Of a stretch of DNA of 64,000 nucleotides, positions 1-64,000 are shown piece by piece (positions within the stretch are counted from its first letter, which is position 1; every line of letters begins with the position of its first letter). Position numbers and translations under genes: made by a program. The notes beneath the pieces were generated by a model. The model did not search any database. It had not been told where the DNA came from and saw only the letters and a program-made list of their open reading frames with translations. Source of the DNA: Thelephora terrestris (lineage: Eukaryota > Basidiomycota > Agaricomycetes > Thelephorales > Thelephoraceae); contig WIUZ02000020.1 in NCBI GenBank assembly GCA_015956445.1, forward strand, positions 1-64,000, read 5' to 3'.

Positions 1-1007
1 TTCAGACGGCTCCACGAAGATGTGGGGCTTTGCGCGAGAGCGGTGGAGGTTGGGGCTCTGTCGCGACCGTAGTGCCGTCTGCTAATGAAAATTTACCGCT
101 TCCTCGGGATTTGGTCGAGGGGACTTGCGGATTCGGGGCTGTGTCGCGAACACGTAAAGCTTCCCGGTCTTTGGGTCCTTGACGCGAATCTCGTGCTTTC
201 CTCCTGCACTGCTGATTTCGGAGCAGCTGATGACATCAAAGAAGGGGCGTCCTAGAAGAACCTCGAACGGTGCCTCTTCGACAACCTGTATCTGGAGGTA
301 GATGGTGATGGGACCGAGCTGGACTGGGTGGTCTTCGACCAGACCTAGTGTCATGGTAGTGCTTGCATTTGCCGACTCCATTGGCATAGCGCGACTCGCG
401 ACGATGGGTGCTTGTAATCGGGACCAAACATCCTTCCTCATGACCACAACCTGAGCGCCTCCGTCAAGGATGCACTCCGGTTCGACACCTGGTCCGAACG
501 TGGGGTGGATGACGCGAAGAGGCAGGGATGAAGCCGCTGCGGAGGATGATGAGTCGTACTTCACGAGGTCCAGGAAGACTGAGGGGGTTCGGTGTCGAGG
601 CAACCAGTAAGGTAGGCGTCCACTTCGTCGATCTCCACCGTATTGGCCGAGATCTTCTTGCTGGTGACGATCTCCCGAACGTGCTTTCGTAGGTCGGGAG
701 CGACGGCTAGGAGTTCGCGAGCACTGAGGTTGACCTTGGAGTCGAGCACACGATGGACTATGTCACTCGTCTTGACGTTGTGTTCGATCGGGGCTTGGAA
801 GCGGTACTTGGAATCGTCGGGGGGTGGTCTAGGTGGATAGGAGACTGGTCGCATCGGTCCTTGGGGGCGCTGTGTCTGGCGATCTCCCGCTCGAGCTCCA
901 GGCTTCCCGGAGGTGTTGGCGGGGGTCGTCTGGGTCTGGGTAGGAGCAGGAGTGGTTTTGGACGGTCCCGACTCGCGACTGACTGGGGCAGGACCCGTAG
1001 GGGCAGG

Positions 1008-1847
1008 CACTGGGGGCAAGGGGTCACTTACCCAGCAATTACATTGTGATTACATTGTGATTTTTTAGACAATGTATCCAGCCTGTGGCCAGGAGGTACA
1101 TGTTGAGTTCTTTTACAAAGTACCCATCAATGTGACCACAATTTGGCCAGTGGGTCCATCTTGATCACTTTCACAAAGTACCCATCAATTCGATCACAAT
1201 GTGCCCTGTGGGTCCATGCAGGATACATTGTAAAAGTATCCATCAAAGTGGCAACTGGGCACTTTGTGAAAGGAACCCCTGTGTTCTTTCGCAATTTTGC
1301 TTACAATGTGTCCAACATACACCTGAGCCACTCATTGAGAGTTCTTTCATAAAGTATCCAGCAATGTGTCCACAAAGTATTCAACCAGATACTCAATGGA
1401 TTCTTTGAGAGTTTGTTGTGAAATCCAACCACATTGAGAGTTCATTGTGAAAACATTAAGAAGAACCTCCTGGGGACATTGTGGTCACATTGCTGGTTAC
1501 TTTTTGAAAGAACTCTCAATGAGTGGCTCAGGCACCCAGTAGGATAAATTGTAAACAATATTGTGAAAGAAAACCCTGGTTTCTTTCACAAAGTGCCCAA
1601 TGGCCACTTTGATGGATACTTTTACAATGTATCCTGCATGGACCCACAGGGTACATTGTGATCGAATTGATGGGTACTTTGTGAAAGTGATCAAGATGGA
1701 CCCATTAGCTACATTGTGATCACATTGATGGGTACTTTGTAAAAGAACTCAGCATGTACCTCCTGGCCATAGGCTGAACACATTGCCTAAAAAATCACAA
1801 TGTAATCACAATGTAATCGCTGGGTAAGTGACCCCTTGCCCCCAGTG
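1008..1847. mobile_element. Foldback MITE, CMC/CACTA-like, subfamily 1, in Gypsy gag
   Basis: Element of 840 bp with inverted termini CACTGGGGGCAAGGGGT and a 3-bp target duplication AGG (1005-1007 and 1848-1850). The other Gypsy copy has a single AGG at the matching site (about 29640). The two halves are reverse complements of each other over roughly 380-400 bases each, around a short asymmetric centre rich in CAATG-type words. There is no coding capacity. CACTG termini plus a 3-bp duplication suggest the CMC (CACTA/EnSpm) superfamily; that class is an inference, the ends and duplication are seen directly. Confidence 0.88.
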
Positions 1848-3752
1848 AGGGGGTAGTCGTCCATCTTTTCGGGGTGGGCCTGTTCTTCTCGCGATCTCGA
1901 CACCGTTGAATCTGACCTTCTTAGGGCCAGTCTGCAAGGCGTAGATCTGGGCGTTGCGAATGGAGTCGAGTTGGGCTTGCATCAGTTCGACCTGTTCTAG
2001 TGTCTTGTCGTCGTACTTGGATAGGGGGGTAGGGACGTAGCGATGCTCGACGGGAGTGTATGGTATGCTGGTAGTGGTGTGGTCCTCCTGGTCGGGATCG
2101 TATTCCTCCTCGAAGAGGTCGTACTGTTCGTCGGGATGGGCGTAATACTCTTCGGCAGGGGGGTCTATGTCTATGGTGAACACACACTCGTCTGGGCCTT
2201 CTAAGAAGTTAGTTGCAAAGGTGTCGCGATTTTGTCCTTCGTCGAGGCCCTCTGACGTCCAGTAGTTGTCGATTCGCTCGCGAAGATTCTTGCCGGGGAT
2301 GTTCCGTGGAGGGTAGCGGCCATCAGGTAAGGATAGCTTCCCATAGCCGTTCTTGATGACCTTTCCTTGTACAAGGTAGTCCGCTGCGATGGGGCAGTCG
2401 CGAACGAAGTGGTCATGGGCGCTGCAGAACACGCAGTTCTGGGTGTACTGCTCTGGGTTTAGGGTGTTCCACCGGGGGACGTTTTGAAATACTCCTCCCG
2501 GAGTAGTCTGGGAAGTAGCGGGACGAGGGAGGCGTGGTGGAGGGGCAGAAGGAGGGGGCCCACGGCGAGGCTGTACGTTCGCGGTGAAGACCCGAGTCAG
2601 GTTTGACATCGCCTGGATGAGCTCGCTGACGCTCCCCTGCTCTGCGGGCTCCGTCTTCGGGATGACGGCTCGAGAGTCGGGGTTGTCGTCGGGAGCGCGT
2701 GCGTTAAGGACGAACAACGCAGCCTCGTGGACATCAGAGAACTGGTAACCGTCGTCGGGAAGGACGTCAGGCTTCTTGATCGACAGTCGATGCAGGATTC
2801 GTGCGCGGATAGGCTGGGGGAATCCCCTGAGATAGGCGGCGTCACGCTCCCGAGCGGTGTAGCGTCCCTTCGCAATGAGGTACGCGGAATAGGTAAGGAA
2901 GGACCGGTGGTAGTCGCCGAGGTCTTCGCGACTCATGTCCCGGTACCCGCGAGTGCGTTCCAGGAGGGTATCCAGGTCTCGAGTGGTCCAGCGGCGATCC
3001 GCTTGGAGGTGGGAGTACAGATGTCTAACTTCGATCTTGAACTGAGCCCAAGTGGCGGGAGTGTGAGCGAGGACGTCCGGGTGCAAGCAGGGAACGTGCT
3101 CCCAGGATTCAGCTGCGCGACCGGCGTAACGCTGAGCCCAGTCAATCATCTGTGCGTCGTCTAGACCTGCGCGCTTGGCTACCTCCTCGAGCTCGTCAAA
3201 GAAGGTCTTGAAGCCTTGCTCAGTATCGGAGGCAAACCGGGGAGCCTCGCGACTGTGCGTCAGGGGCATGTTGGCCGTCATTGCTGGATAAGATACGGGT
3301 GGGCGGGTGGGAAAAGTTGGTGTCGTTATCGGGAGGGCCTGCGCGAGTCGCGACGGGGAGTCTGGGGGAGTGGGCGATCGCGACGGGGGAACGGTGCCTG
3401 GCAAGTCGGTGGGTGAAGACAGTGGGGTGCGGAAGAAGGTCTCGTCTTGTTCGGGATGCGGGAGAGGGTTGTTCGATGAGGAAGCGATCTGCCGGGCTAC
3501 GATGGCGGAAACGACGTTGTCGAGTAGAGAGAGAGTTTGGCGAGTGTCGAGAATAGCCTGTCGGGCTTCCCGAACGTCTTGGTTAATCTCGGCTGGGGCT
3601 TGCAAAGCCAGGAGCCGAGCACGAGATCGCGTCTGAGGGGGGGAGAAATCTAGCGGGATAACCTTCTGCGCACGACCTCGTCCGCGGGGGGGAATGGTTG
3701 ATAGCTTCTAGCCAGAAGTGACCTCTGAACCGGTCTCGGCGTGGGTTCCAAA

Positions 3753-4756
3753 TGAACTGCTACTATCTGGGTGGAGTCGGGACACGACCAGAATAGCAGA
3801 AGTGGGGGTAAGGGGTCGCCGGTTGTGCAGAGGTCGGGAAGGGGAGAGAAGCTAGACAGAGGAGAGGGAACCACAGTGGGTCGCGACGTTGTCGGGACGA
3901 GAGGGGAGAACTCCGTACTAGCAAACTCCTGCTAGACGATGACGATGGGCTAAGGGGCTAGTGGGCGATGGGCTAGTAGGCTAGGGGTCTATTGGAACTA
4001 TGGGGCTAGTGGAATCGATGTCAGAGCGAGGAGCTGGAGGTTTTCGATGATCAGGTCGTTCAAGCAGAAGGGAGAAGAGGTGTGAAGAGGCCCAGGGGTT
4101 TCTTGGTCGTTCAACTGGCTAGTACAGGGTATTTATAGGTAAAGACAGTGCGATCTACGCAAAAGAGATGGGAAAAGTAGCGAACAAATGGAGAAACGGT
4201 GGGAGAATAAGAACAGGTAGATAGAAGGGGATAAACGAGAGTCCGAGGCAGGGTAGGGAGACAAACGGTTCATCGGGAGGCCGGAACGAGGCTGGGACAG
4301 GTCTTACCGAGAGGATGGAGCGATCGTGAGAAACAGGACCGAAAGGGGAAGTCTACGGGTTCGAGATCAAAAGATCGTAACCGGGCGGGAGAGCGGGAGC
4401 AGTCGAAGATGATTGGCGAGCGAGAGGGAACGAGTCGACACGTGTATAGACTGAAGGGAACCGGACCGAGGGAGGGGACACGTCACCTCGGCGAGATAAG
4501 GGATCGGGAGACATCGGCCGATCGCAACATCACGTGCCGTTCGGGGAGGACGGCCGCGGAGGCAGAAATAGCGTGCGATGACGCGCGTCGAAGGGATCGC
4601 GGGAACGGTTCGATGATCGGGACATCAAGTGGGCGTGACCCTCCTGTGACCGATCGAGGGGTCGTCGGCTCGCGTAGTCCGTAGCTAGCGGGGTAGGGAG
4701 GTAGGGACTGGGGACTAGCGCTAGATTCGAAGGTTGCGCGAATAGACAGCGGGTCA
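3753..4756 (-). repeat. 5' LTR of the partial Gypsy copy
   Basis: Starts TGAACTGC and ends GGGTCA on the plus strand, as do the two LTRs at 18672-19652 and 31546-32526, with which it aligns along its length. The internal side carries a TGGAACCCACG primer-binding-like sequence three bases from the LTR, as in the nested copy. The right flank starts GCGGGTGCG, and the target duplication cannot be tested because the other end is outside the window. Confidence 0.9.
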
Positions 4757-5286
4757 GCGGGTGCGTTGAGGATATCACCATGTCGCTTATGCTCTCAAGG
4801 GAGGTGGACAACACCATGTTTAGTGAGCTTGAGTCGATGATTCGTGTCGAGTTTTGATCGCCCGTTTTCGTGTTGTATTGTAGTTGTACCTAACGAGAGG
4901 CCGACGGTAACGAATGTTGCTTGTATAAACTGCATTTTTGCTCTTAGAAATAGAGGAGATGTGTCTGTGTTCGCAGCCCAGAACTTGCTACGATATAAAC
5001 CGTCATTGAGTTCGTTCATGTAATACCGTCCGTTCGCAACCCTTGCGTCGACAAGATTCTGCCCGCCCGACACTATCCTACCCACCGCTATCCGTTATCG
5101 GCGAAGTTCGTCATGTCCCCATCCCGCACGTCGGGTGCAGCGGCGATCCCCTCGATCTTGTCGTTGCGAACCTTGCACTTTCCATCAGTGTGGGACCAAA
5201 ATGTAACTTATATATTCACAGAACTTTCGAGTGTTAGATTACAGTACTAGCTGGCATTCGTGCATCAATACAGAAGGAAAATGAAC
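4757..5286. other. Region without a recognised gene between Gypsy LTR and Myb-like gene
   Basis: About 530 bases. An open minus-strand frame at 4795-5085 has no recognisable motif. The segment may be the 3' flank of the Myb/SANT-like gene, which ends at 5287. Confidence 0.4.
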
Positions 5287-5511
5287 CTACGGTGAACGGT
5301 GCAAGAGATGTTTGACATACAAGGTGCGAAACGCCTTGTCCCCAATGGCAAGATATGCATCCACAGCATCGGTGGAAGAGGTGAAGAGGTCAATCACCGG
5401 GATGCCCTCGGGCCCCACGAAGTCCCCATCGGCTTCCATCAGTCTCATAGCCGACATCTTGCGTTGTTGAATCGATTGTTGAGGATCTTGAATTGGTGCC
5501 GGTTGGAGTGA

Positions 5512-6464
5512 CACTGGGGACAAGGGGTCAAATACCTGGTGAGTACATGCTGAACACATTGTGACCACAGTCAACAAGTGATCACAATGTGCCCAGTGGG
5601 GAAAATTTGAATACATTCAAAATGTGCCCAGCCATGTGAGTCCAATGTGCCCAGTAGGCACATTTTGATTGTGATCACAATGTACCCATCAATGTGATCT
5701 CAATGTGCCCACTGGGGACATTTTGATTGTGATCACAATTTACACATCAATGTGACCTCAATGTGCCTGCTGTGCACATTTTAATTTCTTTCACAATGTT
5801 CCCATCAATGTGTTCCCAATGCACCCAGCTCATTACATAATAGTTTCTTTCACAATGTTGTCCACAATGTGTCCAGCATGTGGCTGAGCCACTCATATAA
5901 ACTTCTTTCACAAAGTATCCAGTGATGTGTCTAGAATGTGTACAGCCATACACATAGTGATTTCTTTGAAAGTTCATGATGAAATTGAACAATATTGAGA
6001 TTACATTGTGATTACTTCAAAAAGAACCCCCTGGGGACATTATGGACACATCACTGGGTAATCTTTGAAAGAATTTTGAATGAGTGGCTCAGCCACATGC
6101 TGGACACATTGTGGACAACATTGTGAAAGAAACTATTATGTAATGAGCTGGGTGCATTGGGAACACATTGATGGGAACATTGTGAAAGAAATTAAAATGT
6201 GCACAGCAGGCACATTGAGGTCACATTGATGTGTAAATTGTGATCACAATCAAAATGTCCCAAGTGGGCACATTGAGATCACATTGATGGGTACATTGTG
6301 ATCACAATCAAAATGTGCCTACTGGGCACATTGGACTCACATGGCTGGGCACATTTTGAAAGTATTCAAATTTTCCCCACTGGGCACATTGTGATCACTT
6401 GTTGACTGTGATCACAATATGTTCAGCATGTACCCACTGGGTATTTGACCCCTTGCCCCCAGTG
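5512..6464. mobile_element. Foldback MITE, CMC/CACTA-like, subfamily 2, first copy
   Basis: 953 bp, ends CACTGGGGACAAGGGGTC and its inverse, 3-bp duplication TGA (5509-5511 and 6465-6467). It is almost completely palindromic, built of repeated TGTGATCACAATG and GTGCCCA words. Its short asymmetric centre (about 5950-6010) is the reverse complement of the centre of the copy at 6719-7670, so the two copies lie in opposite orientation 254 bases apart. Confidence 0.88.
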
Positions 6465-6718
6465 TGATGAACACAGTTCGTGGACGGCGTTGGTCATTCC
6501 GGTGACCAAAGCTTCTGTCTGGTTTTGTTGCTGCTGCCGACGATGCTTTCGTGATCGGCCTTGCTCAGGGGTACCGGACCTCTTGCGCTTTTTGGTCTCG
6601 GTCTCCACCTCTGCCTCGCCGTGATTCGTGGCTGTATCATTTGCCTGTGTTGGAGTCAACAGGGGGAACACGTATTGTGATAAATCGACGCGCCGTGTTG
6701 AGATCTGAGGGTGTGTGA

Positions 6719-7670
6719 CACTGGGGGCAAGGGGTCAAATACCTGGTGGGTACATGCTGAACACATTGTGATCACAGTCAACAAGTGATCGCAATGTGCC
6801 CAGTGGGGAAAATTTGAATACATTCAAAATGTACCTGGCCATGTGAACCCAATGTGCCCAGCAGGCACATTTTGATTGTGATCACAATGTACCCATCAAT
6901 GTGATCTCAATGTGCCCACTGGGGACATTTTGATTGCAATCACAATGTACACATCAATGTGATCTCAATGTGCCTGCTGTGCACATTTTAATTTCTTTCA
7001 CAATGTTCCCATCAATGTGTTCCCAATGTACCCAGCTCATTACATAATAGTTTCTTTCACAATGTTGTCCACAATGTGTCCAGCATGTCCCTGAGCCACT
7101 CATTCAAAATTCTTTCAAAGATTATCCAGTGATGTGTCCACAATGTCCCCAGGGGGTTCTTTTGAAGTAATCACAATGTAATCACAATATTGTTCAATTT
7201 CATCATGAACTTTCAAAGAAATCACTATGTGTATGGCTGTACACATTCTAGACACATCACTGGGTACTTTGTGAAAGAATTTTGAATGAGTGGCTCAGCC
7301 ACATGCTGGACACATTGTGGACAATATTGTGAAAGAAACTATTATGTAATGAGCTGGGTACATTGGGAACACATTGATGGGAACATTGTGATCACAATCA
7401 AAATGTGCATAGCAGGCACATTGAGATCACATTGATGTGTACATTGTGATTGCAATCAAAATGTCCCCAGTGGGCACATTGAGATCACATTGATGGGTAC
7501 ATTGTGATCACAATCAAAATGTGCCTGCTGGGCACATTGGGTTCACATGGCCAGGTACATTTTGAATGTATTCAAATTTTCCCCACTGGGCACATTGTGA
7601 TCACTTTTTGACTGTGATCACAATGTATTCAGCATGTACCCACTGGGTATTTGACCCCTTGCCCCCAGTG
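6719..7670. mobile_element. Foldback MITE, CMC/CACTA-like, subfamily 2, second copy
   Basis: 952 bp, ends CACTGGGGGCAAGGGGTC and its inverse, 3-bp duplication TGA (6716-6718 and 7671-7673). Very similar to the copy at 5512-6464 but inverted relative to it. It interrupts the same Myb/SANT-like gene and carries no coding capacity of its own. Confidence 0.88.
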
Positions 7671-8345
7671 TGAGGAGTTGCACCCTCCGTTGACTGGGAA
7701 TTTCCAGTCCACTCGTTGGAAGACTCGTTGCGAGTGACGGGGTGAGATTTTGGGGGTGAAGGCGGGGCGCCTGCTTGGAACGCGCCAGATCTGGTGGCAA
7801 CGATTCCGTCAACGAGGGAAAACATCTCATCATATAGCGGAAATGGCGTCGATTTCCACTTTCTGAACTGCAGATTCTTCTGCGGGCGTCATTAGCACTG
7901 ATTCTGGGCAATACATTGATTTTAAACACGCCTTCGCCAACTCTTCCCACTGTTCATCGGCAGCGGTGACGAGTTTCCTTCCATCGTCCCACCCAAAACC
8001 CGACATATCCCGTAACCTTTTGATCAACACGAAATCACTCTTCAGCTGTCACATGCGGGTCAAATGATAAGCGAGAACCAGAGTATATTATTTACGTACA
8101 TTGCAATAGTGGTCGTTGCATTTGGAAGCAGTCTTCTCTGCTTGGCCATCCGTCGCGACCTTTTTGAGTTCGGCTGCAACAGCGCTCCAAACGATGGTTT
8201 TCCACCCGCTTTGTGCTTGGTTACCGGCAGCTTTTTGTGTGAGCAGCGTCTCAACGAGGATTTGGTCATCCTGTGTGGACCAGCGGCACCGTTTTGGCGG
8301 CATGGTGTGCGTTGCGTGAGGATCCGTGAATCGTCGAGGTGATCA

Positions 8346-9162
8346 GGGGCAGAATATATTTATTTGAAATTTACAATGCAAACTAGGCGGGAGGCTACCG
8401 AGCGGCATTTTTAGCCCATTCTAGGCTAGGCTGTGTGGCACAACAAACAAGCTGCCTTCGTCAATTTTTTGGCGGATAAGCCGAAGCTTAACCGAGGTAC
8501 CGTTCAGGGCCTTAGAAATTCTATGAGCAAAACCTCCCCCTCAGAGCAATGAAAAACTCATGAGAAAAAAAACAACAAATTGTGTCATAGTCTCACAAAT
8601 TTTTAAAGAATCTACTAAGGACTACTGGTGCGCTGCCACTATTGGGCCTCGGCAAACCAGCCCTGCGAGCTCGAATGTCCGAACGGTTGTCGACAGCAAA
8701 GACAAATCGCGGTGTAATGGGTCAGTACATTATGCCAACTATCAGAGGTAATTATAAGGGAGTGTAGGGAAGGAGTGTGGTGAACAATGCGATTATCAAT
8801 GAAGACCGGTGGGCTGGTCTGGTGGAGTTTCTAGTGTGTATCTATTATCTACATATCTATGCAGAAAGTAGGAGAATGGATGAAGGTAGAAAAGAGATGG
8901 GTGGTGGACATGGTAATCAATACTCACAGGATAAGGAGAAGAGAGAAAGATAATGGGGGAACCATAGGTACGTAGAGGCAGATTGCTCTGCTCACGCCGA
9001 GGAGAAGCATGAAGAAGAAAAGAATAGTCCGATCTGATTGCAATATTTAGTGGGATGTGTGGGGATGAAAACGACAGGGGTGTGTGGTAAGCACCACAAT
9101 GATTTGACAACAATAGTCAGGTGAGGAAAGGAAGGGAGCAAGGGCGATGGCAAACCTTTCAC
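8346..9162. other. Intergenic region, no gene seen
   Basis: About 800 bases between the start of the Myb/SANT-like gene and the 3' end of the transporter gene. An open minus-strand frame at 8796-9113 is low-complexity and Ser/Pro/Tyr-rich without a motif; it probably is not coding. The left part should hold the Myb-like promoter and the right part the transporter 3' UTR. Confidence 0.4.
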
Positions 9163-10950
9163 CTAGGGTGAGTGGCGGCCATCCAGGGTCTTTTCTTCAT
9201 CTTCAGACCTATGCGAAACACCCCGTAGTTTCGAAGTGGGAACGTCATTCAGCACGTCCCTGGGGTTTGCAAAGAATATCTTCCCCCTCCAGAAGGCCAT
9301 GAGGGTGAGGAAGAAGAGGATGGCCCAGGTGATGCAGATGAAGACGACCATTATGGAGTGCCACACGATGAAGCCAGGCAGATCAAAAATATCCGCCAAG
9401 ACCCGAATGACGGAGATGAAGCCCACATTTGGAAACCTACGCAACCCAAATCACGAATCGGTGTCAATGGCACGAAGAATGGAAGAACGGAAGGTTATGA
9501 TTGGGCCTTGATTGGATAAAGACTTATGTGAGGGCCCAACAACCGAGAATGTCGCCGAGGTGTTTGTGAACCTTGAACCAGTAGGGGAGAGTTCCAAAGA
9601 CGAATAGGAAGACCGCGAGACCGAACAGCATCACTGCGGACATGATGCTCACAGAATACCAGACCTCCCCAGCGGTTTCCCCAATGAGGCTGTGAAGAGG
9701 CAAGCTAGAGGAAGTGGATGTTAGGCAAACGTCGCAACGCCAACGAAAAGATGACGTACATCTTTCAGGCGGAGGCTCCAAGTTTCAGGAGAGCAAGTGC
9801 CATAAATCCTAAGCTCGAATGGTCAGTGGAAATGTTTCCTGATGGGGCGGAGATAAAATTCACCTGGCGGGCCCACCGCAACAAAAGCGCCGTTGGCTTG
9901 ATGACCCTCCAGGAAACCTGTCGTCATTATCCTGAAGGAATGGGAGGTCAGAGAATAATCAAACCGAGCCAGTGCCAGGGGACTCGGCCGTACCGGATGA
10001 TATAGATACAGATGTAGAAGAATGTCATGAAGAACCCTTTGTCTAAAGTTAGACCGACATTACGTGGAAAGGTGGCAGAGCTCATACCGAGACCTTGGAA
10101 AGCATATCCGACCAAGAGCACACCAATTGCTCGGGGTTCTTCTGGCGGTATCACTTTTAATACATTGGACGCGACGACACCGACAAGCATCATAGGGAAT
10201 ATCAGGAAGGCCCAGGCGGGTGTGAAGGTGCTCAGGTCGTGAGGTTTATTAAACCAAATCATGAGCATTGGGAAACAGACAAGGATCGAAAGCGAAACAT
10301 AGATCCAGAAAAGGACGTAGATGAACCCCAGCCCTACGTGATGCGGTACACCTTTCAGACGGTGGCGTCAACATCACCCGGTGGGGAGGTTTGAGTAAAC
10401 ATACCATAGTTGATCATACCGATAATGATGGTGGTGAAACTGAGGACGACAAGTGGGACAAAAATCCCTTTAACGGGATCTTTGATTAACCGCAGGGATT
10501 GCCGCAGGAAGACTTGTACATGGCAAAGGACATCAGCAAACTGGATACAGAGAATCATACACGACATACAGAAGAGTTGCAATGTCAACGTCGAGATATT
10601 CAACAAGAACAGCACAATGTTGAGAAAGAAGAATACGTGCTTGATGTGCAGGAGAGCGTTCAAGTGGTTCTTGACTCCAGAGAGGGTCACATAGACAGCC
10701 CTTAGAAGTAGGTCTTAAGGATACCGGGAGCCTATGGCAAATTGGATAGGAGCATGGTTCACTTACCCTGTGCCCATCCCAATGGGGAACTAGAAGGGAG
10801 ATAACGGTCAGAACCATGATATTAACGGGATCCCTTCCAGAGAACAGAACACACTGCTTGCCAGGTCCAGCCATTGATTCTACAAGCTAGCGAGGTAACT
10901 TTGGCAGTCGCCTCAGACGCCGTCGATGTCGTTTGTTCTTCAATGGACAT
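9163..10950 (-). CDS. TDT/SLAC1-family anion or dicarboxylate transporter (Mae1/Ssu1-like), possibly decayed
   Basis: A multi-exon membrane protein. The likely start ATG is at 10950; exon 1 holds RINGWTWQ, followed by FPIGMGTG, which matches the W-x-MGTG entry motif of the Mae1/Ssu1 (voltage-dependent anion channel) family. Later segments show HIKHVFFFLNIVLFLLN, DPVKGIFVPLVVLSFTTIIIG, then STFTPAWAFLIFPMMLVG, VLLVGYAFQGLGM, GAFVAVGPP and LFVFGTLPYWFKVH, in family order, giving about ten hydrophobic segments. The C-terminus after the last helix is short and charged. Family members export or import small anions such as malate or sulfite at the plasma membrane; the substrate here cannot be told. 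The model is not clean: the region after MGTG lacks an obvious open junction, and an in-frame TGA at 9765-9767 follows GFMALALLKLGASA. It may be a pseudogene or a misread exon. Confidence 0.72.
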
Positions 10951-11115
10951 CAAGGAAAGGGGAGTGAGCGGTGTAGTGCCTCCAGTTCTGGGGATGTGGG
11001 ATTCTGAGGTTTGCTGTCCTCAGTCCTCATTCCTCCTCCTCGCTTTTCCTCCCCTTTGCAACCTTTGCAACCTCCTCCTCTTCGGAACTTCTTCCTCTTC
11101 GCCGGAGCTTCCTAT

Positions 11116-11616
11116 CACTGGGGGCAGGGGCACCTGGAATTGGTGATTACATCTTGATTACATGGTGAGTTCATGTGCACTTTTCAATAATTGTAACCAC
11201 TGATTCCAGGTTGACCACATTTCAAATGTTACCTTGACATGTAATTCGACTGTTGCCACCAACTCCATTTGAAATTTCCTCAAGATGTTCCCAAGCAATG
11301 TTTCCTGAATGTGCCCAGTGGGTACATTGTGAAAACATCTCATGTTTTTGAGCGCATTTAGATTACATCACGGACGATTGAAGAACATGCTGATTACATT
11401 GCAGTATCATTTTTGCCGACAGGTCGAAAGCATCCCAGAAACATTTGGTGAGAACATTTCAAATGGAATTGGTGGACATTGGTTGGATTACATGTCAAGG
11501 TAACATTTGAAATGTAATCAACCTGGAATCGGCGATTACAATCATTGAAAAGTGCACATGAACTCTCCATGTAATCAAGATGTAATCACTGATTCCAGGT
11601 GCCCCTGCCCCCAGTG
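11116..11616. mobile_element. Foldback MITE, CMC/CACTA-like, subfamily 3
   Basis: 501 bp, termini CACTGGGGGCAGGGGCACC and its inverse. The two halves are reverse complements, so the whole unit folds on itself. The neighbouring triplets are TAT and TTC, so a target duplication is not visible. It lies about 165 bases upstream of the transporter start, inside its likely promoter. Confidence 0.8.
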
Positions 11617-11878
11617 TTCATTACTCCTAGCAAGCCTAAGACAATATTCAGATTTTGAATTGGCCTTTTGGCCCATCAGCTGTTTGCTTTATTGAGCGTG
11701 TCTCCAGGCGCTAAACTTTGGGAACTTAGGAAACACAGGTTCTGGATCTCATTTTCCGTTCATCGGCGTTGGCTTGGCGATCACTGCTAGATAGTAGATT
11801 ACCCACCCGCGCAGTGGACTAATGGTCACCTGTGTGCCCCAGATATGTACCGCTGTGTCGTTGCTTTTGTTTACGTTC

Positions 11879-12554
11879 TGTCAGGGTTACCAGCCTAAGC
11901 TTGTTCTGATGTCAGAGGATCAGTGTTGGGGATGGAAAGGGGGTTGGAGGAGATGTCTAGGGAGGTGGTATGTAGGGGCAGAGGAAGATGGATGTGGGGA
12001 TAGAGGGGTTTGTTCTCTTGGTTGATACCTGTAACCAATGAGAAGATGTTAGGAGTGTATTGAGGGTTCACACTTCAGGCAATTGATTTGCCCATCAAAT
12101 GAATAGAAGGGTGAGAATAGAGTATGGTTTATACTCTGATATATTGAAACTAATGATAGTGATTACAAAGAAGATTGAGGATGGGAAAAGAAAAAGGTCT
12201 GAGACACCTTTCCTTATATATATTCCCATCCAACGAGTCACATGATACTATTTGATACTATTTGGTCATCTGTCTTTGGCCTTATTTGGTTGGGCAACAA
12301 ATCATGTGATAAGTCACATGATGGGTTTCCACACATAGCCTTGATCATGCTCCGATCACCTGACATATTCCCATCACCTGACATATTCTGATCACCTGAC
12401 ATCTTCTGATCACCTGACATCTTCTGATCATCAGACACTCTCTCATTTCCTGCTGAACCACTTACTGCCCTCAGGCTGCTTTGATGGGTCTTGATGGCAT
12501 GAATCTCATTAACTACCTGGCTGATCTTTTGTTCCCAGAAGTGGATTCGTGACA
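11879..12554 (-). mobile_element. Solo LTR of a TGTCACGAA...CCCTGACA family
   Basis: 676 bp, plus-strand start TGTCAGGGTTACC and end ATTCGTGACA, flanked by a perfect 5-bp duplication CGTTC (11874-11878 and 12555-12559). The same end motifs and 5-bp duplication length are found at 36468-38779, and the two share a TATA-box region (about 12205-12235 against 37250-37280). TG...CA ends with 5-bp duplications are typical of LTRs; the likely orientation is minus. No internal region is attached, so it is a solo LTR fossil. Confidence 0.75.
12350..12435. repeat. 18-bp minisatellite inside the solo LTR
   Basis: Four to five tandem copies of an 18-bp unit close to TCACCTGACATCTTCTGA with a few substitutions. 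Read on the minus strand it gives a repeated GDQKMS hexapeptide, which is a by-product of the 18-bp period. Confidence 0.8.
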
Positions 12555-12559
12555 CGTTC

Positions 12560-13962
12560 AAGAGGTTGAAAGCTTTGCCGAAAAGACCACATCGCTAAGG
12601 GCCCAGTCCATGAAAGGGGGAAAAGGCGAAGACATTTATGGAAGGCCCAAGAACTCGCTGTATTCAACGAAGTCATCATCAAGGTGGAGCCGGCTTCAGC
12701 ACTTTGTCGAGTGCACAGCAATGCAGACACGTGGCCAAGAGGTTTGTTGAAGCCTTTCTGTCTTGGACATTTCCTGTTCCCAATCATGAAGTGACCGAAC
12801 AGCACCGTCCGAGATCGCATCGCGACCATGACGCTCAAGCGACCAACTCAGATAATGCAATGCTCTTCCGAGGCCTGCCTACTTCGTCACGGTGCTATGT
12901 CACTGTGAGTCGGAAACACAGGCAAATGAAAGGGAGAGGAAAATAATGTCCGACCAGATCACAGTTTTTATCCGACCAGCAAGATCGCGGTGTCGTGGCT
13001 GCATTCCTGCAGCTGTTGGATCAACAGATTTCCCCACGTTTTCCATTCCTTGCACTTCCCAACCATCCCAACCATCCCAATGTCCCGACGTTTGCAATGT
13101 CCCGATGTTTGTGACCCCCCCCCCCCCCGATGTTCTCGACCTCCTGATGTTCCCGACTCTTCGCAATGTTCCCCTATTCTTCTCAGTTCCCCTCCTTTCG
13201 TTGCTTATTCATTCTCCATGCTTATTCTCCTGTCCCCTGTGACTTCACCATCGCATCATGGATTCTTAATCATCCTCCCCCTAGCTTTCTCAGAGATCCC
13301 TTAGATATATATATGTCTCCCTTTGTCTTAGCTAGAGAAGAATCCAATCGACTGGAGTTGTTCCCCATTCCCCAGAGTTGCGATGAGTTCTCCCTCTATC
13401 TAATAGGGAGATTTTGTGTCTCCCTATTGTCTCCAGAAGCTTCCCTATTGTCACTATCGTCTCCCTATCGTTGCTATCGTCTCCCTATCGTTGCTCCAGT
13501 TTCCCTATCTTCTGCTTTGTCTCGCTATTGTTCACTCTGGTTCCCTCTTGCCTGCTCTGGCTCCCTACTTGATCCTGACGATTCCCTACGATTCCCGACG
13601 CTTTACTGAGGAGCTTGTTGGCACTGTACAACCACTGGACCCCCTCTCGACCCTTCCCTCTCCTAGCCATCCCAACTCTCCAGCAAATTGAGGGAAAACA
13701 ACGGGCGGAGACCTTGATCGTCCAGCACAGATGCCACCTTTCCATCCAACATCTCTGGTCCCAGTTTCGAAAGGAGCCTTAGGCATGACCCGTGCTCGGG
13801 GTGCAGGAGTGATTTCCGATGACGAACCCCGTCCGCAGGGAGTTCTATCATCAATGCATGTTTCCAAGGTAAAAACGGCCAAGAAAACCTTACTCCTTTG
13901 TTTCCATTCCTCCCGGGGTCTATGCGTCGTCCGCCGATGAAAGGTAGAAGGATGGTAGGCTG
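12560..13962. other. Unassigned region with a pyrimidine-rich tract
   Basis: The first 450 bases have no recognised coding signal. About 13020-13620 is strongly C/T-biased on the plus strand, with repeated TCCCTAT, TCCCGA and GTTCCC words and a C10 run near 13118. It looks like diverged LTR or satellite-like sequence. 13620-13960 is ordinary sequence with no recognised gene. Confidence 0.4.
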
Positions 13963-14261
13963 TGTTACCTGCTAACAATTGATGCAAGATGATGTAATCA
14001 TGCTCCCATGGTTACGACGTCATTATGTTCATGTTGAATCACAGTACAGTATATAAACAGTATTCGACCTCGATTACAGTAGGATACCTACCTCTCTCTC
14101 TCTCTCTCTCTCGCAAGACAAACCGTTGTCCCTTCCGTCGCCGTTCTGAGTGTTGCCGCCTCACGGTGTCGGGTTTGTGGGGAGTGTAGTGTTATTTTCT
14201 ATACAGAAGATAACTAACACCCTTTGATTTGCTTAGAGACTAGAGTATAGAAACCAAGCAG
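13963..14261 (+). mobile_element. Probable solo LTR, Copia-like, 299 bp
   Basis: Starts TGTTACCTGC and ends AACCAAGCA, with a 5-bp duplication GGCTG on both sides (13958-13962 and 14262-14266). Inside are a TATA box (GTATATAAACAG, about 14048) and a CT-dinucleotide run (about 14092-14113), the same order as in the Copia LTR at 16689-17041. Family assignment is by layout only. Confidence 0.55.
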
Positions 14262-16688
14262 GCTGGTTGATTAGTCAATGAACTCAACTAACAACTCCAC
14301 AGGGTAGAGCGGGGTTCCTCTTTCCGGCTCTTGGTCCTGATGAGTTCGCTGGGGATCTACTAGTAGTGTGTCCCTCAGTAATTATTCCAGGGAATCAGTA
14401 ATGTTATCACTCAGGGGTTCTGTACACTCTGATTAGACACCTAACTTCACCGTGGGAATCTGTGTTCTGATAGGAATGGAGTTCCTGACTCAAGGATGGA
14501 CCTTGAGGCTATGCTTGAGGCTGTGTAATAGTCCTGTGCTTAGGCTGTACCTAAAGCTGTGTTGAGGCTGTGTCGTGAAGCTAAACCAAATAAGGAAGGT
14601 GTACGCTTACACCTGAGGCTGTGCTTGATATGTCGTAAAAGTGACAAGATATGTCGTAGAGCTTATAGAGGTATGTCAGATATCTTAAACTTGCTACAGA
14701 TGACGCCTAGTACGTCAAACAAATATAACTTCAAATAAACTTGGGATAAAACGATATGTTGTAGAATATGTCAGAGACCTTTGTGGTACTTGCTAAATCT
14801 GGCTGTTACCTAGACAAACACTCTTCTGAGGTGGAGGGCTATCTGCCTAAAGTATCAGACTTCAGCAATACAGACACCAAAAACTCCAACGTCACAAGTG
14901 TGCTAGGCTTGATCAGTACTTCTGACTTAGTGCTTCTTCACACAGAGGATGAGGCTGAAAGTGGTATGTGATTACTCAAAATCACTCAACCAATCAGTCC
15001 TAAGGGGTAGGGGGTAGATGCAAAGTTGTGGGGGGGGGGAAACTAGCAAAGAGAGCCTCAGTCTAGGTGAAGACTGAGCTGTTGGTGATTCTCCCTGAGC
15101 AGTGGGTGAACTGATTGTCCCTTAGAAGTGTGGTTGAGGTCTATATACTAATTTACAGGAGAATGTCCCAGAACATTCCAACATATTCCACATTATTCCA
15201 TAACATTCCCTCATGTTCCATGGCATTCCGTTGACATGCCTCCATTCTCTGGAGTACTCGTCGGCAACGTTCCCCACGTCCCTTTCCCTCGGGATGCTTC
15301 GCGACATTTCGCGACATTTCTATACTCTCTATACCTCCCTACCCCTCCCTATGCATCCCTATACTTCCCTACATACCCGTATATCTCCCTTCACCTCACT
15401 ACTCCCTTCCCTATACTAACCTACTTGTCCCGATGCTTCGCGACTTTCCCAATGTTTTGGGGTCCTCTCTATCTCTCGTTACCCCCCCCCCCGACCTCCC
15501 TATATCCCTCCCAACACTACACCATTCGCGACCCCTCCCTATATCTTCTCCCAACTTCCCTATACCTTCGCGATATCTCCCTACACCATTCCCCTCGATC
15601 TCTCGATCCCTATGCTCGATCATTCCCTTTTGGTTCATTTCTCAACCACATCTCTTTCCTTGGTCGTTCCCTTCGATCCCTCGCCCTCCCTATGTCGTAG
15701 ACCCGTCATTAGGTCTTTTGACATCATTTGGTTTGTTCCCTCTTGCTTCCTACGTTCTCAGAGCCTCCTAGATTAGTACATAAGCCTCTGTATTCAATAG
15801 ACTCACCAGAGACCAATCCAGGGGACTGATTCCCATGTTTTCCTCTCCCTATCGTTCTCCTCTCGTCGTTGTCGTCTCCCTATAGTCTCCTGCGTCTTCC
15901 CTATCGTTCTCGTCGTCATACCTGCGTCCCTGCGTTCCCCTCGTCGTCTCTAGCGTCCTGTCATCATCCCAAAGATCCTGACCTCCCGAAGTTCTCGTCG
16001 TCGTCCCGAAGTTTTCCCTCATCGTTCCCTTGTCTGTTTCATTGATTCCCTTCTGTTATCTTTAGTTATCTTTAGTTCCCTCTTGATATTTACGTCTCCC
16101 TACACGTCCCGACGTTCCCGACGTTCCCGATGTTTCCCTACATTTCCCTACAGTTCCCTACGTGTCCCTACGGAGCTAGGAGGCATCGTACGACCAAGGA
16201 CCACCTTCATTGACGTTGACAGGGCACCCCATCTTCTCCCCATCGGACCTTAGCCCACATAGCCCCTGTTCACCGTCTTGTTCCTTTGGGTGACAAGTGG
16301 TCACATCTGTGACATTCCATCACCTTCTAGAATGTTCCATTACCTTCTAATACGTTCCAGTGTTCTCCAGTAGGCTCCAAGGAATTCCATGATTTTCCAT
16401 GATTTTCCAGGCTTATCTTATCTCTTATCTTATCTATTTGTCCTTATCTTATCAAATGAATAAACAATCTTTTATCCATAGAATATTCTTGCTTGGGCTG
16501 TAAGTACACTATTAATTGTGCGAAAAATCGTAAATAAATCATGATTGATCCAGGGGTCCGACAACAGCGACTTCCAGATGATCTGGTCGTGCTTGGCTCA
16601 CTCCAAGATCAAAGAGGAATGCATTGTGCCGTGAAGTTATTGGTGAGCAGTGACCTTGAGGCATATGTATATGTCAGGACTACCTGAC
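14262..16688. other. Gene-poor region with degenerate repeats
   Basis: About 2.4 kb without a supported gene. 14490-14640 repeats GAGGCTGTG-like words. 15160-15240 and 16310-16420 repeat ACATTCCA or ATGTTCCATT-like words. 15290-15770 and 15840-16160 are C/T-rich with recurring CTCCCTATA and TCCCGA. The pattern suggests old, diverged LTR sequence. It ends at the Copia target site (CTGAC, 16684-16688). Confidence 0.4.
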
Positions 16689-17041
16689 TGTTGAGCAGGT
16701 AGAGTATATTCTATACTACTACATGGCGTACTCTAATTCTTACCTGAGAGGGGAAGATATAGTAGTGCAAGTGGGAGAGAGAGAGAGAGAAGTGATTGAT
16801 TGATCTATGGACACATGAGGGGTATATATACTATCTACTCTATTAACGTCACATCTATACAGTGTGACTGATGCATGGTCCGTGCGGCGGCTTAAGGCAC
16901 GCGCGCGTCATACCGATCGATCGGGTCACTGATGTGACTCCGTCCCTTCGGGTCGCTTATTCAGCGCTCTCCGGCATCGGTTCTCGCACGAAGCGGTGGA
17001 GCCGGTTGACCCGTTGCCGGGCACAGACCTTCAGTTCAACA
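16689..17041 (-). repeat. 3' LTR of the Copia element
   Basis: 353 bp with inverted ends TGTTGA/TCAACA. It holds a TATATATA box (about 16826) and a GA-dinucleotide run (about 16772-16791). The adjoining CTCCCCCTTAC (17042-17052) is the polypurine tract of the minus strand. Confidence 0.92.
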
Positions 17042-17117
17042 CTCCCCCTTACTAAGTACAGCTCCCTGTATAACTTCATTGGTGGGAACTGGACTGTAGT
17101 AAGTTGGAGGTATGTGC

Positions 17118-18561
17118 TCAGAAGAATTCAAGGCCTAAGGCATCTCTAAATTTTCTGAGTTTGACGACTCCAAGGTTCTTCGTCAGGAGATCCGCGGGAT
17201 TGTCATCTCCGGGAATGAAATACACTACCACGCGTCCATCATTGATGACCTCGCAAATGTAATGATAGCGGATGTCGATGTGTTTCGACCTCTTTTCAGT
17301 AACCGGGTTTGAGGCGATAAAGATCGAGCCTTGGTTATCTCCGCAGATTGGGATGGCTTTAAGGTCATAGCCGAGCTCCCCCAGAAGGGTATGCATCCAG
17401 ACTACTTGGCGGCTACAATCGGAGAGCGCCATGTATTCAGCCTCAGTGGACGACAGCGCAATGGTTTTCTGCGCTCTTGAGGTCCATGAGATGAGTCCTT
17501 TTGCCATTCGGACAAAGTATCCACTTTGGGATCGTCTCTGAGTGGGGTCTGAAGCCCAGTCTGAGTCGGTACAGGCTGAGATACCTTCCCGTGAATCTTT
17601 GTCGTAGGTTAATCGATATTTGGAAGTCCCGATTAAATAGCGGCAGATATACAGCGCTTTCTCGACGTGCTCTTTTGATGGGTTTGCAGCATATTGCGCA
17701 AGTTTGGTAACCGCAAAGGCGATATCTGGTCGGGTACCCAGCATGAGGTATAGTAAGGAACCAATTATGGTTTGGAACCTGCTTCGTCTTTCCGGGCATG
17801 CTACTTCTGTCGACGGAGTCGGCACATACCCGGCCGGGAGAGGGGTTGCTGCGACTTTAGCATTTTGCATCCCACATCGCTCAAGGACCGTTTGAAGGTA
17901 GGCGCATTGATCTATGGAGATTTTGCTGCCATGTCGGGTGATCCTCATGCGGAGGAAATCGGTTAGGTCCCCTAAATCCCTGGTTTCCCATATCTTCATA
18001 AACTCCCCCTTGAGCTGCTCTGTAAGCGCTGTGTGGGGTCCGGTAAAGATGGCATCGTCTACGTAGATTAACGCAATTACGAATCTTCTGGTAGATGAAG
18101 ATCCCAGCATCTGAGCTCAAGGATTTGAATCCGAGCTTTTCCATGGACCGTTTCAGGGCTCGCCACCATGCGAGTCCGGCTTGTTTCAGTCCGTAGAGGG
18201 CACGCTTTAAGCGGAGAACATAAGTCTCTTTTCCTGGAGCTACGAATCCCTCTGGTTGTTCCATGTATATTTCCTCGTCGAGTTCGCCGTATAGGTACGC
18301 GTTTTGAACATCAAGTCCTTTGAGGGCCCATCCTCCGAGGGCGGCCATTGCAAATATTAGGTGCACTGTCTCGAATCGGACAACGGGGGAGAACACGGCA
18401 TTGTAGTCCATTCCCTCAACCTGTGAGAAGCCTTTTGCTACTAAGCGGGCTTTCTTGCGACCATCTGGTTTCTGGTCGAATACCCAGCGGTTTTTGATAA
18501 CCTTGCGGCCTTGAGGGCGCTCTACCAGGTCGTATACTTTGCGCCTGCGAAGAGCTTCCAA
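17118..18561 (-). CDS. Copia pol, reverse transcriptase and RNase H region
   Basis: Fossil coding region of the Copia element. Landmarks include KNRWVFDQKPDG, KARLVAKGFSQVEG, the YVDD catalytic box of Copia reverse transcriptase, and an RNase H region with ALSSTEAEYMALSDC and KHIDIRYHYI. It is the downstream half of the polyprotein whose upstream half lies beyond the nested Gypsy, at 32527 onward. Confidence 0.9.
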
Positions 18562-18671
18562 CTCTTCGTTGCAGGCTGTCCTCCATTCCTCGAGCTCTGC
18601 CTGTGGTAGTGTGGCGATGTCTCGGTATTTCCATTCTTTTGGAGTTTTTTCGTTGGCGGTTGGTGAGACGG

Positions 18672-19652
18672 TGAACTGCTACTATCCGGGTGGAGTCGGG
18701 ACACGACCAGAATAGCAGAAGTGGGGGTGAGGGGTCGCCGGTTGTGCAGAGGTTGGGAAGGGGAGAGAAGCTAGACAGAGGAGAGGGAGCCGCGGTAGGT
18801 CGCGACGTTGTCGGGACGAGAAGGGAGAACTCCGTACTAGCAAACTCCTGCTAGACGATGACGATGGGCTAGTAGGCTAGGGGTCTATTGGAACTATGGG
18901 GCTAGTGGAATCGATGTCAGAGCGAGGAGCTGGAGGTTTTCGATGATCAGGTCGTTCAAGCAGAAGGGAGAAGAGGTGTGAAGAGGCCCAGCGGTTTCTT
19001 GTTCGTTCAACTAGCTAGTACAGGGTATTTATAGGTAGGGACAGTGCGATCTACGCGAAAGAGATGAGAAAAGTAGCGAACAAATGGAGAAACGGTGGGA
19101 GAATAAGAACAGGTAGATAGAAAGGGATAAACGAGAGTCCGACGCAGGGTAGGGAGACGAACGGTTCATCGGGAAGCCGGAACGAGGCTGGGACAGGTCT
19201 TACCGAGAGGATGGAGCGATCGTGAGAAACAGAGCCAAAAGGGGAAGTCTACGGGTTCGAGATCAAAAGATCGTAACCGGGCGGGAGAGCGGGAGCAGTC
19301 GAAGATGATTGGCGAGCGAGAAGGAACGAGTCGACACGTGTCTAGACAGAAGGGAACCGGACCGGGGGAGGGGACGCGTCATCGCGACGAGATAAGGGAT
19401 CGGGAGGCATCGGCCGATCAACACGTCATGTGCCGTTCGGGGAGGACGGCCACGGATGCGGAAGCAGTAGGCGATGACGCACGTCGAGGGGATCGCGAGA
19501 ACGGTTTGATGATCGGGACGTCAAGTGGGCGTGACACCCCTGTGACCGATCGAGGGGTCGTCGGCTCGCGTAGTCAGTAGCTAGCGGGGTAGGGAGACAG
19601 GGACTGGGGACTAGCACTAGATTCGAAGGTCGCGCGAATAGACGGCGGGTCA
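18672..19652 (-). repeat. 3' LTR of the nested Gypsy
   Basis: 981 bp, TGAACTGC...GGGTCA on the plus strand. Matches the LTR at 31546-32526 base for base in every stretch compared. A TATTTATAG box lies near 19026. The internal boundary continues directly into the tag described at 19653. Confidence 0.93.
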
Positions 19653-19670
19653 TCTCCTCGAGACTTTAAA
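19653..19670 (+). promoter_or_regulatory. 18-bp tag, first copy, beside the 3' LTR
   Basis: TCTCCTCGAGACTTTAAA lies directly inside the 3' LTR, where the minus-strand polypurine tract is expected (AGGAGA read on that strand), and 150 bases upstream of the first antisense ATG. An identical 18-mer occurs at 21951-21968 upstream of the second antisense gene. It may be a polypurine remnant, a shared promoter element, or both. Confidence 0.6.
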
Positions 19671-19803
19671 ATTCAACCACCCTTGGTTGCGTGAGGTCGC
19701 CATGAGGCAAACGTGAGGCGTCCAAATCGGGAAGGCCGCGCGGAAGCAAAACGACGAGATCGCGGTTTCGCCAACTCATCACTTCTCTTTTCTGACCTCT
19801 GCC

Positions 19804-21737
19804 ATGTCCTCCTCTTCCAAATGGACTCCTCCCGCTGCTGCCAGCGACCCAATTATCCTGGAGGCCTTGGTACAAATTGCGCCGGAGGCTGGGGTGCCGA
19901 CCGAGGAGGAGCACGCCGATTGGAGTCGCCAATCGATCAGGGCCTTGGTCTCAGCTCGTGGGGGTCCTAAAGCGTTCGGCCCAATTTGGTCCACGGTCTT
20001 GCCGATCTGGAGGCTCAACGCGCTGCAGGGTAGGCTGGAGAAGGAGAAGGAGTTGCGAGGCCCGTGGCAGGTCCATGCACAGGCTTGGATGGTGATTAGT
20101 CTCGTCTAAATGTGGCGGGGAGGGTGGGGACTGAATCTTCTGGCTTCTAGGTTCGCCATCGGGACGTGTGCCGTAGCTTCGGGCTCCCGCCACTCCAAGT
20201 AATCGTGGACTGGGCTGACGAGATGGAAATCGCCGGTTGGCTCATCCCAGGCCCAGTCCCTCTTCCCGACGTCGCGGAAGTGACTCCCGCACCGGCCACC
20301 AGTCGTCAGCCGTCGATTCAGTCACTCAGGAGCGCGAACGAGACCTTCAGTCCAGCTGCCGGCCGCCAACCTCCAATTCGGTCACTTGGGGACGAGAACG
20401 CGGCTCCTACGCCGTCCGTTAGTCGTCAACCGTCCACTCGACCTACACCGCAGACGTCTGATCGGGACGAGGACGTGGCCATGGCCGAAACACCGAAGAG
20501 GGGTGTCGGGACGAGTCAAAGCACGACATCGGAGAGGCGGGGTGGGGTGCCATACGTGGATCTCTCTCGGCAACCCCCAGCTCCCAAGAAGGCACGGGAC
20601 CTCGTTATGTCCAACGTTGGGGCGAAGCGCGATCTTCCTGCCTCGCCGAGCAAGGAGGAGTCGATCTCCAAACGTTCGCGGACGACCGGTCGTGCAGGGA
20701 AGGAAAAGGAGGGTCCCGAAGACGTCGTCCCAGCTTTCCCACCTATGGACCTGGCTGGGGAAGTCTATGAGGAGGGTACGCCCCTGAACCTGACTGACTT
20801 CCCGGGTGCGCGCTCGATGGTACGTTTCGAGGTCCTTTTTCTCGTCGCGCTATGGGTTCTGACGCTTTGGTAGGCGTGTGACTGGTGCAGGGGCAAGCCC
20901 AGGATTGGGAAGGCATGCCGTCCAGCTTGGCACCCGGCCTTGCGGTCAACGGACACGCGGGTGTATCTCATCTGCGATACTTGCGTTGTCCAGAAGAAGG
21001 GCTGCAGCTTCAGGGACATGGACTTCGGGATAACGCACTGGCCGATCGTCGAGTGTTCGGAGGAGGGGGACAATCGCCGCCAAAAGGAGGCCAATCGCAA
21101 GGTTAAGGCTTCGACGGACGAGCCCGTTGGTGAGGAGGGGAACGTCTCGAAGCCGAAGAAGGCACCTCGCGTGCGGAAGACTGCTGCCTCTGCAGCTCCG
21201 GATCCCACCTCCTCTATTTCCACACGCTCGAAGACCAAGGCGGCCACGTTAGGGTCCTCGACTGCGGTTCCCACGTTCGCGATGGCTGGTCTGTCCGTTG
21301 GGGGTCCTTCCGGCGTTTCCTCAGGGCTTCACAGCTGGGAGGTCGACCTCCGCGATTTTGAGCAGGAGTGGGGCACATCCCAGGATTCGCCAGTGGCTAT
21401 TGAGCAACTGCGTGCGGCGCTCCGTTCCCAAATTGCCAGGGAACGCCACGAGGTAGATCTCATCGCGGACTTGGTGGCGTCTCGTCGGGATATCGCGAAG
21501 GGAATCCTTGCGAGGATGAACCATGAGATCATAGCTCGCGATGGCCAGCCCGTCTGGGACTCCTCCGACTTTGTGGAAACTTCTGACGATGGGGATGGGG
21601 ATGGTGACGTGTCTGTGGGTGCTGTGGGCGACGGTAATATGTTTTTGGACGGCGAGGATGTGGCGGGAGCTGCGGGAGGGGGATCTCAAGGTGTTGGCGA
21701 ATCTGGAGTGGCAGAAGAGAGGTTGCAGGATGTTTGA
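19804..21737 (+). CDS. Antisense accessory gene 1 of the Gypsy element, Cys-containing protein
   Basis: A plus-strand gene inside the minus-strand Gypsy, between pol and the 3' LTR. Three open segments (about 19804-20091, 20151-20819, 20898-21737) are separated by two short gaps with GT-AG ends and sizes typical of this genome (roughly 59 and 78 bases). The first segment opens MSSSSKWTPPAAASDP and is rich in helices; the middle is Ser/Pro/Arg-rich with basic KKARD and SKRSR stretches; the last starts with a short cysteine cluster (ACRPAW...LICDTC...GCSF) that may bind zinc, followed by a basic KPKKAPRVRK stretch and an acidic tail. I do not recognise the family. A nuclear or nucleic-acid-binding role is a guess from the basic runs and cysteines. 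Confidence 0.68.
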
Positions 21738-22233
21738 GGAACGAGGAGTAGGTCGCGTCGAATCTTTACAACTATCATCATGTACTTCTTAGCTTCTTGG
21801 ACTGTTGGTTTCTTGAATCGACTTGTTTTCTTGGTTTGTCGTGTGGTGAGATCCGTGAAATCAGCTGGGTAGGACATGGAGATGGTCTGTGTCCTCTTCG
21901 GCGGGTTGCGGGAGGGTGATCGGGAAGCAGGCGCGATAGTGGGGACTAGCTCTCCTCGAGACTTTAAACACTGACCGTCCTCGGTCACCATGACGACGTC
22001 CTGCAGGTCTGGGAGGCGTTCCACGACGGGAGGGGCGAGCAGCGCGGAAGGGAAAAGTCGACGGCACCCGAAGTACAGCTTCGCGGTCCGGTCGGGACGA
22101 TCGGGACGGTTCCGGCATCTTCCGAACCACGTGGGACGCAGTACGGTCCGCGAGGAGGGGGGAAAAACGTCGGGGGTGGTGATCGAGTGAGAAAAGAAAA
22201 TTTTTGAAGTCCACCACCACCAGCACGACCGCA
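21738..22233. promoter_or_regulatory. Spacer between the two antisense genes, with second 18-bp tag
   Basis: Holds the second TCTCCTCGAGACTTTAAA (21951-21968), preceded by GGGGACTAGC, a word that also lies near the end of the LTR. The following bases (GACCGTCCTCGGTCACC) resemble those after the first tag. This points to a duplicated promoter or an old LTR-edge remnant. No other gene is seen. Confidence 0.5.
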
Positions 22234-23544
22234 ATGCCTCTCATCGGGGCTCACTATCTCACCGACGGCGACGATCCTGTGTGGATAAACAACCTTGAAG
22301 CTCGCGATCCCCCCACTGATCGTCCAGGGGTCGGCTTCCTCGACATCACTCTTGCAGACATCGTGGAACGCGTTCGGAGCGAGCGTGGGGATCGCGATGC
22401 CTTGGAAAGGGCCACGAGTTCAGATGCTCTCTTCGGATTCGCTATCAGGGCCATTGAGGACGATCGGGGCCGCCCAGGCCGTCTGGGGGAGGACAGGGTT
22501 TGGAGGCGCCTCCTAGAGATGGGTCTCGCTGCTGATGGGATGTCGGGAGACGTTCGTGAGAGCATCGCGACCCGACAGGCGGTTCGTTATACCGCTGTGA
22601 TCGCGAACGAGCTCATGAGGCGTCAGGAGGGACTTGAAAACAGGGTATGTCGCCGGGACTGGTCGCGTCCGAGCATAGTGCTAACTCTTGAATGATAGAT
22701 TGAGGAAGTCCGTCTCCGCAATGAATGGTTGAGGATCCGCGTGGGAATGATGGACCAGGCCATGGACGAAATGGATGGGCACTACACCGCAGAGAGCGAG
22801 GCCGGGAGTCACTACGTGAGTCCTCGCTGTCCCGCGCAGGGTCGTGACGCTGACTGGGGCACAGGTCAGGGGTCTGAACGGCAGGATCACGTGGCTGGAG
22901 CAATCGCTCGCGGACTTCGTCGAGGCGTCTCTCATGCGTCGGGAGTACTATGGGGAAGTTGGGGTCCGTCGCGAGGGAGTCGCCGCTGTCGCGGAGGAGC
23001 CGGTAGCCGTTGGTGAGGTGGAAGATCCCCCTGTGGTTACGGAGGTCCAGGCCCAGGCAACAGGCGAGGACGGGGATATTGTCCTTGCGCACGGGGAGGA
23101 TCGCGAGGAGGCTCCGGTCCCGCTCGAGCGCGCAGAAACCGCAGAAACCGTAGGGGGTGTTGATCATGTGAGTTCATCAACTTGGTCGCGACGTCCACTG
23201 GTTGACCTGGGAAATCGTAGGTACCAACACCAGGTGTGACAGTCGTTGGGGCTAACACCATCGCGCAAGAGGGTCCACCGCCTTCCTATACACGTAACCG
23301 CAACTACGGGCGACTCCCTCCTGCGGAATCAGACGTGGCGGCTCGTGTACGAATGCTGCAGCACGCTGTCGCCTACATGCTCCGTGCTCGTGAGATGTTT
23401 GCGAGATCCACGGGCAGATATGCGGGATATGAAGACGACCTTGACCCCACGGAGGACGCCATGATGAACGTGGTTGGGGAGACCTCGCGACGCATTCGGG
23501 CTGAGTTTGGAGAGGGTCGCGACCGCAGAGGTGACGGGGCATAG
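22234..23544 (+). CDS. Antisense accessory gene 2 of the Gypsy element, coiled-coil-like protein
   Basis: A second plus-strand gene in the pol-to-LTR region. Four open segments (about 22234-22644, 22699-22815, 22865-23167, 23221-23544) are separated by gaps of about 50 bases with GT-AG ends, each keeping the reading phase. It opens MPLIGAHYLTDGDDP. The body is charged and helical, with heptad-like leucines and many Arg/Glu residues (ELMRRQEGLENR, RIRVGMMDQAMDEMDG, RITWLEQSLADFVEASL), so a coiled coil is likely. The tail has an RVRMLQHAVAYMLRAREMF helix. No enzyme motif is seen and the family is unknown to me. It ends about 220 bases before the end of integrase on the other strand, so the two are convergent. 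Confidence 0.65.
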
Positions 23545-23765
23545 TCCAAGGTAAGAGTGAACCAGCTGGTCATTGATGCGCAACTGCGAAGAAAAAGGGA
23601 CTGTAAATACAATGAAAGAAGGATAGCGTGCGAAGGAAACGTGGGCGTCTAGAAGGTAGATCGAAAGTGAGACAGCGTCAGAATCTTAGAAGGAGGCGGT
23701 CGCGAAAGTAAATAGAGAGGTGCATAGCTATAGTCCAGAATAAATACGAGACAGGTTGGTCTGTC

Positions 23766-25800
23766 CTAGAACGAAGGGGAGGCAACCTCGCGATAAGATC
23801 CAGCAGCGGGGTCCAAGGAACCGAAGAAGTGGACATCTTCAGGGTCTTCGCTGGTGGAGTCCTCGTCGTCGGGAAGAGTCGTGAAGCTTGGGTCGCGAGT
23901 CTCTGTACGAGCAAGGTAGGGGATCAGACGAAACCCGGCTACCCTGAGCTGAGACTGGGCGCCGTCGAGTTCAGCGACGATGTAAGAGGGGCCAGCCTTC
24001 TTGCGAATGACGGCATAGGGGCCATTGTACCGGGGCTTGGTCTTGCGGTTCAGAGACTCTTCGATGCGGGAGTTCCGAACGAGGACCAGGGATCCGGGCT
24101 TGAAATCGAAGTCTACAATCTGTGAACCATGGCGCTTCTCGAACCGTTCTAGGTTCTTGACGCGGGAAGCGGTAACTGTCTCCTGCATCTTCTCAATATC
24201 TTCCTCGCGCTTCGTGAGCTGACGAGCCCGGATCGCGATGAGTTCCTCGGTAGAGATGCCAAAGTCTTGGGCAGGGACGAGGTAAGTGGCTTCGAGAATG
24301 TCAAAGGGGAGGATGGGGTGGACACCGTGGACCATGTAGTAAGGGGAGAACCCAGTCGCCTTCCGTACAGTGACACGCTCGGCCCAGAAGACCTGCGGGA
24401 GAACCTCGCGCCACTTGGACTCGTTTCCATGACAGGTTTTCATGACAGCTTCACGGACATCAAAGTGCTTCGACTCGACAATCCCATTGGCTCGGGAGTT
24501 GTAGCCAGAGATGCGGATGTGTCGTATACCGTATCGCGATGCGAGGATGTCGAGGGCTGCGATATAGGAGGAACCGTTGTCGGTGACAATCTCGGCGATG
24601 CCGCCCCAACGACACAGGAGGTCCTGGAAGATGAAGTCGGCGATGACCTTGGCAGACTCGGAGGTAGTTGCCCGAGCTTCGGGATAAGATGTAAGCGCAT
24701 CGCGAGCGTGGATAACGTATCGGTAGCTTCCAGTCCTGGGCATAAGAAAGGTATCGATATGGGCTTTCCAAAACAAGCCGGGAACGGTCGGGACGGTTGG
24801 CGGGATGTAGAAGTATTCGGTTTGGCGCAGCTGACACTCGTGGCATGTCTTGACGTACCATCGGACGTTCTCACTGAGGCAGGGCCACCAGAAACGCAGA
24901 AGGAGGTTGGCTGTCGTCGCGAAGGCTCCCTTGTGGCCGAGGTTGTCGTGGGCAAACCGAATGAGGCGGAGGCGATCTGAAGGAGGAGGAACGAGCTGTG
25001 GGCTACCCTTGCGATTCTTCCGGAACAGCTTGTTGCCAACGAGGAAGTAGTCTGTGGCTTGGCGGATGAACTGCCGGTAGTCGTGGTCAGAGAGGTCTGG
25101 AGGGCGCTCCAAGTCGGACAGGAACTTCTGTATCACGACGAGCCGTTCTTCGCGACGGAGGCCTTTGGGGGACTGGGGGATCGCGACACCAGTCTCAGAA
25201 TCCGGTGAGGAGGATCGCGACGGAGCGGCAGAGTCGTCGGGAGGTTCTGGAGAGGGTCGAGGGGAAGGAGAGGAGGCATGCAGAGCTGGTTCGGGTTCAA
25301 TGGCGAATAATATAGAAGGTGCTGGGTCTAGGGGGGATCGAGGTGTGTTGACTTCAAGGAAGAATCCTGCGCCGAGGTCTATCCACTCTTCTAGTTCGTC
25401 CGGATCGTCGGGAGGCGGATCCTCAGGGGCGCGAGGACGACGGGAGAGACCGTCAGCTCCGGTGTGCTTGTCAGCGGGGACGTGGACGAGTTCGAAGTCA
25501 AAGAGCAGGATGGCAGATATCCATCGGTTCACGGCATCGTTGGGATGGAGCGTAGGGTTATTGAGCATCCCCTTGATAAACTTGGCATCCATTTCCACAG
25601 TGAGTTTCTTCACGCCGATGGTGTAAATCTGCGTCTGCTTGAGTGCGCGAAACAGCCCGAAGAGCTCGAGCTTGGCCTGAGAGTATCGCGACTCGCGATC
25701 GTTGAACGTGATGGACCCGAATCGACTGGGGTAGCGCTTTCCGTCTTCACCGACCTGAAGGAGAATGAAACCAACACCGTTCATGCAGGAGTCGACGGCT
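23766..25800 (-). CDS. Gypsy pol, RNase H and integrase region
   Basis: Fossil coding region. The first part has RNase H features (ESRYSQAKLELFGLFRAL). The integrase has the HHCC zinc region (HDNLGHKG ... CHECQ) and a DDE core with the second Asp in VTDNGSSY. The C-terminal part ends near the convergent antisense gene 2. The upstream half of pol is on the other side of the MITE at 25804-26644. Confidence 0.9.
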
Positions 25801-25803
25801 AGG

Positions 25804-26644
25804 CACTGGGGGCAAGGGGTCACTTACCCAGCAGATACATTGTGATTACATTGTGATTTTTTAGACAATTTTTCCAGCCTTTAGCCAGGAGGTACATGCT
25901 GAGTTCTTTTAAAAAGTACCCATCAATGCGACCACAATGTGGCCAGTGGGTCCATCTTGATCACTTTTACAAAGTGCCCATCAATTCAATCACAATGTGC
26001 CCTGTGGGTCCATGCAGGATACATTGTAAAAGTATCCATCAAAGTGGCCACTGGGCACTTTGTGAAAGAAACCCCTGGTTTCTTTCACAATTTTGTTCAC
26101 AATGTAATTTACTGGGTGCCTGAGCCACTCATTGAAAGTTCTTTCAAAAAGTACTCAGCAATGCAACCACAATGTCCCCAGGGGGTTCTTCTCAATGTTT
26201 TCACAATAAACTCTCAATGTGGTTGGATTTCACAACGAACTCTCAAAGAAACCATTTGAGTATCTGGTTGAGTACTTTGTGGACACATTGCTGGATACTT
26301 TATGAAAGAACTCTCTATGAGTGGCTCAGGGGTATGCTGGACACATTGTAAGCAAAATTGTGAAAGAACCCAGGGGTTTCTTTCACAAAGTGCCCAGTGG
26401 CCACTTTGATGGATACTTTTACAATGTATCCTGCATGGACCCACAGGGCACATTGTGATTGAATTGATGGGCACTTTGTAAAAGTGATCAAGATGGACCC
26501 ACTGGCCACATTGTGGTCGCATTGATGGGTACTTTTTAAAAGAACTCAGCATGTACCTCCTGGCTAAAGGCTGGAAAAATTGTCTAAAAAATCACAATGT
26601 AATCACAATGTATCTGCTGGGCAAGTGACCCCTTGCCCCCAGTG
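25804..26644. mobile_element. Foldback MITE, CMC/CACTA-like, subfamily 1, in Gypsy pol
   Basis: 841 bp with CACTGGGGGCAAGGGGT ends and duplication AGG (25801-25803 and 26645-26647). Closely related to the copy at 1008-1847 but with its asymmetric centre inverted, so the two were inserted in opposite orientation. It is the youngest layer of the nest. Confidence 0.9.
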
Positions 26645-28647
26645 AGGATGACTGGGCGTTGCGACTCGTAGTCGATGGGGCGTAGAGCTGGTGAGTTTAC
26701 GATCGCGGCCTTGAGGTTCTCGATAGCTGCCAACTGCGGGGGTCCGATTTCGAAGGGTTCGTCTTTCCGTGTTAGCTGGATGAGGGGCCTTGCGACGAGA
26801 GTGTAGTTCTTGATGAAGATTCGAAGGACTCCACACGTTCCCAGAAAGGCTCGAACCTCTGAAACATTTGTCGGGACTGGCCAGTCTTGGATGGCCTGGA
26901 TTCGCGAAGGATCCGCGATACGACCTTCGTAAGTACAGATGTGTCCAAGAATGTCGGCCTGAGGTACTCCGATGAAGGCCTTCTTCCCGCTAAACGTAGC
27001 CCCGTAGGACTTGACGCGCTGGATGATCCGGTGAACTGCTTGGAAGTGCTCCCAGACGAATCGTCGTATGCCTGGGTTTTCGGGGATAGTCTCATATGTT
27101 CCGTCGGGAAGCTCGTATCGCGACTTTGGGCCTTTGATGGGGACGTCGTCGGCGAAAGGCTGGGTCCAGTGTGGAATCTCGGGTCGAAGGATGTGGGATA
27201 CGTCGCCCTGTAACACGGCTGGGGAGTTCGTCCAACCCATCGGTAGAACTGTGAGTCGGAACGCGCCGAGGGGAGTGTTGAACGTGGTCATGTCGCGAGA
27301 GTCGGGATGAAGCTGACGCTGGTCGAAGGAAACGTATAGGTCGAGCGTGGTGTAGATGGAGCGACCAGCGAAGTCTTCGGCCACCACATCGGTGTAGGGA
27401 GGCATAGCGGCGTTCTTGATCGTAACGGCGTTGAGAGGCTCCAAGGAATGAACCAGACGTAATGACTTCCCATCCTTCTTGTAGACACAGAACCATCTAC
27501 TGTTGTAGGAGGAGGACGAGGGTTCGTAGACACCGGACTGCCACTTGTTCTCGATGATCTGAGTGACCTCAGAGAGGATCCCGCGAGGGATGGGGCCTTG
27601 TCTGAGTACCCAGGGCGTGTGCGCGATGTGCGGGATCTCGATGGGGGCGAAGTACTTGGGATCAAATGTCCCTCTCTCGTCGTCAGTCCATGCGAATGCC
27701 GTGTGATGGGTGCTAACGATCCACTCCGCGAGCTTCACTTCTTCTGGTAGCAGAAGTCCTTTGCCAAGCGCCATTTGCTTCCGGCGTTCGGGAGTGAAGC
27801 GGGGGACGGGGGCGTATTCGGGAGGGTGCGTAGGCAAGGGGGGCATGTCGGCAAGGGGGTCGGGATGGTCGTGCCGAATGATCCGAAAGTTCTCTGGCAG
27901 GGTGGTGGCGACGGGTCGAGTCTTGTTCGCTACTTTCTTGTACAGGAACGTGGATCCACCGAAGGTTTCGCTAGCGAGCGGGATCTGGGAGTAGAGCTCC
28001 GATAACCACATGCTGGCTGCTCGTGCGGGAGTGAGAGGGTCGAGAGGGGGAGATGGTAACTCTTCGCGAAGGGCTGCAAACTCTGTCGAAAGGTCGCGAC
28101 GGGCGGGAGCATTACCCATCGCGAGGAAGAGATGTTCTAGGCGTTCTGACGAAGTTCGTGCCACTTCGAGAGGTGGGTAACCGTCCTGGGTGTCTGCGTT
28201 GTTTTGGGGCGGTCCTTCCGTCACACTCGATCTGAGAGCTCTGTAGACCTCTAATGCCAGGTGGCGGGTGAGAGCTGGTGTCGATGAGGTGGTCGCGACG
28301 TCGGGAGGATCGGGGATATCGAGAGTGGAGCGATCCGATGGGGTCTCAGGATGGTCATCTATAGAATCGTATCCTATGAAGAAAGAGGAGAAAGGGGTGG
28401 GGGCAGCATAGTAGGATGATATGGGGAAAGGAGCAGAGGAGAGAAAAGGAGAAAGGACGGAGGAAATCGAGACAAGAGGAGGTGGGAGAGGAGACATAGG
28501 TGAAACTGACGCAAGTTCTGGTAGAGGGGACCGGGACAGGGAGGTATCATAGGGTATCCGATGTTTTGCGGCCTGCAGCTTGGCGTGCACTGCAGACACT
28601 GGGAGTCGGTTGGATTGGGACGCGGGAGTAGGTTCAGACGGCTCCAC
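26645..28647 (-). CDS. Gypsy pol, reverse transcriptase region
   Basis: Fossil coding region of the nested Gypsy. It shows the RT fingers and palm in order: WFCVYKKDGKSLRLVHS, the TTLDLYVSFDQ region, FRLTVLPMGWTNSP and an FADD catalytic box, followed by the connection region (FSGKKAFIGVPQADILGH). A Ser/Pro-rich N-terminal extension of about 130 residues precedes it. Confidence 0.9.
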
Positions 28648-28715
28648 GAAGATGTGGGGCTCTTTGCGCGAGAGCGGGGGAGGTTGGGGCTCTGTCGCGA
28701 CCGTAGTGCCGTCTG

Positions 28716-31397
28716 CTAATGAAAATTTACCGCTTCCTCGGGATTTGGTCGAGGGGACTTGCGGATTCGGGGCTGCGTCGCGAACACGTAAAGCTTCCCG
28801 GTCTTTGGGTCCTTGACGCGAATCTCGTGCTTTCCTCCTGCACTGCTGATTTCGGAGCAGCTGATGACATCAAAGAAGGGGCGTCCTAGAAGAACCTCGA
28901 ACGGTGCCTCTTCGACAACCTGTATCTGGAGGTAGATGGTGATGGGACCGAGCTGGACTGGGTGGTCTTCGACCAGACCTAGCGTCATGGTAGTGCTTGC
29001 ATTTGCCGACTCCATTGGCATAGCGCGACTCGCGACGATGGGTGCTTGCAATCGGGACCAAACATCCTTCCTCATGACCACAACCTGAGCGCCTCCGTCA
29101 AGGATGCACTCTGGTTCGACACCTGGTCCGAACGTGGGGTGGATGACGCGAAGAGGCAGGGATGAAGCCGCTGCGGAGGATGATGAGTCGTACTTCACGA
29201 GGTCCAGGAAGACTGAGGGGGTTTTGGTGTCGAGGCAACCAGTAAGGTAGGCGTCCACTTCGTCGATCTCCACCGTATTGGCCGAGATCTTCTTGCTGGT
29301 GACGATCTCCCGAACGTGCTTTCGTAGGTCGGGAGCGACGGCTAGGAGTTCGCGAGCACTGAGGTTGACCTTGGAGTCGAGCACGCGATGGACTATGTCA
29401 CTCGTCTTGACGTTGTGTTCGATCGGGGCTTGGAAGCGGTACTTGGAATCGTCGGGAGGTGGTCTAGGTGGATAGGAGACTGGTCGCATCGGTCCTTGGG
29501 GGCGCTGTGTCTGGCGATCTCCCGCTCGAGCTCCAGGCTTCCCGGAGGTGTTGGCGGTGGTCGTCTGGGTCTGGGTAGGAGCAGGAATGGTTTTGGACGG
29601 TCCCGACTCGCGACTGACTGGGGCAGGACCCGTAGGGGCAGGGGGTAGTCGTCCATCTTTTCGGGGTGGGCCTGTTCTTCTCGCGATCTCGACACCGTCG
29701 AATCTGACCTTCTTAGGGCCAGTCTGCAAGGCGTAGATCTGGGCGTTGCGAATGGAGTCGAGTTGGGCTTGCATCAGTTCGACCTGTTCTAGTGTCTCGT
29801 CGTCGTACTTGGATAGGGGGGTAGGGACGTAGCGATGCTCGACGGGAGTGTATGGTATGCTGGTAGTGGTGTGGTCCTCCTGGTCGGGATCGTATTCCTC
29901 CTCGAAGAGGTCGTACTGTTCGTCGGGATGGGCGTAATACTCTTCGGCAGGGGGGTCTATGTCTATGGTGAACACACACTCGTCTGGGCCTTCTAAGAAG
30001 TTAGTTGCAAAGGTGTCGCGATTTTGTCCTTCGTCGAGGCCCTCTGACGTCCAGTAGTTGTCGATTCGCTCGCGAAGATTCTTGCCGGGGATGTTCCGTG
30101 GAGGGTAGCGGCCATCAGGTAAGGATAGCTTCCCATAGCCGTTCTTGATGACCTTTCCTTGTACAAGGTAGTCCGCTGCGATGGGGCAGTCGCGAACGAA
30201 GTGGTCATGGGCGCTACAGAACACGCAGTTCTGGGTGTACTGCTCTGGGTTTAGGGTGTTCCACCGGGGGACGTTTTGAAATACTCCTCCCGGAGTAGTC
30301 TGGGAAGTAGCAGGACGAGGGAGGCGTGGTGGAGGGGCAGAAGGAGGGGGCCCACGGCGAGGCTGTACGTTCGCGGTGAAGACCCGAGTCAGGTTTGACA
30401 TCGCCTGGATGAGCTCGCTGACGCTCCCCTGCTCTGCAGGCTCCGTCTTCGGGATGACGGCTCGAGAGTCGGGGTTGTCGTCGGGAGCGCGTGCGTTAAG
30501 GACGAACAACGCAGCCTCGTGGACATCAGAGAACTGGTAACCGTCGTCGGGAAGGACGTCAGGCTTCTTGATCGACAGTCGATGCAGGATTCGTGCGCGG
30601 ATAGGCTGGGGGAATCCCCTGAGATAGGCGGCGTCACGCTCCCGAGCGGTGTAGCGTCCCTTCGCAATGAGGTACGCGGAATAGGTAAGGAAGGACCGGT
30701 GGTAGTCGCCGAGGTCTTCGCGACTCATGTCCCGGTACCCGCGAGTGCGTTCCAGGAGGGTATCCAGGTCTCGAGTGGTCCAGCGGCGATCCGCTTGGAG
30801 GTGGGAGTACAGATGTCTAACTTCGATCTTGAACTGAGCCCAAGTGGCGGGAGTGTGAGCGAGGACGTCCGGGTGCAAGCAGGGAACGTGCTCCCAGGAT
30901 TCAGCTGCGCGACCGGCGTAACGCTGAGCCCAGTCAATCATCTGTGCGTCGTCTAGACCTGCGCGCTTGGCTACCTCCTCGAGCTCGTCAAAGAAGGTCT
31001 TGAAGCCTTGCTCAGTATCGGAGGCAAACCGGGGAGCCTCGCGACTGTGCGTCAGGGGCATGTTGGCCGTCATTGCTGGATAAGATACGGGTGGGCGGGT
31101 GGGAAAAGTTGGTGTCGTTACCGGGAGGGCCTGCGCGAGTCGCGACGGGGAGTCTGGGGGAGTGTGCGATCGCGACGGCGGAACGGTGCCTGGTAAGTCG
31201 GTGGGTGAAGATAGTGGGGTGCGGAAGAAGGTCTCGTCTTGTTCGGGATGCGGGAGAGGGTTGTCCGATGAGGAAGCGATCTGCCGGGCTACGATGGCGG
31301 AAACGACGTTGTCGAGTAGAGAGAGAGTTTGGCGAGTGTCGAGAATAGCCTGTCGGGCTTCCCGAACGTCTTGGTTAATCTCGGCTGGGGCTTGCAA
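28716..31397 (-). CDS. Gypsy gag-protease open frame
   Basis: A long open frame of 893 codons. The order is a Ser/Pro-rich N-terminus, a capsid-like helical region (ARFASDTEQGFKTFFDELEE onward), a CCHC zinc knuckle (CVFC-x4-H-x4-C), an acidic linker, and an aspartic protease with a DGGA active site and the ILDGGAQVVVM context. The matching region of the copy at 1-3605 is interrupted by a MITE. Confidence 0.9.
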   Translation of the reverse strand: MQAPAEINQDVREARQAILDTRQTLSLLDNVVSAIVARQIASSSDNPLPHPEQDETFFRTPLSSPTDLPGTVPPSRSHTPPDSPSRLAQALPVTTPTFPTRPPVSYPAMTANMPLTHSREAPRFASDTEQGFKTFFDELEEVAKRAGLDDAQMIDWAQRYAGRAAESWEHVPCLHPDVLAHTPATWAQFKIEVRHLYSHLQADRRWTTRDLDTLLERTRGYRDMSREDLGDYHRSFLTYSAYLIAKGRYTARERDAAYLRGFPQPIRARILHRLSIKKPDVLPDDGYQFSDVHEAALFVLNARAPDDNPDSRAVIPKTEPAEQGSVSELIQAMSNLTRVFTANVQPRRGPPPSAPPPRLPRPATSQTTPGGVFQNVPRWNTLNPEQYTQNCVFCSAHDHFVRDCPIAADYLVQGKVIKNGYGKLSLPDGRYPPRNIPGKNLRERIDNYWTSEGLDEGQNRDTFATNFLEGPDECVFTIDIDPPAEEYYAHPDEQYDLFEEEYDPDQEDHTTTSIPYTPVEHRYVPTPLSKYDDETLEQVELMQAQLDSIRNAQIYALQTGPKKVRFDGVEIARRTGPPRKDGRLPPAPTGPAPVSRESGPSKTIPAPTQTQTTTANTSGKPGARAGDRQTQRPQGPMRPVSYPPRPPPDDSKYRFQAPIEHNVKTSDIVHRVLDSKVNLSARELLAVAPDLRKHVREIVTSKKISANTVEIDEVDAYLTGCLDTKTPSVFLDLVKYDSSSSAAASSLPLRVIHPTFGPGVEPECILDGGAQVVVMRKDVWSRLQAPIVASRAMPMESANASTTMTLGLVEDHPVQLGPITIYLQIQVVEEAPFEVLLGRPFFDVISCSEISSAGGKHEIRVKDPKTGKLYVFATQPRIRKSPRPNPEEAVNFH

Positions 31398-31545
31398 AGC
31401 CAGGAGCCGAGCGCGAGATCGCGTCTGAGGGGGGGAGAAATCTAGCGGGATAACCTTCTGCGCACGACCTCGTCCGCGGGGTGGAATGGCTGATAGCTTC
31501 TAGCCACAAGTGACCTCTGAACCGGTCTCGGCGTGGGTTCCAAAA

Positions 31546-32526
31546 TGAACTGCTACTATCCGGGTGGAGTCGGGACACGACCAGAATAGCAGAAGTGGGG
31601 GTGAGGGGTCGCCGGTTGTGCAGAGGTTGGGAAGGGGAGAGAAGCTAGACAGAGGAGAGGGAGCCGCGGTAGGTCGCGACGTTGTCGGGACGAGAAGGGA
31701 GAACTCCGTACTAGCAAACTCCTGCTAGACGATGACGATGGGCTAGTAGGCTAGGGGTCTATTGGAACTATGGGGCTAGTGGAATCGATGTCAGAGCGAG
31801 GAGCTGGAGGTTTTCGATGATCAGGTCGTTCAAGCAGAAGGGAGAAGAGGTGTGAAGAGGCCCAGCGGTTTCTTGTTCGTTCAACTAGCTAGTACAGGGT
31901 ATTTATAGGTAGGGACAGTGCGATCTACGCGAAAGAGATGAGAAAAGTAGCGAACAAATGGAGAAACGGTGGGAGAATAAGAACAGGTAGATAGAAAGGG
32001 ATAAACGAGAGTCCGACGCAGGGTAGGGAGACGAACGGTTCATCGGGAAGCCGGAACGAGGCTGGGACAGGTCTTACCGAGAGGATGGAGCGATCGTGAG
32101 AAACAGAGCCAAAAGGGGAAGTCTACGGGTTCGAGATCAAAAGATCGTAACCGGGCGGGAGAGCGGGAGCAGTCGAAGATGATTGGCGAGCGAGAAGGAA
32201 CGAGTCGACACGTGTCTAGACAGAAGGGAACCGGACCGGGGGAGGGGACGCGTCATCGCGACGAGATAAGGGATCGGGAGGCATCGGCCGATCAACACGT
32301 CATGTGCCGTTCGGGGAGGACGGCCACGGATGCGGAAGCAGTAGGCGATGACGCACGTCGAGGGGATCGCGAGAACGGTTTGATGATCGGGACGTCAAGT
32401 GGGCGTGACACCCCTGTGACCGATCGAGGGGTCGTCGGCTCGCGTAGTCAGTAGCTAGCGGGGTAGGGAGACAGGGACTGGGGACTAGCACTAGATTCGA
32501 AGGTCGCGCGAATAGACGGCGGGTCA
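31546..32526 (-). repeat. 5' LTR of the nested Gypsy
   Basis: 981 bp, same ends and length as the 3' LTR at 18672-19652. On its internal side, three bases away, the minus strand reads TGGAACCCACGCC, which begins TGG as expected for a primer site matching a tRNA 3' CCA end. The tRNA was not assigned. Confidence 0.92.
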
Positions 32527-35500
32527 ACGGCTTTCGAAATTAAGAGGTTTTGGAGTTCTACTCCCCCTTCCCGGCATAGCCTAGCTAGAAGGGCGTCAGT
32601 ATCTTCCTCAGGGGTGGTGAATCCGGATGGTTCAACGGACTTCTCAACCTCATCTTCGGACTCTGACGTCGCTTCAGTCTCTTCCTCAGCGGAGTATTCT
32701 CTCTCAGGAAGTGGCTGCGTGCTAGGTCCGGGAACTGCTCCTGAACTTCGCCCGCGCCTAGGTGCTACGGAAAAATCTCCGACAACCTTCTTCCAATCCT
32801 TCATACGCCGGGTAGACTTAATTATCTCTACCGGATGCTTACTACCGTAAACATTGCCGGGCTTGGCCGGTACTTTCCGCTCACGCTGAGGCCTCCGAGT
32901 CTTAATAGGCGACGGAGGCATAATCGTTGGCGGGGCGGGTGGTGCATCCTCAGGGCCGGAATCAGAGCTAGAGCTGGGTGTAGATGATCTCGGCGGCTCC
33001 GAACTGGGCGCTCTAGATTGCACCGGCGTCTGCGGCCGTGGTGCTGGCTCAATAGCACGTTCCTTGCCTTTTGAGGAAGGCTTGGGGGTAGGTTTGGGAC
33101 GCACTGCGTCATCTTCCTCTTGTCCTCCTGGAAGGGGACACTGGCAGTCACCGTCTTTGTGACAGTGATGACTGGGTAGGGGTGGCGCAGTAGATTGCAG
33201 CCGTGTGTTTCGCCGCACACTGGCAATTGGGCACTTTGAAAAGTGCAACTCATCGAAGGTGGCCTGAGCAGCGGAGAAAATGATGTTGTTAGGTCCGCGC
33301 ATAAAGATCCATCCTTTTCCTCCCGGGTGAGTACCCAGGTAGGTCATCAATTCTGATCGGGGCACGAGTTTGTTTATCCGTACTTCTTCCGGGATGAAGA
33401 CGTAGGCTCCGCAGCCGAGGACCCGAAGGTGATCAATTGAAGGCTTACTTCCATTTAATAGTTGGAATGGAGTCTGCCAATTTAGGCGACGGTTCGGCGT
33501 TCGATTGTAAACGTGAGCTGCGTGGTCAAGGGCGAATTCCCACCAAGACTGAGGGAGGCAAGCCTGTAATCTCATGGATTCTGCCTTATCCATCAATGTT
33601 CGAATGATCCTTTCCGCGCGACCGTTTTGTTGGTGTGCATGCGGAATAGATTGGAGCATCTCAATCCCTTTTTCCTTGAGCATTGTCGTAAATGTTAGGG
33701 ACGTGTACTCCCCCCCGGCATCGGACATCCATCGACGTACTCTCTTCTGGTACTTGGTTTCAACCATAGCCAGGAAGTGTCTGGTAGCCATAAGTGCAGC
33801 GTCCTTAGTGCGCAAATTCATGGTCCAGGCGTGTGAGGTATAGTCGTCATAGAAGACGATTGAGTACTTGTACTTGCGATAGGATTCAATGGGGAAGGTT
33901 TTTAGATCCGAATGGATCAGCTCGAAAGGGGCGCTTGCTCTGGTGTTGGATGGGGGAAAGGTTTTATTTGTCATCTTTCCTTGCGCACATCCAGTGCAGA
34001 GGTGCTCTTTTGGGATTTCGATATGAGGAAAATCCTTGACATGTTTCCCAGCCTTTTGGATCACTTCTTTTGAGGGGTGAGCCAGTCGGCGGTGCATGAT
34101 TTCAAAATCAGCACTATAAATGGTCTCAATTTTAGCAGCAGTAAGTTGCGCTCCGAGGAGAGTTTTGATGACGTAAATACTGTCATCCTCGGTTCGAGGG
34201 TGGAAGGTAAGAAATTCTGTTTCTTCCTCATAGAGTGAGATTTCGCGAGCACTCCCCCTCGAGAGGAGTCCGCTTTTGAGGAACTGACCAAGGGACAGCA
34301 GCCTATGGGAGATGTCTGGGACATGATAGACAGGACTTAGTCGAACGGCCTTTTCGTTTATGTGGAGGACCACTGTTCCTTTACCAATAATCGTCGTGAA
34401 GCTGGTCGCTGTTCTTAAAGGAATGGACTCAATAGCCTCGTACTCCACGAAGTCGTTTATGTCAAAAGTAAAGTGCCGGGATGCTCCAGAATCGAGCACC
34501 CACACAGCTTCAGTTTCACTCGGGGCAGACAAGGTAAAACAAATATATTTGGAAGCTACTACTGAAGACCTAGACTTATCTTCAGGTGCTGTGGAGTCGT
34601 CAGTTTCGTTACTCAACACTAAATTTGTTTCATACCTTCCACCAAGGCCAGACGGACCGGCAACTGACGCAGGGGAGACAACATCCATCTCATCATCCGA
34701 CCATCCCAGGCTTACTTCATCCTCGCCCGGCGGGGTACGCACTTTTTTGCGGGGGCGAGGATCGATTGTCTGCTCATAAGAGCGTTCCAGCCTTTTTAGG
34801 GTCTCAATCGAAGGTTTCACGCTTATGCGTGCTGCAAGGTCCCTAGCCTCCTGTACGGAGGGGTAGAAGGAAGGGGCCCCTGTGCCTTGACGATGGACGG
34901 GGGGATGGCGTATGGGAAAAGCCGCCATGGAGGCAAAACCATAATCCGAGACCGAGATGTTAGAGCCGGAGGGAACCAGAGGTTGTGGAGGGGGAGGTGG
35001 CATTTGAGACTTGTCAGTTTGCTGAGCCTGTTGCTGGAATCTTCCTCGACCTCCTCTTTGTCCTCAACGGTTTCGTCCTCGGCCTTGGCCCTGGGGCTGG
35101 CTCCCGTCGTGCTGCTGCTGCTGCTGGAAATTTGGGTTCCCAGGGGTGCGCTGTACGTTGGACAACTTTTGTGCTTGTTGTCCGGAGCGACGGGAGCTGG
35201 ACTTCTGCTCCCAGGCCAGTTTGACCATTTTCCTCAGCTCATCGATCTGGACTTTACCGATATCGTCGGCCTGGCAGAGGATCTGGGCAAGGTAATCGTA
35301 GGCAGGGGGCATCCGGGAGAGTATCATCATGGCTTTGATGAAATCTGGGACTGCTGCATTTGCTTCAGCAAGTCGACCAAAATGGGCCATGATTTTATCT
35401 ATCACCGGGATGGGGTCCGCATTTCCGGGGATCTGTACGTCCAGAGCGCTTTTGAACTCTGAATAGATCCCCATTACGCCGAGCTTCCCATATTCCGCAT

Positions 35501-35846
35501 CGATTGCCTGATACAAGGCCCAAGCGTCCTCTTCGGACTTGTGTTTTGCCTGGATGTCAGGGCTTAGCCTCAGGAATATATTTCCGAGGGCTTTGGAATT
35601 GTTTTCCTCCCACGCTTCGAGCGCGTCTTCGTCAATGTCTTCACCGCCCTCCTGTGCCGGAATTTCTTCAGCATCATCGGTGGCAGGGACGGCTGCTACA
35701 TATGGTCGTACTGTTTTGGTGGGCTTTCCCTTCTTCATCAGTCTCCACTGTCCTTGTGCCATCAAGAAGCTTCTGACGGCAGGGGCCCATCGCTGATAGT
35801 TGGGACCTTCAAGGACGGGGACGAGAGAGGTAAGCTGAGACGACAT
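32527..35846 (-). CDS. Copia gag, protease and integrase region
   Basis: Fossil coding region in two adjoining frames (35846-35064 and 35003 to the Gypsy junction). The first is a UBN2-type gag (MSSQLTSLVPVLEGPNYQRW onward) ending in a Gln/Gly-rich stretch. The second has an aspartic protease DSGASRH, a gag-pre-integrase HHCC region (HRRLAHPS ... CTGC), and the integrase core with SDAGGEY and QQNGRAER. It is followed by an acidic Ser/Pro-rich linker that is cut by the Gypsy insertion. Confidence 0.9.
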
Positions 35847-36240
35847 GTTTCTTTGGTTTTTGGGGGGTGGAAGTGCCTACGCCCAAAAATAAGAGTCATC
35901 AGTTAATGAACGCTTCTATGCCAAATGCAATGAAAGAGGGAAGAATTAGCCTTTCCCTTTTAAGGATTACTTTAGTGAGAGGTTTATTGCATGTTGCCTC
36001 AGTCCACACCGTCGGCAGATGTTAATGGACTACCCTCCCCTTATGGGGTCTACGAATGTGTGTTGTGCTCAGCTTAGCCAATCACTGTTTCATCCCCTTT
36101 TGGGGTTTTGACTTTTTGTTCTAAGTCCCCTTCCTGCGCAGTGGATAGCGCAGTGGCAGCCACAGAGGGCGCACTAAGGTAAGATTAGAGCCTGTTCACA
36201 GCGCAGCCACAGAGGCGCAGCTTGGAACACAGGGCGTAGC

Positions 36241-36254
36241 CCGGGCTCATAACC
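36241..36254 (-). promoter_or_regulatory. Copia primer-binding site for half-tRNA-iMet
   Basis: Directly next to the 5' LTR the plus strand reads CCGGGCTCATAACC, identical over 12 bases to the anticodon arm of fungal initiator tRNA-Met (GGGCUCAUAACC). The minus-strand RNA is therefore complementary to the anticodon loop rather than to a tRNA 3' end. Half-tRNA priming of this type is known from Drosophila copia and yeast Ty5. Confidence 0.75.
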
Positions 36255-36467
36255 TGTTGAGCAGGTAGAGTATATTCTATACTACTACATGGCGTACTCT
36301 AATTCTTACCTGAGAGGGGAAGATATAGTAGTGCAAGTGGGAGAGAGAGAGAGAGAAGTGATTGATTGATCTATGGACACATGAGGGGTATATATACTAT
36401 CTACTCTATTAACGTCACATCTATACAGTGTGACTGATGCATGGTCTGTGCAGCGGCTTAAGGCACG
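36255..36467 (-). repeat. Copia 5' LTR, first part
   Basis: 213 bp matching 16689-16901 with about two substitutions. It is continued at 38785-38924; the two parts sum to 353 bp, exactly the length of the other LTR. Confidence 0.92.
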
Positions 36468-36487
36468 TGTCAGGGTTGTGGGCCTGC

Positions 36488-37111
36488 TTACTGTTTGTGG
36501 GGTGCTAGAGGATTAGCGGATGGGTGAGGGGTATCGGGTCTGGTTTTGAAGGGGGTCCCGGGTGTGGAGACGAGGGGAGGAGGGATATCGAGAGAGAGAG
36601 GTGACTCGGTGTGATAAGGGTGAACGGGCGAGTGATAGTCTTGGCAGAACTGGCTGAGTTGCTGCACAAACGGTTCGAAGTCTTGGTCGCTAAGACGTTC
36701 GAAATTGACGAGATATTCTATAACAGAATAAGGTAATTCAGTTGGGATTTCCCACCAAAGAACGATAATAGCAGGGGAATGGGTATGGATATTAGTCGTG
36801 AGATGAATACGTGGAGAAGGGAAGTAAAAGGCCAGACTGATACTGAAGTAGACGGTTGCTAGGACACTCTCAGTAAGATCTGAATTCCAAAGGAATTGAT
36901 GATCCGCCCCTAGTAGAAAGGGAGGAGTAGTGACTCCGGCGTCGAGAGCTGCAAAGGGTCGGTAGTAAGGGAAATGAGTAAGTAAACCGGCTGTTCGGTT
37001 TACTTGAAGACTTCTGATGAGTTTATACTCCCAGATAGATCTTCTAGCGTCAGGGACGACTGGTCGCTGGACTGGGCTGTTAGAGGGGAAAGGGTTAGGG
37101 GCACTGAACAT
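36488..37111 (-). CDS. Open frame in the LTR-like unit, function unknown
   Basis: Minus-strand open frame of 207 codons starting MFSAPNPFPSNSPVQRP. It has a mid-region with aromatic and hydrophobic residues (VYFSISLAFYFPSPRIHL) and a Pro/Ser/Thr-rich C-terminus. A TATA box (TATATAAAG read on the minus strand, about 37255-37263) lies about 150 bases upstream of its start. I do not recognise it. Confidence 0.4.
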   Translation of the reverse strand: MFSAPNPFPSNSPVQRPVVPDARRSIWEYKLIRSLQVNRTAGLLTHFPYYRPFAALDAGVTTPPFLLGADHQFLWNSDLTESVLATVYFSISLAFYFPSPRIHLTTNIHTHSPAIIVLWWEIPTELPYSVIEYLVNFERLSDQDFEPFVQQLSQFCQDYHSPVHPYHTESPLSLDIPPPLVSTPGTPFKTRPDTPHPSANPLAPHKQ

Positions 37112-37767
37112 ACACTGGCAGGAGGATTCCTGCTGAAATGAGTTAGAAAAGGTAAGGCGTGAGGAGAATTCCTCAGCTTACTTTTATTCAGGTTGTGGGT
37201 AAAGGAGTACAGAAGAGATTGAGAATGGGGAAAAGAAAGGAGCGAACGCTCTTCTTTATATACCCAATCCTCTACAGGAGTCATTACTTTACAACGAGCC
37301 AAACAGGAATCAACATGGTCTGTGCGTAGTTTAGGGTAGGTTGGACGAGTCAGGGGAGTGGGACTTTGGAACGGCAAATGACGAAATGAAATAGGGGAAC
37401 AATAGTAAAGGAGTCATTAGAAGCATAATGGGGATTTCTCGTGATTGATGGTGGTAATAGAAGACTGGTGGGGATTTCTCACGATTGATGGGGACTTCTC
37501 CGGTTTCACAGTAGCAGTAGAAGGCGGATAGGGATTTCCCATGATCGACGGGGATTTCTCTGAATTGATGGGATCGCGATTGGGGCTGAGGGTTCGTTTA
37601 TCCTAATGGGGACGTTAATGGATAATAGGTTATTGTTTTCCCCTTTTGGTTTTCTTTGAGTCAGGGTGTATTTAAGTCAGGGGGATTAATGATCGTTCCC
37701 CTCATCGTCTCTTTTCCACTCCCACAAGTACCATTACCACCCTCCTCTCCAAACATCTACCACTACT

Positions 37768-38508
37768 ATGTCTGCCTTTGTTGCCAACAACGCCGTACTC
37801 GACGCTGCTGCCACCCCTTTTACTCCCTCCTTCGGGACGGATGCTCCCTACAACGTGGAGCAACATTTATATGACTCCCCTGCCAACATCGCTCATGACA
37901 ACCAAGTCGCCATCAGCTTCCTCACCGCCCACAACGCCCCCGCTGAGTTCTGGGAACAAGCTGGGTACGAGGACCCTAGGCTTTCTAGGCCTCGGGTTCA
38001 GGCTGGTCACCCTGGAGCCGTCCTTTTGTTGGACGCCATGGAGAGGGAGAGGGAAGATAGGATTGCGAAGCTGGAGAAACGTGTGGACCTCATGTACATC
38101 ATCATGAACAGCTTGAATGATGACTTCTCTCACTTTGCTTTGGAACATTGGGGACCTTTCCAGGCATCTCTCTTCCGATATTTCGGACACCAGTGCCATG
38201 GGGCTTATTGCACCGACCCCCCTTGCAAGTCCCCAGTCGTCCCTTCGCCACCGCCAGGATCAGGGCGTTCCTCTCCCTCCATCCCCTCCTCCCTGGAGTC
38301 CTGCCCCAGTTCACCAGATGGTGGAGAGGTCCCAGAAGAAGAAGAACCGCAAGAGTCCGATGACTCGTTCTGGTCAACGTTGTCGTCCCTCCGACAAGTC
38401 ACGTCAGGTTCGGATGAAGTTGAAGGTGGAAGTGGCGGGTCTCCAAGACCGGTATGGGTTCACATTAGTGAGCGCAGCCTTGTCGGACGTGAAGCGGGAA
38501 ATGCATGA
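37768..38508 (+). CDS. Open frame in the LTR-like unit, acidic protein, function unknown
   Basis: Starts at ATG 37768 (MSAFVANNAVLDAAATPFT). The first 130 codons look helical, with a short coiled-coil-like EREREDRIAKLEKRV stretch. This is followed by a Ser/Pro-rich acidic tail. There is a TATA-like region upstream (TATTTAAG near 37668). An overlapping frame ends in a cysteine-rich segment (CRECW ... CPQS ... CPMAQNCAC). It opposes the minus-strand frame at 36488-37111, so the unit has a divergent layout. No family was recognised. Confidence 0.5.
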   Translation: MSAFVANNAVLDAAATPFTPSFGTDAPYNVEQHLYDSPANIAHDNQVAISFLTAHNAPAEFWEQAGYEDPRLSRPRVQAGHPGAVLLLDAMEREREDRIAKLEKRVDLMYIIMNSLNDDFSHFALEHWGPFQASLFRYFGHQCHGAYCTDPPCKSPVVPSPPPGSGRSSPSIPSSLESCPSSPDGGEVPEEEEPQESDDSFWSTLSSLRQVTSGSDEVEGGSGGSPRPVWVHISERSLVGREAGNA

Positions 38509-38784
38509 TAGCCTGTATCATGACGTGTTGGGGTGTAGGGAGTGTTGGCAGGATCCGGTAACTCGGGACTATTCGTATTGTCCTCAGAGTGTACACAACC
38601 CTCACCACTTTGCTCATCGTTGTCCGATGGCTCAGAATTGCGCTTGTGACGTAGATCCTTTCGTTCTTGTCTGAACTTGTAGTCTTTGTTAGTCCTTTTT
38701 GTACTATTATTACTGCGAATACGACCAATGTCTTGAACTATTTGTGTGATTTTGGCTACTATGTCACGCGTTCGTGACAGCACG

Positions 38785-38924
38785 CGCGCGTCATACCGAT
38801 CGATCGGGTCACTGATGTGACTCCGTCCCTTCGGGTCGCTTATTCAGCGCTCTCCGGCATCGGTTCTCGCACGAAGCGGTGGAGCCGGTTGACCCGTTGC
38901 CGGGCACAGACCTTCAGTTCAACA
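38785..38924 (-). repeat. Copia 5' LTR, second part
   Basis: 140 bp matching 16902-17041, ending TTCAACA next to the target duplication CTGAC (38925-38929). Confidence 0.92.
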
Positions 38925-38929
38925 CTGAC

Positions 38930-39625
38930 GATTCGTTTGGGACAGGTCGAACAGAAAGAGAGTTGCCCAATGTCCGAAGTAAGAAGGCGGGCATAACAAA
39001 ACAGAACCCATCCCTTCATTCACCGTCCCTGCACTTGACAGCAGCTTAGAGCCACTGGCAGTACCGGTTGAGTGAAGGCGACACCGAGACCGGCGGAAGA
39101 TCACTGAATCTGCAAAGCCAGCTTGAAGGTTGGGTGGGAAACAACAATACCTAACCTTTAGGGTATCCGAAACCAGGCGAGGCGCCTCGCTCACCTCCAC
39201 ACTTGTGTGCAGAGGTGCAGAGAAGGACTGCTCAACAATTTTGGAGCAGCCCAGATGTAAAGTCGAGCGCACAAATGGGTGCATGCTTCCCTTTGAAACC
39301 CTGAATTCAGTCGAGGAGAAATTGTGCAACACAGAGCACGTGAGTCCACACCTCAACTGAGTAGAAGCTGAATAAACACATTCAATCACTCCTCCGATGA
39401 AGCTTGTGCGTTCTTGTGCTTCACCCAGGGTCCTGAGCTTATCTGGTACGTCTGCACTGAGCCCAAGATGGTCACGTGAAGTTGAACTGCCGATCTCGGC
39501 GGACATCACGGCAATCAGAAACCGCGTCGCGTCGGACTTCGGGAAGTGTCTAATGAGCCGATCAATAAAATGGTACGATCGCGAAAGACCTTCCGCTTCA
39601 ACTCCTCTTCTCTGTACCGTCTACC
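38930..39625 (+). promoter_or_regulatory. Upstream region of erg4
   Basis: About 700 bases between the Copia target site and the erg4 ATG. It should hold the erg4 promoter and 5' UTR. No TATA box or other clear motif was recognised. The Copia insertion lies about 700 bases upstream of the start codon, so it may have replaced distal control sequence. Confidence 0.45.
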
Positions 39626-41533
39626 ATGAGCACGTCCAACAACGTGCGTCAACGGACGACAAAGTCCACTGAAAAAGAAGACTTCGTCAAAATCACCAAC
39701 GAAGGCGAGAAGAGGGACAAGGAACTCGATAAACATGACACGTATGTTTGAGGGTTCTCCGCGTTCTTTTCGTCAACTTATAGCGTGTTTGAGTTATGAA
39801 TTTGGTGGTCCATGGGGTGTACTTGCCATCATGACCGGCTTTCCTGTGCTCATGTACTACCTCTGGGCTTGTCTCTGGTTCTACGACGGCAGGCTTGTCT
39901 ATCCCCACAGTTTGGCCGAGGCGAAGCCCCTGCTGCTCGAAATCTGGGGCCACGTCAAAACAGTACGCGTTGAAAAGATTTCATCTATTGCAGCACCCTC
40001 TGACCTTTCATATAGGATGCCTCGTCGAACTGGTATGCTTGGAAGGTGTACACCGGATTCATGATTCATCAACTTTTCCTCGCCCACATCATGCCATGGG
40101 GATACCAACAAGAGGGGCTTCCGGTGCCCTCTCTCGGCTACAAGACCCTGATGTACAATTGCAATGCCCTTGTATGCGTGTACACCACGCTCGTTACCGC
40201 TGCTGGCTTGCACTACTTCGACATCTTTCGCCTAACGAGCATCATCGACAACTTTGGTCACCTTATGACTGTCGCTATGTTCTGGGGTTGGTTCGTTTCA
40301 TTCTTCATGTACTTTGCTACCGTCATTGCCGGTGAACCCATGCGTATGTCCGGGAATTTCATCTACGACCTTTTCATGGGTGCTTGTTTGAACCCTCGCA
40401 TCGGAAACGTCGACTTGAAGATGTGGGCCGAGGTTCGCATCCCTTGGCACATTGTCTTCTTCCTTTCCGTCTCCGGCTGCCTCAAACAATACGAGACTTA
40501 CGGCTATGTCACTCCTGTACGCATCCCTACGATCAGCCCAAGCAGTTCCTACTCATCTCTGATCTAGAACATGGCTTTCATGACCCTTGCAACATGGCTC
40601 TATCTAAATGCTTGGTGAGAATTCCAAAGTCTTGCTCCTGAACTACCTCGCTAAACCCGCACCAGCTGCAAGGGTGAGGAATGCATTCCCCAGACCTGGG
40701 ATATTTACCACGAGAAGTGGGGCTTCTTGGTCATCTTTTGGAATTTCGCGGGAGTTCCTTTCGTAAGTCGTTCTGCCATCCTCCTCTTCGATTGATCCTG
40801 AAGCTCTCCATCCAGTCCTATGTCTACTCTGTCGTATACATGGCTTCACACGATCCATCCAAATACCAGTTCTCGACTTCTACCTACGTTATTATGTTCA
40901 CTACCCTCTTGACCGCCTACTACGTGTACGTCTTTCGCATCCGCATCTCCCTTCGTTTTAACAGCTCTGGTCCAGGTGGGATACTTCAATGTCCCAAAAG
41001 AGTAGATTCAAGATGCAGACCCAGGGCGTCTTCAACTACCGCAAGACATTCCCTCAACTCCCATGGGGTGTCATCAAGAACCCTACCTTTGTCCAAACCG
41101 CTCATGGGTAACTACCCTTCTTCTCTCGCCCGTGACCGTAACTAAAGGGAACGTATTCAGAAACCGCCTTTTGACGTGCGGATGGTGGAAGTACTCTCGC
41201 AAACCGGTAAGTTATGCTTTGCAACACGCGCGCGTCGCGCTCAATTTACAATTAACGTCACCAGAACTACGTTGCCGACTGGACTATGAGCTTCCTCTGG
41301 GGTGCTATCGTCGGCACCGCCACTCCTATCCCTTACTTCTATAGCGTCTTCTTCATCACCGTTCTTATCCACCGGTGCGGACGTGACTTTGAGAGGTAAG
41401 AGCTGGTCTGTGTCCCTTGTCGTTGATGTTGATTGTAATGCCGACTCTCCGCAGGTGCTCCAAGAAGTATGGAAAAGATTGGGATGAGTACTGTTCTATC
41501 GTCAAGTACAAGTTTATCCCTGGTATCTACTAG
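39626..41533 (+). CDS. erg4: Delta(24(24(1)))-sterol reductase, ergosterol pathway
   Basis: Last step of ergosterol synthesis: NADPH-dependent reduction of the C-24(28) double bond, in the ER membrane. The ATG at 39626 opens a hydrophilic N-terminus ([19 protein letters not shown]). After a 51-base intron come [24 protein letters not shown], the classical ERG4/ERG24-family entry, then many membrane helices ([45 protein letters not shown]) and a C-terminal [15 protein letters not shown], then [22 protein letters not shown]. The tail ends [10 protein letters not shown], as is usual for this family. Eight or so short introns with GT-AG ends keep the phase throughout (for example 39742-39792, 39963-40015 and 40517-40567). 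The related C-14 reductase ERG24 is the main alternative, but GPWG near the N-terminus and the conserved NPRIG favour ERG4. The gene looks intact. Confidence 0.93.
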
Positions 41534-41710
41534 GATGACCATACCCCATCATAGAATCGACTATCATGCACTCGTTTTACTCTCCTATAGAGTAACTTCA
41601 AAGTAATCCCAAAATACCCTTCCGTTTTGTTGCGCGTAGTATACGGCGCGAAGCGGGGATGTCCACACCATGTGTTCCAGAGAGAAAAAAATGGCGATCG
41701 TTCCCGAACC

Positions 41711-44700
41711 TCAAGATAAATGATGAGTCAACTTCAGCAACATCTCTTCTATCCTCTTCTGCCTCTCTTCCATCATCTCCAAACGCCTGCTTATGCCAGT
41801 TTCGCCACCTTCGTTTTCCTCTTCCTCGAGAACCTGTGCGGCGGTTTCGGAAACACTTAAAGTTGAGGGGTTGATTGGATCTGGGCTCCTAGAGAAGTGG
41901 TCCCCCTCATCTGATCTGCCAGGAGAACTAGACGGCTGCCCGGGGTCTTGGGACTGCCACCGAGCCAGGGCTGAGGTCGCCGGAGATGACTCTGTGAGTA
42001 TGCCGCCGCGACGCCTTGGACCGACCGAAACTAATCTCCGTCGAGATGCAGGACCGTAACTGAGGAGGTTCGGGGGTCTCATCGAATTCTGATAATCCTC
42101 TTGATGATCATCTGAGACTGCCTCCTCTTCTACGACAATGGGCTGGAACAGCAAGGCGAGCGGACTGGGGGAGGAGTTTGCGGGATTGACCAGAGAGTTC
42201 AACCTTGGCCTCATTTGTTGAAATTGGCGTGTAGCCCCTCTTAGGGGGACATCTGACATCGTCGATGGGGATTGCAAGCGCACGCTCCCGCGGTCTCCGC
42301 CGGTTGACTGAGGTATAGGTTCCGGCTGGGCGGGGTCAGCAGGTTTGGATTGGGTAGGCTCTCGTTCAGGGGGAGAAATCGAAAGGGTGGGGGCAGGCGG
42401 CGAAGACACTTTTGGTTTGTCAGGTGTGTCGGACATCTGCCCATAGGAGTATTGAGACAATCGCCGTTGTCGAGCAGCATGACTTGGAGGCAGAAGGGTC
42501 CTGTCAATGAACGTTCCCGCTCCATGATCCTCGTCGATCTCGAAAATCTACACCGATTTTTCAATACCTGCGACTAGTGTTGCGATGGAGGCTCAGCGTA
42601 CCGCATCGATATCTGCGTCGACCCCTGCCAATCCTTCGAATATGGCTGGAGGAACGTCAACTACGGCACACCTTCGTCGAAAGCAAGCTTACTGATGCGC
42701 TTCAACCGTCTGGGGAGAGTGTCAAATACCTTCTCTGCAGCAGAAGCGATCGTCTCATAGAAAGTGTTTGACCCAGAGCTTTTAGCTTGTCTTTCATACC
42801 AGGCAATGCAAAGCAAGATCGGGAAACTCGTTGCTCTAGGTAAAGGTTCAGGTAAGTGGGAGGGGCTACCGTTTCACTGACCTGACCTACCTGATCATAA
42901 AAACGTTGATCTATAACACGTAAATTTATCTGTCAGCTGGCCTGAGTTGAATGTAGGGAAACGTGCCTTGTGGAACCAACGAGGGGATAAGATTCGGCTC
43001 GCCGGGAGCATGATACAGAGCGCCAACATATTAATCGGCGGTTGATAAGAGAACAAGAAATCCGCTTTGACACTACATTGGTCGTGAAACGTGAGCAAAT
43101 GCTCCCTTGTAAGTTTTCTCACCCACCCCTCAATGGTAGAAACAGCTTTCCGGAACATGGCCTAAACAATCGTGAGTGATCGGCGACGGAGGGAAAACCG
43201 ATGGATTACGGAAATACCTCGGCGGCAGCATCCTCATTGATCGTCGCAAACGTGTTCGTTAAGATCTAGAGGGAAAAATCGGAATATAGTAATCTAAGGC
43301 TAAACGGCAGGTAGATCAGGTGCTTACGGAAACCAAGACTGTACGAAAGTCAGTCTTGATTCAGAGAACGAGTGCGAGGTAAACGCACCGGTCAAGAGCA
43401 GTGTGTTACTGAGGCATGCATATGTCACCATCATGATTGGGCCCAGGTAGTGGTGAAATTCGGCTGTGGGGTGTGAAATCCTCAGCACTCTGCGCCGCGT
43501 CGGGCGAGACGGAGATAACTCACTCGATCTATCAAAGCCGGCTGCGTCCAGACCGAAGTATAGGTCGAGCATCCACCACGCAATCTGCCTAATGAAAAGC
43601 ATCAGCGAGCGGGCGGAGTATTGTCGGTAGATTTTACCCGATGCTGAAACTGTTTGATAGTGGTTTCACTTTCAGTACCAAATCTCGGTCGTACGCGTTC
43701 ACTTACTGTGCATGTGTCCTCGCAAGCCTGAAGCAAACAGTACGTCAACTGAACGATGGACCAGGGGGGAAAGAGTGCTCACGTCCAGAGAGCGTATAAA
43801 AACCCAGCGAAGCAAAACGCCGCAATGATCATCAGAACGACGAACTGAACGAGCATTGCTCGTAATGAGAGGACCATAAGGTTATTTCGCAGCGTCACGA
43901 AAGCAAGCCTGATTGTCACAATATTAGATAGCGCTACGAAATGAACGGATGCGCGATACCGAGGGAAGATGAACTACAAGGCCATATGAGCTGATTATTT
44001 CCGCAGAAAACAAATAAAATGACGTACACAGCTGATCACCGCGAGCAGATCAATGCCGGTGGCCATAGCCCATTTATCTACGACACATGAGATGATGCAT
44101 GGACGCATCGAGGGTTCTTACTGCGCGTATATACACCATACACTCTGAGTATGAGATAGGCCCAGTAGACGCTCACTAACGGGAGATGAGATTCGAGTTT
44201 GAGGGGGAAAATTGCATCGGTATAGGCCTACCAAAGGCTAAATCAAAGCCATTCTGCGAAGTCAATCAGAGTCGGAGCTGCAGTTAGGCGGATACCTACC
44301 CACGTTCCCTTGAAGAAGACTAGGTTCTGGGTTAGCCTGCGTACGAAGACAGGATATCAGCTTTATGCGCACCGCGGATGCCATGTTCCTGCATAGCGGC
44401 GATCCTCTCAAGCGTGAAGCCGGATGCATATATCATGAAGGTGAGCTCTGCCGCATTAAGCCTCTTGATGTTGTTACGTTCTATAGCGATAATGAAAAAG
44501 ACGAAGAGGATTAAGTAGCTGAGCGTATTTAGTTATGATCCCCGAGGTGAGAGGAGGTAAGTAGCCTACTTCAAGTATTCAAGAACCGAGCGGATTGCAG
44601 GAACTTTGAGGCGCTGTGGAAGGTCAGCAGCTGAACCCACGCACTTTCAGAACGGGCTGCCTTACGTAGTGATCCAACAGAGGTGCTTTGTGTGGGTCAT

Positions 44701-45352
44701 AGAAGTGAATTGGTGTTCTCTTGTATGTCTACGGAGGTGTAAGCCACACACGGGCTGACGCGCTGGAACTTACGTCTGAGATGAGAGAGTGACTGCCTCG
44801 TGCCTGGTAGACGCATCTGCCACTGTGATACAAGTAGGTGAGGTTCGATGCTCCTAGTTGAACGGCATACCTCCAGATGGCATCGATGACTTTCTGGCAC
44901 GGTGAGCTCTTGATGAAAAGCTTTGCTTTGCTGATGATAGCTAACTCGATGGCGTTCCCAACAGTTTCTTCAAGGTCATCATCTCGTTCTTGTCTCGCGT
45001 GCTCGAGGACATTCGGATCACATCCCATGTAGACGGGCCAATTTGTTGTGATCGCCAATGCAAGGTCGAGTAGGCTGTCCGCATATATTCGCATGGTTCG
45101 AATTGCCAATATCTCGCAGAAGGTTGCTCTAGAGCGAGACAATGGTATTGTCATGAGATTCTGGTCGCGGTAGAAGCGGACGCGGTTGAGTAGGAGACAG
45201 AACACGACGGATTTGTTGCCTTGTCTCTGGATGGCATTGTATTTCTCTTCGAGAGGGCGAACAAGGGTGTAAGTAAGATCGGGGGCGGTCAACTGTGCGG
45301 ACAATCAGACAACACGAGGAAACCACGAGGCAGCCTGTACGCACGGCTTCAT
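41711..45352 (-). CDS. yvc1: Yvc1-type vacuolar TRP cation channel
   Basis: A Ca2+-permeable channel of the fungal vacuole that releases calcium on osmotic stress. The N-terminal domain is in the large exon up to 45290 (LTYTLVRPLEEKYNAIQRQGNKSVVFCLLLNRVRFY, ATFCEILAIRTMRIYADSLLDLA, ETVGNAIELAIISKAKLFIKS). Small exons follow: YKRTPIHFYDPHKAPLLDHY, RLKVPAIRSVLEYL, then membrane helices (LSYLILFVFFIIAIE, VYWAYLILRVYGVYTR, LMVLSLRAMLVQFVVLMIIAAFCFAGFLYALWT), and the pore-side segment QIAWWMLDLYFGLDAAGFD with FHHYLGPIMMVTYACLSNTLLLTG. The last exon (41711-42460) is a Pro/Ser-rich cytosolic tail ending in a Glu-rich coiled-coil-like stretch. There are about ten introns. The first exon and true start are uncertain; 45352 is only the nearest ATG. 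It is divergent from mbp1. Confidence 0.88.
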
Positions 45353-45782
45353 AACTAAGAGGTGTGTCTGTGCAATGTTTAGTTATCGGGGCGATGAATC
45401 AGACGAATAGGTACCTATGAAATGCTAGAAGGAACCAAGATCAAGTAGACGCTCAGAGAGATAGAAGGGATAAGAGAATTACCACGACATCCTTGGGCGG
45501 GCGTCAGTCAAAAAAGAAACAAAGAACAAGCGGGATGAAACATACGGCTCTAATCATGTGGATGAGAGGCCAGACTGAGGTCGAGTTGATGTCTTCTGGG
45601 TGCAAAAGAGGTTGCATCTGCTCCATCTCTTCGTTTCCGAGGGTGTCCCCCATCGTGGTTGTCAGTTGCAAGGACGTCATCTGTACGCGAAGCCACTTCC
45701 GGTCAAGTGGCAACTCCCGGGTCAAGCGCGTCCGACACTCTCTTTCATCACACCGCGCACCCTACACTCAACGACGGCGACG

Positions 45783-48538
45783 ATGCAAACAAACGCAAAG
45801 TCGGCCCAGCAATCCGCCGTCAAGATCTATAATGCAGTCTATTCCTCTGTCCAGGTTGGTCATCCCCCTCAGTTTTCCTCCCACATATCGTAATCTCACA
45901 ACGCGACAATCGTCGGCAGGTCTATGAATGTATGGTCAGAGGCATCGCAGTAATGCGCAGGCGTGCGGATTCCTACGTCAATGCGACCCAAATACTCAAA
46001 GTCGCAGGGGTGGAGAAGGGTAGGAGGACCAAAATCTTGGAGAAGGAGATTTTGCCAGGCAAGCACGAAATTGTCCAGGGTGGCTACGGAAAGTACCAAG
46101 GAACCTGGTATCTATCTCTGTTCGCTAAATGAAGCTCCTTTTGATGAGTGCTATAGGATTCCTCTCGAGCGAGGTCAAGAACTCGCTCAGCGCTATGGTG
46201 TGGCCCCTCTGCTATTGCCTTTGTTTGACTTCATCCCCACCACCTCGGCGGCTAATACATTGCCATCGATGTCAAGCCAAACCCAGCCTACCCAACCTCC
46301 TTCAACTTCTAGGCCATTATCCGCGTCGTCCTCGTTCTCGGGTATGGGACAGACAAATAGCTACGGTCCCGCCACTCTGGGACCCGCTCCAATTATGCCT
46401 GGTTCTGCCATGAGACTCTTGAGCCAAGGGCGTGCACAAGGCTTGTTCACTCCATCTACATCTACTGCGCCCTCAAGACAAAACATATATGCATCTCCCA
46501 CGCCCGCATATAACCCCAACACCGGATACAACTCCTCCAGTCCGTACGTCCCCACCGCTTTGTCACCAGCGCCATCCACCTCGTCACAACAATTGAAGAG
46601 AACGCGTTCTGATATGGAAGGAGATTCCATGACCCCTCGGACAACCGCTCCTCCCCAGCCGGTCCCCCAACAAAGTGTCCAGACGAACAACACCACAGAG
46701 AATAACACCCCTCGTCCGTCTTCTAGTACTCCTGTTCTCAATGGTGACGATAACCCTCCGCCAGCAAAGAGGTCTAGGAAAGAACTTGCAATGACCGATT
46801 CTGTTGATGGTCAAGACGTCATTCCCACTCGACCGGGGTCAAGAAATTCCACCATCATGGAAGGTCCGTTCCGCGCACGGCGTTTACATCTTTTTAACCC
46901 GATCGTTGATCCGTCGTCCGTAGTTGACGGGCCGGTGACTCTCGAGACCTACAGCCCTCGGTTTTATACCAAGATTCCCACACAGAAATTTACGGACCTC
47001 CGCGCACCTCTTTCTGACTCTCGCAAGATAGCCATCGTCAACCTTATTCACCGGTCCGATGATGCTGCTGCTATCCTCGACCTCTTGCGTCAATACCCAC
47101 CCGATAACCCCGGTCAGATGGACTACGACATTCTCCTCGATGAGCAGGGTCATACAGCATTGCATCTTGCAGCTAGTATGGCCAGGTTGCATACAGTCGA
47201 AGCTCTCATAAACGCGGGGTCGGACGTGAACCGGGGCAACTACAACGGAGAGACCCCATTGGTCAGGTCATGCCTCGCCACAGCAGCTTTCGAGCACCAC
47301 TGCTTTCACACGATTGTCTCGCATCTTAACAAGTCCATCAGAACTTTGGATTCTTCTCGGAAGACCGTTCTACACCACATTGTTTCCACAGCTGGTATTA
47401 AATCCCGGGCTGTAGCCGCTCGATATTACTTGGATCAGGTGTTCTATTGGATAGCCCATCACCAAGCAGGAGACTTTCGTTCTTTGGTCAATCTGCAAGA
47501 TGAGAACGGGGACACGCCGTTAAACATCTCGGCAAGAGTTGGGAATCGATCGTTGGTCAGGGCTTTACTGGATGTCGGTGCGAACAAGATCTTACCGAAT
47601 AAACTTGGATTGCGGCCTGGTGATTTTGGTGTCGAAACTGAGGTGACTATATACGTTCGGAAAGCGCTTTTGGTTCAGAAGGAGCTTACTGCTTCTTTGC
47701 TGCATCACAGGAGCTCTCTGGTGGACCACGGGCAGAGGACCTGCTGGCCAGCCTCCGTTCTGCCCCCTCTCCGCCTGTACAGAAGAGCAACGAGATCATA
47801 TCTGCCATGACGACGATGATCCATAACCTCAGCTCTGACTTTTCAGCGGAAATAAAATCCAAGCAAGACGCATTTGATGTCATCCAGGCCCACCTGCGGG
47901 CAGCCACTCGTGAACTCGCCGAGCAACGAAAGCAAATTCAGATCTGGCAAACGAAGTGTGGGGAACTGGATAAGTATATGCAAAGAGTGAGAAACTTAGA
48001 ACAAGCATTACACGATGAGGACCGGTTCGATTGGACGGGAAGGTTGACTGTGGAGGGTCTCGACGCGGGGCCGACTGCGGGCATTGCGTTCAAATGGAGA
48101 GGGACCAATTCGACCATGGTTGCCCTCGCAGGTTCTGTGGATATCTCCTTTGACCTTGGGGAGGCTTTCGCAGAGCCGACCCTACCCACTGGGGATTCGC
48201 CAGCCGGTTTGGTGAGGTTGAGGAGGTTGAAGATGTGGCACAAGAGAGCAGAGGATCTCATGGAGGCGAGATTACGGAATCTCAGGGGAGCCAGTGCCGA
48301 GAAGGAGTTCCAGTGTAAGAAGATCGTGGCTATGTGCACTGGCGTGGGCATCGACAAAGTGGAACATGTAAGCTCCAGTTCTTGGTTCATTTCCCGATAT
48401 GCTGTTGAGCCAGCTCCCGTTTTACTCCAGATGTTGGAGACGTTATTGACTGCGGTAGAATCGGAATCCCAGTTCATCGACATCGCACGCGTGTCAGGGT
48501 TTATGCAAAAGGTTTATCTTCCTCTCCGTCCACCGTAA
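45783..48538 (+). CDS. mbp1: APSES transcription factor with ankyrin repeats, Mbp1-type
   Basis: DNA-binding subunit of the MBF complex that drives G1/S genes (MCB elements). Exon 1 starts at ATG 45783 ([22 protein letters not shown]). The KilA-N/APSES domain follows in exon 2 (45920-46107: [55 protein letters not shown]) and exon 3 starts [16 protein letters not shown] long Ser/Pro/Thr-rich linker (46260-46860) leads to ankyrin repeats ([53 protein letters not shown]). The C-terminus has a coiled coil ([19 protein letters not shown]) and the family end motif [10 protein letters not shown]. Four introns with GT-AG ends fit. A Swi4-type paralogue is the alternative, but basidiomycetes normally have one such Mbp1-like protein. 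Confidence 0.9.
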
Positions 48539-51356
48539 ATCTTATTCTCAAGATTAGGCCTCATTCAGGTTCGCAATGGTGTGATATAGTGATGGTAGAT
48601 GGTCGGACCCCGTATACCACTGTATCGGTTTTGTTCTCACATCCCCATGCATGTGCAATCTGTTTTCATATCGTTATTTCGTATTCTCTCCCTCTCTCAA
48701 GGTTCACGCACAATCCCACATTGTATACTACGACCACCAACCCCACAGACTGTCCTTGGCTATTTGTTTCATTCATACCGTTTTGTTTGGTCTTCGTTGG
48801 CGATGTTTCTTTATATGAAGAGCTCGTGCGTGTTCGACGACTTCGACTGGTCACGAATTCTGTCTTTCCCAGCGCCCAATATACCATCGAACCGGGAAGA
48901 AATTCCCCTGACACATCGGCAGTTCGTAGATGAAGGTGTGAACAAGCTGTGTCGACGCGCGGGTCATAGATGTCATCGTTTGAGTTGTCGAGATGGTCTG
49001 TTCACGCTGGTGCGCCCACTTTGGTATCCAGCGGAACCCTTAGCATGTGTCCGTTCTGCTCGTGGGCCCGGGCCTGCACTAAAATAGCTCAACTCAGTCT
49101 ATTCGAGTTTCTTAGAGTCCGCGCCGGAGATGGGGGAGGATGGAGCACCCGGCAAGGTTGTGAAGATTTCTGCACTTCAAATTCAGTCCAGTTCTTCTTA
49201 AATCGTAAGTTCAGCTAGTATAGGCTACAGTTGTTACGGTGCAGCGGCTAGCGAGACTTGTGCCTCGTACATCAAGATTAAGATGTGAAAAACTCATCGC
49301 TCCACCTCTTGAAGTTTCTTCTTTCCTTGTAACCACCACAGCTCTGTTGCCGCTCTTGCCCTGTCCCAAACGAATCCCTGGTCAAGATGAAAAGGCGGGC
49401 GTGAATGCGTGCCAAGATCAGTGCTTTGTTTGGGAACGCCCACCCCACTATCGTTATGTACTGGACGTGAGTACGCGCAATTGCGACCAAAGTGGAAGAG
49501 TAAGTTGAGTCAGGGAACGATGGGGTAAAAAAAAAAAACGGTTCTCCTATATCATTGGGAAATTTCGAAATGAACGCAATTTCTCTTCTCCAACAACGGA
49601 AACCCGCGCTGTACCTGCGTTTGGAAGATCGCCCGATCGGAAGTCTTGCCCGTCCTCACGATGAGCTTGAAAAAAATCCACGTTTGGCAAATCGATCCTC
49701 AAGGAACGTGTCGACCTCTACCCAGCGGCTCCAACTCATCGCAGATGGTGCAAGGTACTGAGACCAAGACGACAGAGACGGAAGTTTCCTTAGTTCAAGC
49801 ACGAACTCGCAAAAAAGCGATGAACTGATGGTTGAAAGTAATCCAATGAGAATTTCGGGATCGACGATAGTGGCCAGCCATCCAATTATTTAACTCCACC
49901 CGAACCGACTCATGAGTCAGCCGCGTCGCACATCCGTTTGGTCGCTGATTTGTTCACACTGCCTACGAAGGAGACTTCCTCCTCGATTCCGCCGGAGGGT
50001 CCTATAGCGTTTTGATGTCGGAACTTCACCCTCCTTTCCTCATTCTATGCCGTGCCCAGAAACAACAGTTTTCTCTGTTATCGCATATGTACCCTGCGAA
50101 AAAAACTATCCATTTGTTCGATATCTGTTCAAGTTTAAGTTGTACATCATAGATTGTTTCGGTTGTTTGTCTGCATTAGAAGTCAATAGCTTGTCGTTCG
50201 TCGCAATCATATCTCTGCATGCCATTCCCAAACTACTTCGTCGGACTTGAGTGACTGTTAGACTGGGCGATAGGAGGCTCAGTGAAGTCGACACCGAGAG
50301 GTTGCGAACATTTGCTTCTAGAACATTCAATTAGATATGGGTTTGTCGCAAGTTCCCGTCGAAGAAAGCTTGGTGGACGCTAATAAATAATAAACTGCAC
50401 CTAACGCAGGTGCAAATCCGTTCACGGATACCAAGGAGTAAGGAAGTAAGCAGAGCGGAGGGTGGATAGCGAATGAGAGCTATGACGTTCTCGAGAAGAC
50501 GTTGAGAAGGTCATAGCCGTCAAAAGCTCATTGGCGCAACGTACATCTACCATGTTGAATAACGTTGATGATACTGTACGTGCTGTTTCACTCCCCCGTT
50601 GCTTACCTCGTGATCGAAAGTTCACCTAACTTATCACTCGCAGCTCTAAACAAACGGCAACATGTTAAGGTCCATTCTACTGCGTACTACACAGCAAAAA
50701 GTAGAGACATGTATGTGGGTTTTTATGGTCCAGGAAAGGGGGAGAGGTAGAAACGGGGGAGAGGGGGTGGAAGCGATATACGAGACAACAAAAGGCATGC
50801 ATAGTAGACGGGAGGGTGCCAGTTCACAATGAGAAGCTAGAACTACCGACGACACGTATCCGAGAGCCCAAGGCCTAGAATGTCAAGGCCATTAGCTACA
50901 GGAATCGAGAGACGAGACGAGGACAAGACAAACCTGACGCTAAAAGAAAAGTCCATCCTCCAGTGCCTAGATGCGAAGACAGTGGGATATAAGTCACGAA
51001 AACATCGGGTAGAGGAGATGAAGCACACCAAGTCACAGCGATTCACGAGTCAGGACGCTCCAGCATCATCGACAACCAACCAATAAACTCCATTACCGAG
51101 CCAAGAAACAGTTGAGACCAAGTTGAAGGAACAAACCGAAAGCGTGCGGGAATCACTGCAGATCTAGAACGTCAAAGTGTGTGTCAGCTACCGGTACGAA
51201 CAAGGATAAGACAATGGACAAACGTTCGCAGCGAGTCGACCGTGGAAACAACACGCGTTTGAGCCAATGATGAGAGGATAAGAGAGAGTTGTGGAGAAAA
51301 GCCAGTGATGATAGAGGCGAAGACACAAAAAAGGCGATGAGACTTCAGGCTGTGAT
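48539..51356. other. Gene-poor region between mbp1 and the GDSG-motif gene
   Basis: About 2.8 kb with only short open frames and no motif I recognise. The first few hundred bases are probably the mbp1 3' UTR. A run of 12 A at about 49528-49539 and a GA-rich tract at 50735-50770 are present. The last 180 bases before 51357 include frames that overlap the end of the GDSG gene in another phase. A short or fast-evolving gene cannot be excluded. Confidence 0.4.
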
Positions 51357-53492
51357 TTAGGCGAACTTGACCCAATCGAAATCAGCGTGCGGGTACTGTT
51401 TCCTGACGACCTCGATGACATAGTGACCAGGCGTTCCAAAGGTGATATGATTGGACATCCCCCTAGGCATGCCAGAATGCAAGAGGGCGACCAGCTTGCC
51501 TTCGGCGTTAAAGATGGCTGCGCCAGAGTCACCTTTGGCGGAAAAGTTACCGTGCTTCTTGCTGAAGTTGAGGACCGCGACCTCCCAAGACTCCTCGTCG
51601 AACTCGCTGCAGGTATAAGCTTCCAACTCGGAGTAGCGACCAAAGGTGAGATCGGTCGACTGACCGTCCTTGGCGACAACGAAGCAAGGGTTGTTATTGA
51701 CGTCCTGGAAGTTTGGATGGGCGAGGCCGGCGGCGTCAACATAACCCAAGAGCTTGAAAAGATGGTCGCTCGGGTAGTTGAAGGAGGTTGGGTTGGCGGC
51801 ATTGGGATAGAAGAATGAGTTGATCTCCTTGCGGGTGTACTTTCCGGCTGAAGATACATGATTCCATCAGACGAAGGGAAAAAAAGAGATGAAATCAGTA
51901 CGTACTGAGATAAACATAATTTCCTTGAAAGTTCTCCTTGAACTTTTTATTGTTGAGCGCGATGACGCCCAGGTCACGGGTGTAGCAGCGGGAGTCGAGA
52001 TTGTTAGCGATTTTGGGTGCCCAATCAAGCGCCCCGATGATACACTGGTACGCGTCGCTCCAAGTCGAGGTGAGAAGCTGGAGGAACTTGCCCAGCTTAA
52101 CGATGTCCTTCTCCACCCTCTTCAAGTCCTGCTGCTTCCTCTCGAAGTCATCCTCGTCTTGCTCCGCCTTCTCCTCATCCTCAGATTTCGGCTTCGCTGC
52201 GAGTGTTGCAAGCTTCTCGGCGTAGAGCTTGGTATCACCGAGCCTCTCGGCAATACGGGCTCGTGTCTCGTTGAGGACCTGCTGGAACCGACGAGCACCG
52301 CAGTTGCGGATGTACTGCCGAGGAGCGCCGGACCGTCCGCTGAACTGGTAGTCCTTGGTGGTGTCAGAGGAGGTGACGTGCTTGTTCGTGATCGCCATGA
52401 CCCTCGTGCTCTTGTTGCCATGCCGGTCCTTGCCCTCATGGAAGTAGAGACCGAGCGAGCCCTGCGCATCGTTGGCAGCCATCTCCTCCGCAGCGAGGGG
52501 AACGCCCAAGACAGCCGTCAGGGCTCAGCGGATATACTGAGTCGGATCAGTGTCGCTGGCAACGCTCATCATCTCAGGGGGGCCGCCAAGGCGCTCAACA
52601 GCTCCCTCGATCCAGTGCACAGCTACGTCCTGGACTCCGTGCTTGGAGAGAATGGCAAGGATGTCGGCGTTGGCGTCGCGGCACGCGGTCTCCTCGGTGG
52701 TGTTGGGATGGACGGAGATCCAGAGGACGATGTGGTCGTCGAAGACATCCTTGCCGTCTTCACCAGGGGTGGAGAAGCGCACCGGCAGCATCGAAGAAAC
52801 GCGAACGCCACGAGTCTTATCCTTGAGCAACGAAATGATCTCCGGAGCAACGGTCTCCTTCCAGAATGCGCTCTTGAGAACCATGTGGTTGGCTCCGTGA
52901 GCCGTCTTCTCAGGGATGACCGAGTGCCTCTCTTGAGGGATGATGAAGGGACGCGTCTGGACATCGGAACGCTGGAAGAGAAGAGGACAGTGGTCCTCGG
53001 AGACGCCGGTATAGAAGTGGACACGCTCAATGACCGAGACGAGGTCTGGCGAGGGAGCTATGGTCCCGGAAAGGTTGGAGAGCAGCGTAGCCTCGCTGGT
53101 CATTGGCGAGGTTGGCGAGGCAGGAACGTCGGGGTGGAACTTCATCTGAGCACTGAGGCATTGGAGTTGGAAGACAGTCAGCCCTGAAAACGAAGTCGGT
53201 AAGCGTGTTGTGGAGACGGAAAAGAAAATAAACGAAGACACTCACATTTGAACTGCATCGGGACCTTCCTAATCGCCTCGATGAAGTCAATGACTTGCTG
53301 AGCAGCAGCTAAGGGGTGTGACGATAAGCAACAGATAAACGTGCGAAGGGGCGAAGGTACTCACAAGAACCAAGGAATTCGAGAGAGATAAGCTCCATGT
53401 CCGACAGGTCAACAACTACAGAAAAAAAGTCGTAAGGGGAACAGTCGAGGGGAGAACGACTGGGAGTGCTCACTCTTTTCGTCGTTAGACAT
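51357..53492 (-). CDS. Uncharacterised protein with a trypsin-like GDSGA motif; in-frame TGA
   Basis: A long basidiomycete-type protein of unknown role, possibly a serine-peptidase-fold protein. The start ATG is at 53492 (MSNDEK), followed by two very small exons (VVDLSDMELISLEFLGS and AAAQQVIDFIEAIRKVPMQFK), a 230-codon exon, and C-terminal exons. The C-terminal half has ITNKHV (possible His of the catalytic triad), a coiled-coil-like insert of Lys/Glu residues (52100-52230), a central DLGVIALNN region, and GNFSAKGDSGAAIFNAEGK with GDSGA as the possible Ser site. An in-frame TGA at 52525-52527 lies between DPTQYIR and ALTAVLGVPLAAEE, where the frame otherwise continues without a gap. A CGA to TGA change would explain it. 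The gene may be broken, or the base may be a variant or an error. Confidence 0.7.
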
Positions 53493-54490
53493 TTCAGAAG
53501 GCTTTGAAGTAGAGGTGATAGTAGCAGTAAAGTTTCACCGACGCAAAGTGGTTTGTGGGATGAGGAGAAGGGGGAGAGCCAGTTGCAGAACCTTGTATTC
53601 TAGGACGTCTAGCACTCACCTTCCGCACACCTTCGTTCGAGTCCATGCCGGGGCCCAATTATCGAACGAACGGGATCGAACTTGGCTGAACATGATCGAG
53701 ATGGACGGATATTGATCTGGTTCGCGAGCATGGGACATTCGTTCGGCCTTTTTTCGTCCGCAAGCATCTGTAGATCCAAATAGATTATAATAAATTCCAA
53801 TAAAAGTGCTGTCCATCCAAATCTTCGTCACAGTGGCTATTGCCTCCGGTGCCATGATGATCGTGAGTCCTCGTAGTATGCGATACTGTGTTTTCACAAG
53901 TTCTCATCCATCCGCCCTACTGCTTATTGTGCGCCGTTTCTACACTTCGTCCGTCGGGCGCGGACGACTAATAGTCCGCCTGCTACTTGTTCCTTTTTGT
54001 CCAGCTCAACTAGTCGTGTTAAGTACGTCTTGGAGTAGAATTACCACGAGGCTCCGCATGCCCATAGAAGATCTCGATTCCGTCCGAGGCATATTTCCGC
54101 ACCTACAAGGCATCAAGGCCTGAACTCTCGAAGACCCCGGAAGGCTGACTCGACGATCAGCGAGCGAGATCCTGCGACCGATCTGCCAACACGAGCGATA
54201 GACTGTATCACTTCTCGCGGGGAGGGTATTTTCTCGTCAGACTGGTTCATATGGATCACCGCGATCGCGACTGGGTGGCATATTCGAGAGAAAAGTCTGT
54301 CGTATGACAGGGCCTGGTGCGGGGGTTTCTTGCGGTTCCCCGGAGTACGTCCGCAGAAGGTGGCACGGCACGATCCAAACTATCCATCCTCCGGTGCCGC
54401 CTCTTGCTTATCAACGCCGATAGCAAAAAAGTCCATAGTTATTCCATTCCTGAAGCCATGCAAAAAGCCAACTTTATTTACCGCTGGAGA
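53493..54490. other. Region between the GDSG-motif gene and sec53
   Basis: About 1 kb. An open plus-strand frame at 53806-54123 starts with a hydrophobic stretch but shows no family motif. The rest has no coding signal. It probably holds the upstream region of the GDSG gene and the 3' flank of sec53. Confidence 0.4.
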
Positions 54491-55606
54491 TCAGCTGCTC
54501 CAAAAAAGCTCCTTGAGAATCCGTTGAGTATCTTCGGGGTTGGTGACCGAGTGTCCGACAGTCCTCTTGTCGGTGAAGATCTCGTAATCGTTACCTCCCT
54601 ACATCCCGGTAAACGAACAGGGTTGCATGAAAACAAGATGGTGATCAAGTACCTGGTAGGTTTTATCACCAAAGAAGTGAATTTCTTCGAAGCCCTCGTC
54701 CTCGACGAGCCGCAGGCAATATGTCTTGTCCCACCCAGTGGGGAAGACATCGAACGATATTTGTCCGCCGATGGAAAAGGTGAGGTTGTAGTCGGCGAAT
54801 TTCTCCTTCAGGGCTTTTACGAAGGCAGCCCGGACGCCGTGGATCTGGGGGGGTTTTAATGGCCACGTACGTGCTTTGCAATGGTCACGGTAAAAACCTT
54901 GTCGTAAGCTTCGAACTCATAGCGCTCCGCGATCCTAGGATGTAGGTTAATGTTAATTGTGGGGGTCCGCGGTGCTGTGGGAAACAGGACCTCACGTGGC
55001 GTTTCTCCCAATAGGACTAACGTTGATCATTCCATTACGGAACTCGACAAATGTGCCACTAGCGACAGTAAACAGACGCCCTACGTCTGAGGTGTCTTGG
55101 TGGGATGTCGTACCGTTTAATGGGGATATCCAAATCCGCGATATAACGCAAGATAAAGTTTACAAGAGGCTTATACTTGTCTTCGCCGACGTGCTTGATA
55201 AACGATTGCGACGGGAGTTGTTTTCCCAATTTGTAGGCGGTCAACCCATTCTCCGCAAACGCGTAATCGAATTTATCGGTAACTGCAAAGAGGGGGAGTT
55301 GAGAGGCGAGGCGATTGGACTGGGATGTCGAGACTGACCAGGGCTGCCGTCGATGGCCAGTTGTTCAGAGATCTTCGCGAGATCTGAGCCACCCACGAAT
55401 CCGATGGTGACTTTCTTTCGCAGCTCGGACAAGAGCTCGATCATCGCAGGAGATGCACTCTACACGAAAGACACGTCACTGGTTAACGGGAGGATGGTAG
55501 CCAAATTGAAGTGTATCTCTACCTGGCGGGCGGGCGTGAGGGTGCCATCGACGTCGAACAAGACCAGTTTGTTGATAGGTCTGTTAGCGAAGGTCTTGGA
55601 GGCCAT
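54491..55606 (-). CDS. sec53: Phosphomannomutase
   Basis: Converts mannose 6-phosphate to mannose 1-phosphate for GDP-mannose, used in protein glycosylation and GPI anchors; cytosolic. The start ATG is at 55606 ([10 protein letters not shown]), followed at once by the HAD motif [12 protein letters not shown] with catalytic Asp residues. Next exons give [20 protein letters not shown], the [14 protein letters not shown] and PIGRNA regions, then [19 protein letters not shown] and [18 protein letters not shown] with the second Asp cluster. Short GT-AG introns separate these, and the stop is at 54491-54493. The domain order is complete and no break is apparent. It is divergent from the C2H2 gene at 56157, with about 550 bases between the starts. 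Confidence 0.93.
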
Positions 55607-56156
55607 TCCGTGCGAGAGGGAAGAGATAGAAAATGAGAAGTCGCTGGCGTGGCACACGTTTCCAAACTGTGCGATCAAAAACCGACAGTCGGCGTCCCTC
55701 GTCCATCCTTAGCCTACGACACCGACTTGCGGACGTTGACCCTCCTCCGCCTCCCTTCAATCCGATGTCGAGAGAGAAATCAGCTGTCCGGCATTGCCGA
55801 GCCCCGATGGAACCTCGGACAACCTTCCAGAGCGTTGGGGAAGGTTCGGATCAACCAAGCTAGATCGCCTCGGCCACGATGGAGGCAGGAACTCGACGTT
55901 CCACTGGCTTTCTTTCCTTTCACCCTGCGGCCGGGGATAGCATGGGCTATGATTGACCACTCTTTGTCGACAACGTCTTGACACGGTGAGTGGCGTGGTC
56001 ACCAGACCGTGGAGAAAGCAACAATCAACCAACAACCCCTCGCTTTCCTGGCCATGGGGCTCCCAAGATCCCTCAAATACCCTGGCTTGTGCCTCTCTTG
56101 TACCAACGTGCTACCCCCCACCCATCACCATCGCTCCGATTCCACACACCCTCACC

Positions 56157-57184
56157 ATGCCACCCATTGCTGGTTCCACCGGTCACACCACTAGTTCCCC
56201 ACACTCTGCTTCTCACAAACGGAAAGCCATTTACACGAATTCTGAAACGAGGACTCGCTCACACGCCAGGGACCCTTCCCAGACGAGCATGGACTGCGGT
56301 CGTTCAACCCCACGGAAACTCGACGTCCACAAGGATCTGCCGGGGATTCCATCCCAAACAACAGGCCTCCGGGGCTTGGAGCCGGTAATGGGAGCTCTTC
56401 CGAGGCACAAACGTCGTCCGTTGAAGGTGGAGGTAAGTTTCCGTCTTTTCTAACGCAAGATCCTTTTCGTATCCCCCTTGCGGATACCTCAGCATCACGC
56501 AGAAGTAAATGACACGTCTTGTTAGGCAGCTTCACACGCGGCCACCTCCAAAGCTAGTTCATCTGCGGAACCTCGGCTTGACACTACGACCAGCAGCTGG
56601 GTTCCAGGCGAATGGATGAAGCAAGTCTCGGATGATCACAGCAGCGAGGACCGTCCCTCGACGGATGGTAGTTCAGAAGTTTCATCCTCTCTTCCGCCCG
56701 CTCCCACAACCCGTCGATTTTTCGCACGGGAAATGCGCATCGCGCCAGATTCCCTCGAAGGCAAGAAGGGTCGTAAGAGGGTCAACCAGGATGGGTCATT
56801 TCAGTGCCCTAGAAGGGGCTGTCACGATGTATTACCCACTCCCAAGGCACTCGCCTGCCATGTTCATGTACATCTCTTGCACGACGTGTAAGTACCACCT
56901 TGTTTCCACCGCATGAACCATGAGCGCGATAGAGTATTGACCGCGCCGCGATACCACAGGTCAACGTCATGCGAACTGTGTGGGACGCTCTTCAACGACG
57001 AGGATGACAAAGAAGAACATCTCAACTCTTGCCTCAAACTCCCGGCCTTCCACGAAATTGAGAGCTTCAATGTCGAACAACCTGGTGCGTTGGTCCCTTC
57101 GTCACCCCTTGAGATAGTTGCTCATGTTGATCTCTGGCTATAGTGGGACCCTTGGATAAGCTTTTGGGTCGCCTCCACCTTTAG
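56157..57184 (+). CDS. Zinc-finger protein with two Cys/His motifs
   Basis: Four exons with clean phase: 56157-56432, 56526-56887, 56960 to about 57085, and a last short exon ending at 57184. The N-terminus is Ser/Thr/Arg-rich (MPPIAGSTGHTTSSPHS). Exon 2 carries FQCPRRGCHDVLPTPKALACHVHVH, a C2H2-type finger with C-x4-C spacing. Exon 3 carries SCELCGTLFNDEDDKEEHLNSC, a second C-x2-C motif ending in H and C. The rest is low complexity. A DNA-binding regulator is plausible but the exact family is not known to me. It resembles the partial gene at 63596 in having two closely spaced Cys pairs. Confidence 0.7.
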
Positions 57185-57742
57185 GCAGCCATCATTCCTG
57201 GGGTAATTCTGCACGTGCACCGGTTCCCTTTCCGCTTCCCCCTGGCACCTTTCTGACCTTCACGGATCTCAACCGCTTGAGGACCCGTGCTGGCATTCTC
57301 CCTTTGTTCTAGCCTGATATTAGCGTTTGTCTCTAGTTCGCTGTTACTTGCTCTTGCGCTCTGATGCTTTTGTTCATGACCCCCGCTCTACGCAGTAAAC
57401 AGTCGCTGGAACCGCCTGAAGTACATCTATATTATATTTGATGCGCACACTCCAAATGATGGATATATTCAGTACGATAACCTCGCTGCCTTGCACGGAC
57501 GCTGAGTGACTGTCCGCAGGAATAGGTTAGATAGCAAATATACGTATCCGCCATAGAAGGGTGCCAGTTCCCGCATTTCGCGGTGTTCCTGACCCTCCAG
57601 AGCGGTCGGGGTCCTTCGCCTTCCTTAACAGTCTGCAAATATTCACCTAGATTCGAGTGTACACTGTGTACATCCCACGGACAGTCATTTTCGCTAAGCG
57701 TATTTACACTACCAACAGATGACCCGATTTGATGATATCCAT
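57185..57742. other. Region between the C2H2 gene and the BTB cluster
   Basis: About 560 bases with no supported gene. The left part is pyrimidine-rich with no reading frame; the right part is continuous with the 3' end of BTB gene B1. Confidence 0.4.
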
Positions 57743-58982
57743 TTATCTGAAGATCTGTCCACATCTTTGGCACGATGTATAACTGCTGGTCCTCGCGTAT
57801 CCGCAGCCAACGCACTCCATACAGTAGCGGTAGCCATGGCTGCAATTTGGACAATAAGTGTTTGACCCAACAGATGAATATGAGACAGGATTTTTGCGCC
57901 ACGCGCAGTTGGCATTGCCGCATCGCAACAGCACTCCAACGGGCTTACTCTTCTTCTCCTTCAGTTCGAGGGCTTTCTTCAGTACAAGTTTCATCGCATC
58001 ACCACAATGAGGCGAAGACCCGTCCGCGATGCGCATGATGTTCTCTTTCGCGAGCTCAATCGTTTTCGGGTCTTGAAAGTCAGAAACCAAAAGCCCGCAC
58101 AGCATCTCCGTCATTTCTTCCTGTCTTAATAAACGCGTCAACCTCAAGGTTGGGGATCCCAACGGGAGTCTTACGTAGCGTTGACCGGCGAGAAAACCTC
58201 GTCCACGACGTTTTCCACCGATAGCTTGCATTTGAAGTCCGCAAAGGCACTGGTGCGGAGGGGCTTAATGTCCAGCTTACATCCACGCGTCAATCTCGTG
58301 CGTGAGACGCCTGTTTGAATTCTCGCCTCACCAAGCTTGCCAGAACGTAGATGCTCTTTGGGGAGCAGGGAGGGGGCGCGTCCGCCACGGTCTTTTCGCA
58401 GATGTACTTTAAGCGAGAGTCGATACCTTGCGATTTAAGGGGAGCGAACGAGATTTCGTGCGTGCAGAGATAGAAGAATAGAGATCTCCAGCTGGTAAAC
58501 GCCTCAACTCTCTTGAGGTAAAGATCGGGTATAAAAGCAAACGTACGCAGAAAATGACCCCTTCGCGAGGACAGCACGAGTTCGTTCTTCATTTGGCGCT
58601 TCGCCCTTGGCTTCCGGCAGGTCCTCTTCGCAGTCACTCTCGACGTTGGCTTCTCCTTCAAGGTCACTGATCAAAAGATTTCGACCCTTGACATATTTCA
58701 CCACTAAAGATCCTCAGCGCTTCAGCCGCATCGATAACAAGATTTTGACGTACATTCCTTCATTCTCTGTGCCTCATCACCCATGACCCTGCTTGAAAGG
58801 TAAACAGGTTTCAACAAGTCCCCAGCTTTGGAGTGTCTAGCCCAATACTTTCTGTCGAAAAAGATGCCATTGCGGACTGAATCTATGAGCGCCATCTCCA
58901 GGGACCCTTGGCCGGGACTTAAAGACATCATTATTACCACCTCTCCGTTGCTCTTTGACGTAGCCTGGTTGCGTGCGTGCAT
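57743..58982 (-). CDS. BTB-type protein B1 with C-terminal zinc-ribbon-like Cys cluster
   Basis: Downstream gene of duplicate 1. The N-terminal exon (from 58982, or the internal ATG of MALIDSVRNG) has GIFFDRKYWARHSKAGDLLKP followed by VYLSSRVMG, the start of an atypical fungal BTB domain. Next comes an acidic loop (LEGEANVESDCEEDL), then the second half of the BTB fold (AFTSWRSLFFYLCTHEISFAPLKSQG and PPPCSPKSIYVLASL). A helical part follows (LSVENVVDEVFSPV; LVSDFQDPKTIELAKENIMRIADG). The C-terminus holds four Cys pairs (CGNANC, CPNC, CMEC, CQRC), like a zinc ribbon or rubredoxin-like fold. Introns with GT-AG ends lie between the segments. BTB proteins often act as dimerising adaptors; the role here is unknown. 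The exact start is uncertain, as it lies only two bases past the end of A1. Confidence 0.65.
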
Positions 58983-60524
58983 CCCTACATAAGACGTTGA
59001 AGAAGGAGAAATCTGAGCGAACTCACAACACGCCCCTTAATCTCCCCGTCTTTGTTCGCAATCTCCCAAAACTCAGCCATGGCTGCTGCTGCATGCTTAA
59101 GATTGCCTTTGACGAAGCTGTCAATATTTTCGTCGACACTGGTACGACTTGCTCCCGACGTCGAGTCCTTCATCCAGGTGAACGCGAGTTGCTCAACGTA
59201 TAGCCTCCTAATCTCGTCGTATCTATATCTCTTGTGAGCATACATTTCCGCCCAAGGATAACTTATCCGACTTACTGAGATGCAAATATGCTGAACGATT
59301 CTTCAACGATATCACACTCCCCCAGCTCATCACGTATGCGATCCAGTGCGAGGGTCTTTAGCACGGGTATATCATACTTAGTGAAGGTTTGTCAGATAGT
59401 TATTGTGGAGTCAATGGGGGAGACGGGGTGCGAACTTTATCTGCCAATCGGTATATGGACTTCGGAGACGGCCGGGGGACCTCATCATGAGAGGGGTTGA
59501 CGATCTCTGCGCACCGCGATCTGCGATTCTCTTGGGAACCAAAAGGCGCGAAGTCTATCGCATTTGTGTAAAGGTACATCAGAAAAGCTTGGAACCTGCA
59601 ATGACGTTAAGGGAGTGCCGAATGGGTCTCCAGGTCCCGCTTACGTCACGTATGCAATGTCTGGGATTTTGACCACCTTCCCCTTTTCGACGCACTCCTG
59701 GCGTTCCTCGCAAAAAACATCATCCTCGCCTGGAGTTTCGAAGGGATCGGGGGGATGAACATCCGGCTTGACAACGGGCTCGAACAAGGAAACAATTTCA
59801 TCTTCCTCCAGATCGCTGTCCGACAAATATCCATAATCCTCTGCTGATTCCTTCTCGTCAATCGCTTCCTTGAAGTCTGTTGACTGGGATTCTGCGAAAT
59901 TTCCGAATAGCACTGCGAAGTCACAGTGAGCTTCTGTGTGAAATGAATTAAGTGTGGCGGGGTGCTCACGGTCGTCGAAGTGGGGGACCGTCTTCAGAAC
60001 ATGGCTGTTGGCGTAGAGTGCCTTTGGCCGGCATACATTACCAGATAAGTCCCTGTGCGAGTACAGGATGAACTTGGTATCAACGAAATTTCCGGTGGAG
60101 ACTCCATTGTTCAAAGCCTCGCGAAGAGCAGTAGTAGCTGGCATGTCCACAGGTCGCTTGGGCAAGCGAGTTTCGTTACTCGCCATATTTATGATGATTC
60201 AAGAGTCGCACCCGTTTCTGGCTAAGACCCCGGAACGAGGCAAAAACATGGAGGTTGTATGGTTCGGGCAGAGGCGACACGCGGATGTTCGGCCGGTCTA
60301 GACACCTCGTGGTAGAATCCAAACAGCAGATTCTACGTCACTAGCCGAGACACGACGATAAGAGCATCTTGCAAAGTGTGGCGGTTGGCTCCAGGTCCGA
60401 AGCCATCGAATGACGCGCCAGATCGATCACTTGAATGTATTTGGCAACCGTGCACAGTGACCTGCTCAACCCAGTCCACTGAGTTCTATCCTTTCAAACC
60501 ATGCATCGCTATCTGCGTCCACGT
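57840..60524. repeat. Tandem duplication unit, copy 1 (BTB pair)
   Basis: A direct head-to-tail duplication. Both units begin CTGCAATTTGGACAATAA and end CATCGCTA-TCTGCGTCCACGT-like sequence. Copy 1 is about 2,685 bases, copy 2 (60525-63235) about 2,711 bases, and they remain clearly alignable throughout. Each holds an A-type BTB gene, most of a B-type BTB gene, and about 340 bases of shared upstream sequence. Confidence 0.9.
58985..60186 (-). CDS. BTB-type protein A1
   Basis: Upstream gene of duplicate 1. The start at 60186 gives MASNETRLPKRPVDMPATT, then FVDTKFILYSHRDLSGNVCRPKALYANSHVLKTVPHFDD, the first half of an atypical BTB fold, and an acidic loop (KESAEDYGYLSDSDLEEDE). The second exon continues FQAFLMYLYTNAIDFAPFGSQENR and PSPKSIYRLADK, the second half of the fold. 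Then come YDIPVLKMLALDHIRDELGKCDIVEESFS-like helices and a last exon with RRLYVEQLAFTWMKD, VDENIDSFVKGNLKHAAAAMAEFWEIANKDG. Spacing and order match the adjacent B gene, so A and B are probably old duplicates of each other. Confidence 0.68.
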
Positions 60525-60628
60525 CTGCAATTTGGACAATAAACGTTTGACCCAACAGACGAGTATGAGACAGGATTGTTGCGCCACGCGCGGTTGGCAT
60601 TACCGCATCGCTACAGCACGCCAGCGGG

Positions 60629-61676
60629 CTAACTCTTCTTCTCCTTGAGCTCGAGGGCTTTCTTCAACCCAAGTTTCAACGCATCACGACAATGGGGCGA
60701 AGACCCGTCGGCAATGTGCATGATGCTCTCTTTCGCGAGCTCAATCGTTTTCGGGTCTTGAAAGTCAGAAACCAAAAGCCCGCACAACATCTCTGTCATC
60801 TCTTCCTGGCTGGATAAACGCGTCAGCTTCAGGTTTGAGGATCCCAACGCGACTCTTACGTAGCATGGACTGGCGAGAAAACCTCGTCCACGACATTTTC
60901 CACCGATAGTTTGCTTTTGATGTCCGCACAGGCACTAGTGCGGAGGGGCTGAATATCCAGCTTACACCCATATGTCAATCTCGTGCGTGAGACGCCTGTT
61001 TGGATTCTCGCCTCACCAAGCTTGCCAGAACGTAAATACTCTTGGGGGAGCAGGGAGGGGGTGCGTCTGCCACGGTCTTGTCGCAGATGTACTTCGAGCG
61101 GAAGTCGATACCCTGCGATTTCAGGGGAGCGAACGAGATCTCGTCCGTGCAGAGATAAAAGAATAGAGATCTCCACCTGGTGAACGCCTCAACTCTCTTG
61201 AGGTAAAGATAGGGTAAAAAAGCGAACGTACGCAGAAAATGACCCCTTTGTGAGGACAGCGCGAGCTCGTTCTTCGTATTCCTCCTTTGGCACTTCGCCC
61301 TCAACTTCCGGCAGGTCCTCTTCGCAGTCGCTCTCGACGTTGGCTTCTCCTTCGAGATCGCTGATCAGAAGATTTCGACCCTTGACATATTTCACCACTA
61401 AAGACACTCAGCGCTTCAGCCGCATCGATAACAAGATTTTGACGTACATTCCTTCATTCTCTGTGCCTTATCACCCATGACCCTGCTTGAAAGGTAAACA
61501 GGTTTCAACAAGTCCCCAGCTTTGGAGTGTCTAGCCCAATACTTTCTGTCGAAAAAGATGCCGTTGCGGACTGAGTCTATGAGCGCCATCTTCACAGCCC
61601 ATTGGCTGGGACTTATGGCCTGCGAATATTTCCCTGTTCCCTTTTTCTTTGACGTACCCTGGTTGCGTGCGTGCAT
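60629..61676 (-). pseudogene. BTB-type protein B2, C-terminally truncated copy of B1
   Basis: Counterpart of B1 in duplicate 2, with the same BTB halves and helical part (LVSDFQDPKTIELAKESIMHIADG). The frame ends after LKKALELKEKKS, where B1 reads on into its four Cys pairs; an AAG to TAG change gives the stop. The duplication junction lies about 100 bases further on, so the zinc-ribbon-like part is missing anyway. It may make a shorter BTB protein or be inactive. Confidence 0.6.
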
Positions 61677-61678
61677 CC

Positions 61679-62842
61679 CTACATAAGACGTAGGAGAAGG
61701 AAAAATCTGAGCGAACTCACAGCAGGGGCCTTAATCTTCCCGTCTTTGTTCGCAATCTCCCAAAACCCAGCCACGGCTGCTGCTGCATGCTTAAGATCGC
61801 CTTCGACGAAGCTGTCAATCTTTTCGTCGACACTGGTACGAATTGCCCCCGTCATCGAGTCTTTCATCCAGATGAACGCGAGTTGCTCAACGTATAGACT
61901 CCTAATCTCGTCGTATCTTACCTTTTGTCAGCATACAGTTCCATTCAATGATACATCAGGCTTACTGAGATGCGAATATGCTGAACGATTCTTCAACGAT
62001 ATCACACTTCCCCAGCTCATCACGTATGTGATCCAGTGCGAGCATCTTTAACACGGGTATATCATACTTAGTGAAGGTTTGTCAGATATGTGTTGTGTGG
62101 AGTCAATGGGGGAGACGGGGTGCGAACTTTATCTGCCAATCGGTATATGGACTTCGGAGACGGCCGGGGGACCTCATCATGAGAGGGGTTGACGATCTCT
62201 GCGCCTCGCGATCTGCGATTCTCCTGGGAACCAAAAGGCGCGAAGTCTATCGCATTTGTGTAAAGGTACATCAGAAAAGCTTGGAACCTGCAATGACGTC
62301 AAGGGAATGCCGAATGGGTCTCCAGGTCCCGCTTACGTCACGTATGCAATGTCTGGGATTTTGACCACCTTCCCCTTTTCGACGCACTCCTCGCGTTCCT
62401 CGCAAAAAACCTCGTCCTCGCCTGGTATTTTGAAGGGATCGGGGGGATGAACCTTCGACTTGGCAACGGGCTTGAACAAGGAAACGCTCTCATCTTCCTC
62501 GTCCTCCAGATCACTGTCCGACAAATATCCATAATCCTCTGCTGATTCCTTCTCGTCAATCGCTTCCTTGAAGTCTGTTGACTGGGATTCTGCGAAATGT
62601 CCGAATAGCACTGTGAAGTCACAGTGAGCTTCTGTGTGAAATGAATTAAGTGTGGCGGGGTGCTCACGGTCGTCGAAGTGGGGGACCGTCTTCAGAACAT
62701 GGCTGTTGGCGTAGAGTGCCTTTGGCCGGCATACATGACCATAGAAGTCCCTGTGCGAGTACAGGATGAACTTGGTATCGACGAGATTTCCGGTGGAGAC
62801 TCCTTTATTCAAAGCCTCGCGAAGAGCAGTAGTAGCTGGCAT
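61679..62842 (-). CDS. BTB-type protein A2, with shifted start
   Basis: Counterpart of A1 in duplicate 2. The ATG that starts A1 (60184-60186) is ACG here (62880-62882), so the first usable ATG is the internal one of MPATTALREALNKG at 62842, about 14 codons later. The BTB halves, acidic loop (which has one additional residue pair) and C-terminal helices are otherwise kept. The predicted protein loses only the N-terminal tail and could still fold. Confidence 0.6.
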
Positions 62843-63235
62843 GTCCGCAGGTCGCTTGGGTAAGTCGGTTTCGTTACTCGCCGTATTTATGATGATTCAA
62901 GAGTCGCACCCGTTTCTGGTTAAGACCCCGGAACGAGGCAAAAACATGGAGGTTGTATGGTTCTGGCAGAGGCGACACGCGAATGTTCGGCCGGTCTAGA
63001 CATCTCGTGGTAGAATCCAAACAGCAGATCCTACGTCATTAGCCGAGACACGACGATAAGAGCGTCTTGCAAAGTGTGGCGGTTGGCTCGAGGTCCGAAG
63101 GCGTGGCCTCGGGTGGCAGATGGGTCTTCGAATTATGACGCGCTAGATCGATCACTTGAATTGGGCAACCGTGCGAATGACCCAGTCCACTGAGTTCTAT
63201 CCTTTCAAACCATGCATCGCTAGCTGCGTCCACGT

Positions 63236-63595
63236 TTCTGTACATCCGAGCCATTCGCACCACCCGTGTGTACCACACGGAAAGCGATGGGAACCGAACG
63301 TACACGTTTCAGGTGCGTCCCCAGGAAACCTTGTTCGTTTTCTTAACCGGCAGGTGACTAGCGGCATACATAGCTGTGTCAGGACACGGCACCGACCGGT
63401 CTGCGTGCGTCGAATTGACCTCAGCAGAACATTCTGCGGAGATTTCTTTGCCCCAGTTTGGGTTTCGAGGAACTATGTACTGCTACATGTGCGCCGGACC
63501 CGACTACTTTGTTGTGTCCCGTGACCGAGAAAGTTGTACGTTAAGGCCCGTTCCCTTGCGGATACTAGACGCCGAGCATCCGCCACACTTCGACC
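63236..63595. other. Upstream region of the last gene
   Basis: About 360 bases to the right of the duplicated block. No motif is recognised. Open plus-strand frames here show no family features. It should hold the promoter of the gene at 63596. Confidence 0.4.
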
Positions 63596-64000
63596 ATGGT
63601 CAAACGAGAAAACAATATTCGCTGCGCCGTGTGTGGCAAGGTATACGAAAACCCCGTCGAAGCCAGGAACGTATGTGTCCTATGACAGTTCGCCTTCTCG
63701 TGGTCCCGTTCTTGATAGCTCGTAGCATGCGCAGGTCCACTTTTTCGAACCTTCAGGGCGCACCGTTTCTGGTAAGGGGCCCGATGCCCCCGTCCCTCCC
63801 AAAAAGAAGCAACGCTCTAGAAAGACTCAGTTGAAGCCCGTCAAGCCCGTCCCTGTCAAGGGACCCCATATCAAACTTGGAGTGGCGGAGGGGTTTACGA
63901 TGGCACCAAAGGTTCAACCTAAGCCATCCTCCGAGGGTCGAGCGTACATGCCTTGTCAATGGTGTCCCCACTTGTGGAAATCCAAAACCCTTGCGGACTT
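63596..64000 (+). CDS. C2H2-like zinc-finger protein, partial at the window edge
   Basis: Starts at ATG 63596 (MVKRENN). The first exon ends in RCAVCGKVYENPVEARN, and a 54-base-like GT-AG intron is followed by HAQVHFFEPSG, completing a C-x2-C...H-x3-H finger. A basic stretch (PPKKKQRSRKTQLKP) follows, then AYMPCQWCPHLWKSKTLADL, the start of a second Cys pair. The gene continues beyond the window. It is probably related to the C2H2 gene at 56157. Confidence 0.65.

Follow-up and report, generated by a model that had tools for sequence, protein, structure and literature searches.

A Ty3/Gypsy element in the window analysed here, 64,000 nucleotides of contig WIUZ02000020.1 of the basidiomycete Thelephora terrestris, has an additional stretch between pol and its 3' LTR in which two intron-containing genes can be modelled on the strand opposite to gag-pol. 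Both antisense genes are very probably real, and there are good grounds for regarding them as belonging to the element family. We favour, with some reserve, the reading that together they form an accessory module of two antisense genes, placed between integrase and the 3' LTR and working by the mechanism proposed below; the regulatory role that we assign to them by analogy is more tentative. Further, an exact copy of one 18-mer lies ahead of each antisense gene, an arrangement newly observed here.

The element occupies 13.9 kb of the minus strand (18672-32526; Table 1). Its assignment to Ty3/Gypsy follows from the order of the Pfam-matched pol domains along that strand (reverse transcriptase, RNase H, integrase), along with LTRs that have TG..CA ends and are flanked by a 4-bp target duplication. 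The two LTRs are identical across all 981 bp, and the 5' copy is adjoined on the minus strand by a primer-binding-like stretch, TGGAACCCACGCC, to which no tRNA was matched. The frame of a Copia element at the insertion site reads through once one copy of the 4-bp duplication is removed, which indicates that the Gypsy element is nested in Copia. On account of the identical LTRs and the target duplication, this copy is taken to have passed through RNA recently, and these same features, together with the LTR-adjacent tract, place the antisense region within the element borders as read from the sequence. Since the pol stop lies at 23766 and the 3' LTR starts at 19652, the extra stretch comprises 19653-23765, and its 4.1 kb agree with the about 4 kb that the initial annotation had reported between integrase and the 3' LTR. 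A further copy of the element, at 1-4760, runs off the edge of the window ahead of its antisense region.

Table 1. Features of the Gypsy element, its insertion site and the antisense gene models
Feature	Positions	Strand	Remarks
Target site duplication ACGG, 4 bp	18668-18671; second copy 32527-32530	.	host is a Copia element
3' LTR (TG..CA)	18672-19652	-	100% identical to 31546-32526
18-mer TTTAAAGTCTCGAGGAGA, probable polypurine tract adjoining 3' LTR	19653-19670	-	TTTAAA 139 nt before gene 1 start codon
Gene 1 exon 1	19804-20091	+	splice model, frame search
Gene 1 intron 1, 59 nt	20092-20150	+	GT-AG
Gene 1 exon 2	20151-20819	+	splice model, frame search
Gene 1 intron 2, 54 nt	20820-20873	+	GT-AG
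Gene 1 exon 3, codes Cys cluster and basic runs; long helix predicted	20874-21737	+	splice model, frame search
18-mer, second exact copy, between genes 1 and 2	21951-21968	-	TTTAAA 271 nt before gene 2 start codon
Gene 2 exon 1	22234-22644	+	splice model, frame search
Gene 2 intron 1, 54 nt	22645-22698	+	GT-AG
Gene 2 exon 2, codes nearly whole heptad zipper-like stretch	22699-22815	+	splice model
Gene 2 intron 2, 49 nt	22816-22864	+	GT-AG
Gene 2 exon 3, opens with second heptad stretch	22865-23167	+	splice model
Gene 2 intron 3, 53 nt	23168-23220	+	GT-AG; equal-length alternative 23217-23269
Gene 2 exon 4 and stop	23221-23544	+	splice model
RNase H and integrase frame (RT_RNaseH, Integrase_H2C2, rve)	23766-25802	-	Pfam
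MITE-like insert in pol, 302-bp inverted arms	25804-26644	.	repeat search
Reverse transcriptase frame	26647-28869	-	RVT_1 Pfam match
Gag-protease frame (DUF4100, gag-asp protease)	28716-31499	-	Pfam
5' LTR	31546-32526	-	981 bp, identical to 3' LTR

The two genes are modelled on the plus strand, opposite to gag-pol and between pol and the 3' LTR, which is the position of aORF-3R frames. Gene 1 encodes 606 amino acids in three exons and gene 2 encodes 384 in four; the two complete models stand in tandem and leave little room unused from the primer tract to pol. All five introns have GT-AG ends and a YTNA-type branch-point-like motif starting 15-20 nt ahead of the intron end, and all are in phase 0, since each of the seven exon lengths is divisible by three. 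The splice-site ends and the preserved phase are thus as initially described, but the lengths, put there at about 50-80 nt, fall within 49-59 nt. Copying through RNA normally strips an element of its introns, so that intron-bearing genes persist only in reverse orientation; here the introns can persist because they lie reversed in the genomic RNA, in an unspliceable sense, from which the initial explanation of their survival by antisense placement follows. All five are present despite the recent passage through RNA, provided that the region was already inside the element at insertion.

The same introns would also be expected if host genes had been captured at the DNA level or in antisense, and transduction of this kind, recent and confined to this or a few copies, would leave the genes with no part in the cycle of the element. 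Additional observations in keeping with such a capture are the higher GC content of the region (0.596 in 19653-23700, as against 0.549 in the pol stretch 23766-28869, MITE included), a synonymous codon choice unlike that of gag-pol, and the lack of any relative in the collections searched. Regarding the last of these, no relative was recovered from the viral contig collection (queried with gene 1 exons 2 and 3, gene 2, integrase, RT, and integrase and RT motif patterns) or from prokaryotic genome contigs (RT motif pattern, gene 1); as the collections are viral and prokaryotic, this null result says little on fungi, and the peptide searches, being short exact patterns, reach close relatives only. 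A single match of gene 1 exon 3 in the viral collection (L001), to a phage-like contig, was judged to be chance. Against capture, the tandem, complete gene models fill most of the primer tract-pol space, and each of them has a copy of the LTR-adjacent 18-mer ahead of it; we consider a host origin of this kind unlikely.

Exon 3 of gene 1 codes for the basic runs and the cysteine cluster that the initial annotation had pointed out, the latter a Cys6 arrangement of the form CX2CX9CX18CX2CX6C. The fungal Zn2Cys6 regulators of the GAL4 type likewise have six cysteines in two CX2C-led halves, but the GAL4-type spacing starts CX2CX6C and differs from that of gene 1, which matched no Pfam family at E 1 or better, the Zn2Cys6 profile included. 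In gene 2, residues 134-162 form zipper-like heptads, of which the first four residues come from the end of exon 1; the stretch was initially chosen by eye, and when its surroundings were shuffled, 7 of 2000 shuffles scored as high. For gene 1 the heptad score is nothing unusual (reached in 34 of 300 shuffles). The coiled-coil appearance earlier ascribed to the gene 2 protein agrees with these heptads; no bZIP family of Pfam matched the protein, whose sole Pfam match was to RPC5_C, sub-threshold at E 0.23. Acidic residues outnumber basic ones in both proteins, and blastp shows no significant similarity between the two (best E 0.57). Single-sequence AlphaFold models of gene 1 exon 3 (mean pLDDT 51) and gene 2 exon 1 (mean pLDDT 40) are too poor for a fold search, and sequence searches of the PDB gave weak, unconvincing matches only (E 0.027; E 0.58 and 0.59).

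In the proposed mechanism, the 18-nt boxes would serve as promoters from which host RNA polymerase II reads the two plus-strand genes, with the LTR end perhaps contributing in the case of gene 1, and the short introns would be taken out by the host spliceosome. Gene 1 would then give a nuclear protein with the Cys6 cluster and gene 2 a zipper-type protein, and the two might work in trans at the LTR or its chromatin, thereby setting the strength of gag-pol transcription; the HTLV-1 antisense protein HBZ is our model for such control. A spliced antisense pair in a retrotransposon would mean that LTR elements outside the retroviruses are able to build multi-gene antisense programmes, and it offers a clean way of testing whether genes of this kind aid their element or hold it back. 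A plus-strand transcript would, on the other hand, be antisense to the 3' portion of the genomic RNA, and its spliced form likewise except for the introns, so the transcript itself rather than the proteins might act, pairing with the genomic RNA and feeding small-RNA silencing as a form of self-damping, a role discussed for plant elements in passages of PMC7264820. A role of the RNA alone would need neither open frames of 606 and 384 codons nor five introns that keep the phase, and we regard this reading as distinctly improbable.

The two copies of the 18-mer are the only matches to it across the window at up to three mismatches, where shuffles expect 0.06, and its TTTAAA is the sole TTTAAA or TATAAA in 19400-23900 in the plus-strand reading, a motif that gives no direction because its sequence is the same on both strands. 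The LTR-adjacent copy is likely the primer tract; the shortness of this tract (GAGGAGA) tells against the proposed reading. A more far-reaching conjecture, which we put forward as speculative, is that the box serves as a plus-strand primer tract on one strand and as an antisense promoter on the other, the internal copy being a central primer tract and the gene 2 promoter, in a two-gene, intron-containing module that a fungal Gypsy lineage maintains itself. For Ty3, no central tract has been identified according to passages of a review (PMC5371799), and if a Ty3/Gypsy element did have its primer tract in duplicate, this would bear on plus-strand priming. Three further similarities in this area were considered and set aside: that of the LTR to the gene 1-gene 2 spacer, as from an old LTR, is not significant (42 of 300 shuffles), an 11-mer that the LTR end has in common with the sequence immediately preceding the internal 18-mer is weak (13 of 500 shuffles), and the comparison of the stretches following the two 18-mers gave 12 of 500. 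The direct 18-mers bracket the gene 1 module as the target duplication of an old insertion would, and one or both genes could accordingly be supposed to belong to a separate non-autonomous element nested in the Gypsy copy. This is very unlikely, as one of the 18-mers lies directly at the 3' LTR, in the place required of the primer tract, and a repeat search of 10000-28000 (at least 30 nt, seed 14) found within 19653-23765 no inverted repeat and, apart from the 18-mer pair, no direct repeat.

That the two models represent genes is supported by their length and periodicity. A search for the longest spliced frame returned the gene 1 model unchanged; for gene 2 it returned the model together with an alternative of the same length that differs at the third intron. 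The length of gene 1 was reached in none of 2000 dinucleotide shuffles (mean 183, maximum 537) and that of gene 2 in three of 2000 (mean 147, maximum 415), and in seven control stretches elsewhere in the window the longest spliced frames on the plus strand ran to 92-244 codons; the intron rule had been fixed after the introns had been seen and was applied identically to shuffles and controls. Further, 3-base periodicity is present in all seven exons (p about 0.02 or less) and absent from three presumed-noncoding stretches, i.e., the LTR and the mutually overlapping 12000-14299 and 14000-15997, and removal of the introns raises the periodicity chi-square from 67.7 to 86.0 in gene 1 and from 33.5 to 96.8 in gene 2. 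Periodicity alone leaves the strand unsettled, because gag read in antisense is just as periodic as in its own sense. Comparison of synonymous codon choice with the element's own gag-pol singled out neither gene's frame; in the case of gene 1, a different plus frame, interrupted by 17 stops, outscored that of the gene. Stop-to-stop frames of more than 150 aa occur on both strands of the antisense region. These frames and the uninformative codon choice would suit chance or decayed open frames in GC-rich DNA, an explanation rendered highly implausible by the shuffles, the controls and the gain in periodicity upon splicing. The same spliced models, shuffles and periodicity gain bear out the original proposal of two intron-containing genes inside the LTRs, antisense to gag-pol.

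Among known systems, a fungal precedent comes from an ascomycete, Botrytis cinerea. Its Boty/BcGypsy1 is, like the present element, a fungal Gypsy with an additional antisense gene, brtn, but a single one as cited (Zhao et al. 2011) in passages of PMC7264820 and PMC8365987, as opposed to two here; the precedent for antisense frames, which the initial annotation had correctly placed in plant LTR elements, is thus wider than stated there. The plant antisense ORFs (maize Grande gene23, rice RIRE2, Retand and PvRetro13) share the place and orientation of the present pair. In the portions of PMC11963269 drawn on here, Retand pol-3'LTR regions span 2.9-6.6 kb and 97% of Retand clusters code for the antisense TRP28 protein (PF04195), a family that neither of our proteins matches at E 1 or better. 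The maize GENE23 protein is nuclear, and a promoter upstream of the gene drives its transcription, as described in part of PMC7264820; the word "intron" is absent from the main text of PMC11963269 and PMC7264820. Spliced antisense genes are found in HTLV-1 (HBZ) and HTLV-2 (APH-2), where, as passages of PMC10186651 have it, they are read from the 3' LTR and their products are nuclear, HBZ has a bZIP domain and reduces 5' LTR-driven expression, and these proteins, encoded at a comparable position, are regulators of transcription. Our gene models would fit such a spliced-antisense architecture, but these are unrelated retroviruses, and the present element has two genes and five introns, with a proposed promoter and function. 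Antisense genes at this position are already known from plants and Boty, and it is the spliced pair that appears to be new.

The minus-strand Ty3/Gypsy element has 4,113 bases separating the pol stop (23766) from its 3' LTR, and in them two plus-strand gene models, gene 1 and gene 2, run antisense to gag-pol. All five of their introns (59, 54, 54, 49 and 53 nt) have GT-AG ends and are in phase 0, and each contains a YTNA-type motif beginning 15-20 nt from the intron end. The initial annotation was thus right about splice ends and phase, while its lengths of about 50-80 bases give way to 49-59 nt. The 64-kb window also carries an ERG4/ERG24 sterol gene, a gene for an ankyrin-repeat protein and a SLAC1-like gene; the first two of these point to fungal DNA, with a basidiomycete source plausible. 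Apparent introns of about 50 nt were seen by eye in the inspected stretches of the sterol and SLAC1-like host genes.

Coordinates of the antisense gene models and of the elements around them
Feature	Position	Strand	Description
Ty3/Gypsy element	18672-32526	minus	13,855 bp
Gene 1	19804-21737	plus	three exons, 606 aa
Gene 2	22234-23544	plus	four exons, 384 aa
Second exact 18-mer copy	21951-21968
MITE-like insert in Gypsy pol	25804-26644		inverted arms of 302 bp
Copia element	16688-18671 + 32527-38926		two parts, Gypsy insertion between
Second Gypsy copy (same family)	1-4760		truncated by the window edge, early in the RT frame

Dynamic programming was used to find the longest frame from ATG to stop when introns of the gene 1/gene 2 type are allowed. 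It returned the gene 1 model without change, and for gene 2 the model together with an equally long solution that differs in the third intron. When each half of the antisense region was subjected to 2000 dinucleotide shuffles, the observed lengths were reached in 0/2000 cases for gene 1 and 3/2000 for gene 2, in support of two intron-containing genes antisense to gag-pol. The longest frames on the opposite (minus) strand of the same halves are 162 and 185 codons, and in seven control stretches the same search, run on the plus strand, found frames of 92-244 codons.

Three-base periodicity is seen in all seven exons (p from about 0.02 to 2e-10) and is absent from three stretches presumed noncoding; the chi-square for periodicity is 67.7 for gene 1 and 33.5 for gene 2 with the introns left in, and rises to 86.0 and 96.8, respectively, once they are removed. 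Since antisense readings of real genes are also periodic, as that of gag proved to be, periodicity alone is insufficient to fix the strand of the two genes. After splicing, each reverse frame is interrupted by 3 to 19 stops and each of the other two plus frames by 9 to 17, and the probable plus-strand assignment, drawn from sequence, rests on frame openness together with splicing. Synonymous codon choice, as compared with gag-pol, shows no gain for the two frames (-0.116 and -0.054 bits); in this comparison gag itself reaches just 0.088, and gene 1 read in its third plus frame scores +0.025.

Inspection of the predicted proteins agrees with the initial description of one with a cysteine cluster and basic runs and another resembling a coiled coil. 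Exon 3 of gene 1 opens with the cluster CX2CX9CX18CX2CX6C, and basic runs similar to nuclear localisation signals are visible by eye. A long helix is predicted with moderate confidence at residues 171-220 of this exon (pLDDT block means 69-85, whole-model mean 51); the best heptad score of gene 1 is ordinary, being equalled or exceeded in 34/300 shuffles. Residues 134-162 of gene 2 form a heptad stretch, LENRIEEVRLRNEWLRIRVGMMDQAMDEM, originally chosen by eye, whose score was matched by 7/2000 shuffles of its surroundings and whose core includes an asparagine at an 'a' position, a feature of many leucine zippers. With all but one of its core residues encoded after the join of exons 1 and 2, the stretch says little in favour of this splice. 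Exon 3 opens with another heptad stretch, and the 28-residue window containing it scores as high in 1/300 whole-protein shuffles. Searches of both proteins against Pfam and PDB returned no convincing family or relative.

The two genes are each preceded by an exact copy of an 18-mer, TTTAAAGTCTCGAGGAGA (minus strand), one of which adjoins the 3' LTR, the position required of a plus-strand primer tract. Allowing up to 3 mismatches, the 64-kb window has no further match (shuffle expectation 0.06). The only TTTAAA/TATAAA boxes on the plus strand of 19400-23900 lie within these copies, 139 nt before the gene 1 start codon and 271 nt before that of gene 2; TTTAAA being self-complementary, they do not indicate direction. 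The flanking sequences are barely alike (12/500 and 13/500 shuffles), so that against them the 18-mer looks constrained or recently copied. The pair would fit antisense promoter boxes, a duplicated primer tract or the scar of the addition of a gene 1 module. We favour a promoter box, and the LTR-adjacent copy, at least, would also serve as primer. According to a review, Ty3 differs from retroviruses and Ty1 in having no identified central tract (PMC5371799).

Minus-strand order of gag-protease, RT and RNase H-integrase by Pfam matches is that of Gypsy elements. The LTRs (18672-19652 and 31546-32526; 981 bp each) are identical throughout and a MITE-like insert splits pol, making this copy young yet already broken. 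It lies inside a Copia element, flanked by the 4-bp duplication ACGG, and removal of one ACGG copy renders the Copia frame continuous across the site. The Copia LTR pieces are 99-100% alike; hence the Copia element is itself young, and the insertions are nested. The second Gypsy copy is 98.7% alike to 28633-29642, 96.7% to 29640-32530 (LTR included) and 92% in the LTR alone; its gag-protease is frame-shifted and it has its own MITE at 1008-1847, both copies having been struck at different places. A near-palindromic pair at 5508-7676 comprises diverged relatives of these long-armed inserts. Within the Copia 5' LTR, a 2,312-bp insert (36468-38779; ends TG..CA, 5-bp duplication GCACG) resembles a solo LTR or a compact element. 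It has two divergent frames, 246 aa (+) and about 249 aa spliced (-); both tested frames are periodic, but so is the 271-bp remainder (p 0.0017), and a Pfam scan of the + frame and 229 aa of the - frame gave no match. Further, about 2.7 kb is duplicated in tandem at 57834-63235 (90% identity). The two units carry similar ORFs of about 185 aa, and a Pfam scan of the first ORF gave no family at E 0.01.

In the most likely mechanism, the genomic RNA, made from the minus strand, carries the introns reversed, so that they are not removed and both genes outlast each copying cycle; transcription of the plus strand from the 3' end would yield their spliced messages. On the favoured reading the pair would tune LTR activity, a tentative proposal to which we give slightly less than even weight. 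Two analogies suggest it: HBZ of HTLV-1, a nuclear bZIP protein made from an antisense transcript and described as reducing 5' LTR-driven expression (PMC10186651), and maize GENE23, a nuclear protein with a promoter upstream of its gene (PMC7264820).

Neither a basidiomycete case nor an intron-bearing antisense pair was among the matches listed in the open-access literature, though this speaks only weakly for their absence. In plants, antisense ORFs located between pol and the 3' LTR are well established: a Retand survey reports at least one in all representative elements (PMC11963269). The initial annotation's plant precedent stands, and is to be widened to fungi by Boty, which, as cited in PMC7264820 and PMC8365987, carries the antisense gene brtn and resembles the present element in being a fungal Gypsy element with an antisense gene.
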